In this document: positions 1-64,000 of the stretch, one piece after another
Numbering within the stretch: the stretch's first letter is position 1
How the letters are laid out: the number at the start of each line of letters is the position of its first letter
IMG/VR virus record: IMGVR_UViG_3300008267_000004
Location: 62,001-126,000 of that record
Length of the DNA stretch: 64,000 bases
Strand: one strand, 5' to 3'
DNA from: a virus
Notes under the pieces: model-generated
What the model saw: the letters and a program-made list of their open reading frames with translations, nothing else
Told to the model about the DNA's origin: nothing
Database searches by the model: none
Made by a program: the position numbers and the translations under genes

Positions 1-741
1 GTTTATAATTGCAGTCCCAGATTTACTAACAACACTGGAGGCGCATAGATTGGCAAATATTATAGCCTCTGATATAGAATTAGTTAATAAATATTGCACA
101 CAAAGAGCTGCTATAAAAGTATCCCCAGCTCCACTAACATCAAATACGTCTACCTTTTTACTAGGATATATATTCCCATTATATAAAGCGCCTTTTTCTC
201 CCATGGTAACTATTAATCTATTTTTTTGAGGAAGGGATTTAGATCTATTGTATTCATCTTGATTTATTTTTACAAATACATTTTCACGATCAAAAATTTG
301 TAAATCCGGCTTTTTTGAATCAACGAAAATGGGACCACTAAAGTTGAATAAGGATCTTATATTGTTTTCATTTATAGATCCTTTATTATAGTCAGATACT
401 ATAATTGCATGATATTTATCTAATTTTTCTTTAGGAATTTTAATTTCTTCAGATTGTTTTTCATAGTCTACTCTTAATAGGTGCTGCTTTGACTTGCTAT
501 CAATATATCTTTCTTTAATCGTATCCATGTTAGAAACAATTAAATGCGCCTGTACATTTAACGCTAACAAGTTTTTATAAACGTTTCCAGACATACCTTC
601 TGTTTTTATCTCTCTCTCAAAACAAAACACTGGGACAGGTGCTTCCGGGCTTAGTCTTTCACATTTTCCATACTTAAATACATCTTGACAATAATCACCT
701 ATTACCAATATTTTTAATAATGTTAGTTGTTGAATATCCAT
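1..741 (-). CDS. HldE-type heptose-phosphate kinase domain (PfkB family), 3' end cut by window
   Basis: This partial gene shows 247 codons from an ATG at 741 to the window edge. The N-terminal part reads GDYCQDVF then ERLSPEAPVPVF, the RfaE domain I signature, and the PfkB anion-hole motif DVSGAGDTF is near the visible C-terminal end. By family it should phosphorylate D-glycero-D-manno-heptose 7-phosphate on the way to ADP-heptose. It overlaps the upstream nucleotidylyltransferase gene by 47 nt, so the two halves of bacterial HldE are separate, coupled genes here. Substrate is inferred from the family and the neighbour. Confidence 0.85.
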   Translation of the reverse strand, partial: MDIQQLTLLKILVIGDYCQDVFKYGKCERLSPEAPVPVFCFEREIKTEGMSGNVYKNLLALNVQAHLIVSNMDTIKERYIDSKSKQHLLRVDYEKQSEEIKIPKEKLDKYHAIIVSDYNKGSINENNIRSLFNFSGPIFVDSKKPDLQIFDRENVFVKINQDEYNRSKSLPQKNRLIVTMGEKGALYNGNIYPSKKVDVFDVSGAGDTFIAALCVQYLLTNSISEAIIFANLCASSVVSKSGTAIIN

Positions 742-1090
742 TTATATATTTAAAAATTACAACTTCAGCTAGGTCATTTCCTACAACCTCTTCTTTAGTG
801 TAATCTCCACCTTTCACTATAATATGTGGTTTTATTTTTTGTAAAAGTTTATACGGTGTATCTTCTTCAAAAATTATAACCTGGTCTACAAATCTAATAC
901 ATTCTAAAATATATTTTCTATCTTTTTCTTTATTTATGGGTCTAGTCTCACCCTTTAATCTTTTAATACTATCATCGCTATTTAGGCCGACTATTAGATA
1001 ATCTCCTAAGCTTTTAGCGTATTCTAATAATCTTATATGCCCAGTATGTATTATATCAAAACATCCATTTGTAAAGATAATTTTACTCAT
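695..1090 (-). CDS. HldE C-terminal-type D-glycero-beta-D-manno-heptose 1-phosphate nucleotidylyltransferase
   Basis: The 131-residue protein opens with TNGCFDIIHTGHIRLLEYAK, the cytidylyltransferase fold with its HxGH motif (HTGH), and carries the KGGDYTKEEVVG segment typical of RfaE domain II. The family adenylates heptose 1-phosphate to ADP-heptose. It sits between the kinase gene (47-nt overlap downstream) and a heptosyltransferase-like gene (8-nt overlap upstream), which supports an ADP-heptose pathway. Nucleotide preference cannot be read from the sequence. Confidence 0.85.
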   Translation of the reverse strand: MSKIIFTNGCFDIIHTGHIRLLEYAKSLGDYLIVGLNSDDSIKRLKGETRPINKEKDRKYILECIRFVDQVIIFEEDTPYKLLQKIKPHIIVKGGDYTKEEVVGNDLAEVVIFKYINGYSTTNIIKNIGNR

Positions 1091-1766
1091 TTAATATTAC
1101 CCAATTATTTTTATAATATGGATTTGCATTATTTTTTCTTATATATCTATGTATAAACTTTGGCTTATCTTTTAATTCTGGGATATGATCAATCATGGCC
1201 GCAAAAGAACTATCCATACAATGTATTTCTTCGCTATCCTCTATCAATTTAATATAATCAAAAATACTATTTTGTGAATCTTTTCCGAGTATATGATTTG
1301 GCCGGTATATTTTATGTTTAAAATTATTTTTTATAACAAGACCTCTGCTGATATCATCGTGAACAAATATATATTTATGCCCTATTTCAGATCTAAGTAA
1401 GTTTTCTTTTTCTTTATCTCTATTAATATAAAAACTTTCCCATCTTTTTTCATAATCAATATTACTTTGTCTATAAAATGCTTTACAAAAATCCTCATTT
1501 CGTAATATAAAATTAGGCTGTTCAAAACATCCAATTTTTATTGGTAGGAATACTCTCTGATATTTTTTTATCATATCATTATCATCGTCTACTGGGAGGA
1601 TAGTTATATCCTCTAGATCTTTGAACATTGCCTTGACGTTTAACAAATTATGTTTTTTAACGGGATACACGATAGTATCATATGTTTTTAATAATTCTCT
1701 TGTCATACCATTACAAATTATGTGATCACCTAATCCAAGGTGATGAAATAAATAACCATTTTTCAT
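1083..1766 (-). CDS. Heptosyltransferase-like (GT9/GT-B) glycosyltransferase
   Basis: The 227-residue protein begins GYLFHHLGLGDHIICNG, matching the glycine-rich N-terminal loop of GT9 heptosyltransferases (GLGD), and has a late HCMDSSFAAMID segment like the sugar-nucleotide site of that fold. It is shorter than the usual 320-350 residues of LPS heptosyltransferases, so part of the C-terminal domain is reduced. It overlaps both neighbours. Use of ADP-heptose as donor is an inference from context. Confidence 0.6.
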   Translation of the reverse strand: MKNGYLFHHLGLGDHIICNGMTRELLKTYDTIVYPVKKHNLLNVKAMFKDLEDITILPVDDDNDMIKKYQRVFLPIKIGCFEQPNFILRNEDFCKAFYRQSNIDYEKRWESFYINRDKEKENLLRSEIGHKYIFVHDDISRGLVIKNNFKHKIYRPNHILGKDSQNSIFDYIKLIEDSEEIHCMDSSFAAMIDHIPELKDKPKFIHRYIRKNNANPYYKNNWVILNE

Positions 1767-2425
1767 TTAATAGCCGCCTTTAAAATTTCTCTATGGGATG
1801 GATCACATACAGTATCGTCATGATTAAAAGGTTCTCCAACAAAATTATATTCTTCTCTTTTGCTTGGAAATGGATTTTTTACAAAAAATTCATCGTGTAT
1901 TACGCAATTATTCTTAAAAATATTCCATATATATTTTTGTAAAAAAATTTGATCATAGTGATATTGCTCTGGGACGTTCTTAGCTAAATTAAGTAAATTT
2001 TCTACGTCAGGTATTAACCCACCAACTATGCCAAACATGCCAGCTAATATTGGAAAATTACCATGATATGGATGATCTTTCATTATATGTAAATATTTTT
2101 CTGAGCCTATCCATTCATTAACGGCATCTACTTCTCTTTTAGAAAATCTAGAATCTGTATCTCGAAAAATTATTCTTTCTATACCATCTTCCGACATAGG
2201 AAGAAATCTTTTTGTTGTAAAAGTCCAATCAGGATTATCGTTACATACTATTACTTCTGAGTTTTTTTCTAGTTCCTCTAATATATTTTTTGGAACATTA
2301 TTAGAACAATAAAAACGACAAACCCAGCCGGGATAAAATTTCTCGGCTAGGTTTGCATTTTTTATAGCACCAATTGTATACTTTGGATTATTTCCCCATA
2401 AAGAATAAGAAATTATTTTTTTCAT
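1763..2425 (-). CDS. Putative glycosyltransferase with DxD motif
   Basis: This 220-residue protein is read from ATG 2425, which overlaps the TAA of the upstream gene (TAATG); a longer frame to 2503 would run inside that gene. It has SYSLWGNNPKY near the N-terminus, a RDTDSRFSKRE segment with a DxD metal/nucleotide-sugar motif, and a YHYDQIFLQ segment. These suit a GT-A fold of the type seen with mobile phage and capsule clusters. Donor and acceptor are unknown. Confidence 0.6.
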   Translation of the reverse strand: MKKIISYSLWGNNPKYTIGAIKNANLAEKFYPGWVCRFYCSNNVPKNILEELEKNSEVIVCNDNPDWTFTTKRFLPMSEDGIERIIFRDTDSRFSKREVDAVNEWIGSEKYLHIMKDHPYHGNFPILAGMFGIVGGLIPDVENLLNLAKNVPEQYHYDQIFLQKYIWNIFKNNCVIHDEFFVKNPFPSKREEYNFVGEPFNHDDTVCDPSHREILKAAIK

Positions 2426-4386
2426 TACGCAGCTTGCGTCAACCTTTTTTGGAAAATAGCAAGATATTTTTGGAAGATTTCTTTTTCTTCTTTTCGTTTC
2501 CAAGAATTATTATCTTGATTGGTTGACATTCCTTTAGGATTAAAATAATACAATCCTAAAGTTTTGTTAAGCTTTAAAAACTTAGAACCTTCAAAAGTGC
2601 ATCTTAGCCACATTTCCCAATCACTTGCACTACGATATTTTTCTTCAAAATATCCATATTTATCATGTATTGATTTACGCCACATTGGCATACAATGCAA
2701 AGGATTTCCTCTTAACATAGATTCTTCACTAAATGGTTCTGATGGATAATTTGATTTAGCAGTATTTTTATCCCATGTTTCATTAGCGTTGTTAGTTACT
2801 AAGTTGTTTGCATATACCCCATCAATCTCCGGACTTGTATATAATTTTTTTGCTAATTCTTCAAGAGCATTTGGAAATTTACGATCATCTAAATTAGCAT
2901 TAGTAATATACTCACCAGAAGCTTCTTTAATTGCAATATTCCAAGCGGCATAAATACCTGGGTCTTTCTCCAGCTTAATGTATTTAATATTTTCAGGATA
3001 CTGTTCTAAATATTTATTTATTGTTTCTTCTTCATTTTCTGGTGAGTTACAGTTGACTAGAATTAGTTCACATTTTTCTTTAAAAATACTTTGGGAAGTT
3101 ATGTCCTCTAAAAATCCTTTAATATGTTCTTCCCCGTTGTACACTGATGTAATTACAGATATTTTTGGAAGATCAGAAATTTCAACTTTTTGATTTTTCT
3201 CTCCAGTAACTAATTCACAAAATCTTGTATACATTTTTTCTTCAGTGAATTGCTCTCTGACTGCTTTATTTAATTTCTTTGACCAACTCTTAAATCTATT
3301 ATAGTCTTTATAAACTTCTCTTAATTTAGCCTTATAGCTTCTATGTACTGGGTAAGCCCAACTGGTTCCCTCTTCTAAAACTCCTTGCCAAACATGCTCT
3401 TTAGCAATTGGTTTTAACTCATAGTCTACTTTTGCAAATAATTTTTTCTGTGCGCCATCTTCATCTTCCACTGTAAGAAAATCTAAATGCCCGCTCCAAT
3501 CAGTTGCTACAACAGGTAGTTCGTTTGTGGTGGCTTCAAATAGTGGAAAACCAAATCCTTCTCCATGCGTTGTTGATACTATTGCTTTTATTTTTGGATT
3601 ACTATACAAACTAGCCATTTCAGATTCTGTTAAGTACCCATGAAGTAAATAAACAGAACATTTACGATCTTTATGGCTAGATAATAGATTTTGTAATCTT
3701 TGATCAACTGTTTCTCTATCTAAGATAGAATCATTTGTCATATTAATTTTTAATACAAGTCCAACTTCTTCGTTTTTAAATTCTTCTAAAAATCCTACAA
3801 TTGTTTGCTCTAAATTTTTTCTTGGACCCCACTGACATACAGACAAAAAATTAAAATCGTGTTTAAGGTCTAGTTCTATTGGAGATACAGTAAAATCTCT
3901 TACCGGAAAATGGCAAACATCCACTCTTTTTTCCACTTTATAATTCTGGCCCTTGTCATCTGAGAATATAGTGTTAATAAATGAAGACTTTGCGTGCTCA
4001 CTAATAACAATAATTTGATCCATTTGATTAGAGGGATTTAGCCATGCTGGGGAGATATTATTTGTCTCTATACCAGCTGTATAGCCTATATTTTTAGCTG
4101 CTATTGGCTTCCATTCATTTGGAATTGAAATTTGAACTGATATGTCAAAATTTGGATTATTATTTGTTGACGCAATGTAATTATGGGTCTCTAAACAAAT
4201 TTTATGTAACTCTCTTGTCTCTTCATCTTTATCCGCAATATTTCCGTTTCCTCCCCAATTTGTAGGGATAATGTATAGGTCATTATAGTCTAATGTATTT
4301 TTTAAAGATCTAAATGCAAACCTTGCCATCTCTCCATAGCCACTTCTACTAAATACTGGTCCTGTGATAACTATTTTTTTCTTCAT
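2425..4386 (-). CDS. Bifunctional glycosyltransferase: GT4-like domain plus GT2 domain
   Basis: The 653-residue protein has two catalytic regions. Residues about 1-400 look like a GT-B (GT4) transferase with HGEGFGFPLFEA and a following LPVVATDWSGHLDF segment. Residues about 410-650 are a GT2-type GT-A domain starting ISVITSVYNGEEH, with DPGIYAAWNIAIKEASGEY and NLDDR in place of the usual DxD. Such fusions can add two sugars in sequence. It lies inside the sugar operon with 1-nt spacing or overlap to both neighbours. Confidence 0.75.
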   Translation of the reverse strand: MKKKIVITGPVFSRSGYGEMARFAFRSLKNTLDYNDLYIIPTNWGGNGNIADKDEETRELHKICLETHNYIASTNNNPNFDISVQISIPNEWKPIAAKNIGYTAGIETNNISPAWLNPSNQMDQIIVISEHAKSSFINTIFSDDKGQNYKVEKRVDVCHFPVRDFTVSPIELDLKHDFNFLSVCQWGPRKNLEQTIVGFLEEFKNEEVGLVLKINMTNDSILDRETVDQRLQNLLSSHKDRKCSVYLLHGYLTESEMASLYSNPKIKAIVSTTHGEGFGFPLFEATTNELPVVATDWSGHLDFLTVEDEDGAQKKLFAKVDYELKPIAKEHVWQGVLEEGTSWAYPVHRSYKAKLREVYKDYNRFKSWSKKLNKAVREQFTEEKMYTRFCELVTGEKNQKVEISDLPKISVITSVYNGEEHIKGFLEDITSQSIFKEKCELILVNCNSPENEEETINKYLEQYPENIKYIKLEKDPGIYAAWNIAIKEASGEYITNANLDDRKFPNALEELAKKLYTSPEIDGVYANNLVTNNANETWDKNTAKSNYPSEPFSEESMLRGNPLHCMPMWRKSIHDKYGYFEEKYRSASDWEMWLRCTFEGSKFLKLNKTLGLYYFNPKGMSTNQDNNSWKRKEEKEIFQKYLAIFQKRLTQAA

Positions 4387-4387
4387 A

Positions 4388-5629
4388 TTAATATTCCTTT
4401 ATGCTCCAAGCTTTGTAGTTTTTTCTTGTTTCCCAAGATCCATATTTTTCATATACCTTTTCAAAAACATTATCCCATCTTTGAACAAAATCTTTAAAAT
4501 TGAAATTCTTTGACACAAATTCACTTCCCCTTCTTCCCAATTCTTTTCTTTCTTCTCTCGTCATATTATGAATTTTTAATAATGCCGATATAAAGTCTTC
4601 TTTTGAAATTCTATCTTCATAAATATACGGAACTTCTTGACTACCAATAACCGCCCTTGAAACTGGGTCTATTAATACTCCAAAGGTTTCATTTCCATCT
4701 GTTAGTTGATCCTGCATACCACCAGTTCTATTAGCAATTACTGGTGTTCCGCAAGACAAAGACTCTAGAACGGAAAGACCAAAACCTTCCGCATCACTTA
4801 CGTTAATAGTGCAATCAGCAGCATTATAAAATTTTGCCATATGCTCCAAAGGAACTTTTGCAGTAGAGATTGCAAAATTTTCTCTGCTTAATCCAACTTC
4901 TTTTGCAATAGCTTCTAAGTCTTGTCCATTTGGATCTTTTGGATCCGTATGCATTAATAACAATGCCTTATCGTGTCCAACTATATCTAAAAATTCTTTA
5001 AACCACCAAACTACAGAGCCGCTCATCTTTCTTCTAGCATTTCTATTAGTCCAAAAGAATAATGTTTTATTTTTTTCTCTATATTCAGAATATGAAGACT
5101 CATCTAAAATTTTATAAAAATCAGTATTAACGGCATGGGGTAAATATTCTTCTTCAACTTCTGGTGAAACAGTTTTTACGATATCACTTGTTAATTTGCT
5201 GATCGTTACAATTTTATCATTTGATAGATAAAATTTACGATTAAATTTTGGATATGGATAGTTGTCCCATACATGGTAATAAACCATTGGAACGTTTCCT
5301 CTAATTTCTTGAGCAAAATTCCATAACCAGCCATAAAATCTTGGATCTGTCATAAACCACATAACATCAGGCTTAAAATCTCTAATAGCAGCTCTAACTT
5401 GTTCTGGTGTTCCATAGCCATCAACTGGAATTACGGTTAAATCTTCTCCGTGTTCTTGAAATCTTACTGGTCTATAATCACTATGTTTAACTGCGCCACC
5501 AAAACATAAAAATTGATATTTACCAGTCTTTAGCAAACCATTTACCATGTAATTAGTTTGAGTTCCAACTCCGCTAGGAGCTAAAAGATGATCAGAGATT
5601 ACAAATACTTTTAATTTTCTATCTAACAT
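4388..5629 (-). CDS. GT4-family glycosyltransferase
   Basis: The 413-residue protein has the two Rossmann-like halves of GT-B enzymes. SDHLLAPSGVGTQTNYM near the N-terminus is the acceptor-side glycine loop, and DAEGFGLSVLESLSCGTPVIANRTGG near residue 290 is the EX7E donor motif of family GT4. It overlaps the gmd gene by 11 nt, so a GDP-mannose-derived donor is a reasonable guess but not shown. Confidence 0.8.
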   Translation of the reverse strand: MLDRKLKVFVISDHLLAPSGVGTQTNYMVNGLLKTGKYQFLCFGGAVKHSDYRPVRFQEHGEDLTVIPVDGYGTPEQVRAAIRDFKPDVMWFMTDPRFYGWLWNFAQEIRGNVPMVYYHVWDNYPYPKFNRKFYLSNDKIVTISKLTSDIVKTVSPEVEEEYLPHAVNTDFYKILDESSYSEYREKNKTLFFWTNRNARRKMSGSVVWWFKEFLDIVGHDKALLLMHTDPKDPNGQDLEAIAKEVGLSRENFAISTAKVPLEHMAKFYNAADCTINVSDAEGFGLSVLESLSCGTPVIANRTGGMQDQLTDGNETFGVLIDPVSRAVIGSQEVPYIYEDRISKEDFISALLKIHNMTREERKELGRRGSEFVSKNFNFKDFVQRWDNVFEKVYEKYGSWETRKNYKAWSIKEY

Positions 5630-6599
5630 TTATTGTTTCCTTTTCTAAGTCATTTAAATACATTATTTCCGCTAATTGAGACAATGTTGTAGCTGGATTC
5701 CATTTTAAAATATTTCTAGCTTTTGCCGGATTGGCTTGTAGTAGTGGTACTTCACTTGGTCTCTTAAATGAATCATCTATCACTACATACTCCATTAGAT
5801 TATAACCAGCAATTTCAGAAACGCAAGAAATAAAATCTTTAATTGTATAAGTTTTTCCAGTTCCCAAAACAAAGTCATCAGCTGCTGTATTTTGTAACAT
5901 CAACCACATACCTTTAACATATTCAGGAGCGTATCCCCAATCTCTTCTTGCTTCTAAATTTCCTAATCTTAACTCTTTTTGAAGTCCTAGTTTAATCCTT
6001 GCAGCTGCTTTTGTAATTTTTCTTGTTACGAATTGCTCTCCTCGTCTTTCACTTTCGTGATTAAAAAGGATACCAGAACAACAAAAAAGCCCATAAGCCT
6101 TGCGGTAATTAACCACAAGGTTATGGGCTGCAACTTTAGCACAGGCATAGGGAGAAACAGGAGAAAATGGTGTCTGCTCATTTTGTGGAGCAGCACTATT
6201 ATCGCCATACATTTCACTTGTACTAGCTTGGTAAAATTTTGTAGAAGGAGATAGATTTCTAATTGCCTCTAGACAATTTAAAACCCCTGTTGTATTTATT
6301 TCTAAAGTGCTTTCTGGAGAAGTAAACGAAGCGGCCACATGGGACTGTGCAGCTAAATTATAGAATTCATCAGGCTTATAGCAAGATACGAGTCTCCAAA
6401 TAGAAGAAGAATCTGTTACATCTCCATTTTCTATTTTTAGATTTTTATCATCTAAAAGATGATTAATATTATAATATTTCTTATCTTCCATGGCTGATCT
6501 TCTTACTAGACCAATTACTTTATAATTGTTTTTAAGCAGCAATTCAGCCAAAAAAGAACCGTCTTGTCCTGTTATTCCTGTAACTATAGCTGTCTTCAT
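5619..6599 (-). CDS. gmd: GDP-mannose 4,6-dehydratase
   Basis: The 326-residue product starts MKTAIVTGITGQDGSFLAEL, giving the NAD(P)-binding GxxGxxG loop of extended SDR enzymes. The catalytic set is visible as STSEMYG (Ser/Thr and Glu) and SPYACAKV (Tyr-xxx-Lys). The family converts GDP-D-mannose to GDP-4-keto-6-deoxymannose, the branch point to GDP-fucose, GDP-rhamnose and GDP-perosamine. ATG 6599 is preferred over 6617 because an AAGGATT ribosome site precedes it. Confidence 0.88.
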   Translation of the reverse strand: MKTAIVTGITGQDGSFLAELLLKNNYKVIGLVRRSAMEDKKYYNINHLLDDKNLKIENGDVTDSSSIWRLVSCYKPDEFYNLAAQSHVAASFTSPESTLEINTTGVLNCLEAIRNLSPSTKFYQASTSEMYGDNSAAPQNEQTPFSPVSPYACAKVAAHNLVVNYRKAYGLFCCSGILFNHESERRGEQFVTRKITKAAARIKLGLQKELRLGNLEARRDWGYAPEYVKGMWLMLQNTAADDFVLGTGKTYTIKDFISCVSEIAGYNLMEYVVIDDSFKRPSEVPLLQANPAKARNILKWNPATTLSQLAEIMYLNDLEKETINVR

Positions 6600-6607
6600 T
6601 TTAATCC

Positions 6608-7381
6608 TTATGGGCATTCGACTGTATTTTTGAATTCACAGTTTTTACAGTTTAATTTATTTTTTGGATACATCCCAACTTTGATATTATATAAGGCTTT
6701 ATCCAAAAGTTTAAACGCATTTTGCGTTTTTACTGTTCCACTTGTTACCCTAAAGATTTCAATATTATCTTTTTTCGCAGTTCTCTTTAAGAGAGCAAAA
6801 TGAGTTTCAATATTTTTTGGATCCACATTGTGTTTTTTAGCGTAAAAATGCTTATAAAACGTTAGCTGATACGTTGTCATCGCATCACTTTTCTTTTTTG
6901 CATCCCAACCCCAAGCACAACTTTTCCAATCGATAATATGAATCTTATTATCAGAAGTTTGGATAATAAGATCAATAAAACCTTTAAAAGAATAATTTAG
7001 CTCTGGTATTGATTCGACTACCTCATAAATATCTTCTTCTGCTGCAAGCACTTTAAATTCACCAAAGTGATTTTGTAATGCAGGAAGAATTTGTTTAGAC
7101 AAATCTTCACCCTGCTTACGCATTTGCGTAAGCAATTTTTCGTCTATCTTTGATGAATTTTCTTTCAGAATTTTAATTTCACTATCAAACTTATTTAAGA
7201 AAATTTCTACTTCGTTTACTGAAGTGTCCTGAACTTTTAATTCAGCTGCTTCATGTAGTGCTGTTCCAAATGCTGTATATTCAGAGCCAGAAAATTTCTT
7301 AACTTCATCCTGATAGATGAGTTTAAACTTGTAAGGACAATCGTTCCAAACCTTTAGTGCAGAAAATGAAATATGCGACAT
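6608..7381 (-). CDS. PD-(D/E)XK nuclease with Cas4/AddB-like cysteine cluster
   Basis: The 257-residue protein begins MSHISFSALKVWNDCPYKFK, the N-terminal signature of the RecB/Cas4/AddB nuclease group. GTALHEAAELK carries the conserved His, and GFIDLIIQTSDNKIHIIDWKSC is the catalytic D...DxK core. The C-terminus CKNCEFKNTVEC supplies three more cysteines that could, with the first Cys, hold a 4Fe-4S cluster. ATG 7381 follows TTGGAG and a consensus promoter at 7404-7432. A role in phage recombination or DNA processing is likely. Confidence 0.8.
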   Translation of the reverse strand: MSHISFSALKVWNDCPYKFKLIYQDEVKKFSGSEYTAFGTALHEAAELKVQDTSVNEVEIFLNKFDSEIKILKENSSKIDEKLLTQMRKQGEDLSKQILPALQNHFGEFKVLAAEEDIYEVVESIPELNYSFKGFIDLIIQTSDNKIHIIDWKSCAWGWDAKKKSDAMTTYQLTFYKHFYAKKHNVDPKNIETHFALLKRTAKKDNIEIFRVTSGTVKTQNAFKLLDKALYNIKVGMYPKNKLNCKNCEFKNTVECP

Positions 7382-7403
7382 AATAATCTCCAATGTTGAG
7401 ACT

Positions 7404-7432
7404 ATTATAACCTACGACAGATTTTTTGTCAA
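7404..7432 (-). promoter_or_regulatory. Sigma70-type promoter for the PD-(D/E)XK nuclease
   Basis: TTGACA and TATAAT are both perfect hexamers with a 17-nt spacer. The promoter lies over the 3' end of the upstream metallopeptidase gene. Confidence 0.8.
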
Positions 7433-8095
7433 GTACTTTATTTTAGAGCATAATTTAGGGCTTATTCTATTGATATAGTCTTGGTCTTTCATAAAATAAC
7501 ATTCAAAACCATTACTAAAATACTCTCTTAAAGATGTACAAGCATAAGCAGATGCAAACAATCCAGAACATAAACGATTTAATAAATCGTATCCAACTTT
7601 TTTATAGAAAAATTCATCAAGTTCTGGATCATAAGAGGTATTTATCATTTTTCTTACATCGCTATCAATACCTTGTTGTTTTAATAACAAAAGAAGTTTT
7701 TTTCTCTTAGAGATAAATTCGTCTATAATTTCAGAATCACCATAAATATCTTCACCATACGCATCTTCAAGAGAGTGTGCAATTTCATGAATGATGGTTG
7801 ATACCATCAACTCTTCTGAATCTTGTCGATTTGAGATCCATATATCGTGATTATAATATATTGACTCTACTTCTCGATCAGAAAGAATATCATAGTTTCC
7901 TACGAAGATATTATTTAAATTATTTGCTAATTGGTAAGGCAAATATTTTTCAATTTGCCTTACCACATTAGTCATATTTATTTCCCTAGGGAGAGGACTA
8001 TCAATTAATATCCAGTGCTTATTAAATAATTGATATTCCCTCCTCTCTAGAAGGTTTCTTTCGTGAGATTTTTTTATAAAACTTTGTGTGGTCAT
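7412..8095 (-). CDS. Putative zinc metallopeptidase (HEIAH)
   Basis: The 227-residue protein has STIIHEIAHSLEDAYG near residue 100, a HExxH zinc site, and a downstream REYFSNGFECYF segment with a Glu that could be the third ligand, an arrangement like the anthrax lethal factor/ATLF group of gluzincins. There is no signal peptide, so it would act in the cytoplasm or be packaged. Its start overlaps the stop of the next gene by 1 nt. The substrate is unknown. Confidence 0.6.
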   Translation of the reverse strand: MTTQSFIKKSHERNLLERREYQLFNKHWILIDSPLPREINMTNVVRQIEKYLPYQLANNLNNIFVGNYDILSDREVESIYYNHDIWISNRQDSEELMVSTIIHEIAHSLEDAYGEDIYGDSEIIDEFISKRKKLLLLLKQQGIDSDVRKMINTSYDPELDEFFYKKVGYDLLNRLCSGLFASAYACTSLREYFSNGFECYFMKDQDYINRISPKLCSKIKYLTKNLS

Positions 8096-8382
8096 TACTT
8101 ACGTCTTTTAGCTTTTTTACTTTTCTTGACTTCAGCTGACTCAACATCAGCAATTGCTTGCTTATAGCCTCTTATAAAATTTTCTTCTGCCAACGCTAAA
8201 ACAAACTCTGGGAATTCTTCTGCTAAAACATCTACAATCATCTCGACTGTAACATTATCATCTTTTGGTTGTAGTTTATTGCCTACATAAGTTACGAATA
8301 ATTCTTTTAGGGCGTTATCAACTTTTACTGTAGATTTTAGATCCGGGTTTTCAAAGTCTTTTTCCTTTAAAGCTGTCTCCAT
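8095..8382 (-). CDS. Hypothetical protein with basic C-terminus
   Basis: I do not recognise this 95-residue protein. It is acidic in the middle and ends with KKSKKAKRRK, a strongly basic tail. It lies between the PhoH gene and the HEIAH metallopeptidase and shares a 1-nt overlap with the latter, so the three are probably cotranscribed. Confidence 0.7.
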   Translation of the reverse strand: METALKEKDFENPDLKSTVKVDNALKELFVTYVGNKLQPKDDNVTVEMIVDVLAEEFPEFVLALAEENFIRGYKQAIADVESAEVKKSKKAKRRK

Positions 8383-8390
8383 TTTTTCTC

Positions 8391-9725
8391 CTATAATACT
8401 GATGCAGCTAGTGTAGCAACTGCAGAACGTTCACCTTTTTGCAATGTTATATGACCTGTTAGCTCGAATGGTTTAAATTTTTCAACAGCATAAGTTAAAC
8501 CATTGTTAGTCGCATCAAGAAAAGCACTATCAATCTGTTCAATATCACCTGTTAAAACAATTTTAGTATTTTCACCAACTCTTGTAATTATAGTCTTTAA
8601 TTCGTGCATTGTTAAGTTCTGCGCTTCATCAATGATAATAAATGCGTTTGCAATAGAGCGTCCACGAATAAATGTAAGAGCTTCTACTTCAATTGTACCC
8701 TTTTCTTGAAGCATTTGTAGATGCTCTTTATCATCACCCATAAGGAACTCAAGGTTATCTTGGATTGGAGCAACCCAAGGAGCCATTTTTTCTTCTAATG
8801 TTCCTGGCAAGAAACCAATATCACGACCCATCGGTTGCACTGGACGGGATACAATTATTTTCTTATATGTTGTAGACGCTAGAGTTTGCTCTAGTGCTGA
8901 TGCAAGAGCAATAAGTGTCTTACCACACCCAGCAAGACCTACAAGAGACACTATTTTAACATTATCATCCATTAGAAGATCAAAAGCAAATTGTTGCTCT
9001 TTGTTTTTTGCACGCACATCCCATACGCCTTCCTTAAATTCCCGAACTTTTGTTAATGCAAAGTTATAATTACGGAACTTGCATAGGGCGGTTTTCTTTT
9101 CGTTGGCATTTGATACAAGCATTACATACTGATTTGGGTGTAACTTGATGTCTTTTTCTTCTAGGAAGATTTTTTCTCCGTTATAAAAACGATCAACAAG
9201 ATGATCGTCAACAAGATGAGAGGTAAATCCAGTATAAATCTCTTCTTTCATCTCAACAATTTTATTTGTTGTATAATCTTGTGCAAGAATACCAAGGGCA
9301 TCTGCTTTAACTCGCATGTTAATATCTTGTGAAACTAGATACACAGGGCGGCTGGTAGCTGGAATATTCTCTTCTTCCGACATAACGGATAATACAGTAG
9401 CAAGAATTTGATTATCTGGATCTTGCATAGACATTTCTGCAGGGAGTAAACTCTTACCATAGTTTACTACAGTAAGTGTGCCTTTACGACTACCAATTTT
9501 AACACCTTTGTCTAGCTGTCCTTTTTCTCTTAGACCATCAAAAATACGAATTACTTGACGAGCATTTGCGCCAACTCCGTCTTGACGTTTTTTGTGTTTA
9601 TCGATTTCTTCTAGGACTTTTAGTGGCACCACTATATCATTATCTTGAAATGCATATACTGCATTAAAGTCGCTTAAAAAAACATTTGTATCAATTACAT
9701 AAACTTTTTTTGATTTTTTTGCCAT
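8391..9725 (-). CDS. phoH: PIN-PhoH ATPase
   Basis: The 444-residue protein joins a PIN nuclease domain (KVYVIDTNVFLSDF at residues 7-20, acidic pocket residues following) to a PhoH/helicase-like P-loop domain with Walker A GLAGCGKT near residue 263 and Walker B FIIIDEAQNLTMHE near 360. This is the YlaK/PhoH2 arrangement, known as an RNA helicase-nuclease in bacteria and frequent as an auxiliary gene in large phages. RNA turnover is the likely role; it is not shown here. Confidence 0.9.
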   Translation of the reverse strand: MAKKSKKVYVIDTNVFLSDFNAVYAFQDNDIVVPLKVLEEIDKHKKRQDGVGANARQVIRIFDGLREKGQLDKGVKIGSRKGTLTVVNYGKSLLPAEMSMQDPDNQILATVLSVMSEEENIPATSRPVYLVSQDINMRVKADALGILAQDYTTNKIVEMKEEIYTGFTSHLVDDHLVDRFYNGEKIFLEEKDIKLHPNQYVMLVSNANEKKTALCKFRNYNFALTKVREFKEGVWDVRAKNKEQQFAFDLLMDDNVKIVSLVGLAGCGKTLIALASALEQTLASTTYKKIIVSRPVQPMGRDIGFLPGTLEEKMAPWVAPIQDNLEFLMGDDKEHLQMLQEKGTIEVEALTFIRGRSIANAFIIIDEAQNLTMHELKTIITRVGENTKIVLTGDIEQIDSAFLDATNNGLTYAVEKFKPFELTGHITLQKGERSAVATLAASVL

Positions 9726-9751
9726 TTGATTTTGGTCCTTAGAATAAAAAA

Positions 9752-9778
9752 GGGGAAGTCGAAAAAATCGACTTCCCC
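9752..9778 (-). terminator. Intrinsic terminator
   Basis: An 11-bp perfect stem GGGGAAGTCGA/TCGACTTCCCC is followed on the minus strand by six T. It separates the SpoU methyltransferase operon from phoH. Confidence 0.85.
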
Positions 9779-9831
9779 AATGGTACTACATAAAATGTAT
9801 TTTTTTAAATAAAGTGCTCATATAATAATAC

Positions 9832-10389
9832 TTAAATAGTTTTATTATTATATTTGGTGACAAAATCATTCATAATAATGCTACCAGCCACAGCAGCATT
9901 GAGAGAACGCACACTTCCGTACTGAGGAATATAAACAAACTTTTCACAAAGCTCAAGGGTTTCTGGAGTGATCCCGACACCTTCTTCGCCCAATATAAAT
10001 AGAGGAGGACGGCTATATGTGGCATCGACCAAAGAAGTAGCAGACGGCACAGTATTTTCAAGAGCCACAAGTTCGTATTCCTCTTTTAACTTGAGCAATT
10101 GGTCGCGGGTATTTAGATGGATTACATCAGTATAATTATGAGTTCCAACAGTTCCACGACGATCATAATGCTTACGTCCTAAATAGTATACAGCGCGTAC
10201 ATTAAACGCATTTGCAGAACGAATTACTGTACCAATATTAAAATCTCCAAGAAAATTTTCCATAAGGATTGCATATGGAAATGCTTTTTGTTTCAAATCT
10301 TTCTTGATCAATTCTTTATTCCATTTTGTAAGACGATCATTTTTATATTTGTCAATTACATTCCAATTTTCAATCCCAGGTACTTCCAC
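9832..10389 (-). CDS. SpoU/TrmH-family RNA 2'-O-methyltransferase
   Basis: The 185-residue protein carries the three SPOUT motifs: NFLGDFNIGTVIRSANAF, LFILGEEGVGI and IPQYGSVRSLNAAVAGSI. The family uses AdoMet to methylate ribose 2'-OH in tRNA or rRNA through a trefoil-knotted fold. In a phage carrying 28 tRNAs, modification of its own or the host's tRNAs is attractive but inferred. It ends upstream of a strong terminator. Confidence 0.85.
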   Translation of the reverse strand: MEVPGIENWNVIDKYKNDRLTKWNKELIKKDLKQKAFPYAILMENFLGDFNIGTVIRSANAFNVRAVYYLGRKHYDRRGTVGTHNYTDVIHLNTRDQLLKLKEEYELVALENTVPSATSLVDATYSRPPLFILGEEGVGITPETLELCEKFVYIPQYGSVRSLNAAVAGSIIMNDFVTKYNNKTI

Positions 10390-10390
10390 T

Positions 10391-10615
10391 TTATTCTCCT
10401 TTTTCAGATTTTACCTTTAAAACGCTAGCACTAATCGCATCTTGAATTGTTTTTTCAAAATGTTTTTGGTCCCATTCTTCAAGATTAAAAGTTTCTAGAT
10501 AGTTATTTATAAACTCTGGATCTGCATCGAAAGTGACATATGCAGAACCATCATCCAACTCTTTAACCTCAAGACACTTTATATGTCCAAGAACTTTTTC
10601 AACTTTATCACTCAT
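10391..10615 (-). CDS. Hypothetical acidic protein
   Basis: I do not recognise this 74-residue protein. It is acidic and predicted soluble, with YVTFDADPEFINNYLETFN in the middle. It stops 1 nt before the SpoU start, so the pair should be cotranslated. Confidence 0.65.
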   Translation of the reverse strand: MSDKVEKVLGHIKCLEVKELDDGSAYVTFDADPEFINNYLETFNLEEWDQKHFEKTIQDAISASVLKVKSEKGE

Positions 10616-10623
10616 TTTTTTTC

Positions 10624-11982
10624 CTATTTATCTGTATTTAGATTTCCTTGAATAGACCAAGCAAAATCTAATTGCACATCATTTGCAAACATCGGATCAA
10701 ACATATTAATGTTTTGATCTGTTGTATATCCTAGTTTACCAGAAGAAGTAGCTAGTGCATGGCACGACATACAATTTGTCTGTACTCCGTACTGGAAGTC
10801 TGGGTTTGTTTTATTTGCCATCTTAAACACTTGTGGTCCAAAACCAGCTTCAAGATATGGATTATAACAAATCATAGGCTCGTCTTTTGAAGTTGTCATT
10901 GCATAGCAAGGGGATACAGCATAGTGTCTGGCTTCTTCTTTTACCGAATCAGGCATTAAATCAGCATAATTGGTTGCACTTGGATGCCCAGGATTTTTTG
11001 GATCCGAAACCCAAAAATATGTTTGCCAAGTCCAATTTTTAATTTCTTTACTCGTTACATGCATTGCAACAAGTAATGCTACGCTCCCTTCTTGGAATTG
11101 ATGTGCCGGATCGTTACCTCTGTCTTGAAGTGTGTTTAAATATTCAGCAGTTTCTTTATCGATTCTAAAGCTGATAAAATCAGTCATATTGCAAGTGGCA
11201 GCTGCAATTTCTTCTTGGCTTGGATTTTCTGATGTAACTGGTACTAATTTTTTGTTAGGATCTTGTTTGTTGTCAACATCTACATAAATATAATTTTTCC
11301 AATCATGGTGACCAAATACCTTTGGAGGAACTGGTGTTGTTGTCCACGCTGGGACTCTTACTAAGCCATTTGTAGCTTTTGCTACGTAATAGGTAGGTTT
11401 TGTTGTAATTGATCTAACAGGAAAATCAGGAATTTTTCCAATATCACCTTCTACTAACAGTCTATCCAATACTGATTTATTAAATAATAAATTAGCTGTA
11501 GCAAAGCAGGCAGCATCAGGACTATAAGCAACAGTTTCTAAAATTGCATAATCATTTGTAATTGTTGAATTTAACACTCCTGCATGAGCTAGTTGCTTAG
11601 GGACTTTTAATTTTGTTGCTGTGTGTGAATTTAAATTACAACCGTAGTCTCTGTTACCAAAGGCTGCAGCGTCTGCTAATTGTCCAACACCGTGCCACGT
11701 TTCATAGACTCGTAAATTTCTTCCTTTATAGGTTTGACCTGTTTTTTCTGTCAAACCCGCCCAAATACCCCATGCATGTTTTGTTACTGATGCACTATCA
11801 TTTTTAGTGACCCACTCATAAATCGTTTCTTCACTCTCTGGGAAATTAAATGATTGTGATTGTACTTCTGCAAAGTCTACAGGACTAATTGTAGATGGCT
11901 TTTTAGCACCATAAATAAAAATACTTACAGAAGTTACTAACAGAACTAGAAATCCTAGAAATATAATTGTTGATCTTTTCAT
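10624..11982 (-). CDS. Membrane-anchored protein with a single CxxCH haem-binding motif
   Basis: The 452-residue protein has an N-terminal hydrophobic segment (residues 5-24) after MKRS, giving a signal anchor and periplasmic bulk. Near residue 404 the sequence NCMSCH matches the covalent haem c site CxxCH; methionines and histidines that could be distal ligands occur elsewhere. Several other cysteines may form disulfides. Most of the length resembles no phage family I know; similar large single-haem proteins occur in bacteria. A c-type cytochrome-like electron carrier in a phage would be unusual. Confidence 0.6.
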   Translation of the reverse strand: MKRSTIIFLGFLVLLVTSVSIFIYGAKKPSTISPVDFAEVQSQSFNFPESEETIYEWVTKNDSASVTKHAWGIWAGLTEKTGQTYKGRNLRVYETWHGVGQLADAAAFGNRDYGCNLNSHTATKLKVPKQLAHAGVLNSTITNDYAILETVAYSPDAACFATANLLFNKSVLDRLLVEGDIGKIPDFPVRSITTKPTYYVAKATNGLVRVPAWTTTPVPPKVFGHHDWKNYIYVDVDNKQDPNKKLVPVTSENPSQEEIAAATCNMTDFISFRIDKETAEYLNTLQDRGNDPAHQFQEGSVALLVAMHVTSKEIKNWTWQTYFWVSDPKNPGHPSATNYADLMPDSVKEEARHYAVSPCYAMTTSKDEPMICYNPYLEAGFGPQVFKMANKTNPDFQYGVQTNCMSCHALATSSGKLGYTTDQNINMFDPMFANDVQLDFAWSIQGNLNTDK

Positions 11983-12000
11983 TTTTTTCTCCTATAAAAA

Positions 12001-12024
12001 AACCCACCTCATAAGAGATGGGTT
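12001..12024 (-). terminator. Intrinsic terminator after tRNA-Ala
   Basis: A stem AACCCATCTC with a GAGGTGGGTT partner is followed by a run of T on the minus strand, ending the transcript that carries tRNA-Ala. Confidence 0.75.
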
Positions 12025-12029
12025 AAAAT

Positions 12030-12103
12030 TGGTGGACCGAGTGGGAATCGAACCCACAAGACCGCCGTGCAAAGGCGGCAGTTTACCATTAGCTTACCAG
12101 CCC
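12030..12103 (-). tRNA. tRNA-Ala (TGC)
   Basis: This is a 74-nt cloverleaf with encoded CCA. The anticodon loop TTTGCAC gives TGC, and the G3:U70 acceptor wobble that defines alanine tRNAs is present. Confidence 0.93.
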
Positions 12104-12106
12104 AAT

Positions 12107-12250
12107 TTATTTTTTATTTTGATTCTCCAAACATTGCTTATCAATATATTGTATATAAGGCTCTGTGTATTTATAGCCACCATCCATATTAGCTACTAAA
12201 TCTTGGCAGTATGTAATACATAAATATATAAAACACTTTGTCGCTAACAT
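12107..12250 (-). CDS. Small secreted-like protein, translationally coupled
   Basis: The 47-residue ORF begins at ATG 12250 inside the TAATG junction with the upstream gene. The N-terminus MLATKCFIYLCITYC is hydrophobic and cysteine-rich, so a short membrane or lipoprotein-like segment is possible. The rest is polar. The stop lies 4 nt from the tRNA-Ala gene. Function is unknown. Confidence 0.5.
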   Translation of the reverse strand: MLATKCFIYLCITYCQDLVANMDGGYKYTEPYIQYIDKQCLENQNKK

Positions 12251-12492
12251 TACTTCGTTAAACACTCCAACGCAAGTATATCTTCATCTGGAACTGATCC
12301 AACTATTTTACAAACATATTGATTTACTACATTTTTCTTTACATAATCTGGTTGTTTTTTACCATATACTACAACACCAATTATTACACCTAACGTAACT
12401 AATGCAACACCTAAATAAAATTTTATTTTTCTCTTAGCTAGAACTATTTGTGTATCTAATTTAGATGTTGGTTCTTTTTTCTTTTTTGTCAT
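12250..12492 (-). CDS. Small single-TM protein
   Basis: The start MTKKKKEPTSK at 12492 is chosen because AAGGAGATA precedes it; the longer frame to 12573 would run through a structured RNA. The 80-residue product has a basic cytoplasmic end, one TM helix (FYLGVALVTLGVIIGVVVYG) and a C-terminal domain with two cysteines. Its place near the lysis genes allows a spanin- or holin-related role, but nothing proves this. Confidence 0.65.
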   Translation of the reverse strand: MTKKKKEPTSKLDTQIVLAKRKIKFYLGVALVTLGVIIGVVVYGKKQPDYVKKNVVNQYVCKIVGSVPDEDILALECLTK

Positions 12493-12529
12493 GACCACTA
12501 TCTCCTTGCAATAAATAGTCACCAAAACA

Positions 12530-12656
12530 AGAACCAGCTTTTTATCAAGAAGCTGGAAACTTGTGTCGATCAAGACAAGTTTACGGTGGCCGAATCACCG
12601 AATCTTTTTTCTATGGATTGATCGCCCAGAAAGAAAACATAGAAGGTAGATTAAAC
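12530..12656 (-). ncRNA. Structured RNA, family D copy 1
   Basis: The minus strand reads four consecutive hairpins: CTATG/CATAG around a TCTGGGC loop region, CGGTG/CACCG, ACTTGT/ACAAGT, and a final CCAGCTT/AAGCTGG followed by a T-rich stretch. Two blocks recur at 47820-48012 with compensatory stem changes. It lies between tRNA-Gly and a small TM gene. It may be a stable RNA or a leader with a terminator. Confidence 0.55.
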
Positions 12657-12661
12657 CTAAT

Positions 12662-12736
12662 TGGAGCGGGTGGACGGATTTGAACCGACGACATCTAGTT
12701 TGGAAGACTAGAGTTCTACCACTGAACTACACCCGC
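12662..12736 (-). tRNA. tRNA-Gly (TCC)
   Basis: This is a 75-nt cloverleaf with encoded CCA. The loop CTTCCAA in a CTAGT/ACTAG stem gives anticodon TCC. Confidence 0.93.
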
Positions 12737-12737
12737 A

Positions 12738-12917
12738 TTATTCTACAGCAGTAGCTGTTTCTGTGTTAGTTGTAGTATCCGTAACTACATCGGTATCTAC
12801 AACAGTTTCTGAAGACGTATCCACACCAACATCAGTAGAAGTTGTTGGATCGTTTACACAAGCTACTACACAACCAGCAATCATTGCTAAAATTCCTACT
12901 ACAATTACTTTTTTCAT
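12738..12917 (-). CDS. Small Thr-rich lipoprotein
   Basis: The 59-residue product begins MKKVIVVGILAMIAGCVVAC, a signal peptide ending in a lipobox (IAGC). The remainder is a Thr/Val/Asp-rich tail. It follows another lipoprotein gene by 2 nt and ends next to tRNA-Gly. Tandem small lipoproteins near lysis genes often are outer-membrane spanin subunits, which is a possibility only. Confidence 0.65.
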   Translation of the reverse strand: MKKVIVVGILAMIAGCVVACVNDPTTSTDVGVDTSSETVVDTDVVTDTTTNTETATAVE

Positions 12918-12919
12918 AT

Positions 12920-13132
12920 TTATTTGCATCCTTTGTTATAGTTAATTGTTTCCATTACTTCCTCTGCGAGGAAGTCAAACTCTCTTGTTTCTGGGTCTGG
13001 GCAGACATTTTTGCTTATTCTTTCCAGACATTGAACGGAATATGGATCACACTCCTTCACACTTAAGGTATTTTGCTCTTCTTTTAGGCAACTAACTAGT
13101 AATAGTGAAGATAAAAAGACAATTTTTTTCAT
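12920..13132 (-). CDS. Small lipoprotein with cysteine pairs
   Basis: The 70-residue product begins MKKIVFLSSLLLVSC, a signal peptide with lipobox LVSC. The mature part has four further cysteines that could form disulfides in the periplasm. It lies between a ClpP-like protease gene and a second lipoprotein gene. Function is unknown. Confidence 0.7.
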   Translation of the reverse strand: MKKIVFLSSLLLVSCLKEEQNTLSVKECDPYSVQCLERISKNVCPDPETREFDFLAEEVMETINYNKGCK

Positions 13133-13134
13133 GT

Positions 13135-13728
13135 TTATTCCATAATCTTATCTACAAGACCATACTTGAGACAAGTTTTTGCATCCATATATATATCACG
13201 TTTTAAAATTTCTTTTAAGACACTTTTTGGTATTTTTGTATATTTTGTATAAATTTCATTGATTGTATTCATGAACATTGTTGCATTTTCAATTTCGTCT
13301 TTCATACTCTCAAATTTACCCCACATACCGGCAGATAGTTGATGAATAAGCATAACAGAATGTTTTGTAATTGAACGCTTTTTTGCAACAACACTCATAA
13401 GCGTTGCAGCAGAAGCTGCATGACCCTCAATAATAGAATGCACTGGGGCTTTACTGTTTCTAATGTAGTCAATTGCAGAAAAACAGTCTAGCAAACTTCC
13501 ACCACCGCTATTAATGTGTAGTTTGATTTCTGGTGTTGGAATATCTAGCTCAATTCCAGTAAGGACTAGAGCTTTTGACGTTGAAGCGATTTTTTTATTT
13601 AGTTCAAAAATTGACTTCTTCGAAACTCCAGCATAGAAATAAATATTATTATCGTTATCTTCTACATCGCTAGACTCATCAACTGAGTCTTCATCTAATT
13701 TTGGATTTGCATTAAGAATATATTTCAT
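13135..13728 (-). CDS. clpP: ClpP-family serine protease
   Basis: The 197-residue protein has the ClpP/crotonase fold. HINSGGGSLLDCFSAIDYI is the oxyanion region, GHAASAATLMSVVA holds the nucleophile Ser, HSVMLIHQLSAGMWG the catalytic His, and YMDAKTCLKYGLVDKI the Asp/C-terminal helix. Phage ClpP-like proteins serve as head maturation proteases or as regulatory ClpP variants; no scaffold or capsid gene is next to it, so the choice is open. Confidence 0.85.
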   Translation of the reverse strand: MKYILNANPKLDEDSVDESSDVEDNDNNIYFYAGVSKKSIFELNKKIASTSKALVLTGIELDIPTPEIKLHINSGGGSLLDCFSAIDYIRNSKAPVHSIIEGHAASAATLMSVVAKKRSITKHSVMLIHQLSAGMWGKFESMKDEIENATMFMNTINEIYTKYTKIPKSVLKEILKRDIYMDAKTCLKYGLVDKIME

Positions 13729-13740
13729 TTTTTATCCCTA

Positions 13741-14004
13741 TTATTTGTTGTTCTTCTTGTTTTTCTTGCTAAACATTTTTTCTTCTAGAGCTTCTAACTC
13801 AGCTTTAGCATTTTGATCAATACGAGACTTAACAACAAACAGGGTTCCACCCTCACCGCAACGTTTTACTTTAAATTGCATCATACCAGCACGGTCTTGT
13901 GACCGTAGTGACTTACGCATTGCATCAGCTTCCTCAAAGCTTGAAAAATAACGTACATTCGTCCATGAATCACCATTCTTCACTTCATCCTTAGTAACAG
14001 TCAC
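13741..14004 (-). CDS. Hypothetical protein, lysine-rich C-terminus
   Basis: GTG 14004 preceded by GAGGAGA is taken as start; upstream codons overlap the promoter. The 87-residue protein has FSSFEEADAMRKSLRSQD and ends with a lysine/asparagine run. I do not recognise it. It has its own promoter at 14040-14068. Confidence 0.65.
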   Translation of the reverse strand: MTVTKDEVKNGDSWTNVRYFSSFEEADAMRKSLRSQDRAGMMQFKVKRCGEGGTLFVVKSRIDQNAKAELEALEEKMFSKKNKKNNK

Positions 14005-14039
14005 GATTGTCTCCTCGGCACAGCGGCCATTGTTTGAGT

Positions 14040-14068
14040 ATAATACCACGGCAAAAAACTCCCGTCAA
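14040..14068 (-). promoter_or_regulatory. Sigma70-type promoter with TGn
   Basis: TTGACG and TATTAT are separated by 17 nt with an extended TGG before the -10. It faces the 13741-14004 gene. Confidence 0.75.
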
Positions 14069-14117
14069 CAGGAAAAAATCCTGTAAAATATAAACTCTGA
14101 CGGGATAGTATAAAATT

Positions 14118-14406
14118 TGGTGGAGATGCGGGGAGTCGAACCCCGGTCCAAAAATACGTATTCTACAAAATGATACACAGGATTATCTTACAAGATATTA
14201 CAATTTATTACAGTTTAAAACAAAATTGCAACTTTTCTGTTTCGAGGCAAGTTGCCAGCCCAAGAATTACGCAGCTAGGGCGTAGAATTCAGAGTCAACG
14301 TCATCGTTGGCTTTTGTGTTGTTGAACCGTTTATTAAAGTCTGTAGCTGTTCGCAGACTTCCTGCATTTTGTTTTTAGTTACCTTTGTCGAAACCAAGTC
14401 ATCCCC
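14118..14406 (-). ncRNA. ssrA: tmRNA
   Basis: The 289-nt RNA starts GGGGATGACTTGGTTTCGAC and ends with a tRNA-like half, T-arm GGTTCGACTCC and encoded CCA; acceptor GGGGATG pairs with CATCTCC. The tag frame at 14311-14267 is GCC AAC GAT and so on, encoding ANDDVDSEFYALAA with stop TAA. The ALAA end is the ClpXP degradation signal. Pseudoknot stems such as GCAACTT/AAGTTGC follow the tag. It rescues stalled ribosomes and is unusual but known in large phages. Confidence 0.95.
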
Positions 14407-14419
14407 AAATTACGCACCT

Positions 14420-14448
14420 ATTATAGCGCGCTAAAATAGCAGCGTCAA
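14420..14448 (-). promoter_or_regulatory. tmRNA promoter
   Basis: TTGACG and TATAAT with a 17-nt spacer place +1 at about 14413, just before the tmRNA 5' end. Confidence 0.8.
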
Positions 14449-14456
14449 GAACTTTT

Positions 14457-14675
14457 TTATTCTATTTCTATAGGTTCTTTGCAGAGACATTTCTTTTTAG
14501 AGAATGTCTCTATAATATCTTTAGGTTTACAAATTTCTCTACATTCATCTAAATGTTTTTCAATTTTATTAGAATCACATTTAATAACACCAATTATTAA
14601 CATCATTAGCAAAAAATAAGATAAAAATATAACTAAATTTATACTAATTTTTTTATTACTTATACCATCATCCAT
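14457..14675 (-). CDS. Small single-TM protein with cysteine-rich tail
   Basis: The 72-residue product has a short polar N-terminus, one TM helix (INLVIFLSYFLLMMLIIGV) and a C-terminal part with several Cys. It follows the endolysin gene by 13 nt, so holin or spanin functions are candidates; none can be assigned. Confidence 0.65.
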   Translation of the reverse strand: MDDGISNKKISINLVIFLSYFLLMMLIIGVIKCDSNKIEKHLDECREICKPKDIIETFSKKKCLCKEPIEIE

Positions 14676-14688
14676 GATCGTTCTCCAA

Positions 14689-15267
14689 CTAACCAGCTGA
14701 TAGAACTTTTAATGCCCTTTCTGAATAAATTACTCTTTGATCGTGATGCAATTTAGCTGTTCCATTTACTCTTTTAGTAACTTCGTCAAGATTCCAATCA
14801 TCAGCAAATTTTAGTAGCGAACGATCTTTAAAATATTGACAAGCTATTTTTACAGAAACTTCTGGTGTTGCTGCTAGTTCTGGATTTCCGATTAAATCAA
14901 TTCCTAGTTTTTTACCATACGAATCGTAATTTGCTCTACCTGTTAATTGAAGAACGCCGCGCCCAATAAACTTTGGGCCATCTCCAGGTGTTGTATTTCC
15001 CAAGTTTTTGCGACCCTCGTACAAAGTTCCAGTAGGTTCATTTGGGTTTTTTGGATCTTTTTTATTCCATTTAGAAGGAAGTTCTTTATCATATTTTAAC
15101 TCTCCAGACTCTACTGCTACTTGTCCTAAAAAAGCTGCAATACGTTTTGGTGTATTGATATTAAATGTAGGCCATACTTTATTAAAGGCTTCAGTATAAT
15201 ATTTTATTTTATCAGGTTTGCAATTAGGATAAATCTTTTTTAGTTGATCCTCTGTTATTAGACTCAT
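14689..15267 (-). CDS. Endolysin, GH19 chitinase-like muramidase
   Basis: The 192-residue protein matches the GH19 lysozyme family: AAFLGQVAVESGELKY contains the catalytic Glu, FIGRGVLQLTGRANYDSYG the conserved glycine/aromatic core, and VTKRVNGTAK the substrate loop. These enzymes cleave peptidoglycan glycan strands. There is no signal peptide, so it needs a holin. ATG 15267 (MSLITEDQ) follows AAGGAAA; it overlaps the upstream gene by 44 nt. Confidence 0.88.
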   Translation of the reverse strand: MSLITEDQLKKIYPNCKPDKIKYYTEAFNKVWPTFNINTPKRIAAFLGQVAVESGELKYDKELPSKWNKKDPKNPNEPTGTLYEGRKNLGNTTPGDGPKFIGRGVLQLTGRANYDSYGKKLGIDLIGNPELAATPEVSVKIACQYFKDRSLLKFADDWNLDEVTKRVNGTAKLHHDQRVIYSERALKVLSAG

Positions 15268-15622
15268 TATTATCGTTTCCTTTGGGATCATTAAAATAGT
15301 CCCTTAAACCATAATTAGTTAGATAACGATAAAATGTTTTACTATCTAGTCCTAAAAATTGAATTGCTTTTGTTTTAGATTGAGTTGATGCTAATGCATA
15401 TCTTAGCATTGCGTCTTTTACAATAAAACTTAATGATCTCCATAATGGTAAGCCGTATAAATTACTTCCTACAGATTTACTTACTAACTCTAATTTAAGA
15501 GCAATTATTTCTTCAAATGTTAAGTTTGATAACATTATTTCAAATATATCATTACTTTTATTTTCTTCTCTAAGTTTTTTAACTATAGAAAACTTATCTC
15601 TAGGAGCGGCTTTTTTCGCCAT
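15224..15622 (-). CDS. Protein with Fis-like C-terminal helix-turn-helix
   Basis: The 132-residue protein has a helical N-terminal part and a C-terminal TKAIQFLGLDSKTFYRYLTN segment resembling the Fis/NtrC DNA-binding helix pair (AxxLGIxRxTLYRxL). A DNA-binding or transcriptional role fits. It overlaps genes on both sides, including the endolysin, so it may control or be coupled with lysis expression. Confidence 0.6.
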   Translation of the reverse strand: MAKKAAPRDKFSIVKKLREENKSNDIFEIMLSNLTFEEIIALKLELVSKSVGSNLYGLPLWRSLSFIVKDAMLRYALASTQSKTKAIQFLGLDSKTFYRYLTNYGLRDYFNDPKGNDNNESNNRGSTKKDLS

Positions 15623-15884
15623 TTGCAATTCCTAAAAGCGCATATCCAGCAATATCACGCCAAGGTGATTCACCAAACGCATCTTTATTTGTAGCTATAC
15701 GAAATAATTTATCAATTACTCGAATAATAGCAAGAGCGTCCGTGTACTGTTCAGGTTTAATACCATTAGGGTACAGGACGCTCAAAATTTTATAACTCTC
15801 TGCAAACGAGCTACCATATGCAGCATTTTTTTCTTGTACTAATTTTCCTACTTCTTCCGCTATTTGTATATATGTTTTGTTCAT
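15600..15884 (-). CDS. DUF1599/DUF6378-like (Nmad1-type) protein, predicted leaderless
   Basis: The 94-residue protein has KNAAYGSSFAESYKIL, then VIDKLFRIAT and SPWRDIAGYALLGI, the pattern of small phage proteins related to the nucleotide-modification-associated domain 1/MazG-like group. It may act on nucleotides, but no activity is certain. Its ATG coincides with the predicted +1 of the promoter at 15891-15919, so the mRNA would have no 5' leader. Confidence 0.6.
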   Translation of the reverse strand: MNKTYIQIAEEVGKLVQEKNAAYGSSFAESYKILSVLYPNGIKPEQYTDALAIIRVIDKLFRIATNKDAFGESPWRDIAGYALLGIANGEKSRS

Positions 15885-15890
15885 AAAAAC

Positions 15891-15919
15891 AGTATACTAT
15901 AGAAAAAAAGTACAGTAAA
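15891..15919 (-). promoter_or_regulatory. Sigma70-type promoter, leaderless geometry
   Basis: TTTACT and TATACT with a 17-nt spacer put +1 exactly on the A of the ATG at 15884. Confidence 0.7.
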
Positions 15920-15928
15920 GAAAGAAAA

Positions 15929-16537
15929 TTATGGAGGGCTTCCTACTATAATTTTAGTTACTCTTTTATCTCCAATAGTTCTAGTATACCATCCATCTCC
16001 ATAATCTACAGAAGGATCTGGGTGTTTTCCTCTAAATTCAATATCGTCTTGGGGTAGATTTTTTAATAAAGCTCTTATTTCTTTTTCAGAAGAGACATAC
16101 TCTAACCCTAATTTTTTTATTGCTATATTAGCTGGAGCACCAGAAACTTCTATCCAACTTCCTGGATTTCCGAAGAAATCTTTCATCAGCTTTCTAACAG
16201 CTGCTTTACCATCTTGTGATTCATCGGAAACAATTGCAGAAGCTTTTTTTGAACCACCCCAATCTGTATAATAAATTCCTGCATCTGGTTCAGGATCTTC
16301 ATCTACATCTATTAGATAGAAATTTGTAAATCTTTTCTTTAGTGCTTCGGGTGTTTCTAAACCTTTCCAGCCGCCCATAAATTGGTAGCTGTTCTGTAAC
16401 ATATCTACCAAACTATCCTCTAAATCTTTTATAGAAGAAAAAGAAGATTTAATGTCTTTAGGTTCATTTTTTATACCTAATTTAGACATTTCTTCTAGTA
16501 TGATTTTTTTTAATTTTGAACTAGAAATTTTAAGCAT
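15929..16537 (-). CDS. Hypothetical protein with MKIT-type N-terminal leader, possible acetyltransferase fold
   Basis: The 202-residue protein opens with MLKISSSKLKKIILEEM, the amphipathic leader also seen on 25163-25642 and 63369-63701. The body has FYLIDVDEDPEPDAGIYYTD and later SGAPANIAIKKLGLEYV, which recalls the end of GNAT acetyltransferases, but the AcCoA loop is not clear. Function is unknown. Confidence 0.65.
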   Translation of the reverse strand: MLKISSSKLKKIILEEMSKLGIKNEPKDIKSSFSSIKDLEDSLVDMLQNSYQFMGGWKGLETPEALKKRFTNFYLIDVDEDPEPDAGIYYTDWGGSKKASAIVSDESQDGKAAVRKLMKDFFGNPGSWIEVSGAPANIAIKKLGLEYVSSEKEIRALLKNLPQDDIEFRGKHPDPSVDYGDGWYTRTIGDKRVTKIIVGSPP

Positions 16538-16541
16538 TATT

Positions 16542-16733
16542 TTATTCCGCTACTGTTTGTTTTTTCTTTTTAGGTTTAACCTCTACATTATTTTCAACAT
16601 CTGGTATTACAACAACTTCTTCATTTTTATCTTCTTCTAAAATAATCTCTGACTCTTTAACAGTTTCTTTTTCCATTGCAGATCTATATGCCTGCACTTT
16701 TCTAGCTTTTTTTCTTTTATGTGGATTTCCCAT
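16542..16733 (-). CDS. Small charged protein
   Basis: The 63-residue protein has a basic N-terminus (HKRKKARKVQAYR), an acidic middle and a lysine-rich end. It looks disordered. It follows the larger 16780-17586 gene in the same operon. I do not recognise it. Confidence 0.6.
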   Translation of the reverse strand: MGNPHKRKKARKVQAYRSAMEKETVKESEIILEEDKNEEVVVIPDVENNVEVKPKKKKQTVAE

Positions 16734-16779
16734 AATTATTTCTCCTTAACTTCAAAATTTTAGTAGAGTACAAATGTAT

Positions 16780-17586
16780 CTATGTCGCCTCTTCTTCCCC
16801 ACCTAGTTCAGCCCCTGGTTCTTCTTCTGGCATTTCTGCTGGAGCTTCGGCAGGACCGCCTCCTAACATTGAAGCTTTTTTCTGTTTCTCTTCTTCATAC
16901 TCAGGAGTTGTTGGCTCTTCTAGATTTTTTTGTAATTCGTCTTCAAACTTATCAAAATATAATTTTAAGTTTGTTATTAGATAATCATAAAAAACTTCCC
17001 TATCCTCATCTTTTCCAAGTAAGGAATAAGAATCTAAAATTTGTTTTTGAATCTTTTGAAATGCACGTAAAGCAAAACCTCTACCGGTTGGATCCTCTCC
17101 TGCTATAGGCATAAAAGCATCTTCTGGTTTTGGTTCTGATGCTTGTTTTTCTTTAGCTTTTTTCTCTTTTTCAATATCAATAAAGGCTGGATCATCTTCA
17201 ACTGGTGCTTTCTCTTCCGCTTCTGTGATCGCTACTTGTTGTTGTGGAGTGGCACCTCTAGCTTTATCGTGTTTAAAATATATAGATTCTGTAGAAAGTA
17301 AATTTTGTACAGCTCTAAGGATATGTGATCTAAAAGATTTTCTTTGGTTAACATCTGTAGTTAAACGTTTATAACTTGCTTCTAAGATAGGAACAATTGT
17401 TTTTAACAAATCTTCTAATACGTTGACACCTGTTGATTCATGAGGTGAAACTTCTTCTACTTCACGTAGAATTTTTCTAATATATCTTCTTAACCTCATT
17501 TCTTCTTTTAATTTTGTTTTTTGTTCGCCTTTAATTTTTCGCGCGATCTCTCTTACGGCTTCTCTAATTTTATCTACAGAATTCAT
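16780..17586 (-). CDS. Helical, charged hypothetical protein (possible virion component)
   Basis: The 268-residue protein has a basic helix RRYIRKILREVEEV near residue 33 that resembles the MKIT-type leader, a central region with RKSFRSHILRAVQ and a Glu/Pro/Gly-rich disordered tail. It sits 3 nt downstream of the ligase-nucleotidylyltransferase gene. It may be a structural or packaged protein; this is an inference. Confidence 0.6.
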   Translation of the reverse strand: MNSVDKIREAVREIARKIKGEQKTKLKEEMRLRRYIRKILREVEEVSPHESTGVNVLEDLLKTIVPILEASYKRLTTDVNQRKSFRSHILRAVQNLLSTESIYFKHDKARGATPQQQVAITEAEEKAPVEDDPAFIDIEKEKKAKEKQASEPKPEDAFMPIAGEDPTGRGFALRAFQKIQKQILDSYSLLGKDEDREVFYDYLITNLKLYFDKFEDELQKNLEEPTTPEYEEEKQKKASMLGGGPAEAPAEMPEEEPGAELGGEEEAT

Positions 17587-17589
17587 ATT

Positions 17590-19746
17590 TTATTCCTCTT
17601 TATCGTTGTTTATTTTAGCAGGAAAGCCAGCAACAGCACCAGCAGACATCTGTTCTTTGTTGAGGTGTTTAAAATAATTTACTTGCTTTTCTCTTTTTGA
17701 TGCTCCAACTTTAGAATCATAACATCCTAAATTTTTTTTATTTTTCTTGGAAATTAAGCAATACTTATCGCCTATTTTTTTTATTGTTTCGGAAATTATA
17801 TCATAAATCAATGATTCTGTAATTCCATCAGAAGAAAACATAGAAAGTATTTTTTCTGCAATTTTCTTTTTTTCTTTTCCAAAATCATCTGGTATAAAAT
17901 TCATTAAACTCTTTATATCTTTTTCCGATATTGCTTTACGCATATCAGTAGCAGATAAATTTTCAAAAGGTTTTACAGGAACAACTTCAACTTTTACACC
18001 TTCTCTAGCGTATTTTTGAGCATTTGCTTTAAAACGTGAATCGTCTCCGCCTTTTGTACTAGTTCCTAAAATAACCGTTTCTCCTTTTTGTGCATATTCT
18101 GGTTTGTCTTCTTCATTACCAACAAATGCAAAACTTGCACCAACTGGTGAATTAATAGGAGACTCTAATACCTCAACCATATCTGCTATTCCAGCCTCAC
18201 TTAGAAAAATGTCAAATATTTTTTTAGATGTTTCAAATGATACAGGACGATTATCTGGCAACATACGTGGAAGTGGAGATACTAGTACGACAACACGTTT
18301 TGCCATATTTGCATATGAAGCAATCATATCAATATGACCTTTATGTGGAGGTTTAAAAGCCCCAGGTATGACTGCAACATCTGCCAATTTAAGTGCTATT
18401 TCATTTATATTTTTATCTTTCTTTTCTTGTAACGAATCTTTTTTAATTGGTGGAACTTTGCCGCGACCGTATTTGAAGAGACCTAAAATTTGATTTACGG
18501 GCGCAAAGTTACCTGTAAATTTATAGGTAACACCGTCGTAATCAAAAACAAAACCTTCCGCCGTTGCAGTAACATTATCTGCTGACTTTAACTTTTTTAA
18601 TTGGTGTGATAGTATGCCCATAGCCTCTTCATTGCCTGAGCCTTGAATGGCTGTAATTGCAGAATGTACTTCACCTCTCAATCTTTTAACTTCTCTAGAA
18701 TTATCTAAAATAAATGCACTTTCAAGGCCGCGTAACATCTCGGTAGCAAAATCTGAAACAATCATTTCAATTGGTGTTATAGCTGCTTTTAACATATTAG
18801 ACATGCTAGTTGCATTTAGTAAATTTTCTTTAGCATAATTTTTTTGTTCTGGTGTTAGCTTTTTAACTATATCAGTAATTTTTATTCCGCTAACTCCTAA
18901 TATTCTTTTAGCGATGTTCATCTTGGCATAAGGATCTACTTGACCAATCTCAGCAGAAGCACGATCTAAAATAGAACTTATTAATATATAAATTCTAGCC
19001 ATCATAAATTCTGATATAGTAGACTCATCACTTAAAAATAATTCTTTGTTTCCGATCAAATAATTTACAGAAGATATAACAGAATTTAATCTGCTTATAG
19101 CTGTATTAAGAGGTGCATTATTTGACAATGCAGATAACCTTCTAACAGCATTTACTTGAACACCATAATCTTCATTTTTTAATCTTTCTTGTGCTGTAGA
19201 AATAATAGATTCTAATTTGGTAGCCTTTGCAGATAGGTCAACCTGTAAGCGTTCACCGGTAGTTCTATTAAATTCAGCATGACCAGCCCTATGAATAACT
19301 AATGTTTTTGTATCATAGTTTATAACATTTGGAGTTCTTGGGTCCATAACCTCAGCATTGTAGTATATACTAGTATCTTCTCCAAATAATTCTATTTGTT
19401 CTTCATAAGAAATTCCTTGAATAGCTCTTTCAAAAGCTTTTAAGGCATCTTTAAATGTTTCTTTTAAGGCTGGATTTGCACGATCAGCAAATTTAGCTGC
19501 AAGTTGTTCTGGTGTTAAACCTCCACTTTTAATTTCTGTTTTGTTTCTAACGCCTTTTGCTCTACCATCTTTTACAGAATATGAGATCATAAGATTTTGA
19601 CCATCAGTTTTTTCTGTACCTTCTAGTTTACCGGCAGCAGCAGCTGTAAAAATTTCTTTCATCTTTGTAAAGGTTAGATCGCCGTTATCATAAAGATGAT
19701 TCATATGACCAGCAGCACCACCCTCAACTAATAAATCTAAATTCAT
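17590..19746 (-). CDS. Fusion of ATP-dependent ligase-like domain and HxGH nucleotidylyltransferase domain
   Basis: The 718-residue protein has the covalent nucleotidyltransferase motifs of RNA/DNA ligases: motif I KTDG (Lys46), YYNAEVM (Glu132) as motif III, EGFVFDYDG near 397 as motif IV and YKF near 408 as motif V. From residue 457 a second fold begins, VAVIPGAFKPPHKGH with the HxGH signature of NMNAT/cytidylyltransferases, and NLSATDMRKAIS as its C-terminal signature. The tail has a Cys-containing YCLISKKNKKNLGCY segment. Joint use of a nucleotide product in end repair or NAD metabolism is speculation. Confidence 0.75.
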   Translation of the reverse strand: MNLDLLVEGGAAGHMNHLYDNGDLTFTKMKEIFTAAAAGKLEGTEKTDGQNLMISYSVKDGRAKGVRNKTEIKSGGLTPEQLAAKFADRANPALKETFKDALKAFERAIQGISYEEQIELFGEDTSIYYNAEVMDPRTPNVINYDTKTLVIHRAGHAEFNRTTGERLQVDLSAKATKLESIISTAQERLKNEDYGVQVNAVRRLSALSNNAPLNTAISRLNSVISSVNYLIGNKELFLSDESTISEFMMARIYILISSILDRASAEIGQVDPYAKMNIAKRILGVSGIKITDIVKKLTPEQKNYAKENLLNATSMSNMLKAAITPIEMIVSDFATEMLRGLESAFILDNSREVKRLRGEVHSAITAIQGSGNEEAMGILSHQLKKLKSADNVTATAEGFVFDYDGVTYKFTGNFAPVNQILGLFKYGRGKVPPIKKDSLQEKKDKNINEIALKLADVAVIPGAFKPPHKGHIDMIASYANMAKRVVVLVSPLPRMLPDNRPVSFETSKKIFDIFLSEAGIADMVEVLESPINSPVGASFAFVGNEEDKPEYAQKGETVILGTSTKGGDDSRFKANAQKYAREGVKVEVVPVKPFENLSATDMRKAISEKDIKSLMNFIPDDFGKEKKKIAEKILSMFSSDGITESLIYDIISETIKKIGDKYCLISKKNKKNLGCYDSKVGASKREKQVNYFKHLNKEQMSAGAVAGFPAKINNDKEE

Positions 19747-19757
19747 TTTATAATTCC

Positions 19758-19946
19758 TTATTTTCTTTTAGAAGCAGTTACTGTGTAAGGTAAATTAGTT
19801 CCTTTTAGTGATAGAGGACCGTCTATGGTAAACAAAATAGGAGCAGAGCCAGAACTTTCCGGTGCTATATATTGTTGTTGTTCCTGAAACGAACCTGTAA
19901 TATCATCAATTACATAATTACTATAAGATTTAACTGGATTAGGCAT
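19758..19946 (-). CDS. Hypothetical 62-residue protein
   Basis: The protein has an aromatic, Gln-rich middle and a hydrophobic beta-like C-terminal half (PILFTIDGPLSLKG). It overlaps the next upstream gene by 8 nt. I do not recognise it; a small structural protein is possible. Confidence 0.55.
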   Translation of the reverse strand: MPNPVKSYSNYVIDDITGSFQEQQQYIAPESSGSAPILFTIDGPLSLKGTNLPYTVTASKRK

Positions 19947-20772
19947 TTTTAATAAATCTTTCCATCAAAGTATTAAACACAAGATTTTCTTTTCTTTCAA
20001 AAACTTCTTTTAGTAGTCTTTCTTTTGTTTCAAACAAATTAGAATATGGAATCTTAGATTCTTCTAAAGATTCCTCTTCTTTTAATTCTTCTATATCTTT
20101 TCCTCTTTGGTGTTTAATGTGTTTTTTTGCATCTTCTTTTGCTTTCTTCTTAGCTTCCTCAACCTCTTTTTTTGAGGAACAAGATTTTTGTTCTTTAACT
20201 TTTTTTACAGGTTTTTTATTTTTAGACATGGCTTTTTGAATAGCCTCGCCACGCTTTTTTTCATATCCTGATAATTTATTATCTTTATTTAAATCTGCTT
20301 TCTCTTTGTCGATCTTTACATTTTCAGCCATAATATCTTTCTCCTTTTCTCTTTTTACTTTTAAAGAATCTGTCCAATCACGAAAAAACATATTTCCTCT
20401 CGTAAAAGCATCTTTCTCAGCTTTACGTAATTTTGGATCTGTTGATGCATAATCTATTTTATGAGTGTTGGATAAATTAATAGTTGCAGTAAATCCACTA
20501 CAATTTTGTTCGTGATGCACAACTTCGTGTGCAAAAGATCTTAACACATCTTTTGCATGTCTATCAGTTATAAATAAATGTATTTCTTCAGATTTAGGAT
20601 CATAAAATCCTGTTTTACCTAATAGATCTTCTGCATTTTCCTTGTCAGACTCTAAAAAAACTTTAGGATCTCTATCGATTTTTGGCATTTTTTCCTTTAA
20701 ATAAAGGTATAATTCTTTCATATAATCTTTCATTTCTTCTCTAGAAATTTTTTCTAATAATAAATATGCCAT
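19939..20772 (-). CDS. Putative zinc metallopeptidase (HEVVHHE)
   Basis: The 277-residue protein has RSFAHEVVHHEQNC near residue 95, a HExxH site followed by a second HE, similar to ImmA/IrrE or minimal metallopeptidase folds. The C-terminal half is a long Lys/Glu-rich, probably helical or disordered region. ATG 20772 is chosen because the frame to 20811 runs through a terminator hairpin. Substrate is unknown. Confidence 0.6.
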   Translation of the reverse strand: MAYLLLEKISREEMKDYMKELYLYLKEKMPKIDRDPKVFLESDKENAEDLLGKTGFYDPKSEEIHLFITDRHAKDVLRSFAHEVVHHEQNCSGFTATINLSNTHKIDYASTDPKLRKAEKDAFTRGNMFFRDWTDSLKVKREKEKDIMAENVKIDKEKADLNKDNKLSGYEKKRGEAIQKAMSKNKKPVKKVKEQKSCSSKKEVEEAKKKAKEDAKKHIKHQRGKDIEELKEEESLEESKIPYSNLFETKERLLKEVFERKENLVFNTLMERFIKNA

Positions 20773-20788
20773 ATTTTTTGCCAAAAAA

Positions 20789-20820
20789 AAACTACCTATG
20801 AACTTAATCATAAGTAGTTT
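20789..20820 (-). terminator. Intrinsic terminator
   Basis: A stem AAACTACTTATGA/TCATAGGTAGTTT is followed by at least nine T on the minus strand. It ends the transcript carrying the 20845-20997 gene. Confidence 0.85.
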
Positions 20821-20844
20821 CTAAAATGAATAAATGTATTTGTT

Positions 20845-20997
20845 TTAATAAACATCTATAATTATAACAGTATTTTCTTTTTTAGACTCTTTTTTTTCTT
20901 CCTCTTGCTTTTTTTTCTGATACCACTCCCATTCCTGCTGAACTTCAAATAGATCAATCTGTAACATTGGCCTTTCTTCATGTTCCTGCTTTTTCAT
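20845..20997 (-). CDS. Small charged coiled-coil-like protein
   Basis: The 50-residue ORF starts at ATG 20997 behind a perfect AGGAGG. It is rich in Lys, Glu and Gln with a central WEWYQKKKQEEEKK stretch and a hydrophobic end (TVIIIDVY). It lies directly upstream of a terminator. Function is unknown. Confidence 0.65.
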   Translation of the reverse strand: MKKQEHEERPMLQIDLFEVQQEWEWYQKKKQEEEKKESKKENTVIIIDVY

Positions 20998-21014
20998 GGA
21001 TTTTGCCTCCTAAA

Positions 21015-21281
21015 TTAAATAGCGGGCAAAAAATCATCTGGGATATCTTTTTCACTACGAATTATTTTAATATTACTATATTCAAAGTTTTCATATGATT
21101 CGTATAATTCACCACTAGATATTGGAAATCTTGGTTCTGGCGACCATAAAACTTTATAAGTAGGAGATTGAGTATAGAGAGAATAATAATCAACTATTAC
21201 ACCTGTTATAACCCAATCTGTATCTGGTATTTTCTTTGCAACAAAATCTCCAATCCTAGGCTCGTACAATTGTTTTTTCAT
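21015..21281 (-). CDS. Family B SH3-like small protein
   Basis: The 88-residue product has RIGDFVAKKI, then WVITGVIVDYY and YKVLWSPEP, the GDxV...G.I...Y.V.W pattern of family B in the 39-43 kb array. It overlaps the upstream small gene by 26 nt. A compact beta-barrel is likely; role unknown. Confidence 0.6.
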   Translation of the reverse strand: MKKQLYEPRIGDFVAKKIPDTDWVITGVIVDYYSLYTQSPTYKVLWSPEPRFPISSGELYESYENFEYSNIKIIRSEKDIPDDFLPAI

Positions 21282-21444
21282 ACATCTCACCCAATCTTTC
21301 AATTATCTGAGGATAATTTTCCGGATATTTAACTATCATTGATGCTAAAAATGAGTAACGTGCTGCAGTTGAAAGCCTATAAAATATAGACGATAATTTT
21401 TCCAATTCGGTGTCTGTTAATGGTCTTTTTTGTTGTTCATTCAT
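21256..21444 (-). CDS. Small helical protein
   Basis: The 62-residue product begins MNEQQKRPLTDTELEK and is mostly helical. ATG 21444 is 1 nt after the exonuclease stop, so the genes are coupled. I do not recognise it. Confidence 0.6.
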   Translation of the reverse strand: MNEQQKRPLTDTELEKLSSIFYRLSTAARYSFLASMIVKYPENYPQIIERLGEMYEKTIVRA

Positions 21445-21445
21445 G

Positions 21446-22021
21446 TTATTTGTTGTATGGATCAAAAGGAGCCTCATATGAGAAAAAATCTACGTCAGTT
21501 TCTTTTATCAGTCTTAACCAAACATTTAATGTTCTCTGACAGTCAACTAAAGCTGTATGTGCGCGCCCTTGAAACTTAATTTGGTAGTGTTCGCACAATT
21601 TATCCATTGCAGCACTTTTTAATAAACCTTTAGATACTAGTTTACTAGCCATGTGTTTTGTATCGGCGTAGTGCGGAAAAGTTATTTTTTTTTCTTTGAA
21701 AGCTAAACTAATAAATCTTAGATCAAAGATAAGATTTTGGCCTAATAAGAAAGAAGAATTTGTAATAAACGACTCAATTGCAGGCAAATGGTGTTCAATT
21801 TCTAAAGAATCTTCCCACGCTTCGGGCGTGAACCCATTAACCTTCAATGCTTGCGGCGAAGCCGCCGCGAGATTTTTAGGTTTAATTTTTATATCTAATT
21901 TATCAAGTATACAGATACTGCTGTCATCTTTCAATGAAAAACGAACAGCAGCAAACTGTATAATTTCGTGAACTTTAGGATCTAATCCTGTTGTTTCTGT
22001 ATCAAGAACTGTTACAAGCAT
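21446..22021 (-). CDS. DnaQ-like 3'-5' exonuclease (DEDDh)
   Basis: The 191-residue protein starts MLVTVLDTETTGLDP, giving ExoI D-x-E, then FLLGQNLIFDLRFI as ExoII, and HTALVDCQRTLNVW as ExoIII with the DEDDh histidine. Such free-standing enzymes trim DNA or RNA ends. It starts immediately downstream of an HNH gene. Confidence 0.85.
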   Translation of the reverse strand: MLVTVLDTETTGLDPKVHEIIQFAAVRFSLKDDSSICILDKLDIKIKPKNLAAASPQALKVNGFTPEAWEDSLEIEHHLPAIESFITNSSFLLGQNLIFDLRFISLAFKEKKITFPHYADTKHMASKLVSKGLLKSAAMDKLCEHYQIKFQGRAHTALVDCQRTLNVWLRLIKETDVDFFSYEAPFDPYNK

Positions 22022-22534
22022 TTATCTATTCAACCAGAACTTCCAAGTTGGGTGCAGAGAACTATCAGTAAAAGAAGTTTCTGATTCTTGAACAAATGGA
22101 AGAGACATGGGTTTGATTGGAGTTTTTAAAAGCCCCATACCAGACTCCTTCAAAGTTTGGTTTCCTTTCTTCTGGTTACATTCATAGCAACACGCCACGA
22201 CGTTTGTCCAGACGGTTTTACCACCTGTGCTTTTAGGCACAACGTGATCTAGTGTGAAGTTTTTTAGTGAAATTCGTCTTGAGCAATATTGACATCTACC
22301 TTCATCTCGAAGCCAAACATTACGACGTGAAAAACGTACAGAATTAATCTTACGCCATTTGCTGCTCTTATATACAATAACTGATGGTAGCTTCATTGTA
22401 TAAGATGGCGAACGAATTTCTTGATCATACTCACCGACTGTTAAAACTTTATCGTTAAATATTAAACCAATTGCTTTTTCCCAAGAAACAGTTCCTAGTG
22501 GTTCATAATTACAGCTTAGGGCTAAGACTCTCAT
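22022..22534 (-). CDS. HNH endonuclease-like protein
   Basis: The 170-residue protein carries RNVWLRDEGRCQYCSRR, TLDHVVPKSTGGKTVWTNVV and CCYECNQKKGNQT, the CxxC...H...N...CxxC HNH arrangement common in bacteria and large phages (McrA-like). The N-terminal region VLALSCNYEPLGTVSWEKAI is typical of that subfamily. DNA nicking or cutting is expected. Confidence 0.88.
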   Translation of the reverse strand: MRVLALSCNYEPLGTVSWEKAIGLIFNDKVLTVGEYDQEIRSPSYTMKLPSVIVYKSSKWRKINSVRFSRRNVWLRDEGRCQYCSRRISLKNFTLDHVVPKSTGGKTVWTNVVACCYECNQKKGNQTLKESGMGLLKTPIKPMSLPFVQESETSFTDSSLHPTWKFWLNR

Positions 22535-22545
22535 ATTTGTTTACC

Positions 22546-22767
22546 TTATTCTTGCCGCTCAGGCGGGAGAAAACTTTTGTTGATGTGTGAACACTTGCTA
22601 CAAGCAAATGTCGGGATTGGTGCATTAATCTCTTGACCACTCGGGGAAAGTAGGGCAGAAATTTGTTTAATCATGTAGACATTCACAAATGTATTATTTC
22701 CACACGATTCACAAACTAATGTTTTTGCGTTAAATAAATCTTTTTCTGTTAATCTAGGACCGTTCAT
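22546..22767 (-). CDS. Small zinc-ribbon protein
   Basis: The 73-residue protein has CESCGNNTF and CSKCSH, two CxxC knuckles that should bind one zinc. The middle VYMIKQISALLSP matches the common phage zinc-ribbon type. It is close to the HNH gene in the same operon. Confidence 0.7.
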   Translation of the reverse strand: MNGPRLTEKDLFNAKTLVCESCGNNTFVNVYMIKQISALLSPSGQEINAPIPTFACSKCSHINKSFLPPERQE

Positions 22768-22781
22768 GTTTTTCTCTTTTC

Positions 22782-23006
22782 TTATGACTCCTCTAGGAGT
22801 TCTTGTAAATTTTTCTTCATAATTGAGATATTTGCATCAAGATGATGCGTTTCAATTTTATTGTTTGATACAAACGGATTCATGTTCCAATGAACTTTAT
22901 AAAATAATCCATCAAATTTAACAATTGTACCAATAGATTGGTCAATTTTACACATACACACCATTTCGCCAATATTATGTTTTTGAGTTGAGGTTTGCTT
23001 AATCAT
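22782..23006 (-). CDS. Family B SH3-like protein, predicted leaderless
   Basis: The 74-residue product reads NIGEMVCMCKIDQSIGTIVKF and then YKVHWNMNP, the family B pattern. ATG 23006 is exactly the +1 expected from the promoter at 23013-23041, so translation would start on a leaderless mRNA. Function is unknown. Confidence 0.6.
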   Translation of the reverse strand: MIKQTSTQKHNIGEMVCMCKIDQSIGTIVKFDGLFYKVHWNMNPFVSNNKIETHHLDANISIMKKNLQELLEES

Positions 23007-23012
23007 GGTACT

Positions 23013-23041
23013 ATAATACCACATATTAATGGGCCGGTCAA
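23013..23041 (-). promoter_or_regulatory. Sigma70-type promoter, leaderless geometry
   Basis: TTGACC and TATTAT with a 17-nt spacer and TGn put +1 on the start codon at 23006. Confidence 0.75.
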
Positions 23042-23075
23042 GAAAAAAAAATATATATTATAGGATTATAACATA

Positions 23076-23927
23076 TTATCTGTCAAAAATTATAACAACG
23101 GGATTATTTGGGTCACTTTGTTTTGTTACACCCATATTACGAACAGCTGTATCTTGCAGAGACCATCCTGATTGTTCAGCCTCCCAGAAAGCACCTAAAA
23201 TGGCTTCTGCTTCCTGTCTTGTGAACGGTTCATAATTACTTCGGGCATGAGCAAGCATAAAAAGTGTCATTTGTACTGCATCTTCTTTTGTCATATCTAA
23301 CACTTTATTTTTTCTTGCTTCACGGCGCATCTCGTCATAGAATGAAATAAGAGGACTTAAACCATCACGCGCATCAGATTCATTTCCGCGTTTTGTATAG
23401 ATAATCCATTTATCAAGCGGCATAACTTCAGCCATTTCAACAAAATGAATATCTGCCCCATCACCAGGATCAAACGATCCAAAATCATATATAGGTAGTG
23501 TATTTAAATTTGCGCTTCCTTCAAATGCTTTATCATACGCTTCTTTGTACCATTCAAGATCATCTTGAACATTTAATGAATCAGAAAATATTTTAAGCAT
23601 ATGACCATTACTCATTTTAAATACTTTACCAAATGAGCGACCTGTTACAGCTTTTTCAATTTTAAAAGATTTTAGGCAGGAGATATTGTTTATAAGACCG
23701 CGAATATTGTTAGCTTTTTCTTCTTTCTCCTCATCGCTATATTCACCAGTAAAAGCTCCAAAAACATCCCCAGCCGATCCAAATATGCTATCATAGATCA
23801 TACCAGATTGGTCACTCCAAGCTTGTTTAAAGATGATATCAAAATTGTGTTCAGCGGGAGAAGAACTATTTTCTATTAGCGATATCTGCTCTTTTATTAT
23901 TTTTAATATTTTATTTTTTATTTTCAT
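23076..23927 (-). CDS. Kinase-like protein 1 ending at the DFG-equivalent Asp
   Basis: The 283-residue protein has VTGRSFGKVFKM near 95 (glycine loop), HMLKIF near 110 (candidate beta-3 Lys), and WSLQDTAVRNMGV near 257 as a D...N catalytic loop. The last residues are VVIIFDR, so the protein ends one residue after the metal-binding Asp, without an activation loop or C-lobe. The N-terminus MKIKNKILKIIKEQ resembles the shared leader. It is tandem with 23934-24872. Confidence 0.65.
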   Translation of the reverse strand: MKIKNKILKIIKEQISLIENSSSPAEHNFDIIFKQAWSDQSGMIYDSIFGSAGDVFGAFTGEYSDEEKEEKANNIRGLINNISCLKSFKIEKAVTGRSFGKVFKMSNGHMLKIFSDSLNVQDDLEWYKEAYDKAFEGSANLNTLPIYDFGSFDPGDGADIHFVEMAEVMPLDKWIIYTKRGNESDARDGLSPLISFYDEMRREARKNKVLDMTKEDAVQMTLFMLAHARSNYEPFTRQEAEAILGAFWEAEQSGWSLQDTAVRNMGVTKQSDPNNPVVIIFDR

Positions 23928-23933
23928 CTTGTT

Positions 23934-24872
23934 TTACCTATCGAAAATAACTATTTTTGGATTGCTTACGCTGCTTTGTTTTAAAACTCCCATATTTCGA
24001 GGTGCAATATCGCTTAATTGATATCCAAGTTTAACCATATCATAAAATGCTTCTAGGATGCTAGAAGCTTCTTCGTCTGTTAATGGGCGATAGATTCCAC
24101 CACCATAATCTGGGCCTTCTTCCCCATCGTCGTCTTTTTTGCCATATAAATATGGAGAGTCGAATGTATTTACTCTTTTTTTAACATATTCTTTGATTCC
24201 ATCAATATTTTTTATATTCTCTCTATAATATGCCTCAATAAAGTAAGCTTGTAACTTAGAAACAATATCAGATCCTGGACTATCATCACTTAAGGCTCTT
24301 TTAGTTCCCTTTAGATAAATGTCTAGTGGCTCTACTTCCGCCATTTCAACATAGGCAACAAAAGCGTCTGGCATGGCTTTTAGTTTGACTTCTCCATAAT
24401 CATACACAGGTAGGGTGGTTAGTTTAGCACCCTTTTTGTGCATTAGGTCGTGGCATTTTTTATACCATTCCATATCCTCTTTAACATCTATGCCACCAAA
24501 AAATATTTTTAATATGTGCTCATTGTCGAGTTTAAATATTTTGCCGTAGGATCTGCCGGTTATAGCCTTTATTAATTTTGCATGGGTAAGTGGTTTAATT
24601 TTTTTAACTAGATCTTCCATAACCTTTGGAGCAGTTAGGGCTGCTGGAGGGTTATCATATAGATCAAAATTACCGGTTCTATCCATTTCAGAATCAATTA
24701 TAGAACTTATAATTTCATCAGAAATGTCGTCCTCTTGTGGTCCAACTCCAATTTCAAATTTACTTAGCAATAAGAAATTTAAATTCTTTTTTTGAACGTC
24801 GTTTAAATCGTTGGGTCTACTTTTTTTATCGTTCTCCAACATTCTTTTTTTAGAAATTTTTATTTTTATCAT
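23934..24872 (-). CDS. Kinase-like protein 2 ending at the DFG-equivalent Asp
   Basis: The 312-residue paralogue of the neighbouring gene has ITGRSYGKIFKLDNEHILKIF, then YQLSDIAPRNMGV and terminal IVIFDR. The N-terminus is basic (MIKIKISKKRM). Sequence similarity is clear at both ends, while the middle differs, suggesting different partners. The substrate is unknown. Confidence 0.65.
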   Translation of the reverse strand: MIKIKISKKRMLENDKKSRPNDLNDVQKKNLNFLLLSKFEIGVGPQEDDISDEIISSIIDSEMDRTGNFDLYDNPPAALTAPKVMEDLVKKIKPLTHAKLIKAITGRSYGKIFKLDNEHILKIFFGGIDVKEDMEWYKKCHDLMHKKGAKLTTLPVYDYGEVKLKAMPDAFVAYVEMAEVEPLDIYLKGTKRALSDDSPGSDIVSKLQAYFIEAYYRENIKNIDGIKEYVKKRVNTFDSPYLYGKKDDDGEEGPDYGGGIYRPLTDEEASSILEAFYDMVKLGYQLSDIAPRNMGVLKQSSVSNPKIVIFDR

Positions 24873-24879
24873 ATTTTAA

Positions 24880-25077
24880 TTAGTCCTTATCCATCTTATC
24901 AAGCAAATTCTTTCTTAGATTTTCTACCTCTTCTTCTGTGTATGATCCATAGAATCGGTGACAGTACCACTCAACAAGATATTTGCTGCTGTAATGATCT
25001 TTAGAGATTGCTATAATCATCCCTAAACAATCGTATAGTGAGTATACGAGGGTGCCTATTTTGTATTTATTATACAC
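24880..25077 (-). CDS. Family B SH3-like small protein
   Basis: The 65-residue product has YKIGTLVYSLYDCLGMIIAI and YLVEWYCH, very like 37333-37590 (GDFVMTPYQDCLGQII, YRIEWYTH). A terminator lies directly upstream. Confidence 0.65.
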   Translation of the reverse strand: MYNKYKIGTLVYSLYDCLGMIIAISKDHYSSKYLVEWYCHRFYGSYTEEEVENLRKNLLDKMDKD

Positions 25078-25101
25078 AAAATAATTAGTTTTTTAGGCAA
25101 T

Positions 25102-25146
25102 AAAAAACCCAAGTTACCGGATTTTAACCAGCGACTTGGGTTTTTT
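25102..25146. terminator. Bidirectional intrinsic terminator
   Basis: A 13-bp perfect stem AAAAAACCCAAGT/ACTTGGGTTTTTT has A and T runs on both flanks, so it can stop transcription from either side. Confidence 0.88.
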
Positions 25147-25162
25147 ATTTATAAAATTTATA

Positions 25163-25642
25163 TTATACCGCATATAGTGCTTTGATGCGATCTAGAAGTT
25201 TTTTACGACTTTCTGGTGGGAAAGGCTCAAGAGCGTCGTTGCCTACTGCTAGGTTTCTAGCGTAAAACATGCCTAGTCCTCTTGCAGCGTTGGTAGGATC
25301 TTTGTAATATGCGTTAGCTTGTTGCACTGATTGATCACCGATCATGTTTTCTAGGTATCCAAATATTTTTGTTAATCCGCTAACTAGCGTTTTAGAATTT
25401 GGACTACCTGGTGGTGTTACCTTCATAAAATCAGCATGTTGTTTAAACATATTTCCTAGATCTGGAATTGGGTTCTTTCCTTGCAAACCTTTAAAATCGT
25501 ATTCGTTTTTATTGATTTCTGATAATTTCTCGGCTATGAATTCTAACTCTTTTACGATAGAGTTCATCTCGCCTGAACTATCTACCTCTCTCTGTAATTC
25601 TTCCGCGATTACTCTTCTTAAAAACTCTCTTGTAATTTTCAT
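25163..25642 (-). CDS. Hypothetical protein with MKIT-type N-terminal leader
   Basis: The 159-residue protein begins MKITREFLRRVIAEEL and is then mostly helical, ending SRKKLLDRIKALYAV. The leader matches 63369-63701 and 15929-16537 although the bodies differ. A virion-targeting or processed leader is a possibility. It lies just before the switch to the GC-richer region. Confidence 0.65.
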   Translation of the reverse strand: MKITREFLRRVIAEELQREVDSSGEMNSIVKELEFIAEKLSEINKNEYDFKGLQGKNPIPDLGNMFKQHADFMKVTPPGSPNSKTLVSGLTKIFGYLENMIGDQSVQQANAYYKDPTNAARGLGMFYARNLAVGNDALEPFPPESRKKLLDRIKALYAV

Positions 25643-25802
25643 GTTTTTTTCCCCATTTTTCTGTGGTACAGTTTACCAGTAAGTAGTTAATTGAAAACTA
25701 AAAAGTTTCAAAAAATGACCCGCGATATATTTTTGACCTAGGCGCGTTATTATATGAAAATAGTAATCACGGTAGACATACTTTCCGTATATATACCACC
25801 AT

Positions 25803-25846
25803 GAGGGTAGGGGGAGGGGAAGTCCCCCTTCTACCCCTAGAAGTTT
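25803..25846 (-). terminator. GC-rich hairpin downstream of the 25866-26249 operon
   Basis: On the minus strand GGGGTAGAAGGGGG faces CCCCTCCCCCTACCC across a short loop. No strong T-run follows, so it may be a terminator or an RNA-stabilising end. The other bases of 25643-25865 hold no gene that I can see. Confidence 0.5.
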
Positions 25847-25865
25847 TTTAGCGATAGCAATAACA

Positions 25866-26249
25866 TTAAAACAGCTGTCGATAGAAGCTCATTGTTTCAT
25901 TTGCTAAGAGTTCACGCTGCTTATCAGGCAAAGTATCCTCAAGCAAACTAACCGTATCCGATGCAGCTGCAAACGTATTAGACCACCGAGCAATCTCGTT
26001 GCTCTGCTCAACAGTATTGCATGGACCGCTGTCGGGATCAGTATAGTCTGCAAAGCGTCTAGCTAGATGTGCAACAGCACGCTGCAAGCTGTAAACATTT
26101 TGATACTCATCGCGATCACTCCACACAGCTGATCGAATGATCGAGGCAGTCTGGTGACAAAAAGTATCACCACTCAAACTCCAATCCTCGTTGAGTCTAA
26201 CCAGCTGAATCTTTGCCGTGTCAAACAAGTGTTGCGCCTTTGCACTCAT
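25866..26249 (-). CDS. Hypothetical helical protein
   Basis: The 127-residue product starts at ATG 26249 (MSAKAQHLFDTAK) in a TAATG junction with the upstream mini-gene. It is soluble and helical. I do not recognise it. It is the last gene of the cassette driven from 27696-27724. Confidence 0.65.
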   Translation of the reverse strand: MSAKAQHLFDTAKIQLVRLNEDWSLSGDTFCHQTASIIRSAVWSDRDEYQNVYSLQRAVAHLARRFADYTDPDSGPCNTVEQSNEIARWSNTFAAASDTVSLLEDTLPDKQRELLANETMSFYRQLF

Positions 26250-26392
26250 TAGTCCATCTCCTTTGGTTCGCACCGCTTACAGTACCGTGCAACAATACAC
26301 CCACCCAGGTACTGAGTGAGTACCCAGGTGAATCTAGCACAGGTATCACATTGACCCCGCTCCTTGCTATAGCTTATCTGATCATCCCCCAT
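26249..26392 (-). CDS. Small four-cysteine zinc-binding protein
   Basis: The 47-residue product has CDTCARF and CKRCEP, two CxxC knuckles for one zinc. Start and stop both use TAATG coupling. It is followed by a soluble helical protein and preceded by TM mini-proteins. Confidence 0.6.
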   Translation of the reverse strand: MGDDQISYSKERGQCDTCARFTWVLTQYLGGCIVARYCKRCEPKEMD

Positions 26393-26463
26393 TACCCTAC
26401 TACCTCCGTGGTAACTCCTACGATCAAAGCAACTACCGCAAACCAGACTGTCAACGCGATCAT
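26392..26463 (-). CDS. TM mini-protein (23 aa)
   Basis: The ORF encodes one hydrophobic helix (MIALTVWFAVVALIVG). It is linked to its neighbours by 1-3 nt spacing and TAATG, which supports translation despite its size. Confidence 0.45.
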   Translation of the reverse strand: MIALTVWFAVVALIVGVTTEVVG

Positions 26464-26465
26464 AT

Positions 26466-26567
26466 CTACCCCAGTTCAAAAATGTAAACAACCCAGAACG
26501 CAGCAACCACTACAGCTGCCAAACCAACCGCAGTCAAAGCCTCGATAACAACTTCCTTATTAATCAC
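26466..26567 (-). CDS. TM mini-protein (33 aa)
   Basis: A GTG start overlaps the upstream stop. The product has a polar N-terminus and one TM helix (LAAVVVAAFWVVYIF). It belongs to the coupled mini-gene cassette. Confidence 0.45.
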   Translation of the reverse strand: MINKEVVIEALTAVGLAAVVVAAFWVVYIFELG

Positions 26568-26655
26568 GCGGCACCTCGATTGCCTTATAAACCATCTTGC
26601 CAAACGCCCAGCTAACTCCAAGCATCATTGACGCAATCAGTACACCTGCCATCAT
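26560..26655 (-). CDS. TM mini-protein (31 aa)
   Basis: ATG overlaps the stop of the lipoprotein gene (ATGATG/TGA). The product is a single hydrophobic segment (MMAGVLIASMMLGVSWAFG) with a short polar tail. Confidence 0.45.
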   Translation of the reverse strand: MMAGVLIASMMLGVSWAFGKMVYKAIEVPRD

Positions 26656-26786
26656 CGCCTCGCATTCTTATCAAGCATCATATACCAGAGAGCAACGCAA
26701 TCCTTTTCGCTCACCTTGCACTCCTTTTCTGCTACACAGTTTGTTAGGGTTACAACCGCCAAAACGGCGGCTAGCACACGCTTCAT
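26652..26786 (-). CDS. Small lipoprotein (44 aa)
   Basis: The product begins MKRVLAAVLAVVTLTNC, a signal peptide with a lipobox-like LTNC. Mature length is about 28 residues with two more Cys. It opens the coupled cassette at 26249-26786. Confidence 0.55.
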   Translation of the reverse strand: MKRVLAAVLAVVTLTNCVAEKECKVSEKDCVALWYMMLDKNARR

Positions 26787-26794
26787 TTCCTTAG

Positions 26795-26998
26795 TTACTC
26801 CGAACGCGAAAGGGTATACCAATCAACATAACCCTTCTTGATTTCCCCATATGTCTTGGGGTCCAGCTTACGCAGCGAATGCAGTCGATCACTTGCAATC
26901 GTGCGCTGCTTTGTAAGTTCACGCTCCAGCTCCTCGATGCGAGCAATCGCGTACTTGTGGTCAACCTTCGCCTTTTCTAGCTTCTCATGCTTCGTCAT
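26795..26998 (-). CDS. Small coiled-coil protein
   Basis: The 67-residue product (MTKHEKLEKAKVD start at 26998, preceded by GGGAGC) has a heptad-like region IARIEELERELTKQR and a polar C-terminus. Function is unknown. Confidence 0.6.
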   Translation of the reverse strand: MTKHEKLEKAKVDHKYAIARIEELERELTKQRTIASDRLHSLRKLDPKTYGEIKKGYVDWYTLSRSE

Positions 26999-26999
26999 T

Positions 27000-27167
27000 T
27001 TACTGCTCCCGATTAAAGGTTTGAATAACTTCCGCCTCGATGCCTTCCTCATACAGATCTGCGATTGTCACTTCACCACTTGTCAAACGCTCATATTGAT
27101 CGTCCGAGAGTGTAACAATGTCCGCACAGATATCCCAAGTGCCGTCACTCAGTGCTACGATTCGCAT
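27000..27167 (-). CDS. Hypothetical 55-residue protein
   Basis: The start MRIVALSDGTWDICAD at 27167 follows GGAGAAAG. The acidic protein has SDDQYERLTSGE. It stops 2 nt before the next gene. I do not recognise it. Confidence 0.6.
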   Translation of the reverse strand: MRIVALSDGTWDICADIVTLSDDQYERLTSGEVTIADLYEEGIEAEVIQTFNREQ

Positions 27168-27189
27168 TACTTTCTCCTTTTTTCCAGTT

Positions 27190-27232
27190 ACCCGTTGCGC
27201 CATGCGGGCGGCTGGAAACCGCCCGAACGGGT
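27190..27232 (-). terminator. Nested GC-rich hairpin after the 27244-27609 gene
   Basis: The outer stem ACCCGTT/AACGGGT encloses CGGGCGG/CCGCCC and carries one copy of the GGCGGCTGG repeat. A very similar hairpin follows the paralogous gene at 29561-29609. No T-run follows. Confidence 0.55.
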
Positions 27233-27243
27233 TAGTTTGTTTG

Positions 27244-27609
27244 CTACTTGGTCTTGCGATTAGAAGCAGCAACCTTCTTCTTCTCGCACTCGGCGTTATA
27301 CCGAGCAACCAGAGCATGAGCAGTCTCAACCATCTTTGCATCACCGTTGCCATTAGCAACTGCCGTGATGAAAGCGACCATATCGGCCTTGAGAGAATCC
27401 TTCACCTTAGCCTTAGAAGTCTTAACAACCTCACCAGCAGGGAAGAAACCACCATCGGTTCCCTTAGTCGAAACAATCTGACCCTTATCCTTAGCGGTCT
27501 TAATGTCCTTCTTCGAGAATCCACCGACGTACTCAATCGCACCAACAGGGCAACCACGACCCTCCTTGGCATTGAAAGCACGAACGAACTCAACGATAGA
27601 GGTAGCCAT
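27244..27609 (-). CDS. GxxxAIEYVGGFSK-type small protein, paralogue 1
   Basis: The 121-residue protein has GCPVGAIEYVGGFSKKDIKTAK and GQIVSTKGTDGGFFPAGE, shared with 29614-30000, and a helical C-terminus. The pattern (helix, beta hairpin with GT/RTGG) suggests a winged-helix-like fold. It follows the conserved early promoter at 27696-27724. Confidence 0.7.
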   Translation of the reverse strand: MATSIVEFVRAFNAKEGRGCPVGAIEYVGGFSKKDIKTAKDKGQIVSTKGTDGGFFPAGEVVKTSKAKVKDSLKADMVAFITAVANGNGDAKMVETAHALVARYNAECEKKKVAASNRKTK

Positions 27610-27695
27610 TTTATTTCCCATTCCTTCTGACGGTCAAACCGTCTTTGAGTGATAGGTTCAAGGGAACCATTCCCTCTCACCAACTTACAGGACAG

Positions 27696-27724
27696 AGTGT
27701 ACCACGACCGGGTTGTGAAGTCCA
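27696..27724 (-). promoter_or_regulatory. Early-type conserved promoter
   Basis: TGGACT and TACACT with a 17-nt spacer and TGG extension. Upstream is TTCTAAGGTGAGTGTTTCTT; downstream the leader reads CTGTAAG and a GGGAATGGTTCCC hairpin. Confidence 0.75.
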
Positions 27725-27795
27725 GTACAAAGAAACACTCACCTTAGAACTTTCGCTGCGCCTTGGGCGGCTGGATTTCACCGCCAGCGAACCTT

Positions 27796-27972
27796 CTATG
27801 TCTCAGCGTCGAACTTCACTCGACGCATCTCGCGGTGATACATACGCTTGAGGTCGCGGACCCACTTGCGAACCCCGCGCTTTCCGCGAGCAATCGTGTG
27901 ACCATCAATCTTGACGTGAATGGTCCAACGCTCGTTCTTCATTCCCTCGACACCACGCTTGAAATCCTTCAT
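27796..27972 (-). CDS. Small basic protein
   Basis: The 58-residue product (ATG 27972 behind AAGGAGTAGGA) is rich in Lys and Arg, with WTIHVKIDGHTIARGKRG, and could bind nucleic acid. It is not known to me. Confidence 0.6.
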   Translation of the reverse strand: MKDFKRGVEGMKNERWTIHVKIDGHTIARGKRGVRKWVRDLKRMYHREMRRVKFDAET

Positions 27973-27974
27973 TC

Positions 27975-28076
27975 CTACTCCTTGATCTTGAGGTTGATTG
28001 AAAGTCCGAAAACAAATCCCAGCGAGAGGCTGGCAATCCCAATGCAGACCATTTGCACGATAATCATATCTTCCAT
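27975..28076 (-). CDS. TM mini-protein (33 aa)
   Basis: The product has a short acidic start and one TM helix (VCIGIASLSLGFVFGLSI) with a basic tail. AAAGGAAAG precedes it. The next gene starts 2 nt after its stop. Confidence 0.55.
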   Translation of the reverse strand: MEDMIIVQMVCIGIASLSLGFVFGLSINLKIKE

Positions 28077-28089
28077 GCTCTTTCCTTTC

Positions 28090-28461
28090 TTACCGCTTAC
28101 CCATGAGGAAAGCGGTGGTTGCATTGACGTTGCTTGCCTTGATCCGAGTGATACCGTTTGCCTTAGCAGTAACGGCGGCTGACTTCCGCATTTCAGCGGG
28201 GATTCCAGTCTGACGCTCAAGTTCCATACCCAGATACTCATTCCAGATAAGCAACTTGCGAGTCTCGCGGGTATCACCAAGCTCAAAACCCAGAGCGTTG
28301 AGCTTTTCACCCTCACGACGCAGCACGGCATTGTTCTTGCCAATGTGCGACATGATCGCGTTTCGCGTAAGCAGTCGAGCCTTACGCATAGTCTGGATCG
28401 TGTTACGAATCTCATTCACCAGAGTTTCAATCTCGTTCTGCGTCATAGTCTCAACCGTCAT
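28090..28461 (-). CDS. Hypothetical helical protein
   Basis: The 123-residue product begins MTVETMTQNEIETLVNEI and is strongly helical and basic, ending with ATTAFLMGKR. GAGGAATC precedes ATG 28461. It is the first gene after the promoter at 28519-28547. Confidence 0.65.
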   Translation of the reverse strand: MTVETMTQNEIETLVNEIRNTIQTMRKARLLTRNAIMSHIGKNNAVLRREGEKLNALGFELGDTRETRKLLIWNEYLGMELERQTGIPAEMRKSAAVTAKANGITRIKASNVNATTAFLMGKR

Positions 28462-28518
28462 TTGATTCCTCATTCCTTATTGTTGGGAGGGACCATTCCC
28501 TCTCTCAACCTTACCTGC

Positions 28519-28547
28519 ACATTCTACCACAAGACCCCATGCCTTGG
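28519..28547 (-). promoter_or_regulatory. Early-type promoter with conserved leader
   Basis: TAGAAT with TGTGG extension and a weak TTCCAA -35 at 17 nt. The transcript would begin near GTGCAGGTAAGGTTGAGAG followed by a GAGGGAATGGTCCCTC hairpin. Confidence 0.65.
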
Positions 28548-28880
28548 AAGCGACTGTCAGTAAAACCGACCCACTATTAAACTCGACAGTTAGAGCAAAG
28601 ATCCGAGTTTAGTACTATCCCAAGGATAGCGGCGGCTGGGGCCTTTCGTGCATCCACCAGCGCGTCGATGATGTGTGTATATTACACCAAGTCGGTCGAG
28701 AACGGAAGAGACTGAGAGTGAGATTGACCCACTTTAAAACAACATCGTTAGAGTTAACTTCTGGACACATGGGCGGCGGCGGGCAACCTCTATCCCTAGA
28801 ATATCCAACATTTAACACTTGGGATAGAGTGCCAGCCCCCGCCTCTATTGATAGAACTAACTATCATCGAGGCTCTAGCG
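28548..28880 (-). other. Non-coding promoter-rich interval
   Basis: No gene is seen. The interval holds the upstream elements of two early-type promoters, one GGCGGCTGG repeat at 28631-28639 and several GGATAGAG/CTCTATCC blocks, as if promoter modules had been duplicated. Confidence 0.6.
28679..28707 (-). promoter_or_regulatory. Early-type promoter
   Basis: TAATAT with an upstream GGTG and a weak TTCCGT -35 at 17 nt. Upstream lies CTCTAACGATGTTGTTTTAA, the usual upstream block. Confidence 0.55.
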
Positions 28881-29117
28881 TTAGAGGAACTCGTTGCTTG
28901 TATCATACCAATCCGCATTGGGATCAGTATCATCTTCCTCTTCCTCGGTATCATCATCGAGGGTTTCCTCGTCCTCGACAATAAACTCGTTTGCGTGTGC
29001 CATATCCGCAACGTCGTCCTCGGACATATACTTGAGGCACGCATTGATTACCGTGTCACGGTCGAGGATTCCATCCTCAATCATCTCCAGAATCGTGTTT
29101 GTTACCTTGCGAGTCAT
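28881..29117 (-). CDS. Small very acidic protein
   Basis: The 78-residue product has a helical N-terminal half and a C-terminal run of Asp and Glu (DDDTEEEEDD). Such acidic proteins can mimic DNA or inhibit nucleic-acid-binding host proteins, an idea without direct support here. Start overlaps the upstream stop by 1 nt. Confidence 0.65.
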   Translation of the reverse strand: MTRKVTNTILEMIEDGILDRDTVINACLKYMSEDDVADMAHANEFIVEDEETLDDDTEEEEDDTDPNADWYDTSNEFL

Positions 29118-29329
29118 TATTCATCCCTTTCGTCAACCGTGACGGTTGCAATCTCAATCCTGGACGTATCGTGTCCAAAGTACAACCAAGCAGAATCGCC
29201 GTCGTACTTGTATTCACTCATGTCATACCTGCGCTCGACAAACGCCTTTGCCTTCTCATACGTCGAGAAAAGAGCAACCGTCTGCTCGCCCTGATATGCT
29301 TCAACATCCAAAACCGCGTAAACGTCCAT
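29117..29329 (-). CDS. Hypothetical 70-residue protein
   Basis: The product has YAVLDVEAYQGEQTVALFST and a following helix EKAKAFVERRY, the alpha-beta pattern of small phage proteins that begin with a beta strand and STYEKAKAF. TAATG coupling links it to both neighbours. Confidence 0.65.
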   Translation of the reverse strand: MDVYAVLDVEAYQGEQTVALFSTYEKAKAFVERRYDMSEYKYDGDSAWLYFGHDTSRIEIATVTVDERDE

Positions 29330-29544
29330 TACCCACGCTCCACATTAAAAGTGTTTGACCAAGGATTCTCGTTTGTCCACTGATCCCAAAGCTGCCGAGT
29401 ATTGAGCAAAACATCGTCGCCATCATTAGCGTCGAGCATCTCGCGAGTAATACCAAGCACCTGCATCTCGTGCGTTTCGCAAAGCACAGCAGATGGAGCA
29501 AAAGTCTTTTCACCACAAGTAGCACAACCGAAAGTCTGCATCAT
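29329..29544 (-). CDS. Small zinc-ribbon-like protein
   Basis: The 71-residue product has CATCGEKTF and a later Cys-His pair (LCETHEM), which could bind zinc. Function is unknown. Confidence 0.6.
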   Translation of the reverse strand: MMQTFGCATCGEKTFAPSAVLCETHEMQVLGITREMLDANDGDDVLLNTRQLWDQWTNENPWSNTFNVERG

Positions 29545-29560
29545 ATCTCCTTTTAAGTAT

Positions 29561-29609
29561 TAACCCGTTGCGCCGTGCCGGGGGCTGGTTTGCCCCCGGA
29601 ACCGGGTTA
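29561..29609 (-). terminator. Nested GC-rich hairpin after the 29614-30000 gene
   Basis: TAACCCG/CGGGTTA encloses CCGGGGGC/GCCCCCGG. Its shape and outer sequence match the hairpin at 27190-27232. Confidence 0.6.
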
Positions 29610-29613
29610 TATG

Positions 29614-30000
29614 CTAGTCGTCCGACTTGCGGCGCTTCGCGTTCTGCGCGTCGTAATCACGCAGAATCGCCTTTGCCTGCTCGACGGTATCCGCATCGAG
29701 CGTCTGACCAACCGACAGCATACGCATAAACGCAGCCATCTGATTCTTAACGGTTGCCTTCACAACCGGACCCTTTGCAACCGGCTTTGCACCAGCAACA
29801 AAGAAACCACCTTCCGAACCCTTGCCGGATTCCAGCTTACCGCTCGACTTTGCGGCCTTAATCTCGGCCTTCGAGAATCCGCCAACATACTCGATTGCAC
29901 CCATCGGGCAACCGCGATTCTCGTTAGCGTTGAACTTCCGAACGAAAGCAACAATCGCCTCCATCTTAGAAGCCGAAACCGTACCATTAGCCTTAGCCAT
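29614..30000 (-). CDS. GxxxAIEYVGGFSK-type small protein, paralogue 2
   Basis: The 128-residue protein shares GCPMGAIEYVGGFSKAEIKAAK and GSEGGFFVAG with 27244-27609. The C-terminus is helical. A related layout (NCPVNYLI, GRTGGLCF) occurs in 55590-55943. Each copy has an early promoter and a GC hairpin behind it. Confidence 0.7.
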   Translation of the reverse strand: MAKANGTVSASKMEAIVAFVRKFNANENRGCPMGAIEYVGGFSKAEIKAAKSSGKLESGKGSEGGFFVAGAKPVAKGPVVKATVKNQMAAFMRMLSVGQTLDADTVEQAKAILRDYDAQNAKRRKSDD

Positions 30001-30070
30001 TGTCTTTCCTTACTTTCTGCGGGAAACCCGCATTGTTGGAGGCATTATTGCCTCTCAACCTTACCTGCAC

Positions 30071-30099
30071 ATTCTACCACAGCACCGCGCTGCGGTCAA
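30071..30099 (-). promoter_or_regulatory. Early-type conserved promoter
   Basis: TTGACC and TAGAAT with a 17-nt spacer and TGTGG. Upstream TTCTAAAGAGAGTGTTTTTT; downstream GTGCAGGTAAGGTTGAGAGG. Confidence 0.8.
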
Positions 30100-30177
30100 G
30101 AACAAAAAAACACTCTCTTTAGAACCTTCTCTTTTGTGTTGACCGCTTCACTTGCAGCGCGTCAACCTTACCAACAC

Positions 30178-30206
30178 ATTCTATCATGGGTCGCGCCGAG
30201 GGTCCA
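30178..30206 (-). promoter_or_regulatory. Early-type conserved promoter, tandem
   Basis: TGGACC and TAGAAT with a 17-nt spacer; downstream GTGTTGGTAAGGTTGA. It lies about 107 nt upstream of the 30071 promoter and no gene separates them. The upstream block CTACTCTAAAGAGCTGGTTT is present. Confidence 0.7.
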
Positions 30207-30276
30207 GAGACTAGCTGTGAACCCGACCCACTACTAAACCAGCTCTTTAGAGTAGCTGGGAGTGAACCCACTTTCA

Positions 30277-30468
30277 CTACCGGGGACGGTTCATTGCCCA
30301 CGTATTGTAGAGATTGAAAGCGTCCTCATACTCGCGGACATAGAAAATCCGCATATCCTCAACAAAGAGTTCCATATCGACAGAATCGACAAAGAAATCC
30401 CAACCATTCGCATAGTTGGCCTTTGCGTGACCGAGGATATCATTGTACCAAGTTTCGAGAATCGTCAT
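30277..30468 (-). CDS. Hypothetical 63-residue protein
   Basis: ATG 30468 (MTILETWYNDILGHAK) follows AAGGAAGAAAG. The acidic, aromatic protein has DMELFVEDMRIFYV. I do not recognise it. Confidence 0.65.
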   Translation of the reverse strand: MTILETWYNDILGHAKANYANGWDFFVDSVDMELFVEDMRIFYVREYEDAFNLYNTWAMNRPR

Positions 30469-30522
30469 TCTTTCTTCCTTTTGTTTCCCGGTGGGGTCAT
30501 TCCCAACCATCGAACAGGTTCG

Positions 30523-30551
30523 ATTATACCGCAAGACGTGCCAGAACACCA
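30523..30551 (-). promoter_or_regulatory. Early-type conserved promoter
   Basis: TATAAT with GCGG extension and a TGGTGT -35 at 17 nt. Upstream CTTCTAAAGACCGAG. Confidence 0.65.
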
Positions 30552-30591
30552 GAGACTGACAGTGTACTCAACCCACTATTAAACTCGGTCT

Positions 30592-30771
30592 TTAGAAGCT
30601 GTCACTGTGAGTGTTACCATCTTCACTCCAGATATTCCATGAATAAACAGGACCATCCCAAGTATCATTGTCAAACTTGACAATCCAGCGATCACCAAAA
30701 CCGCTCACAACAATGCCAGTTCCATTGATTCGCGTCGAGATTCGCATTCCGATCTTGATATTGTTTGTCAT
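30592..30771 (-). CDS. Family B SH3-like small protein
   Basis: The 59-residue product (ATG 30771 after AAGAAGGAAT) reads IKIGMRISTRINGTGIVVSG then WIVKFDNDTW, matching family B. It has its own promoter at 30824-30852. Confidence 0.6.
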   Translation of the reverse strand: MTNNIKIGMRISTRINGTGIVVSGFGDRWIVKFDNDTWDGPVYSWNIWSEDGNTHSDSF

Positions 30772-30823
30772 TGTTTTATTCCTTCTTTATTGTGAGGTTC
30801 ATTCCTCATCAACTTATAGACCT

Positions 30824-30852
30824 ATTGTACCAGAACCACAGAAAACCACAAG
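30824..30852 (-). promoter_or_regulatory. Early-type promoter
   Basis: TACAAT with CTGG extension; a weak CTTGTG lies at the -35 distance. Upstream CTCTAACCATGTTGTTTCTT. The leader has a TGAGG/CCTCA hairpin with GGAATG. Confidence 0.6.
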
Positions 30853-31257
30853 CGACCAGGAGTGGAATCGACCCACAAAGAAACAACATGGTTAGAGCAA
30901 AGCGGCACCCACACTACCAGCGAAGCCTCGAGACACCAGGAGTGAAACGGCGGCTGGTTTACTCTATCCGTAGGATATAGGCGGCTGGCTTTGCCCACAC
31001 TCGCCACTCTCAGTAGTTTATCACAGATTCCCCACCCACACCAGCGACCCTGTGTGAAGTGGACAGGGAATCAAACACTACGGATAGAACCAGCCGCCTG
31101 TGTAATCGGTTTGACTGGCAGTGCGTGTGTTTACCTTATTCACCCGCAGCATATCTGTTTGCTGTTGAACACTGTGTAAGGGACTTCACCAACCGTGTTC
31201 TCTGATACTGGGATATCCTAAGTAATCAGTTTCTAGCTATATAGGTAACAGGGTTTA
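30853..31257 (-). other. Non-coding interval with repeats and a promoter
   Basis: No gene is seen. It holds the promoter at 31015-31043, GGCGGCTGG repeats at 30949-30957 and 30980-30988 and an inverted copy at 31090-31098. Confidence 0.55.
31015..31043 (-). promoter_or_regulatory. Early-type promoter
   Basis: TAAACT and TGGTGT with a 17-nt spacer, TGA before the -10 and an upstream TTCTATCCGTAGTGTTTG block. Confidence 0.5.
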
Positions 31258-31446
31258 TCATGCATATGCTGGAACTAGTTTACCCATGCACATTTCACTA
31301 ACATATACAGTAACTTCCTTGCCTGTACGATTTACATAATTCTGGGATATAGTCCATGCTTCTTCATCATTTGAAGCTAATATAGCTTGTACATACTCGC
31401 GTCTGCTTTTATCTTTATCTGCTGTTTTCAGAACATAGCATACCAT
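31258..31446 (-). CDS. Hypothetical 62-residue protein
   Basis: The product reads MVCYVLKTADKDKSRREYVQ then SNDEEAWTISQNYV, like other small phage alpha-beta proteins. AAGGGGAT precedes ATG 31446. Confidence 0.6.
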   Translation of the reverse strand: MVCYVLKTADKDKSRREYVQAILASNDEEAWTISQNYVNRTGKEVTVYVSEMCMGKLVPAYA

Positions 31447-31473
31447 GTTTAAATCCCCTTATAAAGCTGCCCT

Positions 31474-31614
31474 TTAATATCCACCATTTAGCTTATCGGT
31501 TACAATCTCAATTGCCAGGTTATCATAATAGATCTTTACGATTTTGTTTTTTGTTTTCTCCCCACTTTCGACAATTACGGTTAGCGTTGGTTTAGTGTTC
31601 TTTACGGTATACAC
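31474..31614 (-). CDS. Small beta-rich protein
   Basis: A GTG start at 31614 behind AAAGGATAT gives 46 residues with alternating hydrophobic strands (TLTVIVESGEKTKNKIVKIY). Function is unknown. Confidence 0.5.
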   Translation of the reverse strand: MYTVKNTKPTLTVIVESGEKTKNKIVKIYYDNLAIEIVTDKLNGGY

Positions 31615-31667
31615 GGCATATCCTTTATATTGTTAAGTTACCCATATGGACCACAAATGCATCTTGC

Positions 31668-31696
31668 ATTATATCACGGGCTGATTGTGAAGTCAA
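31668..31696 (-). promoter_or_regulatory. Early-type conserved promoter, best match
   Basis: TTGACT and TATAAT with a 17-nt spacer and TGA extension; upstream CTACTCTATCGGTGCAG. The stretch 31697-31897 otherwise holds no gene. Confidence 0.85.
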
Positions 31697-31897
31697 CCCC
31701 TTTTTATACTGCACCGATAGAGTAGACACTTGCGCCTTATCCTATACCCCCTACTATATCGGTAGGATAGTGGCACCCTATGCGTAGAGCTATACTGGTG
31801 GAATACTACTCCCACATAGCAAATTCATCAGGTTGTATTGACATATCCGAGCAGCCCATATATAACCTAAATACCTTTTTTATGTCATTTTTTTCTA

Positions 31898-32170
31898 TTA
31901 GCCTATATACAGCAGGATATGCCGTATCTCTCCTATCTCCATTCCCCTATCTATTCCCCCCTCAACCAACTCATAAAACAATTGCAGCGATGATTCCGTT
32001 ATACACTCATAACTTCCATAATCTCTCTCCCTCTCTACATCTACATAATAGTATCTTGTTTGCAACGCTGTAGTCATTAACTGGTTAACACCTGTTGGTA
32101 TCAGGTAAGCTGGATATGGTGATGCTTTATTACTTGGTTTTCTTTTGTATATCCTCCCAAGCTTAATCAT
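31898..32170 (-). CDS. Family A array protein (last gene)
   Basis: The 90-residue product starts MIKLGRIYKRK at an ATGA junction. The middle YYYVDVERERDYG and the final FYELVEGG match the family layout, followed by a 20-residue extension. It ends the array. Confidence 0.65.
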   Translation of the reverse strand: MIKLGRIYKRKPSNKASPYPAYLIPTGVNQLMTTALQTRYYYVDVERERDYGSYECITESSLQLFYELVEGGIDRGMEIGEIRHILLYIG

Positions 32171-32412
32171 TCTTGCCACTCACCTTCTTCTATAACCTTA
32201 TAGAACGATGTGATATCATACTCGCTTATAGGTCTCCCCGATACAGATGCATAACCTATATCGTAGTATCTATACATTGTCATATAATATTCTTTTTGTC
32301 GATATACTTTATGTGTTAATATCATGTATCTTGGAAATGTTGCAATTGCTGAATAGTTCTCTAATGACTTTAACTTATATACCTTCCCTAGATATACTTT
32401 TTCTTTTGTCAT
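32167..32412 (-). CDS. Family A array protein
   Basis: The 81-residue product (MTKEKVYLGKVYKLKS) uses an ATGA junction with the upstream gene. MYRYYDIGYAS replaces the usual LDEPD. Confidence 0.65.
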   Translation of the reverse strand: MTKEKVYLGKVYKLKSLENYSAIATFPRYMILTHKVYRQKEYYMTMYRYYDIGYASVSGRPISEYDITSFYKVIEEGEWQE

Positions 32413-32612
32413 TCCCAAAAACTATCCTCCATGAGTCTCCATCTTGTTATAAACTCGCCTAGCTTCATTATTGCATAGTTACCAGTTTCAATCACATTAT
32501 ACTTAACAAACTGCGCCTCTATTATGTTGATAAACTCGGTTGGGACGATGTACTCATTTGTTTTTAAGCTCTTGTATATCCTACCAAGTTTTACCACTGT
32601 TGTCTCCAGCAT
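32409..32612 (-). CDS. Family A array protein
   Basis: The 67-residue product has VVKLGRIYKSLKTNEYIVPTE near the start and ends RWRLMEDSFWE. Start lies right after the upstream stop. Confidence 0.65.
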   Translation of the reverse strand: MLETTVVKLGRIYKSLKTNEYIVPTEFINIIEAQFVKYNVIETGNYAIMKLGEFITRWRLMEDSFWE

Positions 32613-32840
32613 TTAAACATCATCCTCAACCAACTGGTAATGGAAATACAGATCCACATGGGATATATATGCAATTGATTCCTTGTCCTTGTCTATCCTG
32701 TGATATGAATATCTTTTGTTACCCATTCTATCGCCTACTGAGTAGTCGCCTGTTATCAGGACATATTCTGGATATATACTTTGTTGATTGGGGTTTCTTT
32801 TGTATATCCTGCCTATCTTGATTTTTTCTTTCTTGTCCAT
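32613..32840 (-). CDS. Family A array protein
   Basis: The 75-residue product has IKIGRIYKRNPNQ, YVLITGDY and a C-terminal FHYQLVEDDV. It lies largely within the 3' overlap of the upstream gene. Confidence 0.65.
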   Translation of the reverse strand: MDKKEKIKIGRIYKRNPNQQSIYPEYVLITGDYSVGDRMGNKRYSYHRIDKDKESIAYISHVDLYFHYQLVEDDV

Positions 32841-33072
32841 CTAGTTCTTCCTCAATTAATTTTATCCACTCTCCCAATTCAATTGCAGTTTCCTCCACAT
32901 ATTTTGGATCACCGTGTTTCTGTTCTGCATCTGCTCTATTGTTCATCCATACAAACTCTACAAACTTTCCTTGTTCTTCTTGTCTAAACCCCGTTACACA
33001 ATATATGTCTGGAGGTCTTTTTTGATCAAGGATGTTTATATAAAGTTTTCCTATCTCTATTTTATTTCCCAT
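32728..33072 (-). CDS. Family A array protein with out-of-frame C-terminal extension
   Basis: The 114-residue product starts MGNKIEIGKLYINI and has the family end GEWIKLIEEE near residue 75. It then reads about 38 residues in another frame across the next gene (113-nt overlap), as if its own stop had been lost. Confidence 0.6.
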   Translation of the reverse strand: MGNKIEIGKLYINILDQKRPPDIYCVTGFRQEEQGKFVEFVWMNNRADAEQKHGDPKYVEETAIELGEWIKLIEEELDGQERKNQDRQDIQKKPQSTKYISRICPDNRRLLSRR

Positions 33073-33158
33073 TTAGCTTTTGCCTTATGCCATACTTCCA
33101 TAGAGATCCATGATTCTGTTGCCCTTATCTTATAAATCTTTCCTAGTTTTATTTTCAT
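33057..33158 (-). CDS. Truncated family A protein next to HNH gene
   Basis: This 33-residue ORF reads MKIKLGKIYKIRATESW then soon stops. It keeps the family start but lacks the centre and end, and it lies directly downstream of the HNH gene, so it may be a remnant of an array gene damaged by that insertion. Confidence 0.5.
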   Translation of the reverse strand: MKIKLGKIYKIRATESWISMEVWHKAKAKWEIK

Positions 33159-33625
33159 GTCTCTCTCATATAATTTATGACCATCTCCAATTCCTCTAGG
33201 GTTGCATTGTTCTTTAATGCATTTGCCCTATAGCTTATAACTTTAATATTTCCTTTAATGTATCCTTTGTTATTGTCTACGCGATCCAAGGTTGGAAGAT
33301 TGGGTGAGTTTTTTGTTATTGCATCTGGGTTCTTTTCGATCTTGATTCCTAATACAGGGCAATACTCTGGAATGTTTATATCTTCTTTTGTGATATTGAA
33401 TTCAATATTTTTCTCTTTTGATCTTGTCTTTGCTTTTGTTAGCATTGTAGATACCCAACCACCTTTTGTTGACAAGGCCCACTTGCGGTTATTTATCTGC
33501 TTACATGATTTACAAACAAAGTATTTCCCTACGTTTCCACTTTTTTTATATTTTCTATCTGTGAACTCTGAAAGATCTTTTTCTTGTTTGCATCCATTAC
33601 AAAATTTTGTTGTTTTGTTTTCCAT
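33155..33625 (-). CDS. HNH endonuclease inserted in the array
   Basis: The 156-residue protein has CNGCKQEKDLSEF and CKSCKQINNRKW zinc knuckles and a C-terminal TLDRVDNNKGYIKGNIKVIS, the free-standing HNH homing nuclease signature of large phages. It starts by TAATG coupling. Such enzymes spread by cutting homologous DNA lacking the gene. Confidence 0.85.
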   Translation of the reverse strand: MENKTTKFCNGCKQEKDLSEFTDRKYKKSGNVGKYFVCKSCKQINNRKWALSTKGGWVSTMLTKAKTRSKEKNIEFNITKEDINIPEYCPVLGIKIEKNPDAITKNSPNLPTLDRVDNNKGYIKGNIKVISYRANALKNNATLEELEMVINYMRET

Positions 33626-33846
33626 TATTTTACCCATTTAGTTACTAACTTCCAATGACCTATATAATCTATATCTGATCCGTGTGATGGTTCAAACATT
33701 CTACCATTTATTCCTTCAACTGGTTTTCCGCCAACAACTGTAAATGCTACATAATATCCACCAGCAGCATTTCTATCCTCTATTACCTCATCAACTAGTA
33801 CATATTCACAATTGCTTGCTCGATAGATTCTACCCGGTATTAACAT
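33625..33846 (-). CDS. Family A array protein
   Basis: The 73-residue product starts MLIPGRIYRASNCEYVLVDE and ends IGHWKLVTKWVK. It lies upstream of the HNH gene with a 1-nt overlap. Confidence 0.65.
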   Translation of the reverse strand: MLIPGRIYRASNCEYVLVDEVIEDRNAAGGYYVAFTVVGGKPVEGINGRMFEPSHGSDIDYIGHWKLVTKWVK

Positions 33847-34045
33847 TTTCCACCAACCCGTATCCGTCTATAAAACCTTTTACTGTTATATAACCATCAT
33901 GCTTGGGATCGTCTAAGCGGACAACATGAATCATATGAGAGTCTCTCATGTATTCAGTTGGAACGACATAATCATCACCTTGCCATCTTCTATTTTTATA
34001 TATCTTTCCGAACTTTATCTGTTTCACCAGATCCTTGTTCTTCAT
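33830..34045 (-). CDS. Family A array protein
   Basis: The 71-residue product has IKFGKIYKNRRWQGDDYVVP and VVRLDDPKHDG, the LDEPD variant. It overlaps the upstream gene by 50 nt. Confidence 0.65.
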   Translation of the reverse strand: MKNKDLVKQIKFGKIYKNRRWQGDDYVVPTEYMRDSHMIHVVRLDDPKHDGYITVKGFIDGYGLVENVNTG

Positions 34046-34214
34046 CTGTTAATTCCCAATCACTAAAGATATGCTTTGGAGAACAAAATTCCTCATGTGT
34101 CCAATCTAATTCAATATAGGTTATATACGATTCATTTACGCCAGTTATTACTATAACTTCATTTTTGTTTTGATTACAGTACAACCTTCCTTCCTTAAAA
34201 TCCTGTTTCGGCAT
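33996..34214 (-). CDS. Family A array protein
   Basis: The 72-residue product has KEGRLYCNQNKNEVIVITG and IELDWTHEEF, then IFSDWELTDEEQ and a divergent tail. Confidence 0.65.
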   Translation of the reverse strand: MPKQDFKEGRLYCNQNKNEVIVITGVNESYITYIELDWTHEEFCSPKHIFSDWELTDEEQGSGETDKVRKDI

Positions 34215-34401
34215 TTAATTCATTCATCCCATCTTTAAATGCTGCTGTATTCCAAGTGCAGTGTTCATCTGGTTCATCTAGGTAAAAAAATTCGATTAAG
34301 ACTTCATGCTTTACTCTTCTTTTGCCAGTTACAACAACAACATCATCTTCATGTAAATATGGCTTACAACGAGTATACAGTTTACCTATTTGTATTTTCA
34401 T
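34195..34401 (-). CDS. Family A array protein
   Basis: The 68-residue product is a clear type member: IQIGKLYTRC, DVVVVTGKR, FFYLDEPDEHCTWNTAAFK. Confidence 0.7.
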   Translation of the reverse strand: MKIQIGKLYTRCKPYLHEDDVVVVTGKRRVKHEVLIEFFYLDEPDEHCTWNTAAFKDGMNELNAETGF

Positions 34402-34582
34402 GTTGAATATCTTTCCAATACATCTTAGCTAACCCTAATGCTCCTTCAACTACAGGAAAATCAGGTCTGTTAATATGATGATACCAAACTGAATCGGAGA
34501 TTTCTTCTATGTTATCAACAACGACAACATCATTTTTAATTGGCTCAATATACAAACGTCCCGGCTCAATCTTCTTGACCAT
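34382..34582 (-). CDS. Family A array protein
   Basis: The 66-residue product starts MVKKIEPGRLYIEPIKNDVV and has YHHINRPDFPVVEGA. Its start overlaps the upstream stop by 17 nt. Confidence 0.65.
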   Translation of the reverse strand: MVKKIEPGRLYIEPIKNDVVVVDNIEEISDSVWYHHINRPDFPVVEGALGLAKMYWKDIQHENTNR

Positions 34583-34775
34583 TACAAATCTCGTAATATT
34601 GTGTAAACTCATATAGATTAAAAAATGCTTCGTAACCCAAATGGACTATATGACCCCATACTTTATATGCTGTGTACGTTGTTGGTTGTGTTGAGACAAT
34701 TTCTAAAGGTATAAAATATACTCTTGTGCATTTTTCTACTTTTTTTGTTACATATACCTTTCCAAATTGTATCAT
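34566..34775 (-). CDS. Family A array protein
   Basis: The 69-residue product starts MIQFGKVYVTKKVEKC; the middle is more divergent (AYKVWGHIVHLG). ATGA junction upstream. Confidence 0.6.
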   Translation of the reverse strand: MIQFGKVYVTKKVEKCTRVYFIPLEIVSTQPTTYTAYKVWGHIVHLGYEAFFNLYEFTQYYEICNGQED

Positions 34776-34993
34776 ATAAATTCCCTTATCTCTTCAACTA
34801 TAAATGTATCAAAAAAAGTTCTCATGTTTCCAATACAATTACTTTCCCTATTGATGTAATGATAGTTTATCCATCCACCATTTGCGATAGATCCTATCTC
34901 GTCAAACATAATATATCTTTCTTCTTCTCCGGCAAATGTATTTTCTGGCTTTTTAAACTTTAGTTTGTATATTCTTCCTAAACAGAGATTCAT
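34772..34993 (-). CDS. Family A array protein
   Basis: The 73-residue product starts MNLCLGRIYKLKFK at an ATGA junction and has RYIMFDEIG and NYHYINRESNC in place of LDEPD. Confidence 0.65.
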   Translation of the reverse strand: MNLCLGRIYKLKFKKPENTFAGEEERYIMFDEIGSIANGGWINYHYINRESNCIGNMRTFFDTFIVEEIREFI

Positions 34994-35193
34994 ATTTGTC
35001 CCTCCACTAGTTTCCATTTCTGCATTTGAATGATTTCTGGTGTTATAAACATTATATGGTCTGGGGAGTTTAGATTGAAGCCGGAATAGAACTCTCCAAT
35101 TGCTTCTTTATTGGGAATTCCATCGGGATGATGATTACATATCAACACATATTGATTAGATATTTTATATATCCGCCCTAATTTAACCATCAT
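34990..35193 (-). CDS. Family A array protein
   Basis: The 67-residue product starts MMVKLGRIYKISNQYVLICN and has FNLNSPDHIMF and QKWKLVEGQI at the end. Confidence 0.65.
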   Translation of the reverse strand: MMVKLGRIYKISNQYVLICNHHPDGIPNKEAIGEFYSGFNLNSPDHIMFITPEIIQMQKWKLVEGQI

Positions 35194-35411
35194 AGACCTT
35201 GCATGTGCCAATCTTCTGTTATTTCAAAATATCTGCTTCTAAAGATTGAAATGTTACAATGAAAATTAGATTCAAGTTCTTCTAGAACTGCAAATTGAAC
35301 TTCCCCACGTGGATAGATTTTTTTTACTATCACAACTTGTGGCATTGTATCAATTTGTGCGTTTGGTTTCATTCTGTAAATCTTGCCAACTTTTACTGAA
35401 TCAGTTACCAT
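35190..35411 (-). CDS. Family A array protein
   Basis: The 73-residue product has VKVGKIYRMKPNAQ and VVIVKKIYPRGEVQF, with VLEELESN at the LDEPD position. Confidence 0.65.
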   Translation of the reverse strand: MVTDSVKVGKIYRMKPNAQIDTMPQVVIVKKIYPRGEVQFAVLEELESNFHCNISIFRSRYFEITEDWHMQGL

Positions 35412-35637
35412 CTTCCACCTCCATTAATTCAAATGTATCAAGTAATGTTCTTCTGGAAATAGGAAACAATTTATCTGGCTTATCTAATTCCATGTACCGA
35501 TATTGAGTATAATCTGGTCCATTTATTGCGGTGGCAGCTGTTGCATCCTCCATAAGGATAATGTATGGAGGATACAGGATATCTAATAGATCTTGAACAT
35601 CTTTTCTTTTTTTATAGACTCTGCCAAGTTTAACCAT
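35401..35637 (-). CDS. Family A array protein
   Basis: The 78-residue product starts MVKLGRVYKKRKD and has YRYMELDKPDKLF, a good LDEPD variant, then FELMEVEDGN. Confidence 0.7.
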   Translation of the reverse strand: MVKLGRVYKKRKDVQDLLDILYPPYIILMEDATAATAINGPDYTQYRYMELDKPDKLFPISRRTLLDTFELMEVEDGN

Positions 35638-35816
35638 TAAATGAATCCCATTACTTTTTTACAATTATCAAAAAATTCTTCTGGCATTGTTTGTTGAAAA
35701 TCGAGGTTTCTTACGTTTGCAACTTTATATCTTTTTGTTTTTACAACAAATTCTAATACAATTATGTATTCCTCAAATCCATTCATATACCAGACAGATC
35801 CTGGTTTAACCTTCAT
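35637..35816 (-). CDS. Family A array protein, divergent
   Basis: The 59-residue product starts MKVKPGSVWYMNGFEEYIIV; the GSVWY segment stands for GKIYK. TAATG junction downstream. Confidence 0.6.
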   Translation of the reverse strand: MKVKPGSVWYMNGFEEYIIVLEFVVKTKRYKVANVRNLDFQQTMPEEFFDNCKKVMGFI

Positions 35817-35994
35817 GCTCAACCCAATTTTTGTTAATAAACGCACCTTCCAGTTCATCATTGTTATCAGTCATTCGGAAAAAACTAGCTTGTGTCCATC
35901 CTTCTTTATATAAATGAACCCTAGAAATAAACACAATTGAATTGTTTTTTAGACACTTATAAACTTTACCGGCTTTAAATTTGATCATTGTCAT
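35806..35994 (-). CDS. Family A array protein
   Basis: The 62-residue product has MIKFKAGKVYKCLKNNSIVF and SFFRMTDNNDELEG, ending KNWVEHEG. Confidence 0.65.
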   Translation of the reverse strand: MTMIKFKAGKVYKCLKNNSIVFISRVHLYKEGWTQASFFRMTDNNDELEGAFINKNWVEHEG

Positions 35995-36172
35995 ATTCAA
36001 TCCAAACGTTTTTAATTAACGAATAAGGAACCCATCTATGAATTGTTGGGTCTTTTAAAAGAACATATTCTAGATGGCCGTTTTTTTCATCTGTCACACA
36101 AACAGTTTCTTCTCTTCCAAAGAAGATATGATAATAAAATCCTCCTACCTTTATTTTTTTATCATCTGCCAT
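35975..36172 (-). CDS. Family A array protein
   Basis: The 65-residue product has IKVGGFYYHIFFGREETVCV and YVLLKDPTIHRWVP, then KNVWIEYDND. Confidence 0.65.
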   Translation of the reverse strand: MADDKKIKVGGFYYHIFFGREETVCVTDEKNGHLEYVLLKDPTIHRWVPYSLIKNVWIEYDNDQI

Positions 36173-36372
36173 CTATCCACCTGATCATTTTCATATGCTA
36201 CATGAATATTATCTGGTTCATCAAGCATATGATATTCAATTAAAGTATTTTCCTGTAGACGGCTTCTTTTTACATCGGTGATAACCATAATTGGTTGTTC
36301 GTCTGGATCTTCTTCCATATATCTTGAGAATTTAGTTCTTTTACGGTAAAGTTTTCCTACTTGGAATTCCAT
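36151..36372 (-). CDS. Family A array protein
   Basis: The 73-residue product starts MEFQVGKLYRKRTKFSRY and has EYHMLDEPDNIHVAYENDQV, a type member. Confidence 0.7.
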   Translation of the reverse strand: MEFQVGKLYRKRTKFSRYMEEDPDEQPIMVITDVKRSRLQENTLIEYHMLDEPDNIHVAYENDQVDRWQMIKK

Positions 36373-36599
36373 TTAAACATCCTCATGTTTTCTTTTATCA
36401 ATACCCATTCACGTTCAGCGGTATCTTTCCATAAGAACCTCTCATTATTTGGTTCATCTAGATAATGATAGATATATCCATTCACAATATCATTTGGACC
36501 AAATTTTTCTGTTGAGAACTTTGTAACACAGATAATCTTCTTATCCCAATCTGCTGTATCGGGCCACAAGTATAATTTGCCTATTTTTATTGTTGTCAC
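36357..36599 (-). CDS. Family A array protein, GTG start
   Basis: The 80-residue product starts at a GTGA junction (TTIKIGKLYLWPD) and has YHYLDEPNNERFLWKDTA. Confidence 0.7.
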   Translation of the reverse strand: MTTIKIGKLYLWPDTADWDKKIICVTKFSTEKFGPNDIVNGYIYHYLDEPNNERFLWKDTAEREWVLIKENMRMFKWNSK

Positions 36600-36796
36600 G
36601 CTAATTCCCAATCGCTTTCATCTAGAAGAGAACTGTGTATATATTCTGCATCATTTAGAAAATAGTAATTATAGTATTCATACATTTCGTTATCAATTGA
36701 GTGACCAGCTATAACAATATAAGATGTATGATCTACCCCCGTTTGACGAAAGGTTCTTTTATAAACTTTTCCAATTTCTAATTTAAATTGTCTCAT
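36596..36796 (-). CDS. Family A array protein
   Basis: The 66-residue product starts MRQFKLEIGKVYKRTF and has YYFLNDAEYIHSS, ending ESDWELA. Confidence 0.65.
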   Translation of the reverse strand: MRQFKLEIGKVYKRTFRQTGVDHTSYIVIAGHSIDNEMYEYYNYYFLNDAEYIHSSLLDESDWELA

Positions 36797-37010
36797 TACA
36801 CACTTCCCAACCACGACGAATAAATTTGTCGAATACAACGTGCTTTGTTTCAAGATTGTCTAAATAGCTGTATATTACGGTATAATAGATGTTATTAGGA
36901 TGATATGTGGATCCTATCATATGTTTAATAACCTCTTGAATAAGTATATAAGTGTTTTTGTGAGTTTTGGACCTGTATATTTTACCGACTTCGATAGTGT
37001 GTTTTTTCAT
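36783..37010 (-). CDS. Family A array protein
   Basis: The 75-residue product starts MKKHTIEVGKIYRSKTHKN at an ATGA junction and has YSYLDNLETKHVVF, ending RRGWEVCNE. Confidence 0.65.
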   Translation of the reverse strand: MKKHTIEVGKIYRSKTHKNTYILIQEVIKHMIGSTYHPNNIYYTVIYSYLDNLETKHVVFDKFIRRGWEVCNETI

Positions 37011-37186
37011 AGCTTGGCCCAATTACTCATAACGTGTACATTAAGCTCTACATCTGGATCTTGTATATCGTAGGCAGATGCAAAACGCTCACCTGCCCAC
37101 ATATCTACATAATCTATACAAACAACCATCCCTGTATGTTTATTTACATACAATCTACCAACCTCGAAAAAATCAACATTCGCCAT
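37007..37186 (-). CDS. Family A array protein
   Basis: The 59-residue product has FFEVGRLYVNKHTGMVVCID and AYDIQDPDVELNVHV, ending SNWAKL. Confidence 0.65.
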   Translation of the reverse strand: MANVDFFEVGRLYVNKHTGMVVCIDYVDMWAGERFASAYDIQDPDVELNVHVMSNWAKL

Positions 37187-37358
37187 ACCAATCCTCAAAA
37201 TTTTCAATCGGCGTTTGTTCGATTAAATCAGGTTCATGCATACATTGATATTCTACATATACATCGCCTTCACTCTTAAAGATTTTTAAGATTACAACAC
37301 ACTCTTCTGGAAAGACGTAGTTTTGATATGCTTTACCAATTTTGAATACTTGATTCAT
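37173..37358 (-). CDS. Family A array protein
   Basis: The 61-residue product has FKIGKAYQNYVFPEECVVIL and YQCMHEPDLIEQTPIENF, ending EDWYGEC. Confidence 0.65.
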   Translation of the reverse strand: MNQVFKIGKAYQNYVFPEECVVILKIFKSEGDVYVEYQCMHEPDLIEQTPIENFEDWYGEC

Positions 37359-37590
37359 TTACTCTCAACCAATCTTCATAACAGTGTCTGTAATTTACTG
37401 CTGTATTCCAGCTAAACTTACTAAAGTTATTACCTCCATGAGTATACCACTCAATTCGATAAACATCTCCTCTTTCCAGTTTTTCTATTATTTGTCCAAG
37501 ACAGTCTTGATATGGTGTCATTACAAAATCACCAATATTAACTTCTCTAGCTTTTTCCCAACTAGGTTTCTTCCCAATTTCTGTAGGCAT
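37333..37590 (-). CDS. Family B protein inside the family A block
   Basis: The 85-residue product starts MPTEIGKKPSWEK and has VNIGDFVMTPYQDCLGQII and VYRIEWYTHGG, matching family B and especially 24880-25077. It is the only clear B member amid the A genes. Confidence 0.65.
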   Translation of the reverse strand: MPTEIGKKPSWEKAREVNIGDFVMTPYQDCLGQIIEKLERGDVYRIEWYTHGGNNFSKFSWNTAVNYRHCYEDWLRVNESSIQNW

Positions 37591-37822
37591 CCTGATTCCA
37601 AGCACCATGGTTAAAATTTGGTTCATCAATATACCAAAAAACAATCTGTCTTAGTTGATTTGGCATTTGATCTAAAATTGATTCTACAACTAGATATCTT
37701 CCTGTTTCTCTATCTTTATACATCTTACCGGGAATTATTTCCCTTTCTAGTTGCTCAACACCATTATTTTTTTCTTTAACCAATTCCATCAATCTCTTAA
37801 GGCTTCCCGGTTGCATCTTCAT
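37562..37822 (-). CDS. Family A array protein with N-terminal extension
   Basis: The 86-residue product has about 25 extra N-terminal residues before EIIPGKMYKDRETGRYLVVE, then FWYIDEPNFNHGAWNQDAY. Confidence 0.65.
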   Translation of the reverse strand: MKMQPGSLKRLMELVKEKNNGVEQLEREIIPGKMYKDRETGRYLVVESILDQMPNQLRQIVFWYIDEPNFNHGAWNQDAYRNWEET

Positions 37823-38009
37823 TTATTCTCACCCAAAATCCTGTCTCATTTAAGAAAAAAGTAAACAACTCTTCGTCTGGTTCTTCAAGATAAATAAACT
37901 GAAATCCTTTATCATCTACTTTGGTAATGCATATAACAGATTCAGACCCATAACTTCCTCTGTATAGGCAACCTACTTTGTAGTAATTTGTTGGATTTCT
38001 TTTAATCAT
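37797..38009 (-). CDS. Family A array protein
   Basis: The 70-residue product has YYKVGCLYRGSYGSESVICI and FIYLEEPDEELFTFF, a type member. Confidence 0.65.
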   Translation of the reverse strand: MIKRNPTNYYKVGCLYRGSYGSESVICITKVDDKGFQFIYLEEPDEELFTFFLNETGFWVRINEDATGKP

Positions 38010-38205
38010 CAAAATTTTCTAGTTCATCTATTTTATCTATCAAAACGTCTAAATATTCTTTAAATGGAAAACTTGGAGCGTGTAATCTAAATACTCTACA
38101 GATCGCGTCTTCGGTATTAGGATTTATAATATCCGTTATTACCAAAAAAGATTTTTCATATAACTTATCTTTTTCTCTGTATATTTTTCCCGGCTGTATT
38201 ATCAT
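38002..38205 (-). CDS. Family A array protein
   Basis: The 67-residue product starts MIIQPGKIYREKDKLYEKSF and has FRLHAPSFPF at the LDEPD position. Confidence 0.65.
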   Translation of the reverse strand: MIIQPGKIYREKDKLYEKSFLVITDIINPNTEDAICRVFRLHAPSFPFKEYLDVLIDKIDELENFDD

Positions 38206-38434
38206 TCCATGTCTCTTTAAAATCTTGTAAAAAAGATTTAACTGTTTTACCCATCGGATGTTTTTCTAAGTCAGAAACATAGTGAAATATTACCATATCC
38301 GACTTTTTTTCGGTTACAATAACATATTCTGGAACTGGTTCCATAGTGACAGGATCAATATATGATTTCCATTTTGTTGCATATATTTTACCCAGCTTTA
38401 TTTCTGCTGGCTCTCTTTTTTGACTCTGATCCAT
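38165..38434 (-). CDS. Family A array protein with N-terminal extension
   Basis: The 89-residue product has PAEIKLGKIYATKWKS and EYVIVTEKKSD, with FHYVSDLEKHPMG at the LDEPD position. It overlaps the gene downstream by 41 nt. Confidence 0.65.
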   Translation of the reverse strand: MDQSQKREPAEIKLGKIYATKWKSYIDPVTMEPVPEYVIVTEKKSDMVIFHYVSDLEKHPMGKTVKSFLQDFKETWNDNTAGKNIQRKR

Positions 38435-38601
38435 TCATCAATCACCTTTGAATTTTTATATGGTCCATGGACAATATATTTATTTTCTTTATTCATTTCT
38501 TCAGGTAGTTCTAAGGATGATTGTACACCTTTAGTCTCCTTATTTACATAAATATACCATCTCTCTGGGTCTTTCTCTTTATTGGCTTTTACTTTCATCA
38601 T
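38398..38601 (-). CDS. Divergent array-located protein
   Basis: The 67-residue, Lys-rich product lacks the GKIY motif. Its end YKNSKVIDEWIRVKKE resembles the family's C-terminal W region. It may be a rearranged family A protein. Confidence 0.5.
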   Translation of the reverse strand: MMKVKANKEKDPERWYIYVNKETKGVQSSLELPEEMNKENKYIVHGPYKNSKVIDEWIRVKKESQQK

Positions 38602-38602
38602 T

Positions 38603-38794
38603 TCAATCCTTTACTTCAGTAAAGCAATTCAAAAATAACATTTTAGAAAACCAAGATTCTTTATCGTAAGTCATATATCTAATTTTATACATCATAACTT
38701 CATATGCGAATCCTTGCGGTAATCTTTTACCTTGCGAGATCACTACGACATGATTTTCGTTTTTATCCTTGAATACTTTTCCAATAACGCTCAT
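38603..38794 (-). CDS. Family A array protein
   Basis: The 63-residue product starts MSVIGKVFKDKNENHVVVIS and has YKIRYMTYDKESWFSK. Confidence 0.6.
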   Translation of the reverse strand: MSVIGKVFKDKNENHVVVISQGKRLPQGFAYEVMMYKIRYMTYDKESWFSKMLFLNCFTEVKD

Positions 38795-38978
38795 TTACTT
38801 CCCTTGTTTTACCTAGAAAACTATCATAAAGATCATACCTAATTTCATCTGACTTAAGATTATGTAGCTGAACCCACTTTAGGTTGCCATCCATATATGT
38901 TTTAAGAACACAATATACATCCAGCATACTCATCTTTTGATAATAAAAATGTCCGACCTTAAGTGATCTTTTAGCCAT
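38763..38978 (-). CDS. Family A array protein
   Basis: The 71-residue product starts MAKRSLKVGHFYYQKMSML by TAATG coupling and has WVQLHNLKSDEIRY. Confidence 0.6.
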   Translation of the reverse strand: MAKRSLKVGHFYYQKMSMLDVYCVLKTYMDGNLKWVQLHNLKSDEIRYDLYDSFLGKTREVNERYWKSIQG

Positions 38979-39197
38979 TACCATTCTCCATACCACTCGC
39001 AAAAAACTGAGACAGAATCTGTAATCATATGTTCTGGATCATCTATAGCATAGTATTCAATTATCATGCCTTTATATGCTTCAAAGATATCACTCACAAC
39101 CACAGGAATTGCCTCATCCCCGTCAACAATTATTCGATACATCCTACCGATAAGTGGTTCTTTTTTTTTTGTCTTTGAGACTATAATACTCCATCAT
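38978..39197 (-). pseudogene. Family A array gene with frameshift in an A10 run
   Basis: From ATG 39197 or 39194 the frame runs MEYYSLKDKKK and then stops. After the run of ten A at 39161-39170 a +1-shifted frame reads EPLIGRMYRIIVDGDE and YYAIDDPEHM, ending EWYGEW and TAATG. With nine A the two would join into a normal family A protein. It is a pseudogene, a slippage-controlled gene or a homopolymer error. Confidence 0.6.
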
Positions 39198-39200
39198 ATT

Positions 39201-39263
39201 CTATCTTTTAACCGGCTTAATTGGAGAAATTGGTGTGACCGGAGCAACTGGAATTATACCCAT
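39201..39263 (-). CDS. Tiny proline-rich ORF
   Basis: A 20-residue ORF MGIIPVAPVTPISPIKPVKR starts inside the end of the upstream gene and ends 4 nt before the next start. It is a weak call based on spacing and the regular Pro pattern. Confidence 0.3.
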   Translation of the reverse strand: MGIIPVAPVTPISPIKPVKR

Positions 39264-39466
39264 GATCCATCCTTTTTCGTAAATATATTTCTAAAATCAC
39301 TTACAGTTCTACAAAATGTTGGATAGAATGTCCCAACATCTGCAAGATTTGAAATATATTCTGCAAATACGGTAGATCCTTTTATATCGAGGATAACAAC
39401 ATATTTGTCATCTCCAATGTCTGGATCGTATCTAAACCAAAGTTCACCTATAGATGGAAAACTCAT
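39254..39466 (-). CDS. Family A-like array protein
   Basis: The 70-residue product has SIGELWFRYDPDIGDDKYVV and VFAEYISNLADVG. GELWFR stands for GRIYK, so it is an outlying member. Confidence 0.55.
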   Translation of the reverse strand: MSFPSIGELWFRYDPDIGDDKYVVILDIKGSTVFAEYISNLADVGTFYPTFCRTVSDFRNIFTKKDGSWV

Positions 39467-39656
39467 TAATCTTATCCTCTATTCCTCTTTTGGTAATTTC
39501 TTCAAAGCTCTTAGTAACTTTGTATTTATCATACGAGTTTGGACGCATTTGATGCAATCCAATATATGTATTATGATAAATTAATAATTCTTCATCAGAA
39601 AATAATTCTACTTCTTTATCAATAGCTGTAATCATTTCTTTAGTTAGTGACATCAT
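39444..39656 (-). CDS. Helical array-located protein
   Basis: The 70-residue product (MMSLTKEMITAIDKE) is helical with FSDEELLIYHNTYIG. It belongs to neither family and marks the shift from A to B genes. Confidence 0.55.
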   Translation of the reverse strand: MMSLTKEMITAIDKEVELFSDEELLIYHNTYIGLHQMRPNSYDKYKVTKSFEEITKRGIEDKINEFSIYR

Positions 39657-39861
39657 ATCCTTTCTCCATTTTTTGAAAAGTATATCCAAACATTACATCA
39701 GGTTCGTTTGTTAGCGGGAACCAATCACACATATCAAGATTTTTTTCAATCCAATAAACTTTATATCTATTTATATCGGATCTATAATCGGTAACAACAA
39801 AATGATTTGTATCTCCAATCATATGAGTTTGTTTTATTACATCACCAATTTTAAACTTCAT
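39640..39861 (-). CDS. Family B array protein
   Basis: The 73-residue product starts MKFKIGDVIKQTHMIGDTNH and has YKVYWIEKNLD and TNEPDVM, mixing the B core with an A-like LDEPD echo, which suggests common ancestry of A and B. Confidence 0.6.
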   Translation of the reverse strand: MKFKIGDVIKQTHMIGDTNHFVVTDYRSDINRYKVYWIEKNLDMCDWFPLTNEPDVMFGYTFQKMEKGYDVTN

Positions 39862-40123
39862 CGGTTTTCTCTTCTTCCTCTTCCCTTAGAGAAATATTTT
39901 CATTTGCTACAATCCAAAAATTTCCATCTAATCTAACATGAGTATGTTCTTGATCATATGCAGTAGATTCAGTAAAAACTTCATTTACTGCATATCCTTT
40001 ACTTTCTTTCTCCATCACCTTACCAATAGCGTGTAGTTCTTTTTCATTTTTACCTTTGTAATAAATTGTAAATATTGGAGAACCTACTTTTACATATATT
40101 GGCTGTTCATGGTTGAAATACAT
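39851..40123 (-). CDS. Family B-like array protein, acidic tail
   Basis: The 90-residue product has YVKVGSPIFTIYYKG, AIGKVMEKESKGYAV and an acidic end (LREEEEEKTDEV). Confidence 0.55.
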   Translation of the reverse strand: MYFNHEQPIYVKVGSPIFTIYYKGKNEKELHAIGKVMEKESKGYAVNEVFTESTAYDQEHTHVRLDGNFWIVANENISLREEEEEKTDEV

Positions 40124-40367
40124 TTGGAACCTTTCTGTACGTAAAAGGATAATCTGATTCTGGAGTGTCTTTTAGGAGCATATCGTTATACTCAATTCCG
40201 GTATTCAAGCAATACACATCATATAAATATTGTGATTCTATGTTTAGCTTAACTTTAAGTACTGTTATCATCACAGAAGTTTGATCTTCGATACAGAACT
40301 CTTCAACCATATCGCCAACATTGAATTTAGGATTGTCGAACAAAGTATTTCCAGAATGATTCAGCAT
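40107..40367 (-). CDS. Family B array protein
   Basis: The 86-residue product has PKFNVGDMVEEFCIEDQ and YLYDVYCLNTG. It overlaps the upstream gene by 41 nt. Confidence 0.6.
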   Translation of the reverse strand: MLNHSGNTLFDNPKFNVGDMVEEFCIEDQTSVMITVLKVKLNIESQYLYDVYCLNTGIEYNDMLLKDTPESDYPFTYRKVPNVFQP

Positions 40368-40584
40368 ATAGTTCACACTCTTTTCCAGTTGCTATGTCAA
40401 TGTATTTGACTGTATGAACACATTTTTTAACTGGCTTAATCCTTGTTGTCCATTCTACTTTTTCAATATCTGTCACAGCAACTGAATTGCTATATATCTT
40501 ACCAATTTCAATTATTGCTTCATCATATTCATACTTAGAAAGTTTTGTTATCTTTCTTGCTGGAAAACCGCTTCCGTCACTCAT
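40327..40584 (-). CDS. Family A array protein (outlier position)
   Basis: The 85-residue product has AIIEIGKIYSNSVAVTDIEK and HTVKYIDIATGKECELY. It lies between B genes. Confidence 0.55.
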   Translation of the reverse strand: MSDGSGFPARKITKLSKYEYDEAIIEIGKIYSNSVAVTDIEKVEWTTRIKPVKKCVHTVKYIDIATGKECELYAESFWKYFVRQS

Positions 40585-40903
40585 CTACCCTCCGAAGATA
40601 TTTAAGAGGGATAACAAACTCTCCAGTATATTTATCATCCATGATCGTACATGAAATGAGTGGAAAGCCGTTACGTTGATAGAAGATGCTATTGATTGCT
40701 ACTATAGAATCTTGAAACACATAGTAATTTGTTCTAGCCAAATCTCCGACTTTCCACTCATTTGTCATAGCATCTATCGCTTTCTGTTTAGACGACGTGC
40801 TCGACGTTTCTTGCTTCCTAACTTCCTGCGTCCTTTTCGTGGACGGTTCTTGTGTGGATGTGCCATGTGTATCGCCTCCCTTCTTAATTGTAAATATTGC
40901 CAT
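40577..40903 (-). CDS. Family B array protein with disordered N-terminus
   Basis: The 108-residue product has about 45 Thr/Ser/Lys-rich residues and then WKVGDLARTNYYVFQDSIV and FVIPLKYLRRVDE. Confidence 0.6.
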   Translation of the reverse strand: MAIFTIKKGGDTHGTSTQEPSTKRTQEVRKQETSSTSSKQKAIDAMTNEWKVGDLARTNYYVFQDSIVAINSIFYQRNGFPLISCTIMDDKYTGEFVIPLKYLRRVDE

Positions 40904-41150
40904 TAAACAACCTCACGTATTCAGAGATTTCAGAATCTTTGAAACCTGCACTTGTGAGTTGGTTATACTTTTCTTCTGTGATCAAAAATTGCGGTTTGAC
41001 ATAACCTGTCAGTCCGTCACTCCATTCAATATAAGGAATTGAAGTGCCTAATCTAAAATTTTGAATAGTACCCGAAACATTTCCCTTATCACCATACTTA
41101 GTGGCTTCGGGGCATACGACGCTGGTTCCTACCTTATAGATGCTCGACAT
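40884..41150 (-). CDS. Family B array protein, promoter-proximal
   Basis: The 88-residue product has YKVGTSVVCPEATKYGD, GTIQNFRLG and YIEWSDGLTGYV, then a helical tail. It follows the promoter at 41181-41209. Confidence 0.65.
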   Translation of the reverse strand: MSSIYKVGTSVVCPEATKYGDKGNVSGTIQNFRLGTSIPYIEWSDGLTGYVKPQFLITEEKYNQLTSAGFKDSEISEYVRLFNGNIYN

Positions 41151-41180
41151 ATGTTATTTCCTCGCTGAAAAGACACCGCC

Positions 41181-41209
41181 AGTATATCACGGGCCGGTTT
41201 AGAAGTCAA
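41181..41209 (-). promoter_or_regulatory. Promoter inside the array
   Basis: TTGACT and TATACT with a 17-nt spacer and TGA extension. It overlaps the 3' end of the upstream gene and probably drives the array to its left. Confidence 0.75.
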
Positions 41210-41492
41210 GAACTTTTTTACCGTCAGGATTTATTAGAAACTGTAAATAATTATCTCTGAATCTATTAACATCATAAATATCATGTGGGACAATAGATTC
41301 CTTCCCTCCCTCCCACCATAACACTTCTGCATATATCCCATCTGATTGGAAATTTTGAACACATCCCATAATGTATTCACCACCATCAGAAAAAAATTGT
41401 TCAGATAGTTTGGTAACACCAGCAACCCGGTACAGCACCAGATCCCCTACTTTGTATTTTATTTTTCTCTGAGTTTTCTGTTTATGTCGCAT
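41199..41492 (-). CDS. Family B array protein
   Basis: The 97-residue product has YKVGDLVLYRVAGVTK, MGCVQNFQSDG and AEVLWWEGGKESIV, then FRDNYLQFLIN. Its 3' end contains the 41181 promoter. Confidence 0.65.
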   Translation of the reverse strand: MRHKQKTQRKIKYKVGDLVLYRVAGVTKLSEQFFSDGGEYIMGCVQNFQSDGIYAEVLWWEGGKESIVPHDIYDVNRFRDNYLQFLINPDGKKVLDF

Positions 41493-41505
41493 ACCAGCCG
41501 CCGCA

Positions 41506-41781
41506 TTATCCGCTTGCTTCTAGTTCTTTTTGACACACCTCGCTAAATTCAAGATACTTCTCTCGATACTCAAGAACATCTTTTTCAGCGAAGGCTTCAT
41601 CATCACCTTCATTATCTGACCATACAAGACGATAATAATATCCACTAGTATCAAAGTTGGTAGGAATTAAAACTTCAGTAATTTCACCAATTGCATATTG
41701 TCCTTCTACTATATTTTGCTTATCATCAAAGTAATCATCTAATACAATTTCACCAACTTTGAATTTTGGTTGTGGTCTCAT
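41506..41781 (-). CDS. Family B array protein
   Basis: The 91-residue product has FKVGEIVLDDYFDDKQN, AIGEITEVLIP and YRLVWSDNEGDDE, then YREKYLEFSEV. Confidence 0.65.
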   Translation of the reverse strand: MRPQPKFKVGEIVLDDYFDDKQNIVEGQYAIGEITEVLIPTNFDTSGYYYRLVWSDNEGDDEAFAEKDVLEYREKYLEFSEVCQKELEASG

Positions 41782-41789
41782 ATTAAATC

Positions 41790-42188
41790 CTAAAACTTGT
41801 AAGTCCCAATCATGGTTTCATCAACACTATAAACAACCTTAGAAATTCCTCGTTCCTCAAGCAAAGCATGGCACATATTGCAGGGTTTGCTCATACGCAT
41901 CGAACCATCCTTCTTAGACGCACGAACAACATACATCGTTGCACCCTTTGTTACGCTACGATCAAGGCCAAGTATGGCTGAAATCTCAGCGTGATAAGTG
42001 CTGTGTCCCTTATCACTATGCCTAAACTTAGCACCAACACTAGAATACTTCTCGTTATTAACACCCAAGCCGAGGATTGCCGAACCCTTTTCAAGAACTG
42101 CACCATGCCGAAAATTACCGTATTCGCTACTAACAGCGAGTTTTTGTGCCAACTTGGAGTAACCTCCGAATCTTCTTAGATGCATCAC
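41790..42188 (-). CDS. Cytidine/dCMP deaminase-like protein
   Basis: The 132-residue protein has the zinc site HAEISAILG (HAE) and KPCNMCHALL (PCxxC), as in cytidine and deoxycytidylate deaminases. It would supply dUMP for dTTP or act on another pyrimidine. It is a metabolic gene inside the small-protein array and overlaps the next gene by 4 nt. Confidence 0.8.
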   Translation of the reverse strand: MMHLRRFGGYSKLAQKLAVSSEYGNFRHGAVLEKGSAILGLGVNNEKYSSVGAKFRHSDKGHSTYHAEISAILGLDRSVTKGATMYVVRASKKDGSMRMSKPCNMCHALLEERGISKVVYSVDETMIGTYKF

Positions 42189-42463
42189 TCAGGCTGAATA
42201 TCGTTTCCATCGAGATCCTCCGGCTTAAAATGAAGCCCCATAGCTTCGTTAATACACTTCATCATGAACTTACCAGAACGAACAAATGCCTCTTTTTCAT
42301 ATCCTGGCATTGATTCGTCTGACCACTCAATTGCATATAATTTTGTAGATTCATCATAACCAACAACAGTTCCTACAATTGGTGATTCATGTTCTTGTGA
42401 CGGTTTTGCGTAGATCATATCACCATTCTTAATTTCTACTTTAGTCTCTGGCTTCTTCTTCAT
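42185..42463 (-). CDS. Family B array protein
   Basis: The 92-residue product has IKNGDMIYAKPSQEHES, GTVVGYDESTKLYAIEWSDE and a helical tail. Confidence 0.65.
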   Translation of the reverse strand: MKKKPETKVEIKNGDMIYAKPSQEHESPIVGTVVGYDESTKLYAIEWSDESMPGYEKEAFVRSGKFMMKCINEAMGLHFKPEDLDGNDIQPE

Positions 42464-42716
42464 TTTCGTATCCCTCAAGTGTTTCCACAAGTAAATGTTT
42501 ATATCTAGCTATTGAACCGCTATCGTAGCTCATGAGTTCATCTTCGTCGTTCCAAAGAACATGATATTCTTTATATCCCTTAATAACACCTGGAGTAATT
42601 TCCGAAATATAACCAATAATTGGTACATCCATTGAATCAAAATAATCTGGCTCTACACACATAACCAGATCGCCAACTTTATGCTTTTCAAAATTTACTT
42701 TGTAACCACTAGGCAT
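42441..42716 (-). CDS. Family B array protein
   Basis: The 91-residue product has HKVGDLVMCVEPDYFD, GYISEITPGVIKG and YHVLWNDEDELM. Confidence 0.65.
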   Translation of the reverse strand: MPSGYKVNFEKHKVGDLVMCVEPDYFDSMDVPIIGYISEITPGVIKGYKEYHVLWNDEDELMSYDSGSIARYKHLLVETLEGYENEEEARD

Positions 42717-42922
42717 GGCTCATTTACCTTATCTTCTACCCATTCTTCTGCAAACCAACCACAATCAACACCAAATTCACCTAAATCTTCAGAAGGCTCG
42801 CAGAAGTGAATAAGATAATCATTATATCTTCCACGATGATTTTTTTTCTTGATTATCACTCCAAGACCATAATATTCATCATATATCAATTGACCGTTCT
42901 TGAATTTGAATTGGCAATCCAT
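42695..42922 (-). CDS. Family B-like array protein
   Basis: The 75-residue product has FKNGQLIYDEYYGLGVIIKK and DYLIHFCEPSEDLGEF, with SEP as an LDEPD echo. Confidence 0.6.
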   Translation of the reverse strand: MDCQFKFKNGQLIYDEYYGLGVIIKKKNHRGRYNDYLIHFCEPSEDLGEFGVDCGWFAEEWVEDKVNEPCLVVTK

Positions 42923-43148
42923 TTAACGCATCCTGATAGTTTTGAATAATCTCAGCAATAAAGTTTGCTTCGTCGCTGTACCAATCATCATCGTTATCGT
43001 CAAAGATGATGTTGTATGGGAATGAAGTATTAGGATTTTTATCTATCGCAACAATCACTCCAATAGAGGGTTGAAGAAATTTATGATCTTCTCTATCTGG
43101 TTTTGGTAGAAACAAAACAGGTGTACCAACTTTATAATCCGTATCCAT
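42879..43148 (-). CDS. Family B array protein
   Basis: The 89-residue product has YKVGTPVLFLPKPDRED, GVIVAIDKNPN and YNIIFDDNDDDWYSDE. Confidence 0.65.
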   Translation of the reverse strand: MDTDYKVGTPVLFLPKPDREDHKFLQPSIGVIVAIDKNPNTSFPYNIIFDDNDDDWYSDEANFIAEIIQNYQDALNGLPIQIQERSIDI

Positions 43149-43395
43149 ATTCCTCACTCAACCTTTCAGCTTCTTCTGGCATCATCTTGCCGTTAACAGC
43201 TTGTTTCCAATACAGTTCAACCCAAGGTTCTTCATACCATGAATCTTCATCATCTTCCCAGATGATTCTGTATACGTATTCGTTGTCCTCTTCTTTTATG
43301 TCCACAATTGCGCCCAACTGTGGGGTCATAATTTTTTCGTAATTGGGTCCAGTATCTATATAACAAACAACTGGAGTTCCTATCTTAAGGATCAT
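43132..43395 (-). CDS. Family B array protein, first of the array
   Basis: The 87-residue product has LKIGTPVVCYIDTG, GAIVDIKEEDNEYVYRIIWED and WVELYWKQAVNG. Confidence 0.65.
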   Translation of the reverse strand: MILKIGTPVVCYIDTGPNYEKIMTPQLGAIVDIKEEDNEYVYRIIWEDDEDSWYEEPWVELYWKQAVNGKMMPEEAERLSEEYGYGL

Positions 43396-43426
43396 TGTTT
43401 TTCCTTTAGGTCAAGAAAAGTCAATT

Positions 43427-43600
43427 TCATGGGTTATATTTTTCCACAATATTAATATCCAACAAGATACCACACCAAGGACAATACGTAATTGGTTGTG
43501 GTTCCATGATTAAATAGAATCTATCAACTTCGTAATTAAAATAGATTCCATAACGTTCAGACTCATCACAACATTTTACGTCTACTGTATCGTTTGCCAT
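43427..43600 (-). CDS. Small cysteine-rich protein
   Basis: The 57-residue product has VKCCDESERYGIYFNYE and YCPWCGILL, likely one zinc. It is the first gene upstream of the array. ATG 43600 overlaps the upstream stop. Confidence 0.6.
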   Translation of the reverse strand: MANDTVDVKCCDESERYGIYFNYEVDRFYLIMEPQPITYCPWCGILLDINIVEKYNP

Positions 43601-43845
43601 TATGCCTTCCTGTTCCGCTCATTGTGCTTACGGAGCCTTTCTGAGTTTCTTTTAGCTAACAACGTAGCCGTCTTTAGCTGTTGCATTAATCTGATATGCC
43701 TATCTTGTTTTGCACGCTCCATATCCTTTATAAACCTACGATCAAGAACCCAGCTTTCAATCTTTGGAAGAATAAAGAGGTTCCAGATGTTAAAGAAGAA
43801 GATAGTACAGTTAATGAAAATAATCATATACAGTACATCACGCAT
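43600..43845 (-). CDS. Membrane-anchored basic helix protein
   Basis: The 81-residue product has one N-terminal TM helix (VLYMIIFINCTIFFFNIW) and a long basic helical C-terminus (KRNSERLRKHNERNRK). Function is unknown. Confidence 0.65.
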   Translation of the reverse strand: MRDVLYMIIFINCTIFFFNIWNLFILPKIESWVLDRRFIKDMERAKQDRHIRLMQQLKTATLLAKRNSERLRKHNERNRKA

Positions 43846-44186
43846 TACGCCTTACCCTTGTGATTGGTGTTACCCTCAAACACGGCAACAGTCTGATAAG
43901 CAAAACCGGGTGACGACTTAAGTCCATGACCAATCTGGCATGACTTACCCTTGTGGAAACCGCTGTTTACCTGCCAGAAATCAATATAGGCAGCACGATC
44001 AGCTTCCGTATTGAAGCGCATAATGGACACGCCTGCCTGCTTACCGTCAGAATTCTGCACACCAGCATAACGAACAGTAGTCTCGTCGCTGCAATCAACA
44101 CAGTGAGTAGACAAACCACCAGCAGCACGCTTTGCCTTACTAAACGTATCAAACTCACCACCACACTCAACACATTCGCGGATCAT
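43845..44186 (-). CDS. Zinc-ribbon protein
   Basis: ATG 44186 (MIRECVECGGEFDTF) follows AGAGGT. The 113-residue protein has CVECGGEF and HCVDCSDE, a zinc ribbon, and then a basic C-terminal part with FHKGKSCQIG. The promoter is at 44231-44259. Confidence 0.65.
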   Translation of the reverse strand: MIRECVECGGEFDTFSKAKRAAGGLSTHCVDCSDETTVRYAGVQNSDGKQAGVSIMRFNTEADRAAYIDFWQVNSGFHKGKSCQIGHGLKSSPGFAYQTVAVFEGNTNHKGKA

Positions 44187-44230
44187 ATAAACCTCTGAAA
44201 AAGTGGTATAAGCGCCCAAACCCAGCAGAT

Positions 44231-44259
44231 AGTATAGCAAAAACTGGCTGTGAAGTCAA
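44231..44259 (-). promoter_or_regulatory. Early-type conserved promoter
   Basis: TTGACT and TATACT with a 17-nt spacer; upstream GTTCTATCCGTGCAGTTTTT. The upstream block partly overlaps the T-tail of the terminator at 44294-44317. Confidence 0.8.
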
Positions 44260-44293
44260 CCAGGAAAAAAACTGCACGGATAGAACAAAAAAA

Positions 44294-44317
44294 CCCCGCC
44301 TAACTTAATAGGCGGGG
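44294..44317 (-). terminator. Terminator of the tRNA/ncRNA transcript
   Basis: ACCCCGCCT pairs with AGGCGGGG-type sequence and seven T follow on the minus strand, ending the tRNA cluster. Confidence 0.88.
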
Positions 44318-44329
44318 TAAGTGGAAACC

Positions 44330-44545
44330 ACACTAGAATATAATAATGTGTAGCTTATCGGGTTTTGCCATCTCTTCGCGGGCAAGTCACTAGATGCACT
44401 TCAATAACTTTCTAGGCTCTCCATGGGAACATGGAAGGGATAAATGTATGTAAAAATAAAAAGTCCCAAAACCTAGACTGGTGTTCATCAGCATCGTAAA
44501 ACACCATTTACTGTAAAATATGTCCTATCCACTTAGTTCTGAATT
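44330..44545 (-). ncRNA. Structured RNA family T, copy A
   Basis: The RNA carries the family core at 44358-44393: CTAGTGA, a CTTGCC/GGCAA stem, GCGAAGA loop, CCCGA. It also has a TCCATG/CATGGA hairpin with a TTCC loop and GGTGTT/AACACC. It lies between tRNA-Ser(GCT) and the terminator. Confidence 0.5.
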
Positions 44546-44555
44546 AAGTACAAAT

Positions 44556-44644
44556 TGGCGGAAAGTGTTGGATTTGAACCAACGGACCCTTTAGGGATCG
44601 ACAGTTTAGCAAACTGCTCGTTTAAGCCGCTCACGCAACTTTCC
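44556..44644 (-). tRNA. tRNA-Ser (GCT)
   Basis: This 89-nt class II tRNA has a long variable arm and encoded CCA. The loop TTGCTAA gives GCT and G73 is present. Confidence 0.92.
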
Positions 44645-44652
44645 ATGAAAAC

Positions 44653-44728
44653 TGGAGAGGGTAGTAAGATTCGCACTTACGATTGGGAGTTTTGCAGGCT
44701 CCTGCCTTACTCTCTTGGCTATACCCTC
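44653..44728 (-). tRNA. tRNA-Cys (GCA)
   Basis: This 76-nt cloverleaf has loop CTGCAAA and encoded CCA; U73 is present as expected for cysteine. Confidence 0.92.
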
Positions 44729-44731
44729 ATA

Positions 44732-44820
44732 TGGAGGAAGAAGTGAGATTCGAACTCACGGACCCTTGTGGGATCTCTTGTTTTCTAGACAAGTACCATA
44801 AACCGCTCGGTCATTCTTCC
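44732..44820 (-). tRNA. tRNA-Ser (AGA)
   Basis: This 89-nt class II tRNA has a CTTGT/ACAAG anticodon stem and loop CTAGAAA, giving AGA. A34 is rare for serine in bacteria and would have to be unmodified or become inosine. Confidence 0.88.
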
Positions 44821-44827
44821 AAAAAAT

Positions 44828-44903
44828 TGGTAGGTTCAACAGGAATTGCACCTGTACTCTCTCGATTATCAGTCGAGTGCTTTACTAATTAAGCTATGAA
44901 CCC
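44828..44903 (-). tRNA. tRNA-Ile (GAT)
   Basis: This 76-nt cloverleaf has loop CTGATAA in a CTCGA/TCGAG stem and encoded CCA. Confidence 0.92.
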
Positions 44904-44909
44904 TCACAA

Positions 44910-45170
44910 AGCAAGTAGTTAACAGGGACACTTCGACTATGGTCCCCAATGGGATCGAAGAAATGTCCTTTTCGATGGGTAACTATCTTCGCTGTTACCA
45001 CACTAGAGTTATTTTTTAGCTTTTAGGCCCATTCCAGATTCTAAGTCTAGGGGAACCAAGGGGGCTTAATCACCAACCCACCTATTATCCCACGCCAGGG
45101 ATTCATCTAGCTAACTACAAAAAGTAACCCATCAGTTTGAGGATACTAAGTTTCAGCATAGCCTTGACAG
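44910..45170 (-). ncRNA. Structured RNA family T, copy B
   Basis: The core at 44972-45006 reads CTAGTG, a GGTAAC/GTTACC stem around AGCGAAGATA, then CCATCGA. Next to it a bipartite stem GGACA+TTCGA/TCGAA+TGTCC encloses a CCCC/GGGG-type hairpin. The other bases are also rich in short stems. It lies between tRNA-Asp and tRNA-Ile. Confidence 0.55.
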
Positions 45171-45180
45171 GTTTTGTTAT

Positions 45181-45258
45181 TGGCGAGGAGTACGGGACTT
45201 GAACCCGTGATCTCTGGCGTGACAGGCCAGTGCTTTAAACCAACTAAGCTAACTCCCC
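45181..45258 (-). tRNA. tRNA-Asp (GTC)
   Basis: This 78-nt cloverleaf has loop CTGTCAC in a CTGGC/GCCAG stem; G73 and CCA are encoded. Confidence 0.92.
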
Positions 45259-45269
45259 ATTAAAAGATT

Positions 45270-45354
45270 TGGTAGGGTCAGTCGGATTCGAACCGACACT
45301 CCTTGCGGAACCAGATTTTGAGTCTAGCGTGGCTACCTGTTACACCATGACCCC
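45270..45354 (-). tRNA. tRNA-Leu (CAA)
   Basis: This 85-nt class II tRNA has loop CTCAAAA and A73; CCA is encoded. Confidence 0.92.
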
Positions 45355-45356
45355 AC

Positions 45357-45714
45357 AAAAAGAACAGCATAAGGTGTGTTACTACACCAAAAGGAACCCA
45401 TACTTGCTACTTTGCATACCTCACGTTATCATCCGCTTGGCACTGTTCTGCTTGTATGCCGGGCATTCTCCTATTCCCCAACCCAGCAGGACTGATTTAT
45501 TTACAATTAAGTTAGTCGTGGTTTACCTACTTAACCCGGCTGATTACGGTTTTGAACCATCTATAGTTTATCGGGGTTTCCATAGACAATTTTCAGTACG
45601 CTTTCGCTCTGTCCACGCTGGAAAACAGCTTAACTAACACCTGCCTAGGATTTCGTCCTACTCATTATAAGATGGCTACTCTTAAGCCAACTTCCCGTAT
45701 GCTGTTTACAACTA
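45357..45714 (-). ncRNA. Structured RNA block E (358 nt)
   Basis: No ORF with a ribosome site is seen. Hairpins include TAGGA/TCCTA, GGTGT/ACACC, a long-range AGAACAG/CTGTTCT pair and a GCGAAAGC tetraloop segment. Position between tRNA-Gln and tRNA-Leu suggests cotranscription and processing with the tRNAs. Confidence 0.4.
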
Positions 45715-45716
45715 TT

Positions 45717-45791
45717 TGGTTCCGGTAGATGGATTCGAACCACCGTTCACAGATTCAAAGTCTGCTGTCCTGCCAGTTAGACGATACCGGA
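45717..45791 (-). tRNA. tRNA-Gln (TTG)
   Basis: This 75-nt cloverleaf has loop CTTTGAA and encoded CCA. Confidence 0.92.
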
Positions 45792-45796
45792 TCAAA

Positions 45797-45881
45797 TGGT
45801 GGGCAAGGTCGGAATCGAACCGACACTCCTTTCGGAACTGGCTTCTAAGACCAGCGCGGCTACCAGTTACGCCACCTGCCC
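45797..45881 (-). tRNA. tRNA-Leu (TAG)
   Basis: This 85-nt class II tRNA has loop CTTAGAA in a CTGGT/GCCAG stem; A73 and CCA are encoded. Confidence 0.92.
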
Positions 45882-45890
45882 ATACTACTA

Positions 45891-46289
45891 TTAGAAATCT
45901 ACAATCTTCTTGAATTCAGTACCCGGTTCCATAACCAAGGGTTCCTCGCGTACCTCTACCCAACCGCTGTAGTAGCCGTTTGATGAGTTACGGAATTCAA
46001 TCGTACAGTGACCCTTATCGGTCTTAACCTTGATCATGTTAACCTGGATAAGGTTATAGTTGTCCTCCCATGAATCCCCGCCAACATTCTCGTATTCAAG
46101 GAACTTGGCATTGTCAAACACCAGAGCGTTATCACAATGTTCAAACCATGAATTAGAACAACAATCACCGTAGGCGTTAAGGCTATACCACACACCATCA
46201 ACCTTCCACATCATAACGTCGCGGTTCTGGTTGATAAGCGCATCAGTAATCGTTTTGCCCACCATCGGCTCAAAATCATTATAACCCAT
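45891..46289 (-). CDS. DUF7448-like protein
   Basis: The 132-residue protein has WYSLNAYGDCCSNSWFEH, the YGDCCSxSWxE signature of small phage proteins grouped as DUF7448, and ends MEPGTEFKKIVDF. The function of the family is unknown. It is one of the few protein genes inside the tRNA cluster. Confidence 0.7.
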   Translation of the reverse strand: MGYNDFEPMVGKTITDALINQNRDVMMWKVDGVWYSLNAYGDCCSNSWFEHCDNALVFDNAKFLEYENVGGDSWEDNYNLIQVNMIKVKTDKGHCTIEFRNSSNGYYSGWVEVREEPLVMEPGTEFKKIVDF

Positions 46290-46339
46290 AATACACCTAT
46301 ACGATTTGTGGCGGCTGGCAGGCCGCGTTAGACAAAATT

Positions 46340-46413
46340 TGGTGCTTCCACTCAGAATCGAACTGAGAACGCTGCGTTACAAAGGCAGAGTTATACCGTT
46401 TAACTATAGAAGC
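46340..46413 (-). tRNA. tRNA-Thr (TGT)
   Basis: This 74-nt cloverleaf has loop TTTGTAA giving TGT; the last anticodon-stem pair is a C-C mismatch. Confidence 0.85.
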
Positions 46414-46424
46414 ATGATGAATCT

Positions 46425-46630
46425 GCAATTGAAAGATTGAATTTCAATGGGGTTTGCAAGCCCTATTCAACCCTTGTCGATGGCAAACGATCTTCGCTGT
46501 TTGCACACTAGCTGCTTTGTTTGTTAATTGCTCTGATGCCGCTTAACAGAGTTGGCAACTCCTAGTCGTCAGTTTGCATGGTGTAAGTAGCAAAACATCC
46601 ACTAAAGTTATTCATCTATCTTTTGCAGAT
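46425..46630 (-). ncRNA. Structured RNA family T, copy C
   Basis: The core at 46477-46511 reads CTAGTG, a GCAAAC/GTTTGC stem around AGCGAAGATC, then CCATCGA. The adjacent stem TTGAAT/ATTCAA encloses a GGG/CCC hairpin, the same layout as copy B with different bases. Confidence 0.55.
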
Positions 46631-46636
46631 TCAAAT

Positions 46637-46711
46637 TGGTTGGAGAACTAGGATTCGAACCTAGATAGGCAGATTCAGAGTCTGCCGTCCTGCCCGTTAG
46701 ACGATTCCCCA
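46637..46711 (-). tRNA. tRNA-Gln (CTG)
   Basis: This 75-nt cloverleaf has loop CTCTGAA in a GCAGA/TCTGC stem and encoded CCA. Confidence 0.92.
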
Positions 46712-46716
46712 ACAAA

Positions 46717-46793
46717 TGGCGAGGATAGTAGGAGTTGAACCTACAACTTCCAGACTCGTAATCTGGTACTCTCTCCAATTGAGTTATATCCCC
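46717..46793 (-). tRNA. tRNA-Arg (ACG)
   Basis: This 77-nt cloverleaf has loop TTACGAG in a CCAGA/TCTGG stem. A34 is normally deaminated to inosine by host TadA. Confidence 0.92.
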
Positions 46794-46797
46794 ATGT

Positions 46798-46871
46798 TGG
46801 CAGGTCGTGAAGGAATCGAACCCTCGTCAACTGATTTGGAGGCAGTTATGTTTCCATTACACTAACGACCC
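46798..46871 (-). tRNA. tRNA-Trp (CCA)
   Basis: This 74-nt cloverleaf has loop CTCCAAA giving CCA, G73 and encoded CCA end; the last anticodon-stem pair is mismatched. Confidence 0.88.
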
Positions 46872-46878
46872 ACTAACC

Positions 46879-47259
46879 TTACGTTTCTGACTTTGTTTCC
46901 TCTGCTGGGGTTTCATCCTTAACATAACGCAGGGCAAGATGATTAAAGATATCTACCTTGACGTTATAACTAAGTTCAACCTCAACAATATCGCAGTTCA
47001 GATATGGATTGTGCTTCATATCAGCAAATGCACCAAAGTCAAACGTGCTAAATCTTCCATCCTGTCCACGCTTTAGAACAGCATTTCTTCCGTAATAATT
47101 ATCTTTGTATACATTGGTTAGATGTAGGTTAAGAGTCTTTAACGAATCCCACATTTTACCATGACGACCAAAACACGGCCAACTTGATCCAGATGAAAAA
47201 AGACCATCTTTACGACGACGAATCATATAGATTTTATTTTCTTCCTGCTTTTCCTTCAT
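46879..47259 (-). CDS. Hypothetical 126-residue protein
   Basis: The protein has a KIYMIRRRKDGLFSSG start like phage proteins that mimic RKDG loops, a central NAVLKRGQDGRFS and an acidic end. I do not recognise it. It lies between tRNA-Glu and tRNA-Trp. Confidence 0.65.
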   Translation of the reverse strand: MKEKQEENKIYMIRRRKDGLFSSGSSWPCFGRHGKMWDSLKTLNLHLTNVYKDNYYGRNAVLKRGQDGRFSTFDFGAFADMKHNPYLNCDIVEVELSYNVKVDIFNHLALRYVKDETPAEETKSET

Positions 47260-47286
47260 ATTATCCTCAAGTAGTTAGAACATATT

Positions 47287-47361
47287 TGGTGACCCTACAG
47301 GGAATTGAACCCTGATCTAGAGATTGAGAATCTCTTGTCCTAACCTTTAGACGATAGGGCC
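47287..47361 (-). tRNA. tRNA-Glu (CTC)
   Basis: This 75-nt cloverleaf has loop TTCTCAA in an AGAGA/TCTCT stem. Confidence 0.92.
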
Positions 47362-47365
47362 AAAT

Positions 47366-47441
47366 TGGGGTGGACAACGGGAATCGAACCCGTATAGCCG
47401 GAGTCACAGTCCAGTACTTTAACCATTTAAGATATGTCCAC
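47366..47441 (-). tRNA. tRNA-His (GTG), no encoded G-1
   Basis: This 76-nt cloverleaf has loop CTGTGAC and C73. The base before G1 is T, so the usual G-1 opposite C73 is not encoded. Confidence 0.88.
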
Positions 47442-47446
47442 ACTTT

Positions 47447-47523
47447 TGGTTGAAACGGTGGGAGTCGAACCCACAATAATCTGCGTATGAGACAGATGCT
47501 TTAACCTGTTAAGCTACGTTTCA
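47447..47523 (-). tRNA. tRNA-Met or Ile2 (CAT)
   Basis: This 77-nt cloverleaf has loop CTCATAC. The first acceptor pair is intact, so it is not an initiator; elongator Met or lysidine-type Ile cannot be separated by eye. Confidence 0.88.
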
Positions 47524-47530
47524 ACGATCT

Positions 47531-47605
47531 TGGTCGGAACAACAGGATTTGAACCTGTAACATTCTGCGTGTAAAGCAGACGCTCTACCATTGAGCTATG
47601 TTCCG
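47531..47605 (-). tRNA. tRNA-Val (TAC)
   Basis: This 75-nt cloverleaf has loop TTTACAC in a TCTGC/GCAGA stem. Confidence 0.92.
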
Positions 47606-47617
47606 ATAAAACAAAAT

Positions 47618-47694
47618 TGGTCGGGGTAGCAGGATTCGAACCTGCGACCTCTTGATCCCAAATCAAGCGCACTACCAAGCTGTGCTATACCCCG
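47618..47694 (-). tRNA. tRNA-Pro (TGG)
   Basis: This 77-nt cloverleaf has loop TTTGGGA in a CTTGA/TCAAG stem. Confidence 0.92.
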
Positions 47695-47698
47695 GTTA

Positions 47699-47785
47699 TG
47701 GTGGGAGATGAAGGAGTCGCGCCTACGGAGTCCCATGGACGATAGATTTACAGTCTACCCCGTCCCTCTAACGGTATAACCTCCC
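47699..47785 (-). tRNA. tRNA-Tyr (GTA) with aberrant T-loop
   Basis: This 87-nt class II tRNA has loop CTGTAAA and a long variable arm. The T-loop reads CGCGACT instead of TTCGANT and the T-stem has a mismatch, so it may be decayed or unusual. Confidence 0.8.
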
Positions 47786-47799
47786 ATTTCTAATTATCT

Positions 47800-48120
47800 T
47801 AACAGTCTCCAAAAAAAGTCCAGCTTTTTCGCCAAGAAGCTGGAAACTTGTTCGATGCTGGCTGATTTATAGCTTTCGCTATACGAGAACCACTCGCTTT
47901 CTTAATGTTAGTGGAACCTTTTTGCTCCATCGCAAGCATTGGCAGTTCCAAGCCAAAATCTTTTTTCTGTGAGTTGATTGCCCGAAAGGAAACACAGATG
48001 GTAGATTAGACCGAAAAAGAAAGACGAGTCAGTACCGCTTAATTGCAGTTAAGCTTCCTTCGCTTCTGCAAGAACCGCACATAAGATTCCCGCTCATATT
48101 GGGGAATCTTATGTGCGCTC
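47800..48120 (-). ncRNA. Structured RNA, family D copy 2
   Basis: Elements on the minus strand are a 15-bp stem GCACATAAGATTCCC with its complement (48077-48116), GCTTAA/TTAAGC, CTGTG/CACAG (47967-47997), a TATAGC-GAAA-GCTATA tetraloop hairpin and a final CCAGCTT/AAGCTGG with seven T (47820-47843). Two blocks match 12530-12656. Confidence 0.6.
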
Positions 48121-48126
48121 GTCTAA

Positions 48127-48202
48127 TGGTGAATCGGGAGGGAATCGAACCCTCAACAAACTGGTTAAGAGCCAGTTACTCTACCAATTGAGTTACCGAT
48201 TC
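48127..48202 (-). tRNA. tRNA-Lys (CTT)
   Basis: This 76-nt cloverleaf has loop CTCTTAA in an ACTGG/CCAGT stem. Confidence 0.92.
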
Positions 48203-48207
48203 ATATT

Positions 48208-48283
48208 TGGTGCTGCCCCTTGGAATCGAACCAAGTTCAAAGGCTCTTCAGACCTCCGCTATGACCACATCAGCTAAAGCAGC
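48208..48283 (-). tRNA. tRNA-Phe (GAA)
   Basis: This 76-nt cloverleaf has loop CTGAAGA giving GAA; A73 and CCA are encoded. Confidence 0.9.
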
Positions 48284-48288
48284 ATAAT

Positions 48289-48363
48289 TGGTGACCCTAA
48301 GCGGATTTGAACCGCTGTAACAGCCTTGAAAGGGCTGTGTCCTAACCGTTAGACGATAGGGCC
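48289..48363 (-). tRNA. tRNA-Glu (TTC)
   Basis: This 75-nt cloverleaf has loop CTTTCAA in a CAGCC/GGCTG stem; its acceptor equals that of tRNA-Glu(CTC), so the pair are likely duplicates. Confidence 0.92.
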
Positions 48364-48428
48364 ATGAAAGATGACCCCTGCGTACCCGAATAGTCTACAG
48401 ACTAAACGGGCAGAGGCAAGGGCCGTTA
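48364..48428 (-). other. Short spacer with symmetric hairpin
   Basis: The spacer carries CCCG-AA-TAGTC/GACTA-AA-CGGG, a near-perfect hairpin that may guide tRNA processing. Confidence 0.4.
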
Positions 48429-48505
48429 TGGTAGGAAATGTGAGATTCGAACTCACGACCAATCGCTTAAAAGGCGAGTGCTCTAACCGACTGAGCTAAT
48501 TTCCC
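48429..48505 (-). tRNA. tRNA-Lys (TTT)
   Basis: This 77-nt cloverleaf has loop CTTTTAA giving TTT. Confidence 0.9.
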
Positions 48506-48511
48506 ATGAAT

Positions 48512-48587
48512 TGGCTGATCCGGTAGGATTCGAACCTACGGTAGGCGAGTTAACAGCTCGCTGCCTTACCTGCTTGGCTACGGATCA
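48512..48587 (-). tRNA. tRNA-Asn (GTT)
   Basis: This 76-nt cloverleaf has loop CTGTTAA in a GCGAG/CTCGC stem. Its 5' end overlaps the stop region of the 48578-48778 gene. Confidence 0.92.
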
Positions 48588-48778
48588 ACATATTCTTTTA
48601 GTACAGATTCTGTTAGGGTTATAGTAACTTCGTTACCATTTCGTCTATGCTTACCGACTACATAATAAACTCCGCTATTACTACCATACCACAAATTTGG
48701 TCCAACGATTCGCATTGGCTGAATAATCTCTTCTGAGAAGATACAAGTTACAAGATCACCCGGCTTAAAACGATTCAT
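48578..48778 (-). CDS. Small beta-rich protein overlapping tRNA-Asn
   Basis: The 66-residue product reads FKPGDLVTCIFSEEI and YYVVGKHRRNGNEVTITL, similar to family B. Its last codons and stop lie inside tRNA-Asn (10-nt overlap), so processing of the tRNA would destroy the mRNA end. Confidence 0.6.
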   Translation of the reverse strand: MNRFKPGDLVTCIFSEEIIQPMRIVGPNLWYGSNSGVYYVVGKHRRNGNEVTITLTESVLKEYVDP

Positions 48779-48793
48779 TGAACTCTCCTAAAT

Positions 48794-48870
48794 TGGCGAT
48801 CCCGGCAGGAGTCGAACCTGCAACCTAGTGGGTAGAAGCCACTTGCTCTATCCAATTGAGCTACGGAACC
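48794..48870 (-). tRNA. tRNA-Arg (TCT)
   Basis: This 77-nt cloverleaf has loop CTTCTAC in an AGTGG/CCACT stem. Confidence 0.92.
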
Positions 48871-48877
48871 ATTAAAT

Positions 48878-48963
48878 TGGTAGGTGTGGACGGACTCGAA
48901 CCGTCAAGCCTGTTAAGGCAACAGATTTTAAGTCTGTCGTGTATACCATTCCACCACACACCC
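48878..48963 (-). tRNA. tRNA-Leu (TAA)
   Basis: This 86-nt class II tRNA has loop CTTAAAA in an ACAGA/TCTGT stem and A73. Confidence 0.92.
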
Positions 48964-49047
48964 ATATGGGCAAGTTTTTGTCAAGGGAACTTGCAAACCC
49001 GTCAGAGTATTTCTGTTGGAAACCAACAATGGCATCTCTTTGCCTTA

Positions 49048-49138
49048 TGGTGCGCCGTGAGGGAATCGAACCCACACTAAGGCCGATAATCTGTCGGAAG
49101 GAGTTTATAAGTCTCCCCTGCATCCAATGCGACGGCGC
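49048..49138 (-). tRNA. Class II tRNA with TAT anticodon
   Basis: This 91-nt tRNA has a perfect GCGCCGT/ACGGCGC acceptor, normal TTCGATT T-loop, a CCGA/TCGG variable arm and A73. The anticodon loop CTTATAA gives TAT (Ile AUA) and the last stem pair is A-A. A long arm is typical of Leu, Ser or Tyr, not Ile. It differs from the Leu(TAA) loop by one base. Confidence 0.75.
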
Positions 49139-49154
49139 ATAACTTACATTAATT

Positions 49155-49182
49155 ACTATATCATACTTAATTCAGTTGTTAA
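49155..49182 (-). promoter_or_regulatory. Candidate tRNA cluster promoter
   Basis: TTAACA and TATAGT with a 16-nt spacer and TGA extension, 17 nt upstream of the first tRNA. Confidence 0.65.
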
Positions 49183-49221
49183 AGAGCAAAGTTTTTTTCT
49201 TTCTCACTTAATTACCTGCCC

Positions 49222-49250
49222 ATTATAGCACAAGCAAAAGTGCCGGTCAA
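49222..49250 (-). promoter_or_regulatory. Early-type conserved promoter for tRNA cluster
   Basis: TTGACC and TATAAT with a 17-nt spacer; upstream TTTACTCTATCGCTGCTG, downstream GGGCAGGTAA. Confidence 0.8.
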
Positions 49251-49314
49251 GAAGAAAAAAACAGCAGCGATAGAGTAAAAATTTCATTCATAACGCTGCA
49301 CAACCGCCCGGTAG

Positions 49315-49344
49315 ATTATACCACAAGTCGGCGGGCGGAGTCAA
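49315..49344 (-). promoter_or_regulatory. Conserved promoter
   Basis: TTGACT and TATAAT with an 18-nt spacer and TGTGG. Upstream ACGACATGGCACTG matches the promoter at 49537. Confidence 0.75.
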
Positions 49345-49380
49345 GCACTTTTTTTCAGTGCCATGTCGTTTTTTTTCGGA

Positions 49381-49494
49381 TTAGCGCCAACTCTGTATGA
49401 GAAAGTTTGTTTGGGTCGGTTCGTATTTAAACGACGGATCGACAACCCTGCATTGATTTCGCTTATAACTTAATGTTGATAAAAGCGTTTTCAT
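49381..49494 (-). CDS. Small 37-residue ORF
   Basis: ATG 49494 (MKTLLSTLSYKRNQ) follows AGAGG and the conserved promoter leader at 49537. The product is basic and aromatic. The call rests on position. Confidence 0.45.
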   Translation of the reverse strand: MKTLLSTLSYKRNQCRVVDPSFKYEPTQTNFLIQSWR

Positions 49495-49536
49495 AACAAA
49501 CCTCTGATACTGTTTCTCTCTCAAACTTACCCGCAC

Positions 49537-49565
49537 ATTGTACCACGGGCAGCGGAGGGAGTCAA
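49537..49565 (-). promoter_or_regulatory. Early-type conserved promoter
   Basis: TTGACT and TACAAT with a 17-nt spacer and TGG; downstream GTGCGGGTAAGTTTGAGAG. Confidence 0.8.
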
Positions 49566-49648
49566 GCACTTTATTTAGGCACCATGTCGTTTTTTAATCG
49601 GTTACGCATGGCATTGTATAAACTATATAGTAGCTAGTTCTAGAAAAG

Positions 49649-49676
49649 ACTATATCACAGTTTATTTTTTTGTTAA
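49649..49676 (-). promoter_or_regulatory. Candidate promoter
   Basis: TTAACA and TATAGT with a 16-nt spacer and TGA, the same form as 49155-49182. It overlaps the 3' end of the 49673 gene. Confidence 0.55.
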
Positions 49677-49930
49677 ATATTTTTTAATGGCTCTCTTGAG
49701 CCAACATTTGGAGGTGGACCTGGATCTTCCCCGTAATACCTTATTCTAAATTCTCTCATAAAATCCCAATATGTGTCTAGAATTTTATTACAGTTCTCAC
49801 AGCGAAAATCTAAAGCATTGCTATTATCGCCACGCATTACCCAAACAGGTTTATGTTCAACACCCTCTTTTCCTTTGCACCATTTACGTCTATTTTTTTT
49901 TGAGCGATGCTTAGGAATCTCGTTTTCCAT
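49673..49930 (-). CDS. Small zinc-binding protein
   Basis: The 85-residue product has a basic start (KHRSKKNRRKWCKGKEG) and FRCENCNKILD with an earlier Cys and His. It ends in a Pro-rich segment. Function is unknown. Confidence 0.6.
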   Translation of the reverse strand: MENEIPKHRSKKNRRKWCKGKEGVEHKPVWVMRGDNSNALDFRCENCNKILDTYWDFMREFRIRYYGEDPGPPPNVGSREPLKNI

Positions 49931-50183
49931 CTGTCACCTTTTTATCATTATAGCATTTACGGGTATATTTTGTAACCTTCATAAACTGTGTATAAAACTG
50001 TGTTGCATAAAGCTGCAACATTGGTGAATCTGGTGTCATGGGTTCAACCTCAATATAGTTACCACAGACTCTAACAATTCCCACTAAACTTGTATAAGGT
50101 GGGTTTGTAGAAATCCACAAATCACCAGCAACTGCCTCTAATTTATGTTTATAAACAACTCCACCAGATGTTAAGGTTATCAC
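49911..50183 (-). CDS. Hypothetical beta-rich protein
   Basis: The 90-residue product has GVVYKHKLEAVAGDLWIS and VGIVRVCGNYIEVEP, a beta barrel-like layout akin to family B. Overlaps both neighbours. Confidence 0.6.
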   Translation of the reverse strand: MITLTSGGVVYKHKLEAVAGDLWISTNPPYTSLVGIVRVCGNYIEVEPMTPDSPMLQLYATQFYTQFMKVTKYTRKCYNDKKVTDGKRDS

Positions 50184-50449
50184 GACTTCAACTCATCAAA
50201 CGTATGCTGGCTCATATCAGTTACGTTATCGTGATCGACCGTACAGTTAGGATCATCGCAAACACGAACATCACTTAGAAAATCCCAAGCAACGCTACCA
50301 TCTTCATCAAACTGTAGAAGTGCAAACTTGCAACCACCATTTAGTGCATCGTTGAAATCTTCCATAATCTCAGGAAGATCTGGATTAGTGGTGAAATACT
50401 TGTCGAGCATAGCCTTTAGTTCACCCATCGGAATAACACGGTTCTGCAT
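50180..50449 (-). CDS. Hypothetical acidic protein
   Basis: ATG 50449 (MQNRVIPMGELKAML) directly follows the upstream stop. The 89-residue protein has CKFALLQFDEDGSVAWDFL and two late Cys. Unknown. Confidence 0.6.
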   Translation of the reverse strand: MQNRVIPMGELKAMLDKYFTTNPDLPEIMEDFNDALNGGCKFALLQFDEDGSVAWDFLSDVRVCDDPNCTVDHDNVTDMSQHTFDELKS

Positions 50450-50450
50450 T

Positions 50451-50645
50451 TTATACCTTCTCTTCCCAGTCAAGAGTGTCTAGAACAAAATATGATTGAA
50501 CATGGGTTAGTATTTCTTTTCTATCCCAGATTTCTTGTCTACGTTTTTGCGCTTCTGATTCATTCCTAAAGACACCCATAATTTCAACCATATGGTCCCT
50601 CATATCTGGATTATGTCTTGTAACGATATACACTGATTCCTGCAT
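50451..50645 (-). CDS. Hypothetical 64-residue protein
   Basis: The product reads SVYIVTRHNPDMRDHMVEIM and GVFRNESEAQKRRQEIW, the beta-then-helix layout of many small phage proteins. TAATG-type coupling upstream. Confidence 0.6.
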   Translation of the reverse strand: MQESVYIVTRHNPDMRDHMVEIMGVFRNESEAQKRRQEIWDRKEILTHVQSYFVLDTLDWEEKV

Positions 50646-50887
50646 TAAATCTCCACAACCAACTTAGCTTTTAATTCCCTAACCAACAGGTCTTTTTCTT
50701 TTTCCTCAACAAAAGTTTTTTCTGGATATTCCCCAAGAATCACGTACTCATATAGATTGTTCTGATGATCATATCCAAGATACATACAAACATCATTAAA
50801 CCCATCAGGAATGGTAAATACATCACCAAGCGATAGGGTATATAATTGTTTTGTAGGAACTTTGCTATCTACATATTCAATGTCCAT
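50645..50887 (-). CDS. Hypothetical 80-residue protein
   Basis: The product has LSLGDVFTIPDGFNDVCMYL and YEYVILGEYPEK, like a family A/B hybrid core. Unknown. Confidence 0.6.
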   Translation of the reverse strand: MDIEYVDSKVPTKQLYTLSLGDVFTIPDGFNDVCMYLGYDHQNNLYEYVILGEYPEKTFVEEKEKDLLVRELKAKLVVEI

Positions 50888-50895
50888 TTCACCCT

Positions 50896-51111
50896 CTAAA
50901 CAACATCAGCAAGTGTTGCACCACGCTTCATCCAGTTTTGCTGGTGAAAACGCCAATCTTCTTCGTGTAGTGAATCGTTTGCAATCTTGATAGAATCCTC
51001 CATGCTATTACTTGCCCTAGCATTTTCGTAAGCATACATCCAGATTCTAAGAGCAACCATTCCAAATTCAGCAGCTTCCTTTTGCGCCTGCACTAGCTTA
51101 TCGTTTTCCAT
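50896..51111 (-). CDS. Helical protein
   Basis: The 71-residue product (MENDKLVQAQKEAAEFG) is helical with a late HEEDWRFHQQNWMKRG. It starts 1 nt after the upstream stop. Confidence 0.6.
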   Translation of the reverse strand: MENDKLVQAQKEAAEFGMVALRIWMYAYENARASNSMEDSIKIANDSLHEEDWRFHQQNWMKRGATLADVV

Positions 51112-51112
51112 T

Positions 51113-51211
51113 TTACCCTCTGAGAGAAACCATATACACAATAAATGACACAAGATATATAAGAGACAAAATTATTAAAGTTGTATCTAACTTTTCTCTG
51201 CTAATCATCAT
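51113..51211 (-). CDS. TM mini-protein (32 aa)
   Basis: The product MMISREKLDTT plus a single TM helix (LIILSLIYLVSFIVYMV) starts inside the upstream gene's DDD codons. Confidence 0.5.
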   Translation of the reverse strand: MMISREKLDTTLIILSLIYLVSFIVYMVSLRG

Positions 51212-51413
51212 CGACCGTATCATCGCCAAAAAATTCTGTTTGTGGAAATTTTGCTGGGTCCGATACGCCCACACATTTCTGACTCTCACAGTAAGCATCG
51301 CCTCTTGTTGCTTCTCGCGCTAAGTCCTCAATACTCCACTCGTTTGTGGGATACTCAGTCCAGATTGTAATTGTTGTTTTGTACAGTTTTTGTGGTTTTC
51401 CAGTTGTTGACAT
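51201..51413 (-). CDS. Hypothetical 70-residue protein
   Basis: The product has TTITIWTEYPTNEWSIEDLA and an acidic tail with two Cys in CESQKC. Unknown. Confidence 0.6.
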   Translation of the reverse strand: MSTTGKPQKLYKTTITIWTEYPTNEWSIEDLAREATRGDAYCESQKCVGVSDPAKFPQTEFFGDDTVDDD

Positions 51414-51422
51414 ATTGACTCC

Positions 51423-51548
51423 TTACAGGTAGCGGAAAAAGTCGTAGATACGTTGTATAATATCTACGACAATTTCCACAAATACTGATATGGCTGCAAA
51501 AACAAAAAGAATGCAGATAAAACCAAATGCAATTGCTGCCCAAATCAT
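51423..51548 (-). CDS. TM mini-protein (41 aa)
   Basis: The product MIWAAIAFGFICILFVF continues with one TM helix and a charged aromatic C-terminus (DIIQRIYDFFRYL). It fills the gap between two genes. Confidence 0.5.
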   Translation of the reverse strand: MIWAAIAFGFICILFVFAAISVFVEIVVDIIQRIYDFFRYL

Positions 51549-51549
51549 A

Positions 51550-52434
51550 TTATTTACTATCTGCGGCGGCTGGTAACTCGTCAACGTCAACAAGTTTCAG
51601 GCATCGCTCCATTACAGCAGATTCTTGACCGTGCATAAACCACATGACCCTAATTTCACGCGATCCCACACCATAAGTGTGATTTGCACCAATTTTTTTC
51701 ATTACAGTGCCAATTCGATCCATCTTCTTTAGATCGGGATTGTAATTATGATATAGTGGATCTTTCCCACGCTTATCATAAAATTCACGCTTCAGCCTTA
51801 CAACATCTCCAGCAGAAAACTTCAACGGTCTTGAATTTTCTACCATCGACTTAAATTTTCTACCATTACAGGCTTGTGCAAAAGAATACAAAGTAAGTTC
51901 TTCTGCTAGTTCTTCACCTTGACTGCCATATTCATATGTACTCTTGCGGTTACGAATCCTGGCATTGACTTCAACACGATATGCATTATATACTTCGGCA
52001 ACACCGGGACGAGTTTTGATCCATTCATTAAAAGCATTTACAGCATCTTGAAATGTAGCAGTACGCATCGCAATTTTTTTAGCGACCATGTTTGTAACTG
52101 TCTGAAATTCATAAGTTAGCCTAGTTCCATCTTCTGGCCTATATTGCTCAGATGGCTTTCCATCTGCTACAAATTTCAACATTTCTTGAAATTGCGTCTT
52201 AACAATTTCTTGTTGAAATCCTACTTCTTCTGGATAATCTGAATCAACCATCATTGACCAGAATTCTTTCTCTTTTCCAGACTCTATATAATCTCTGTGA
52301 ATTTGACTCAGCAAGCCTTGATGTCTATAATAAGAGCTGTTGTGATAAAAAATACATTCATCAGCATTATACTTCCTTTTAGTACCATGCTTATACTTAA
52401 AATCCAACTTATACTGTGAACTTGTGTAACCCAC
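51550..52434 (-). CDS. Protein with C-terminal family B SH3-like domain
   Basis: The 294-residue protein (GTG start at a TAGTG junction) has a helical N-terminal part and, from residue about 205, FSAGDVVRLKREFYDKRG, GTVMKKIGAN, REIRVMWFMHGQESAVMERC. The C-terminus matches 52758-53432 and the array's family B, showing that B is a transferable domain. Confidence 0.65.
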   Translation of the reverse strand: MGYTSSQYKLDFKYKHGTKRKYNADECIFYHNSSYYRHQGLLSQIHRDYIESGKEKEFWSMMVDSDYPEEVGFQQEIVKTQFQEMLKFVADGKPSEQYRPEDGTRLTYEFQTVTNMVAKKIAMRTATFQDAVNAFNEWIKTRPGVAEVYNAYRVEVNARIRNRKSTYEYGSQGEELAEELTLYSFAQACNGRKFKSMVENSRPLKFSAGDVVRLKREFYDKRGKDPLYHNYNPDLKKMDRIGTVMKKIGANHTYGVGSREIRVMWFMHGQESAVMERCLKLVDVDELPAAADSK

Positions 52435-52583
52435 TATTCCTCCCTATTGTTTTTCCAATTACGGCAAGCCTTGCGATTATTTTCTTTCCTCTTATCAACA
52501 TGAATTGCTGCCTTAGTCGCTCCAGCGATAATAAGCAGCATATTGTAATCTCTAGTTTTAATATCGTTAGGATCAATGTACAA
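52434..52583 (-). CDS. Small basic protein, TTG start
   Basis: A TTG start behind GGAAGAGA inside the upstream gene's end gives 49 residues, with LLIIAGATKAAIHVDKRK and a basic end. Stop and next GTG overlap. Confidence 0.5.
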   Translation of the reverse strand: MYIDPNDIKTRDYNMLLIIAGATKAAIHVDKRKENNRKACRNWKNNREE

Positions 52584-52755
52584 CGTGTTCTCTTCCCTGC
52601 AACGCATTTCTTAGCGCCTCCTCATACAACATTTTATCAAATTCTTCTTTAGTCCAGCCATGTTCTGCATCTTCGCTAAATAGTTTTTCAAGTGCCTTAT
52701 TTACGGCAATTTCGTAATAAAAAACCATTTGCTCATAAGGAATTTTAGTTGACAT
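52573..52755 (-). CDS. Small helical protein
   Basis: The 60-residue product has EIAVNKALEKLFSEDAEHGW and ends HVVH. It starts 2 nt after the upstream stop. Confidence 0.6.
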   Translation of the reverse strand: MSTKIPYEQMVFYYEIAVNKALEKLFSEDAEHGWTKEEFDKMLYEEALRNALQGREHVVH

Positions 52756-52757
52756 TA

Positions 52758-53432
52758 TTAATCCTTCATCCGATACTTCTTGAGCATCTTCTCTTCAACG
52801 GTGTTTTCCTCGCCAGAATTCATCCAAAGGACTCGGTACTGACGACCACCAATGTTTGCAGAGCGACGATTAACCTCGTCAAGAACCTTGACGACTGTAC
52901 CAACTTCGGGTTCATCACCACGACGACGCATTTGAACAACATCACCCGGCTCAAAAGCATTATTTGTCATGTTATGAATTAGACGCTTTGCATACTTGTT
53001 CTCACACATAGCGCGGAACTGCTTTTCAGTCGGGATGAACGACTTATCCTTGAGAGCCTTAGCTGCCAAATCTTGGAAGTAAGGAGTCTGGGAATAATAC
53101 TTAGCGCAAATCTCAAGCTGCTTCGCCTTCCAAGCATCCCAAGTGTTTGCCCATGCAGCACGATCTGCCTGCGCTTGAGCAACTACAGCAGGATCATACC
53201 GATTCTCGACAACCTCAAAATACTTATACTGATTGGCGCTCATGTTGTTAAACCGCTTCCAAGTGCTATCAAGGCTCGTAATAAATTCACGATCCTTCTG
53301 CGTCAGGGACGCATTTGCAAGCAGCTTGGTAAGACGTTCGCCAACAACAGGATCAGTAACGCGATCCGTTGCAGGGGCAGAGTTAAAACTACGATTGCGA
53401 GCGCGGTCAGCAAGATAACCCATTTTATTCAT
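52758..53432 (-). CDS. Protein with C-terminal family B SH3-like domain
   Basis: The 224-residue protein is helical up to residue about 160 and ends FEPGDVVQMRRRGDEPEVG, GTVVKVLDEV and YRVLWMNSGEENTVEEKML. It is a paralogue of 51550-52434 in the C-terminal domain. Confidence 0.65.
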   Translation of the reverse strand: MNKMGYLADRARNRSFNSAPATDRVTDPVVGERLTKLLANASLTQKDREFITSLDSTWKRFNNMSANQYKYFEVVENRYDPAVVAQAQADRAAWANTWDAWKAKQLEICAKYYSQTPYFQDLAAKALKDKSFIPTEKQFRAMCENKYAKRLIHNMTNNAFEPGDVVQMRRRGDEPEVGTVVKVLDEVNRRSANIGGRQYRVLWMNSGEENTVEEKMLKKYRMKD

Positions 53433-53613
53433 TCTCCGTGAAAAAGTTTTCCGTGATTAGTTCCAGATGATCCAAACTATGAAATCCGTATCTACCCATA
53501 GATTGCCACATTACCTGCACAATCTGTTTTCCGTTCTCGTTGTGAATATTCATTACAACACCCGGTCCAAGAAACAATGGATGGGTAACAATTGAGCCGA
53601 CATTAATTTTCAT
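53425..53613 (-). CDS. Family B SH3-like small protein
   Basis: The 62-residue product has INVGSIVTHPLFLGPGVVMN and IVQVMWQSMGRYG. It is a stand-alone version of the domain fused in the next gene. Confidence 0.65.
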   Translation of the reverse strand: MKINVGSIVTHPLFLGPGVVMNIHNENGKQIVQVMWQSMGRYGFHSLDHLELITENFFTENE

Positions 53614-53639
53614 AGCATCTCCCTCAACCTTACCCACCC

Positions 53640-53668
53640 ATTGTATCAAAGACCGCGTGTAAAGTCAA
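53640..53668 (-). promoter_or_regulatory. Early-type conserved promoter
   Basis: TTGACT and TACAAT with a 17-nt spacer; upstream TACTCTATCCCTAGTGTTTC, downstream GGGTGGGTAAGGTTGAGGG. Confidence 0.85.
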
Positions 53669-53712
53669 CCCACAAAGAAACACTAGGGATAGAGTATATC
53701 ATCTGCCCTAAA

Positions 53713-53889
53713 TTACTGTTCCTTAACAGTAATAAACTTTGTGGTTGAATCAGGGCGTTTGCTGTTCATGCATTCACACTCAAATGCTGCCAGTTGCTCA
53801 CTTTCATAGCGCAATAGTTCGCCTTTGTTGTTTCTGATTAAATGCCCACCAAGTGGATAGATTGCCTTAATGTTCCAATACTGTTTCAC
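53713..53889 (-). CDS. Hypothetical 58-residue protein
   Basis: GTG 53889 behind AAAGGGG is taken as start. The product has KAIYPLGGHLIRNNKGE and FECECMN. Unknown. Confidence 0.5.
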   Translation of the reverse strand: MKQYWNIKAIYPLGGHLIRNNKGELLRYESEQLAAFECECMNSKRPDSTTKFITVKEQ

Positions 53890-53890
53890 G

Positions 53891-54208
53891 TTACACCCCT
53901 TTTCGCTCAATCACGTTTGCTACTGAAATGCGTTTTGCAACTTCAACACTAAAATAATTTTTGTCTTCGTCTTCCCTAAATACAGTTACAATTGTATCAC
54001 CACAAACTCGAGATTGTAAATTTCCTTCCTCTACAATCATCTCGCGTACCATTTCCTCAACCCACTTATTTACCTCGGTTTGAGGAATATGAACGGCGGC
54101 TGGCGATACTGAATTCCACTCTACAGAGAAAAGCATTTGATCACCAGACATTTTTTGATTTGTACCGTAATGTTTAAATACCATATCAGTTCTGCTAATT
54201 TCAGTCAT
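53891..54208 (-). CDS. Hypothetical 105-residue protein
   Basis: The product has a beta-rich body (SRVCGDTIVTVFREDEDKN) and ends RKGV. One GGCGGCTGG repeat falls in its codons at 54095-54103. Confidence 0.6.
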   Translation of the reverse strand: MTEISRTDMVFKHYGTNQKMSGDQMLFSVEWNSVSPAAVHIPQTEVNKWVEEMVREMIVEEGNLQSRVCGDTIVTVFREDEDKNYFSVEVAKRISVANVIERKGV

Positions 54209-54354
54209 TAATAATCCTCGTCATAGGAATCACTATCATCTTCTGGAGCGCAACTTACGCAATATGGAGCATCATGCGTATCATCTACTGGCACCATCAC
54301 AACTTCTGATTCATCAATATATCGTTTGCAGGAAGTACATTTTACGACGCCCAT
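54208..54354 (-). CDS. Small zinc ribbon with acidic tail
   Basis: The 48-residue product has VKCTSCKRY and YCVSCAP, one zinc site, and a run of Asp at the end. TAATG coupling to the next gene. Confidence 0.6.
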   Translation of the reverse strand: MGVVKCTSCKRYIDESEVVMVPVDDTHDAPYCVSCAPEDDSDSYDEDY

Positions 54355-54355
54355 A

Positions 54356-54607
54356 TTAAGCCTTCGCCTCCCACTTGCGGATCATTTCTTCATGACCTTC
54401 ATATGCTTCAGTTTCATCGTTATAACGATCAACGTCCACTTCTGCAAAATCAATGTCACCTGTCTCAGAATTACGATTAAAGACCATAGTCTCCCAACCC
54501 TGATCCCAGGTTAGATTTGTTGAAATAAAGTACCTACCATTCTTAGTATAGTGCTTCTTCTGCTTATCATATGATTGCATCTTGCCCATCAAATCCAAAT
54601 CAAACAT
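54356..54607 (-). CDS. Hypothetical 83-residue protein
   Basis: The product has KQKKHYTKNGRYFISTNLTW and VDRYNDETEAYEGHEEM, similar in layout to small phage regulators. Unknown. Confidence 0.6.
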   Translation of the reverse strand: MFDLDLMGKMQSYDKQKKHYTKNGRYFISTNLTWDQGWETMVFNRNSETGDIDFAEVDVDRYNDETEAYEGHEEMIRKWEAKA

Positions 54608-54615
54608 TTTATCTC

Positions 54616-55266
54616 CTAGGAAAAGTAATTAATCTGTGTAAGTGTCAGCTTCTTTTGACCATGATAAACAAGGCCAATATTAATCTCGCCAGTAATTGCT
54701 GGAAGATCGTTTACATTACCATCAATGTAACCGGCTTTCTCTCTTGCCTCATGGCTTGAAAAGATACGAGAATGACTCTTAGACCTATCAAGGATTCTAT
54801 CATAGATTCCACCTAAAGATTGAATAATCTGAAAATTAGATGGCTTATTTGTCCACAGATCAAGATCAAGTGCTTTTGTGTAGGCGTAAAATAACCTATC
54901 AGGCATCTTGGTTGCAATTTCATACCACTTGTCAAGATACTCTTGATTATAGAAGTCACCAGAATCATGTACGCGAACAGTGTTATAACTACGCTTTGAT
55001 CTTAGCGCCTCGACCATATCATTTACAAAATAATTTGAAATGGTAGCATCAAGATTCTTTTCCCTTGCAGCTTTTACATTAGGCATCAAATAACGACCCT
55101 GCCGCGCATAACAAGGTTTAATGCAAGCATTAGCGCCTCGACAGGTATTATACGACTCTCCGTTTACAGAAAAGTCCATATATGCTGGAATTCCGAAACC
55201 GATAATTTTATATTCGGTTCCGTTTGGCTTACTAAGCTTTGCGTTTCCTTGCGAAAGACTAATCAT
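54616..55266 (-). CDS. gp88-family phage protein
   Basis: The 216-residue protein has CRGANACIKPCYARQGRY and NTVRVHDSGDFYNQEYLDKW with FYAYTKALD, the conserved pattern of the GP88 domain (PF17338) of mycobacteriophage and other phages. Four Cys suggest metal binding. The role is unknown. Confidence 0.8.
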   Translation of the reverse strand: MISLSQGNAKLSKPNGTEYKIIGFGIPAYMDFSVNGESYNTCRGANACIKPCYARQGRYLMPNVKAAREKNLDATISNYFVNDMVEALRSKRSYNTVRVHDSGDFYNQEYLDKWYEIATKMPDRLFYAYTKALDLDLWTNKPSNFQIIQSLGGIYDRILDRSKSHSRIFSSHEAREKAGYIDGNVNDLPAITGEINIGLVYHGQKKLTLTQINYFS

Positions 55267-55531
55267 TGTTTCCTCTGAAACTTTCCCATGTTTGTAAGTG
55301 ACACAAATACGCTTTATCTTCTGAGTATGTATACTTTGTTTTTACACATCTGTCAATATCTGGCGATCCATCATTTTTGCATGGAAAGACCATTGTTTCA
55401 TACTTTCTCTCATTAAATTTTATTCTATTATATTCCATATGAGCAGACCTGTGTTCAACAGTGATTACTATAAATCCAGTTTCAGTTTTATTTTCCATAT
55501 AAAACTTGGTATAATACTCATTGTTGTGCAT
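55259..55531 (-). CDS. Hypothetical 90-residue protein
   Basis: ATG 55531 (MHNNEYYTKF) follows GGAGACC. The product is beta-rich with GFIVITVEHRSAH. It lies behind a hairpin leader at 55553-55578. Confidence 0.6.
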   Translation of the reverse strand: MHNNEYYTKFYMENKTETGFIVITVEHRSAHMEYNRIKFNERKYETMVFPCKNDGSPDIDRCVKTKYTYSEDKAYLCHLQTWESFRGNND

Positions 55532-55552
55532 TGGGTCTCCATAAATAGGAAA

Positions 55553-55578
55553 GGGCAACCAAAATTAATTGGTTGCCC
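55553..55578 (-). terminator. Intercistronic hairpin
   Basis: GGGCAACC/GGTTGCCC followed by CTTTCCTATTTATGG. The same arrangement occurs at 58176-58201. Confidence 0.6.
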
Positions 55579-55589
55579 CCGATTCCTAA

Positions 55590-55943
55590 TTAAAATGGAA
55601 TAGGCTCGATTTCCATACCATCTTGCTCAATGGTATCTTCATCACTTGCCCGAACGTCAGTATCGTCTGACTCATCATTCTCAGAATCTTCGGTCTCTAC
55701 TGATTTTGCCTCAATAGTTGCAGACTCGGGAAAACAAAGTCCGCCCGTTCGACCGCGCTTTCCGACAATAGCTCCTGCCTTCTTTAGATCTGCAACTAGC
55801 TTTAGAATCAGCTTCTTATGTTGCTTGCCAAACTTCTCGTCAATTAGATAATTAACGGGACAGTTAGTTCGACCCTCGTCATTAGACGCGATATACAGGG
55901 TGATAGCAGAGATAATGTCAGACTTGGTAACGGTAGTAGCCAT
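55590..55943 (-). CDS. Possible winged-helix protein
   Basis: The 117-residue protein has NCPVNYLIDEKFGKQHKKLI and AGAIVGKRGRTGGLCF, a helix-helix-wing pattern, and an acidic tail (DSENDESDDTD). It recalls 27244-27609 and 29614-30000. DNA binding is plausible. Confidence 0.6.
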   Translation of the reverse strand: MATTVTKSDIISAITLYIASNDEGRTNCPVNYLIDEKFGKQHKKLILKLVADLKKAGAIVGKRGRTGGLCFPESATIEAKSVETEDSENDESDDTDVRASDEDTIEQDGMEIEPIPF

Positions 55944-55999
55944 TTGTGTAGTTTCCTTTTTTCTTAGTGGTTTGGGTATTACTGGTTAGGGGTTAAAAT

Positions 56000-56167
56000 T
56001 TAGTACGGGTTCTCGCAAAGAATCTCAGTATTATCTACTTGCTCTGTCTTACCGCAACTGCCACACTCCCAATTTTCAAAAATTGTGAGATCATAGAGAT
56101 CATCGTTCCACTCATGAACTTCCTCACGATTAACGAGATACATATTATCGCGGCAATTACACTCCAT
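56000..56167 (-). CDS. Small zinc-ribbon protein
   Basis: The 55-residue product has ECNCRDNMY and WECGSCGKTE, a four-Cys site. It follows the next gene's stop by 1 nt. Confidence 0.65.
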   Translation of the reverse strand: MECNCRDNMYLVNREEVHEWNDDLYDLTIFENWECGSCGKTEQVDNTEILCENPY

Positions 56168-56168
56168 T

Positions 56169-56366
56169 TCAGACCTCCTCGTAGATGCTTGTATCAACAC
56201 ACTTGTCAATGTCTCTTGCGCCACGACGCAGATAATCTTTTCCGCCGTCAACGAATAGATTTTCACACTTGCACATCACAAAATCGTGACGATGCTTGCT
56301 CTCAATCTCTTCTCCACAAAGCATACACTTTGCACTATTACGCTTGATCTTCTGCTCATTAGACAT
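56169..56366 (-). CDS. DUF7695-like protein
   Basis: The 65-residue product has CMLCGEEIESKHRHDF and CENLFVDGGKDYLRRG, the conserved pattern of a widespread small phage zinc family (DUF7695). Function unknown. Confidence 0.75.
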   Translation of the reverse strand: MSNEQKIKRNSAKCMLCGEEIESKHRHDFVMCKCENLFVDGGKDYLRRGARDIDKCVDTSIYEEV

Positions 56367-56586
56367 TTGTGTTCTTTTCCTTTCCGTCTGAATGGTAAAC
56401 GCTCATAAGGTATCTAACGATCCTTGGACGAATTTCTTTATGAACACGAATTGCATTATTTACATTTGCAATACCAACCTTTCTCCAGCACTCGTACATA
56501 TCTTTATCATTGAGAGTGTTAATATGATCAATTACCATCTTATATGTTTCATCTGTAAAATCAGCAACAAGTACGCTATTATCCAT
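56359..56586 (-). CDS. Hypothetical helical protein
   Basis: The 75-residue product (MDNSVLVADFTDETYK) is helical with a late DGKEKN. Promoter at 56618-56646. Confidence 0.6.
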   Translation of the reverse strand: MDNSVLVADFTDETYKMVIDHINTLNDKDMYECWRKVGIANVNNAIRVHKEIRPRIVRYLMSVYHSDGKEKNTNV

Positions 56587-56617
56587 TTTGATCACCTTTT
56601 CTCAAAAGTACCCCGTC

Positions 56618-56646
56618 AGTATACCACGGACAGCTTGTGAAGTCAA
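56618..56646 (-). promoter_or_regulatory. Early-type conserved promoter
   Basis: TTGACT and TATACT with a 17-nt spacer and TGG; upstream TTTACTATCACGCTGTAG. Confidence 0.8.
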
Positions 56647-56679
56647 CCCACAAAAATACTACAGCGTGATAGTAAAACA

Positions 56680-56901
56680 TCAGTACGACAAAACAACAAT
56701 CTTACCAGATTCAATTTCACCATCGAGGTGAGATAATCTTGAAAACTTCAGTTCACTCATTGGTAAATCTGTTTCTGTTTTGATACACCTAAGATGTACC
56801 ATCTTTGTACCATTTGAAAGAGTCAAAGGATAACAAATCTCAAATACAGCGGAGTTTTGCCAAACACCAGTTATCAGGCTACCAATTCGCCACTTCTTCA
56901 T
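56680..56901 (-). CDS. Hypothetical beta-rich protein
   Basis: ATG 56901 (MKKWRIGSLITGVW) gives 73 residues with KMVHLRCIKTETD, family B-like. The CGGCGGCTGG repeat and a CTACCA hairpin lie just upstream. Confidence 0.6.
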   Translation of the reverse strand: MKKWRIGSLITGVWQNSAVFEICYPLTLSNGTKMVHLRCIKTETDLPMSELKFSRLSHLDGEIESGKIVVLSY

Positions 56902-56966
56902 ATTGCTCCAAAAACATTTGCGGCGGCTGGTAGCCACAAAAAGACTACCAACCGCACGCAAATATT

Positions 56967-58136
56967 TTAGTCAACGCTGATAACCCGTTCAGTCGTGCTG
57001 AAATACGGATTATTAGCACCAGCATCATCGGTCATCCACATTCGCTGACACTTGGAAGGTCCGGGCTTCGGTGCCTCCATGTCAGTTAGGATGATATGAC
57101 CATCAAAGTTATGCTCGTTAACATACTTTGTAGGTGCATCAAAGTTAGTACCACCGCAAAGCACACGCTCAACCTTGCGATTTTGACCCTTCTTCCAGAC
57201 ATAGATCTTATCTGGTGCAACATCAAAGTCGAACGGAATAACCGTGAACGACGCAAGATCAGAAAGTTCGTTAAGTTCAGTAAAGAACTTGGTCAGTAGT
57301 TCATCACTAACCGAACCAGACTGGTCGATTGAAATAGCGATGTTTGCATGACGACGAACCTTCTTGCCGGGATGAATCATCGGATAACGCTTGTTGAGGC
57401 GCTTAACCGTTGAATTCTTGTCGGAACGGCGAGAGGTCTTAATGAAGTAACGGAGAACGGCACGCCAATTAACCTTGCCCTTGATCCGCTTCATAATATC
57501 CTTACGCATATCTTCAGATACCGTACCCCAACTACTTCCACGCTTTGCAGTATCTTCAGCAGCTTGCTTCATCATTTCCTTTAGACGCTGCTTTGCAATC
57601 TCCTTAATTTCATCAGGCAAAGGACTGCCTTCACCATCCCAACCAGAATGATCATCCATCTCGTTGCCATCATCATTATCTTCCTCGTTTAGGCGAGCAA
57701 AATAATACTCGGCAACTTGCTTGCTAGGATACTTCTCAAACGGTCCCTCACCAGGAATACAACCCTTTTCAGGCAACATATCGCGGGGAATGTGAGAATT
57801 AATTGCAAGATCTGCAGCAACATTCCAACGTCGAAAAAGCTCCTTGTCTTCGGGCTTACGAGTTGTAACGTGTTCCAGAAGCAGATGATAGAACTCATGC
57901 ATCAGAACACCCTTTTGCTGTTGCTCGGTCAACTCACTAAAAAAGTTGTTATTATATACCATCTCATAACGACCTTCTTCTGTTACGCGAACACCAGCAG
58001 TAGGACATGATTTATCTTCACGCTTGTCAACGTGTCGAGACAAAGCGGCAAAGAAAGGCTCCTCCTTGAGCAAATGATAGAGCATGATATTAAGATCAAA
58101 TGCAGGCTTCTGAATAACAGTATTTTCTTCTGACAT
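56967..58136 (-). CDS. Metallopeptidase-VWA protein (MoxR partner)
   Basis: The 389-residue protein has GVLMHEFYHLLLEH (HExxHxxxxH) near residue 85 and a von Willebrand A domain with MIDAS IAISIDQSGSVS and later ILTDMEAP. This is the DUF2201 type that pairs with MoxR ATPases in bacteria. Start MSEENTV follows GAGGTAG. With the next gene it likely forms an ATP-driven chaperone for metal insertion or remodelling. Confidence 0.8.
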   Translation of the reverse strand: MSEENTVIQKPAFDLNIMLYHLLKEEPFFAALSRHVDKREDKSCPTAGVRVTEEGRYEMVYNNNFFSELTEQQQKGVLMHEFYHLLLEHVTTRKPEDKELFRRWNVAADLAINSHIPRDMLPEKGCIPGEGPFEKYPSKQVAEYYFARLNEEDNDDGNEMDDHSGWDGEGSPLPDEIKEIAKQRLKEMMKQAAEDTAKRGSSWGTVSEDMRKDIMKRIKGKVNWRAVLRYFIKTSRRSDKNSTVKRLNKRYPMIHPGKKVRRHANIAISIDQSGSVSDELLTKFFTELNELSDLASFTVIPFDFDVAPDKIYVWKKGQNRKVERVLCGGTNFDAPTKYVNEHNFDGHIILTDMEAPKPGPSKCQRMWMTDDAGANNPYFSTTERVISVD

Positions 58137-58175
58137 TTCTACCTCACGGTTTTTTGTTTGTCCATATATAGGAAA

Positions 58176-58201
58176 GGGCAACTGGCGAAAACCAGTTGCC
58201 C
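58176..58201 (-). terminator. Intercistronic hairpin
   Basis: GGGCAACTGG/CCAGTTGCCC followed by CTTTCCTATATATGG, between MoxR and the VWA gene. It may attenuate or stabilise. Confidence 0.6.
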
Positions 58202-58213
58202 AATCCAACCTAA

Positions 58214-59290
58214 TTACTTCTTCTCAGGAGCCTTCTCTGCATTACCACCAGTCATGATTTCAACAATGTGGTTGCCAAGAGCGTTATGCAGGTTAACGGC
58301 GTTCTTAATGTTCTGCGGACCAACTGACTTCCACAGCTTCATAAGAGCCTCACCGGGCATACGGCGACCCCAATCAGCAAGATGCTTGATCGTCTTTGCA
58401 TCAAGCGGCTTCTTGAGAACTTCGCTTGCAATAACCTTGTCGATCATTGAAACGTGATCATTGATACCCCAAGTCTCCATAGCATCATGGCGACCATTCA
58501 TGATATCGTCAACAGTGACCTGCGATTCGTACTTCTCGGCAAAGTCGCGGAACTTAACCGCTGCCTCGAAACCAACGAACGCAGTAGCCAACTCAAACAC
58601 CGTACCGAGATTGTGCTTGAAGTCCTTAGAAGAACCCTCAAGCAGCTTACCAGTTGCAAGGCAATCGTTTAGACGGAACCACGAACGTCGTGAAGGAAAA
58701 ACCTTGTTAGGCTCATATTCACCCTTGAACTCAAGGTGAGCGCGATCCTGGTTGATAAAGTCCCAAACGATAGGGAGAACCTTACCCTTAGCATGATCAA
58801 GCCAATCCTCGATAGAAGGCTCAACGTCGAACACCGTCCAACGATCCAACTCAGCAGGGTCCATCTCGCCAACCTGATACTGTGAACCATGCTCACCACC
58901 GTTAACGGCAGCAAAGATCAAAGTATTGCGGTGCAGATGCCAACCGTTCAGCTTACGGGAGTCAGTCAGTTCGAAGATACCCTGACGGACTTCCTGCGTT
59001 GCACGATCAACCTCGTCCAGAAACAGGACAACGCCATTATCACAAGCCTCCTTGAGCCAATCCGGCGCGTTCCATCGCGTCGAATTACCCTCAATAGAAG
59101 GCAGACCCATAAGATCACCTTCGGTCATTTGAGAAGCACGACGCTCGACAACAGACATATTACGCATCAAAGCATACTGATAAACCAGTTCAGACTTACC
59201 AATACCGTGACGACCACGGAGCAGAACAGGCTTGCGAATATCCGTTACGAAAGGGACAACCTTGAGGAAGGACTTAAAATCAATAGCCAT
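58214..59290 (-). CDS. MoxR-family AAA+ ATPase
   Basis: The 358-residue protein has Walker A GRHGIGKSE near residue 26, Walker B GVVLFLDEVDRA and a sensor region with FAAVN. The family moves substrates together with VWA-domain partners. It starts the two-gene unit behind two promoters (59366 and 59460). Confidence 0.85.
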   Translation of the reverse strand: MAIDFKSFLKVVPFVTDIRKPVLLRGRHGIGKSELVYQYALMRNMSVVERRASQMTEGDLMGLPSIEGNSTRWNAPDWLKEACDNGVVLFLDEVDRATQEVRQGIFELTDSRKLNGWHLHRNTLIFAAVNGGEHGSQYQVGEMDPAELDRWTVFDVEPSIEDWLDHAKGKVLPIVWDFINQDRAHLEFKGEYEPNKVFPSRRSWFRLNDCLATGKLLEGSSKDFKHNLGTVFELATAFVGFEAAVKFRDFAEKYESQVTVDDIMNGRHDAMETWGINDHVSMIDKVIASEVLKKPLDAKTIKHLADWGRRMPGEALMKLWKSVGPQNIKNAVNLHNALGNHIVEIMTGGNAEKAPEKK

Positions 59291-59365
59291 CTTGTATTAC
59301 CTTTTCCTTTTTTACTTACGTTAAAGAATCAATGGGAACCCATTTCCCACCGAAACAGAGCAGAC

Positions 59366-59394
59366 ATTATAGCACGCGGCATGGCGCGTGTCCA
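59366..59394 (-). promoter_or_regulatory. Early-type conserved promoter
   Basis: TGGACA and TATAAT with a 17-nt spacer; upstream TTTACTCTATGGCTGCTG. Confidence 0.75.
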
Positions 59395-59459
59395 GCACAA
59401 AAAAACAGCAGCCATAGAGTAAAAAATCCGCCTGTTTTTCTCGCAACCGAACAGCGCCT

Positions 59460-59488
59460 ATATTACCACGGCCCGCTTGTGAAGTCCA
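59460..59488 (-). promoter_or_regulatory. Early-type conserved promoter, tandem
   Basis: TGGACT and TAATAT with a 17-nt spacer; upstream TTTACTCTATCGGTGTTG. The two promoters are 94 nt apart. Confidence 0.8.
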
Positions 59489-59517
59489 CAACAAAAAAAC
59501 AACACCGATAGAGTAAA

Positions 59518-60105
59518 CTATCTGCGCGACTTACGTTTATTGCGCTTCGTATCTTCCAAGACTCGGGGAACACCATATGTGCCGTAACCCCAATCTTTTG
59601 GAAACTGACGATCAACTATTTCTGGGGCGATAGGAGAAAGAACCTTGCATCCCCAAGTCCCAGAAGTAGGCGGTGGAATCCACGAAATCATCACCCAGCG
59701 ATCATCTGCTGCTGTAATTGATTTACCACCAAATCCATACAAACTATCTTTTGACAGATCGTTGAAATTAATATCAACAATCTCATAGACATTATCTTCA
59801 CCACCATATTGCACAAGCGCACCAATACCAAGACCAGCTTGCTTCATATCTTCTTTAAATTTATATGCCCAGCTGCTGTTATCCTCGATCCAGTTTTCTC
59901 TTGCCGTTTTACGAATAGGGCAGGTTGAACGGGTGTGAGTGCGATCAACCTTAAACTCATAACGACGACAATAACTACATGAAGCAGAACGCTTACCTGA
60001 TGGAGAAAAGTTATTCTCCGTTCCAGTAGGAATAGTTTTACTAATATGTGGACACGTTTGCCTATTGTGTCCAGCTACTCGACAATATCCACAACGACGA
60101 TGCAT
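59518..60105 (-). CDS. Zinc-knuckle protein
   Basis: The 195-residue protein has CGYCRVAGHNRQTCP, a CCHC zinc knuckle like those of RNA-binding proteins, and a second CSYCRRYEFKVDRTHTRSTC with a longer spacing. The remainder has LVQYGGEDNVYEIVDINF and WVMISWIPPP, a family B-like barrel. RNA binding is plausible. Confidence 0.65.
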   Translation of the reverse strand: MHRRCGYCRVAGHNRQTCPHISKTIPTGTENNFSPSGKRSASCSYCRRYEFKVDRTHTRSTCPIRKTARENWIEDNSSWAYKFKEDMKQAGLGIGALVQYGGEDNVYEIVDINFNDLSKDSLYGFGGKSITAADDRWVMISWIPPPTSGTWGCKVLSPIAPEIVDRQFPKDWGYGTYGVPRVLEDTKRNKRKSRR

Positions 60106-60155
60106 ATCTACCTCAAATCAAAAATGGTGCTACTGTAGCGCCAAACAGATGCCCT

Positions 60156-60185
60156 AGAGTACCACGGGAGGGGTTGTGAAGTCAA
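60156..60185 (-). promoter_or_regulatory. Early-type conserved promoter
   Basis: TTGACT and TACTCT with an 18-nt spacer; upstream CTACTCTATTTGTAGTG. Confidence 0.75.
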
Positions 60186-60215
60186 CCAACAAAAAAACAC
60201 TACAAATAGAGTAGC

Positions 60216-60253
60216 GGCGGCTGGTTTATTCTAATAGAATAAACGGCGGCTGG
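60216..60253 (-). repeat. Paired GGCGGCTGG repeats around a palindrome
   Basis: Two direct copies of CGGCGGCTGGTTT flank GTTTATTCT-AATA-AGAATAAAC, a 9-bp perfect inverted repeat. It may be an operator or terminator. Confidence 0.5.
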
Positions 60254-60278
60254 TTTGCGACTACACGCCCCGTCCGCG

Positions 60279-60308
60279 ATATTACCATAGATCGGTGTGT
60301 GAAATCTA
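60279..60308 (-). promoter_or_regulatory. Early-type conserved promoter, weak -35
   Basis: TAATAT with TGG and TAGATT at 18 nt; upstream TTTACTCTAGCCGTAGTG. Confidence 0.6.
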
Positions 60309-60373
60309 GCACACAAAAACACTACGGCTAGAGTAAAGATTTTATTTTTAATGTTTTTAATAATTTACGGCCC

Positions 60374-60403
60374 TTGACGCGGAACATTATTCTGTGATAT
60401 AAT
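60374..60403 (+). promoter_or_regulatory. Plus-strand promoter
   Basis: TTGACG and TATAAT with an 18-nt spacer and TGA read rightwards, opposite to all genes. The transcript would cover about 130 nt of non-coding sequence and then run antisense to 60536-61171. Confidence 0.5.
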
Positions 60404-60535
60404 AACACATCTCGGTTGAATTCAGATTAGTCATTTAACTATTTTAGTTAGAATCTATTTGTTTTGATCTTGGAACTTCTTTACTCTACTGCTGTAGTTT
60501 GTTATCTAGCAGATGAATTAATCATCTCGATATAA

Positions 60536-61171
60536 CTACTGTTTTAGAACTCCGCTCTGTTCTGGAGCGTCGAGTAATTCCCCATCATAATTTGATTCCC
60601 AATTTTTCATATATTCTTCCAATTCGTCTATACTTAACATTTCACATTCTTTCGCTAGAATAAAATTTTCATCATACATTGTTAAAATTTTATACTGTGG
60701 TCTGTGATATTTAATTTTTACATTTGAGTTTGGATTATAATAATTTGGTTCCCACTTTAGATCTTCGAACTGAATTAATGCTGCATTATATTTTTGCTGC
60801 TCTTCAGCTGGTCGATATGTATCTAACTCATCAAATTTAGTATAACCTATAACATAGCCAATTTCACCAGAATTTACAAAATAAATTCTATCAGACCTAA
60901 GTTTGTTGTGTGGAAGGCATGGAGTAAAACTGTTTGTATTTATCCTATTAACTTGTAATACTTCTGTAAAAGTTAGATGCTTTTGAAGTTGCATTTGACT
61001 TTTTATATTTTGTTTAGACATGGACATCATACCATATAGAGCAATATCCATATAATTTGGAGTTCCGTTATAGACCCCCTCCCACACTGGTACTGGGGTA
61101 CTAGGATCTCTTTTTCTTGGATCTAACCAAAATCTAATTCCACCTTCAGGCTTTCTTGATGATAATCCCAT
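60536..61171 (-). CDS. Hypothetical 211-residue protein
   Basis: The product has FWLDPRKRDPSTPVPVW, a beta-rich middle with YKILTMYDENFILAKECEML and an acidic tail. I do not recognise it. Its 3' end faces the plus-strand promoter. Confidence 0.65.
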   Translation of the reverse strand: MGLSSRKPEGGIRFWLDPRKRDPSTPVPVWEGVYNGTPNYMDIALYGMMSMSKQNIKSQMQLQKHLTFTEVLQVNRINTNSFTPCLPHNKLRSDRIYFVNSGEIGYVIGYTKFDELDTYRPAEEQQKYNAALIQFEDLKWEPNYYNPNSNVKIKYHRPQYKILTMYDENFILAKECEMLSIDELEEYMKNWESNYDGELLDAPEQSGVLKQ

Positions 61172-61183
61172 GGGACTCCTTTG

Positions 61184-61495
61184 TTAGATTTGCACAAGAC
61201 TATATAATCCAGTTTTTTCTTCATCTATTGAAACTTGATCAATTGTTTCATATAATTTAAACTCTGACTCACCCTCTGGTGCATTTATAAGATCACACAC
61301 ATATGTAATTTCTTGAAACTTTTTATTGTTTAATACTTCTTTGTCATGAATAACGCTATCAAGAAATACGAAAGCATAAGCTTGCTCTTTTGGAGTACGA
61401 GAATGATAGTCTACAAATTCTTCATGCACAACTACATACATTCTCCCTCTCTGCATTTCAGAGAGTTTATACATTCTCTCTCCTCTAAATTTCAT
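61184..61495 (-). CDS. Hypothetical 103-residue protein
   Basis: ATG 61495 (MKFRGERMYKLSEMQRGR) overlaps the upstream stop region by 11 nt. The N-terminus MYKLSEMQRGRMYVVVHEE is family A-like. Confidence 0.6.
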   Translation of the reverse strand: MKFRGERMYKLSEMQRGRMYVVVHEEFVDYHSRTPKEQAYAFVFLDSVIHDKEVLNNKKFQEITYVCDLINAPEGESEFKLYETIDQVSIDEEKTGLYSLVQI

Positions 61496-61700
61496 TTGTT
61501 CCCTCGCAAACATATATTGGTTTATTTCTAAAATCTCCCATATATTCTTTCCCATCTTCATAGATCTCATATTTAATAGAGTTAGAATGTAGCATAAGCT
61601 CACCAACAAATTTAGCTTGATCTAGAGTACCATATATTTTCACTCTTTCAGCAAAATAGCCATCTCTTTTTCGGGAAGTTACTAGCCAGATTTTATTCAT
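61485..61700 (-). CDS. Hypothetical 71-residue protein
   Basis: The product reads IWLVTSRKRDGYFAERVKIY then LDQAKFVGELML, the strand-helix layout of small early proteins. GGAGGCG precedes the start. Confidence 0.65.
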   Translation of the reverse strand: MNKIWLVTSRKRDGYFAERVKIYGTLDQAKFVGELMLHSNSIKYEIYEDGKEYMGDFRNKPIYVCEGTNEI

Positions 61701-61717
61701 ATCGCCTCCAATAAAAA

Positions 61718-61745
61718 GGGCAGCATATCTTTTGATATGCTGCCC
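61718..61745 (-). terminator. Intrinsic terminator
   Basis: GGGCAGCATATC/GATATGCTGCCC is followed by TTTTTA on the minus strand. Confidence 0.8.
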
Positions 61746-61762
61746 ATAATTATATTCTATTT

Positions 61763-62098
61763 TTAACGAGCGCGGACTTCTAGTTCGCGGTCAAGGAACG
61801 CCTTGAATGCACGGGCTTCTGATAGTGTCATTACAAAACGACGAGAAGGGCCGTCCGCATCTGTTGGCTTCCAAAGAACTACATTGCTGTAGTCACCGTG
61901 TCGGGTGTCGCCACGACGAATACCCATACCAATGCGCTTTAGTTTGCGCTCGCTCTTGTAAACACCACCATCATATTCAGATGGATCAAAAACTTCAACC
62001 TGACGCTTTTGAGTACGTGTTGAAGTTGGGCGGCTTGAAGAGCGATCTGAAGAACGGTTGTTAGAACGGGTGTTGGTGTTAGTGTTGCGTACTGACAT
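61763..62098 (-). CDS. Hypothetical protein with Asn/Ser/Arg-rich N-terminus
   Basis: ATG 62098 (MSVRNTNTNTRSNN) follows AAAGGATG. The 111-residue product has a disordered first third and a folded part with RRGDTRHGDYSNVVLWKPT. It could bind nucleic acid. Confidence 0.65.
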   Translation of the reverse strand: MSVRNTNTNTRSNNRSSDRSSSRPTSTRTQKRQVEVFDPSEYDGGVYKSERKLKRIGMGIRRGDTRHGDYSNVVLWKPTDADGPSRRFVMTLSEARAFKAFLDRELEVRAR

Positions 62099-62102
62099 AT
62101 TA

Positions 62103-62438
62103 TCATCCTTTGCCTTTGGGGCGGTTAAAAACAGCTTTCTGCACAGCAGAAGCATGTTTGCATTTATTGCGGAAACGATATCCGCTACAATCACAAGTAA
62201 TTTTTTTATCATTCCATACCTCGACAATATATTTTGATTTTCCATTAGAAGATTTAACGGAATATTTTTGCATTGGTTTCGGTAATTCGGGTCTTTCATA
62301 AATTGCATAAAGATGCAAATTTTCACGGGTTGTACCGTTTGGAATCTCGACCCAATTTCCTCCAACGGCGTAAGTTTTACCTCCAGACACTAAAATAGCA
62401 GGAGGCTGATTCATTTTGGCGGGGTAGCTCTCAATCAT
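62103..62438 (-). CDS. SWIM zinc-finger protein, predicted leaderless
   Basis: The 111-residue product has YIVEVWNDKKITCDCSGYRF and NKCKHASAVQ, a CxCxnCxH SWIM finger for nucleic acid or protein binding. ATG 62438 is exactly the +1 of the promoter at 62445-62473. Confidence 0.75.
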   Translation of the reverse strand: MIESYPAKMNQPPAILVSGGKTYAVGGNWVEIPNGTTRENLHLYAIYERPELPKPMQKYSVKSSNGKSKYIVEVWNDKKITCDCSGYRFRNKCKHASAVQKAVFNRPKGKG

Positions 62439-62444
62439 AGAGAC

Positions 62445-62473
62445 ATAATACCACGCTAAAATAGCGCCGTCAA
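62445..62473 (-). promoter_or_regulatory. Sigma70-type promoter, leaderless geometry
   Basis: TTGACG and TATTAT with a 17-nt spacer and TGG place +1 on the start codon at 62438. Confidence 0.75.
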
Positions 62474-62519
62474 GGGCAAAAAATACTGTCGATGTTTTTT
62501 TACTGAGAGTGGAAGGACA

Positions 62520-62792
62520 CTAATCGTCTAGGTCATCTTCAAACTCATCATCTATAAGAGCTTCTTCAAGTAAGTCTTCATCGTCTACTATATCATCATC
62601 TTTGCGATAATAATCTTTCTGTGCTTCATTCCAATAAAATTTATCTTCTTCGAACTCGGCTAGTAGATCTTCTATTTTTTCTTGCTCATCTTCATCCAAG
62701 AGATCCATCATATCTTCATATTTATCTCTTGCCTGTTCTACATCATATTTTCCTGACTCTAAACCTTTTTTTAAAATTTTAAATAATGACAT
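62520..62792 (-). CDS. Acidic helical protein
   Basis: The 90-residue product is rich in Asp and Glu, with MMDLLDEDEQEKIEDLL and an Asp-rich tail. AGGAGCC precedes it. Promoter at 62820-62848. Confidence 0.65.
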   Translation of the reverse strand: MSLFKILKKGLESGKYDVEQARDKYEDMMDLLDEDEQEKIEDLLAEFEEDKFYWNEAQKDYYRKDDDIVDDEDLLEEALIDDEFEDDLDD

Positions 62793-62819
62793 ATATTATC
62801 GGCTCCTGCTGACTGTGTA

Positions 62820-62848
62820 TTTATACCACGGAAAAATCGCGGGGTAAA
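62820..62848 (-). promoter_or_regulatory. Sigma70-type promoter
   Basis: TTTACC and TATAAA with a 17-nt spacer and TGG. Confidence 0.7.
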
Positions 62849-62857
62849 GCACTTTTT

Positions 62858-63367
62858 TCACTCTCTATCTGGAAGTTTATTCGCAATAAATTCATAATGA
62901 GAGGAAAATTTATCAGTATATAGATCGATCTTTTTCTGTTCGTCATCCCACATCTCAATTTTTTTAATTGTTGGATGTTTTCTTAAAATTTTTCTTATTT
63001 CTTCTGTCTTAAAATCTCCTGTATCCATACCCATAGGATTCAATTTAACAAAATCAAAATTAAGACCTTTAAATTTTATCAGATCCCTAATTCTTTCATC
63101 AAAAACAGAATCTACTCTTCCAGTAAGCATGATACAAAATGTTTTTCTGTCAGATAATTCTTTTTTTGCGGCATCAACAGTGGAATCTATCCAAAATCCA
63201 TTACCTTTTAATGGTACAGAAGGAGGAGATAATGATATTAGTTCTCCCCACCAATTTCTTTTATAACCCTGCGGTTTATTTGGACTTCTAAATAAAGTTC
63301 CATCGAAATCAAATACCGATAATTTATTATAATATTCTCGTCTTTCCGTTAGGGTAATTTTAATCAT
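62858..63367 (-). CDS. HAD-superfamily protein (SAK-type)
   Basis: The 169-residue protein has LSVFDFDGTLFRSP (nucleophile Asp), IMLTGRVDSVF (motif II Thr) and IEMWDDEQKKIDLY (acid pair), the HAD fold of the Swiss Army Knife RNA-repair-like family. A phosphatase acting on nucleic acid ends is plausible. It is coupled to the MKIT-leader gene. Confidence 0.75.
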   Translation of the reverse strand: MIKITLTERREYYNKLSVFDFDGTLFRSPNKPQGYKRNWWGELISLSPPSVPLKGNGFWIDSTVDAAKKELSDRKTFCIMLTGRVDSVFDERIRDLIKFKGLNFDFVKLNPMGMDTGDFKTEEIRKILRKHPTIKKIEMWDDEQKKIDLYTDKFSSHYEFIANKLPDRE

Positions 63368-63368
63368 T

Positions 63369-63701
63369 CTATCCTCTTGTTTTTTCGTATTCTAAATATT
63401 CTGCCACTGTCTCTATAGCTTCTGTAGCAACTGCAATTTTCTCTTGAACCCAAGGTTCTAAATCATCTTCATCATTTACTAACTTAGATAGCATTGAGGC
63501 GTGTTTCATTAAGTTATAAACATTACTTCTAGCCATACGACCATCTGAGTCGTAGCTTTCTTTATCGGAGTCTCCTAATTTTAGTTTTACTACACCACCT
63601 CCAGTGAATGGCATATCTCCACTTAACATTCCCATATCTGCCATACATTCTTGTATTTCTTCAGATATAATCTTTTTTAAAGATTCTTTGGTTATTTTCA
63701 T
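63369..63701 (-). CDS. Hypothetical protein with MKIT-type N-terminal leader
   Basis: The 110-residue protein begins MKITKESLKKIISEEI and then has a Gly/Met-rich linker and a helical part with NLMKHASMLSKLVND. The leader matches 25163-25642. Confidence 0.65.
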   Translation of the reverse strand: MKITKESLKKIISEEIQECMADMGMLSGDMPFTGGGVVKLKLGDSDKESYDSDGRMARSNVYNLMKHASMLSKLVNDEDDLEPWVQEKIAVATEAIETVAEYLEYEKTRG

Positions 63702-63710
63702 ATTTTTTCC

Positions 63711-64000
63711 TCAATTATCAAATATTACAAATACAGGATTTGATGGATTACTTTGTGGAAGTATACCAATATTTCCTACATGAGAATCATGTAAATAATT
63801 TCCAGTTTTTATAAACAAATAAATTGTCTTTGCTAAACTCACAAATTCATTTTTTGTTAAAGCACTTGGATACATTTTCTTTTTTTGCATAAAATCTTTA
63901 AATATAGAAGCGATCTTTTCTTGGCTAAAAAGAAAAAACTTTTTACTATATTTCTGCTCTATTTCTATCATCATATCCTTACACAATTCATAGTCAGATT
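63711..64000 (-). CDS. Kinase-like protein 3, 5' end outside the window
   Basis: The open frame runs to the window edge. The visible C-terminus has GNYLHDSHVGNIGIL (a full H-D-x-H-x-x-N catalytic loop) and ends FVIFDN, one residue after the DFG-type Asp, like 23076-23927 and 23934-24872. Confidence 0.65.
   Translation of the reverse strand, partial: SDYELCKDMMIEIEQKYSKKFFLFSQEKIASIFKDFMQKKKMYPSALTKNEFVSLAKTIYLFIKTGNYLHDSHVGNIGILPQSNPSNPVFVIFDN

Follow-up and report, generated by a model that had tools for sequence, protein, structure and literature searches.

A minus-strand array of two families of diverged small proteins, probably SH3-like barrels, in an uncultured virus

The minus strand of the window (the whole stretch of 64,000 nucleotides of viral DNA analyzed here) carries from 43395 to 31898 a tandem array of 50 ORFs, consisting of 33 genes of one family (A), 13 of a second family (B) and four unrelated ORFs. 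In the explanation we favor, to which we give an even chance, the array is an early accessory operon of diverged SH3-like barrels, each probably binding another host macromolecule, and is reshuffled by recombination. The phage would keep dozens of diverged single-domain SH3-like (Tudor/KOW-like) barrels in one operon, binding of a different host macromolecule by each of them would lead to takeover or counter-defence, and whole genes would be gained or lost where a short DNA block common to all of them, encoding every gene's start, recombines.

An initial annotation had placed a tandem array at 31898-43395, which was confirmed. Its estimate of about 47 paralogues in two families was close; the 46 paralogous ORFs counted here are packed in 11.5 kb and one of them is frame-broken. 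All genes are co-directional, supporting the proposed single operon of diversified modules. Nearly all of the 49 ORF junctions overlap as had been claimed (42 overlap, 1 abuts, 6 are gapped). The overlap type given for them, ATGA or TAATG, was only partly right because 31 of the 42 overlaps measure 8 to 113 nt, and 11 are of the 1 or 4 nt type.

In the order of the operon (all coordinates on the minus strand; E-values from leave-one-out profiles in brackets), the first family B genes are g01 (43132..43395; 2e-6), g02 (42879..43148; 9e-5), the weak g03 (42695..42922; 0.06), g04 (42441..42716; 3e-5) and g05 (42185..42463; 6e-6). They are followed by the non-paralogous dCMP deaminase gene g06 (41790..42185; phrog_174, E 1.9e-15) and by the B genes g07 (41506..41781; 8e-9), g08 (41199..41492; 1e-4) and the borderline g09 (40884..41150; 0.01). 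Assignment of g10 (40577..40903) to B by motif was unsupported by the profile (E 4), and it may not be a B member. While g11 (40327..40584; 0.3, weak) was put in A by motif, g12 (40107..40367; 0.2, weak), g13 (39851..40123; 0.004) and g14 (39640..39861; weak with 0.1, and 9.8e-4 with the iterated B profile) belong to B. The unrelated g15 (39444..39656) resembles by eye the C-terminal part of L098:12228-12617 from the G003 array. Family A continues with the weakly assigned g16 (39254..39466; 1) and with g17 (38978..39142; 0.02), which has a run of 10 A upstream of it (39161..39170) and an N-terminal part that continues upstream in another frame. Then come g18 (38763..38978; 0.005), the weak g19 (38603..38794; 0.1) and, according to the ORF reading, a small unrelated ORF, g20 (38398..38598).

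The next A genes are g21 (38165..38434; 1e-7), g22 (38002..38205; 3e-5), g23 (37797..38009; 4e-5) and g24 (37562..37822; 1e-5), and amid A genes lies the B gene g25 (37333..37626; 3e-4). A members are again g26 (37173..37358; 4e-6), g27 (37007..37186; 0.003), g28 (36783..37010; 6e-7), g29 (36596..36796; 3e-6), g30 (36357..36599; 2e-8), g31 (36151..36372; 2e-10), g32 (35975..36172; 0.004) and g33 (35806..35994; 0.009). The weak A gene g34 (35637..35822) starts with TTG at 35822, and its E-value of 0.05 refers to a reading from 35813, three codons inside. Downstream follow g35 (35401..35637; 1e-5), g36 (35190..35411; 3e-6), g37 (34990..35190; 4e-5), g38 (34772..34993; 6e-4), the borderline g39 (34566..34775; 0.02), g40 (34382..34582; 6e-7), g41 (34195..34401; 1e-9), g42 (33996..34214; 1e-7), g43 (33830..34045; 7e-7) and g44 (33625..33846; 9e-5). 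An HNH/endonuclease VII-like gene, g45 (33155..33625; phrog_3322, E 1.1e-33), and a 33-codon remnant with a family-A-like start (MKIKLGKIYK; 33057..33158), probably a decayed copy, precede g46 (32728..33072; 4e-5), whose long tail reads through 113 nt of g47 (32613..32840; 5e-11). The array ends with the A genes g48 (32409..32612; 9e-7), g49 (32167..32412; 5e-4) and g50 (31898..32170; 3e-6).

A promoter-like motif of the phage's own, TTGACT-N14-TGN-TATACT, occurs at 17 sites in the window versus 1.29 expected. Two of them, each with 1 mismatch and on the minus strand, would serve the array, one upstream of the operon (44231..44259) and an internal one (41181..41209), the end of which falls in the gap that separates g09 from g08. 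A site with 0 mismatches directly downstream of the array (31668..31696, minus strand) belongs to the next operon. These promoter-like sites suggest early expression of the array operon. A plain sigma-70 scan gave an 11-of-12 match at 36696, and matches around this position were not enriched (56 observed, 62.2 in shuffles). Upstream of the operon lies a tRNA cluster, with a terminator-like hairpin between the two (44293..44318, minus strand; 10 bp stem with 7 GC pairs, T run).

Family profiles, as the initial annotation had proposed, were built and recovered members more often than expected by chance; none of the 657 decoys matched the A profile. In leave-one-out searches at E<0.01, 27/33 A and 8/13 B members were found; the misses were g11, g16, g17, g19, g34 and g39 in A and g03, g09, g10, g12 and g14 in B. 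At this threshold the A profile matched none of 619 small ORFs from the rest of the record (0/619) and 0/38 antisense ORFs. The B profile likewise matched none of the 38 antisense ORFs and 3/619 small ORFs, which look like genuine extra B genes outside the array (minus strand, 24880..25077, G000 86880-87077, E 5e-7; 22782..23024, G000 84782-85024, E 4e-5; 53425..53649, G000 115425-115649, E 0.003). A 224-aa protein (52758..53432, minus strand) with a C-terminal B-like stretch (E 3.8e-6) is a possible source domain. A common ancestor of both families had been suggested from a B core and a DEPD-like echo in g14; profile comparison lends this no support, with an hhalign probability of 0.66% for A versus B and cross-matches at E<0.01 of 0/13 and 0/33. 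Within the window neighboring copies were not clearly more alike than distant ones (adjacent pairs, p 0.34 for A and 0.08 for B; rank correlation of similarity with distance, p 0.06 and 0.31).

Structure prediction of one member per family with AlphaFold2 gave mean pLDDT values of 86.3 for g42 (A) and 91.6 for g07 (B), and both models look like small SH3-like barrels. The g42 model has strands at 11-14, 19-26, 30-35 and 42-46, a helix at 47-50 and a strand at 53-55, which is the SH3-like order of five strands in which a short helical turn precedes the last one. The g07 model is less clear as a five-strand barrel: DSSP assigned it four barrel-like strands, one of them of 15 residues, in addition to a long C-terminal helix. 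A Foldseek comparison of the models with the PDB yielded no match at E<=0.001. Neighbors of the g42 model were KOW/Tudor chains with a probability of about 1 at E>=0.03, and myosin X, TraI and MscS-type chains scored level with them. Those of the g07 model were mostly chromo-barrel, Tudor and MBT chains (Z 6.0 or lower), and all neighbors of both models had Z 6.6 or lower. The shared small barrel expected at the outset is supported by the barrel-like models, more clearly for g42 than for g07, and not by sequence homology between A and B. We infer this fold for the members beyond g42 and g07, so that all of the approximately 46 array proteins are probably tiny barrels. A common fold by itself says nothing on function.

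The neighbors of the g42 model include Spt5 KOW, RapA N-terminal, UvrD Tudor and TnsB chains, which would suit nucleic-acid or RNA-polymerase/ribosome-binding regulators (KOW/Tudor-like) jointly tuning host and phage transcription or translation. The presence of tRNA genes near the arrays of the window, G006, L122, G011, G024, G025 and G026 points in the same direction. However, G003 and G030 have no tRNA genes in their array stretches, zones with tRNA genes are general accessory-gene zones, and the Z-scores lie within the range of chance matches. Moreover, isoelectric points range from 4.1 to 9.3 in family A and are mostly acidic in family B, a spread more in keeping with a variety of partners than with a single common role, DNA mimicry for example. 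Joint regulation of this kind, in place of separate inhibitors, is an unlikely explanation. The array proteins may act in anti-defence or host takeover.

Within the window, paralogues have diverged too far for a dN/dS analysis. The one record found to match the window closely is 100% identical to it. The relative G006 (L121) has a syntenic array of A and B genes, and L122 is a close relative of G006. They contain four A genes each and 12 (G006) and 17 (L122) B genes, and for 3/16 and 9/22 array genes, respectively, the other phage offered no counterpart at 45% identity. Positive selection, which had been anticipated, was not found: dN/dS of orthologous copies had a median of 0.195 and exceeded 1 in 1/165 pairs, so that selection on them is purifying. 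Diversifying selection was not seen in orthologues, though an arms race might leave it, and this counts against the favored explanation. Whole genes are gained and lost between relatives, as L121 and L122 differ by indels of 386 bp (two units) and 222 bp (one unit). In addition, two chimeric genes of L121 switch identity across the N-terminal motif, the first from 0.93/0.32 to 0.32/0.95 and the second, less sharply, from 0.81/0.25 to 0.53/0.78. In the relatives 23 of 24 unique in-array indel breakpoints lay <=20 nt from this motif (null of 1000 draws: mean 5.5, maximum 13), with breakpoint midpoints set where BLAST pieces overlap, which favors any repeated block. The window's own array may have grown by the same route.

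Such whole-unit turnover would also fit a mainly non-adaptive build-up, in which the motif acts as a repeat that recombines readily, small genes are free to duplicate and the majority of copies contribute little, as would the decayed copy at 33158-33057, the frame-broken g17 and the endonuclease gene within the array. Only one of 46 densely packed paralogues is frame-broken, however, and orthologues compared among the relatives have a dN/dS near 0.2, which makes this quite improbable. A multi-component assembly (virion decoration or a hetero-oligomeric ring), of which the array proteins would be subunits with copies specialized by position, is very improbable: one operon with one probable fold would suit it, as barrel folds often oligomerize, but members and copy number differ sharply between close relatives, the array was not seen at the corresponding place of G005, which spans both record ends and may be incomplete, and the head and tail genes of the phage are placed elsewhere in the record, away from the array.

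Similar interlocking arrays occur in many other uncultured viruses. The exact family-B unit pattern was found in at least 120 viral stretches versus 1 stretch in bacterial and archaeal genomes. In B arrays the upstream stop codon lies inside the K-V-G-D codons of the downstream gene in 341/447 pairs, and in independently found genomes in 39/91. A joint of about 33 nt thereby encodes the Shine-Dalgarno sequence, the start and the N-terminal motif together with the C-terminus of the preceding protein, and judged from the sequences it coincides with sites of whole-gene gain and loss. In the window the 14-nt joint is absent (0/14 motif-bearing B genes). We consider it possible, though somewhat doubtful, that these arrays form a widespread unnamed phage class with host-targeting diversity, in which each gene is a cassette and the joint, comprising ribosome binding site, start, N-terminal barrel motif and the preceding gene's C-terminus and stop, is the recombination site. 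Whole barrels would be inserted, deleted or swapped with frame, termination and translation start intact. The result would be an integron-like diversity generator, possibly without a dedicated recombinase, and the window array would be a diverged relative in which the second barrel family dominates. No integron integrase was among the best 25 of 26 PHROG families for the 50 array ORFs.

In the libraries, the listed matches to barrel members were weak throughout. For the 50 ORFs, 24 Pfam families were listed at E<=1, none of them KOW; the sole Tudor model was PTM_DIR17_Tudor (one member, E 0.063) and the best match of barrel members was SH3-C_UBE2O (2 members, E 0.0037). Among the families listed, the array proteins thus lack a cut-off match to KOW/Tudor families. 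KOW, Tudor, chromo-barrel and PWWP SH3-like domains resemble the models as structural neighbors. In sequence-level PDB searches the A profile had no match; the best match of the B profile was the histone methyltransferase NSD3 (E 0.0013), which has a PWWP domain. PADLOC defence models matched 1/50 members weakly (E 0.027), which does not indicate membership. Some B relatives in other viruses matched PHROGs 9469, 2827, 11307 and 18715 of unknown function (best E 1.8e-4), which are missing from the best 25 of 26 families for the window's ORFs. PF08940 (DUF1918) matched residues 1-58 of L239:4537-4743 (E 0.0018) and was rejected, with 18.3 bits versus a curated 24 and 0 matches in the phage record; it is also missing from the Pfam families listed for the window's ORFs. 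The B-profile PDB search contained 2a7y (E 0.79), the Rv2302 structure linked to DUF1918, for which we know of no tandem arrays.

Strings of esaG and tipC genes of firmicute type VII secretion are tandem non-identical immunity paralogues that expand and contract by homologous recombination at conserved blocks, which in tipC sit at the 5′ and 3′ ends (PMC9484751). The phage arrays likewise consist of tandem non-identical copies with breakpoints, in the relatives, in a shared block. In contrast, esaG and tipC are bacterial immunity genes for which the abstract names no dual-coded joint (PMC9484751), and the phage arrays encode barrel-like proteins with breakpoints at one block encoding two proteins. 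In large vibrio phages, anti-defence islands are described as variable accessory zones rich in uncharacterized genes (PMC12028318); those islands hold mixed genes, whereas here one probable fold is repeated.

A conserved C-terminal motif such as LEVISESR can simply reflect how the following gene begins and need not mark a functional site. Large phages hold many small genes of unknown function, and our results suggest that one fold might explain dozens of them per genome. Small, perhaps host-targeting proteins may serve as a fast-changing phage toolkit. If the barrels bind host molecules, the arrays would offer phages a simple route to reshuffle their arsenal gene by gene and would provide hundreds of concrete candidates to screen.

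The 187,450-base record, of which the window covers bases 62001–126000, carries the gene set of a contractile-tail phage (tail sheath, baseplate wedge, terminase, portal and major head protein) together with GroEL and DNA polymerase genes. An operon of short ORFs extends on the minus strand from 43395 to 31898, downstream of 24 clustered tRNA genes (44556–48963). The tandem array of small paralogous proteins described at 31898–43395 in the initial annotation was borne out. Its 50 ORFs (g01–g50, with g01 at the 43395 end) comprise 33 assigned to family A, 13 assigned to family B and four belonging to neither, namely a dCMP deaminase and an HNH/endonuclease VII-like gene, both strong matches, and two small ORFs. 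Leave-one-out profiles of each family (threshold E<0.01) recovered 27 of the 33 A and 8 of the 13 B members; six A and five B assignments were missed at this threshold and g10 was left without any support. Decoys were 619 small ORFs from the rest of the record plus 38 antisense ORFs. The A profile matched none of them at E<0.01, and the B profile matched three of the former, apparently true B genes located outside the array, and none of the latter. Overlap of neighboring genes, claimed for nearly all junctions, was found at 42 of 49, but only 11 of these overlaps measure 1 or 4 nt, while the other 31 span 8 to 113 nt. Recent tandem duplication within the window was discarded, as similarity showed no clear correlation with the distance between copies. 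At 39161–39197, a run of ten A residues breaks the g17 frame: a short ORF enters the run and the rest of the A-type gene lies in another frame. Slippage, a broken gene and an assembly error are all conceivable causes, and the one further record found has the same sequence there. A 33-codon ORF with a family-A-like start at 33057–33158, after the HNH endonuclease gene, looks like a decayed array member.

Allowing at most two mismatches, the window contains 17 sites of a promoter-like motif of the extended −10 type, TTGACT-N14-TGN-TATAAT (for example at 31668–31696, 41181–41209, 44231–44259, 49222–49250 and 56618–56646), compared with 1.29 in shuffled sequences, and none of 100 shuffles reached 17. 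The over-represented motif is likely to be an early promoter of the phage. Three sites fall within 31000–45000, all on the coding strand: the one at 44259 is located behind a terminator-like hairpin, the one at 41209 beside one of the few real intergenic gaps and the one at 31696 past the array. A plain σ70 scan of the same region returned 56 sites (62.2 expected), among them, on the coding strand, an 11-of-12 match at 36696. No terminator-like site was found within the array on its coding strand. Two or three host-type promoters may thus serve the approximately 50 genes. These predicted sites are compatible with early expression rather than a demonstration of early timing.

Several other features of the phage genome were recorded. 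A 452-aa ORF at 10624–11982, without a Pfam match at E≤0.01, displays by eye a hydrophobic N-terminal segment together with a CxxCH motif of the heme c type; phages would not usually encode a c-type heme protein. In addition to the window's 26 tRNA genes, a tmRNA gene is predicted at 14118–14406. The window also encodes a ClpP-like protease (PF00574; 13135–13728) and a SpoU rRNA methylase (PF00588; 9832–10389), and a full-length GroEL (phrog_5725, E 2e-141) is located at 12971–14548 of L112, a stretch of the same record. Proteins with a GCPxGAIEYVGGF-like core, recognized by eye, form a small family with two copies in the window (27244–27621 and 29614–30000), neither with a Pfam match at E≤0.01, and one in the related viral record G006 (L085:13463–13816).

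AlphaFold2 models were calculated for one A member (g42, 33996–34214; 35 aligned sequences) and one B member (g07, 41506–41781; 24 aligned sequences). The g42 model reached a mean pLDDT of 86.3 and a pTM of 0.67, and DSSP assigned five strands in SH3-like order. For the g07 model (mean pLDDT 91.6, pTM 0.78), four strands, including one of 15 residues, and a long C-terminal helix were assigned. PDB neighbors of the A model included KOW, Tudor, RapA and TnsB chains, with myosin X, TraI and MscS-type channel chains at equal Z, and those of the B model were mostly chromo-barrel, Tudor and MBT chains; all Z values were 6.6 or lower. Foldseek gave no match at E≤0.001 for either model, and tests against DUF1918 and the Pfam KOW and Tudor models did not place the families among them. 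The g42 model fits an SH3-like barrel and the g07 model may do so, which concerns the fold and not the target. In the reading we favor, to which we give an even chance, the array would be an accessory operon of diverged barrels that are expressed early and each bind their own host partner. A joint role of the barrels in nucleic-acid transactions or transcription is possible but has a clearly lower probability. DNA mimicry as the single shared role is not favored, because the pI of family A proteins ranges from 4.1 to 9.3.

A single ancestor of both families had also been proposed. Comparison of the A and B profiles with hhalign resulted in a probability of 0.66% (E 0.086), and profile searches at E<0.01 yielded no cross-matches (0/13 and 0/33). 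With no detectable shared signal, the single ancestor is therefore without sequence support, and likeness of fold is by itself not proof of homology. Another record, G003, has an array of some 20 genes that belong to a third family of GDII type (L098:11526–17331); this array is weakly closer to B than to A (E 4e-4 and 0.009, respectively). Within it, a barrel gene at L098:12228–12617 is apparently fused, by eye, to a segment resembling g15 of the window (39444–39656), which seems to connect the two arrays by position.

Among related records, G001 is identical over the full length of the window and therefore provides no independent check. G006 shares about 72–81% nucleotide identity with the window in the main collinear left-hand blocks and possesses, close to its tRNA cluster, a syntenic array made up of 4 A and 12 B genes; L122, from a close relative of G006, contains 4 A and 17 B genes. 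No array was seen at the corresponding place of G005, which lies split over the two ends of that record. Three of 16 G006 array genes and 9 of 22 L122 array genes have no partner of 45% identity in the other. Of the 16 listed G006 genes, 13 are 51–100% identical to their L122 partners with dN/dS values of 0–0.29, ratios that are rough for six of the 13 because dS is saturated (above 1). Two barrel-like genes beyond the main block gave 0.38 and 0.55 in the same comparison. Among 165 pairs of orthologous B genes (55–98% identity, dS 0.05–1.5, gene ends trimmed; pairs not independent), the median dN/dS was 0.195 and one pair exceeded 1. Orthologous B genes are under purifying selection, and the positive selection envisaged between copies was rejected for the orthologues tested. 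A mostly non-adaptive accumulation of copies appears improbable.

Iterated B profiles detected 13–22 copies, mostly clustered, in six of 12 relatives (G006, G011, G024, G025, G026 and G030); G003, G005 and G010 have a few each, G022 has one, and G004 and G019 have none, several of the 12 records being fragments. Searches with an exact DNA pattern of two successive family-B unit starts retrieved at least 120 stretches from viral contigs and one from 84,980 bacterial and archaeal genomes. The latter, L304 from a metagenome bin of candidate division WOR-3, has three B-profile matches; it might be a prophage or phage contamination of the bin. In 80 of these 120 viral stretches, those listed, 798 of 5,164 small ORFs were B genes; 72 of the 80 harbor at least four and one has 27 in 11 kb. 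Family-B arrays are widespread in viral contigs and nearly absent from bacterial genomes. The corresponding A-type two-copy pattern yielded ten stretches, which look like chance because none has an A-family match. Among the records examined, A arrays were confined to this phage, represented by two records that do not differ over the window, and to G006 and L122; single A matches occurred in G003 and, weakly, in G035. Megablast of 31000–44000 against 50,697 phage records returned no match. Eight single array proteins, two from the window and six from relatives, were compared with cultured phages by tblastn (E≤1, in part E≤0.1): six had no match, one matched a Klebsiella phage at E 1e-3 and another a different Klebsiella phage at E 0.7. 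No account of such phage arrays was found among the matches listed from open-licence PMC literature, judged by title and the opening of the abstract.

In family-B arrays the upstream gene often terminates inside the downstream gene. Its TGA stop combines the final base of the Gly codon with the first two bases of the Asp codon in the K-V-G-D motif of the following gene. This joint stop was present in 341 of 447 adjacent pairs, and 338 of the overlaps measure 14 nt. Since the fetching pattern contains GGTGAY, unique junctions whose start did not match it were counted separately, and 186 of 256 possessed the stop. Genomes found via PhoH gave 127 motif-bearing genes. An upstream ORF overlaps 91 of these B genes, and the stop occurred in 39 of the 91, so that the joint is common there, though under half. 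The consensus of 299 joints, selected for the TGA stop and the 14-nt overlap, is TTGGAGGT-n-ATCA-rTGAAAGTCGGTGATTTGGT. It reads as Shine-Dalgarno sequence, spacer, start and M-K-V-G-D-L-V in the downstream frame and as L-E-V-I-[S/N]-E-S-R-stop in the upstream frame; in 252 of 299 joints, the final codons of the upstream gene contain a Shine-Dalgarno core of four or more bases. A coupled-gene review gives 4, 1 and 8 nt as common spacings, 14 nt not being among them, and states that coupling drops as the overlap lengthens (PMC12548453). We therefore read the joint as a part of the unit rather than tuned translational coupling. The window's own array is devoid of it (0 of 14 motif-bearing B genes); overlaps vary there, and a few A junctions (g26, g41 and g44) stop within G-K or G-R codons.

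Two G006 genes on the stretch L121 look like chimeras, each of two L122 genes. Identity of the first to its two parents is 0.93 and 0.32 left of the motif and 0.32 and 0.95 right of it; the second is less sharp (0.81 and 0.25, then 0.53 and 0.78). The indels of 386 and 222 bp correspond to two units and one. Across 88 loci, using a looser motif, 23 of 24 unique in-array indel breakpoints (from 30 in-array events, with 40 events outside arrays set aside) were located within 20 nt of the motif, compared with a mean of 5.5 and a maximum of 13 in 1000 random placements, the breakpoints being placed at the overlap of two alignments, which only a repeated block can give. When a narrower motif was applied to the complete set of events, many of them outside arrays, 25 of 57 breakpoints fell within 20 nt and the median distance was 173.5. 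These data show that the repeated block is where units are exchanged, which bears on the place of exchange and not on the enzyme. The closest known mode is recombination through conserved blocks in strings of esaG and tipC immunity genes (PMC9484751).

The initial annotation was confirmed in its observation of the array and supported only in part in its interpretation, the single ancestor finding no support in sequence and positive selection none in the orthologues tested. The analysis established that the paralogues are diversified, that two of them give barrel-like models and that, in relatives, whole genes differ and constraint acts within genes. A structural role of the barrels is very improbable beside the favored reading of separate host partners. 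The class of interlocked arrays in other viruses is a more interesting result than the array of the window itself.
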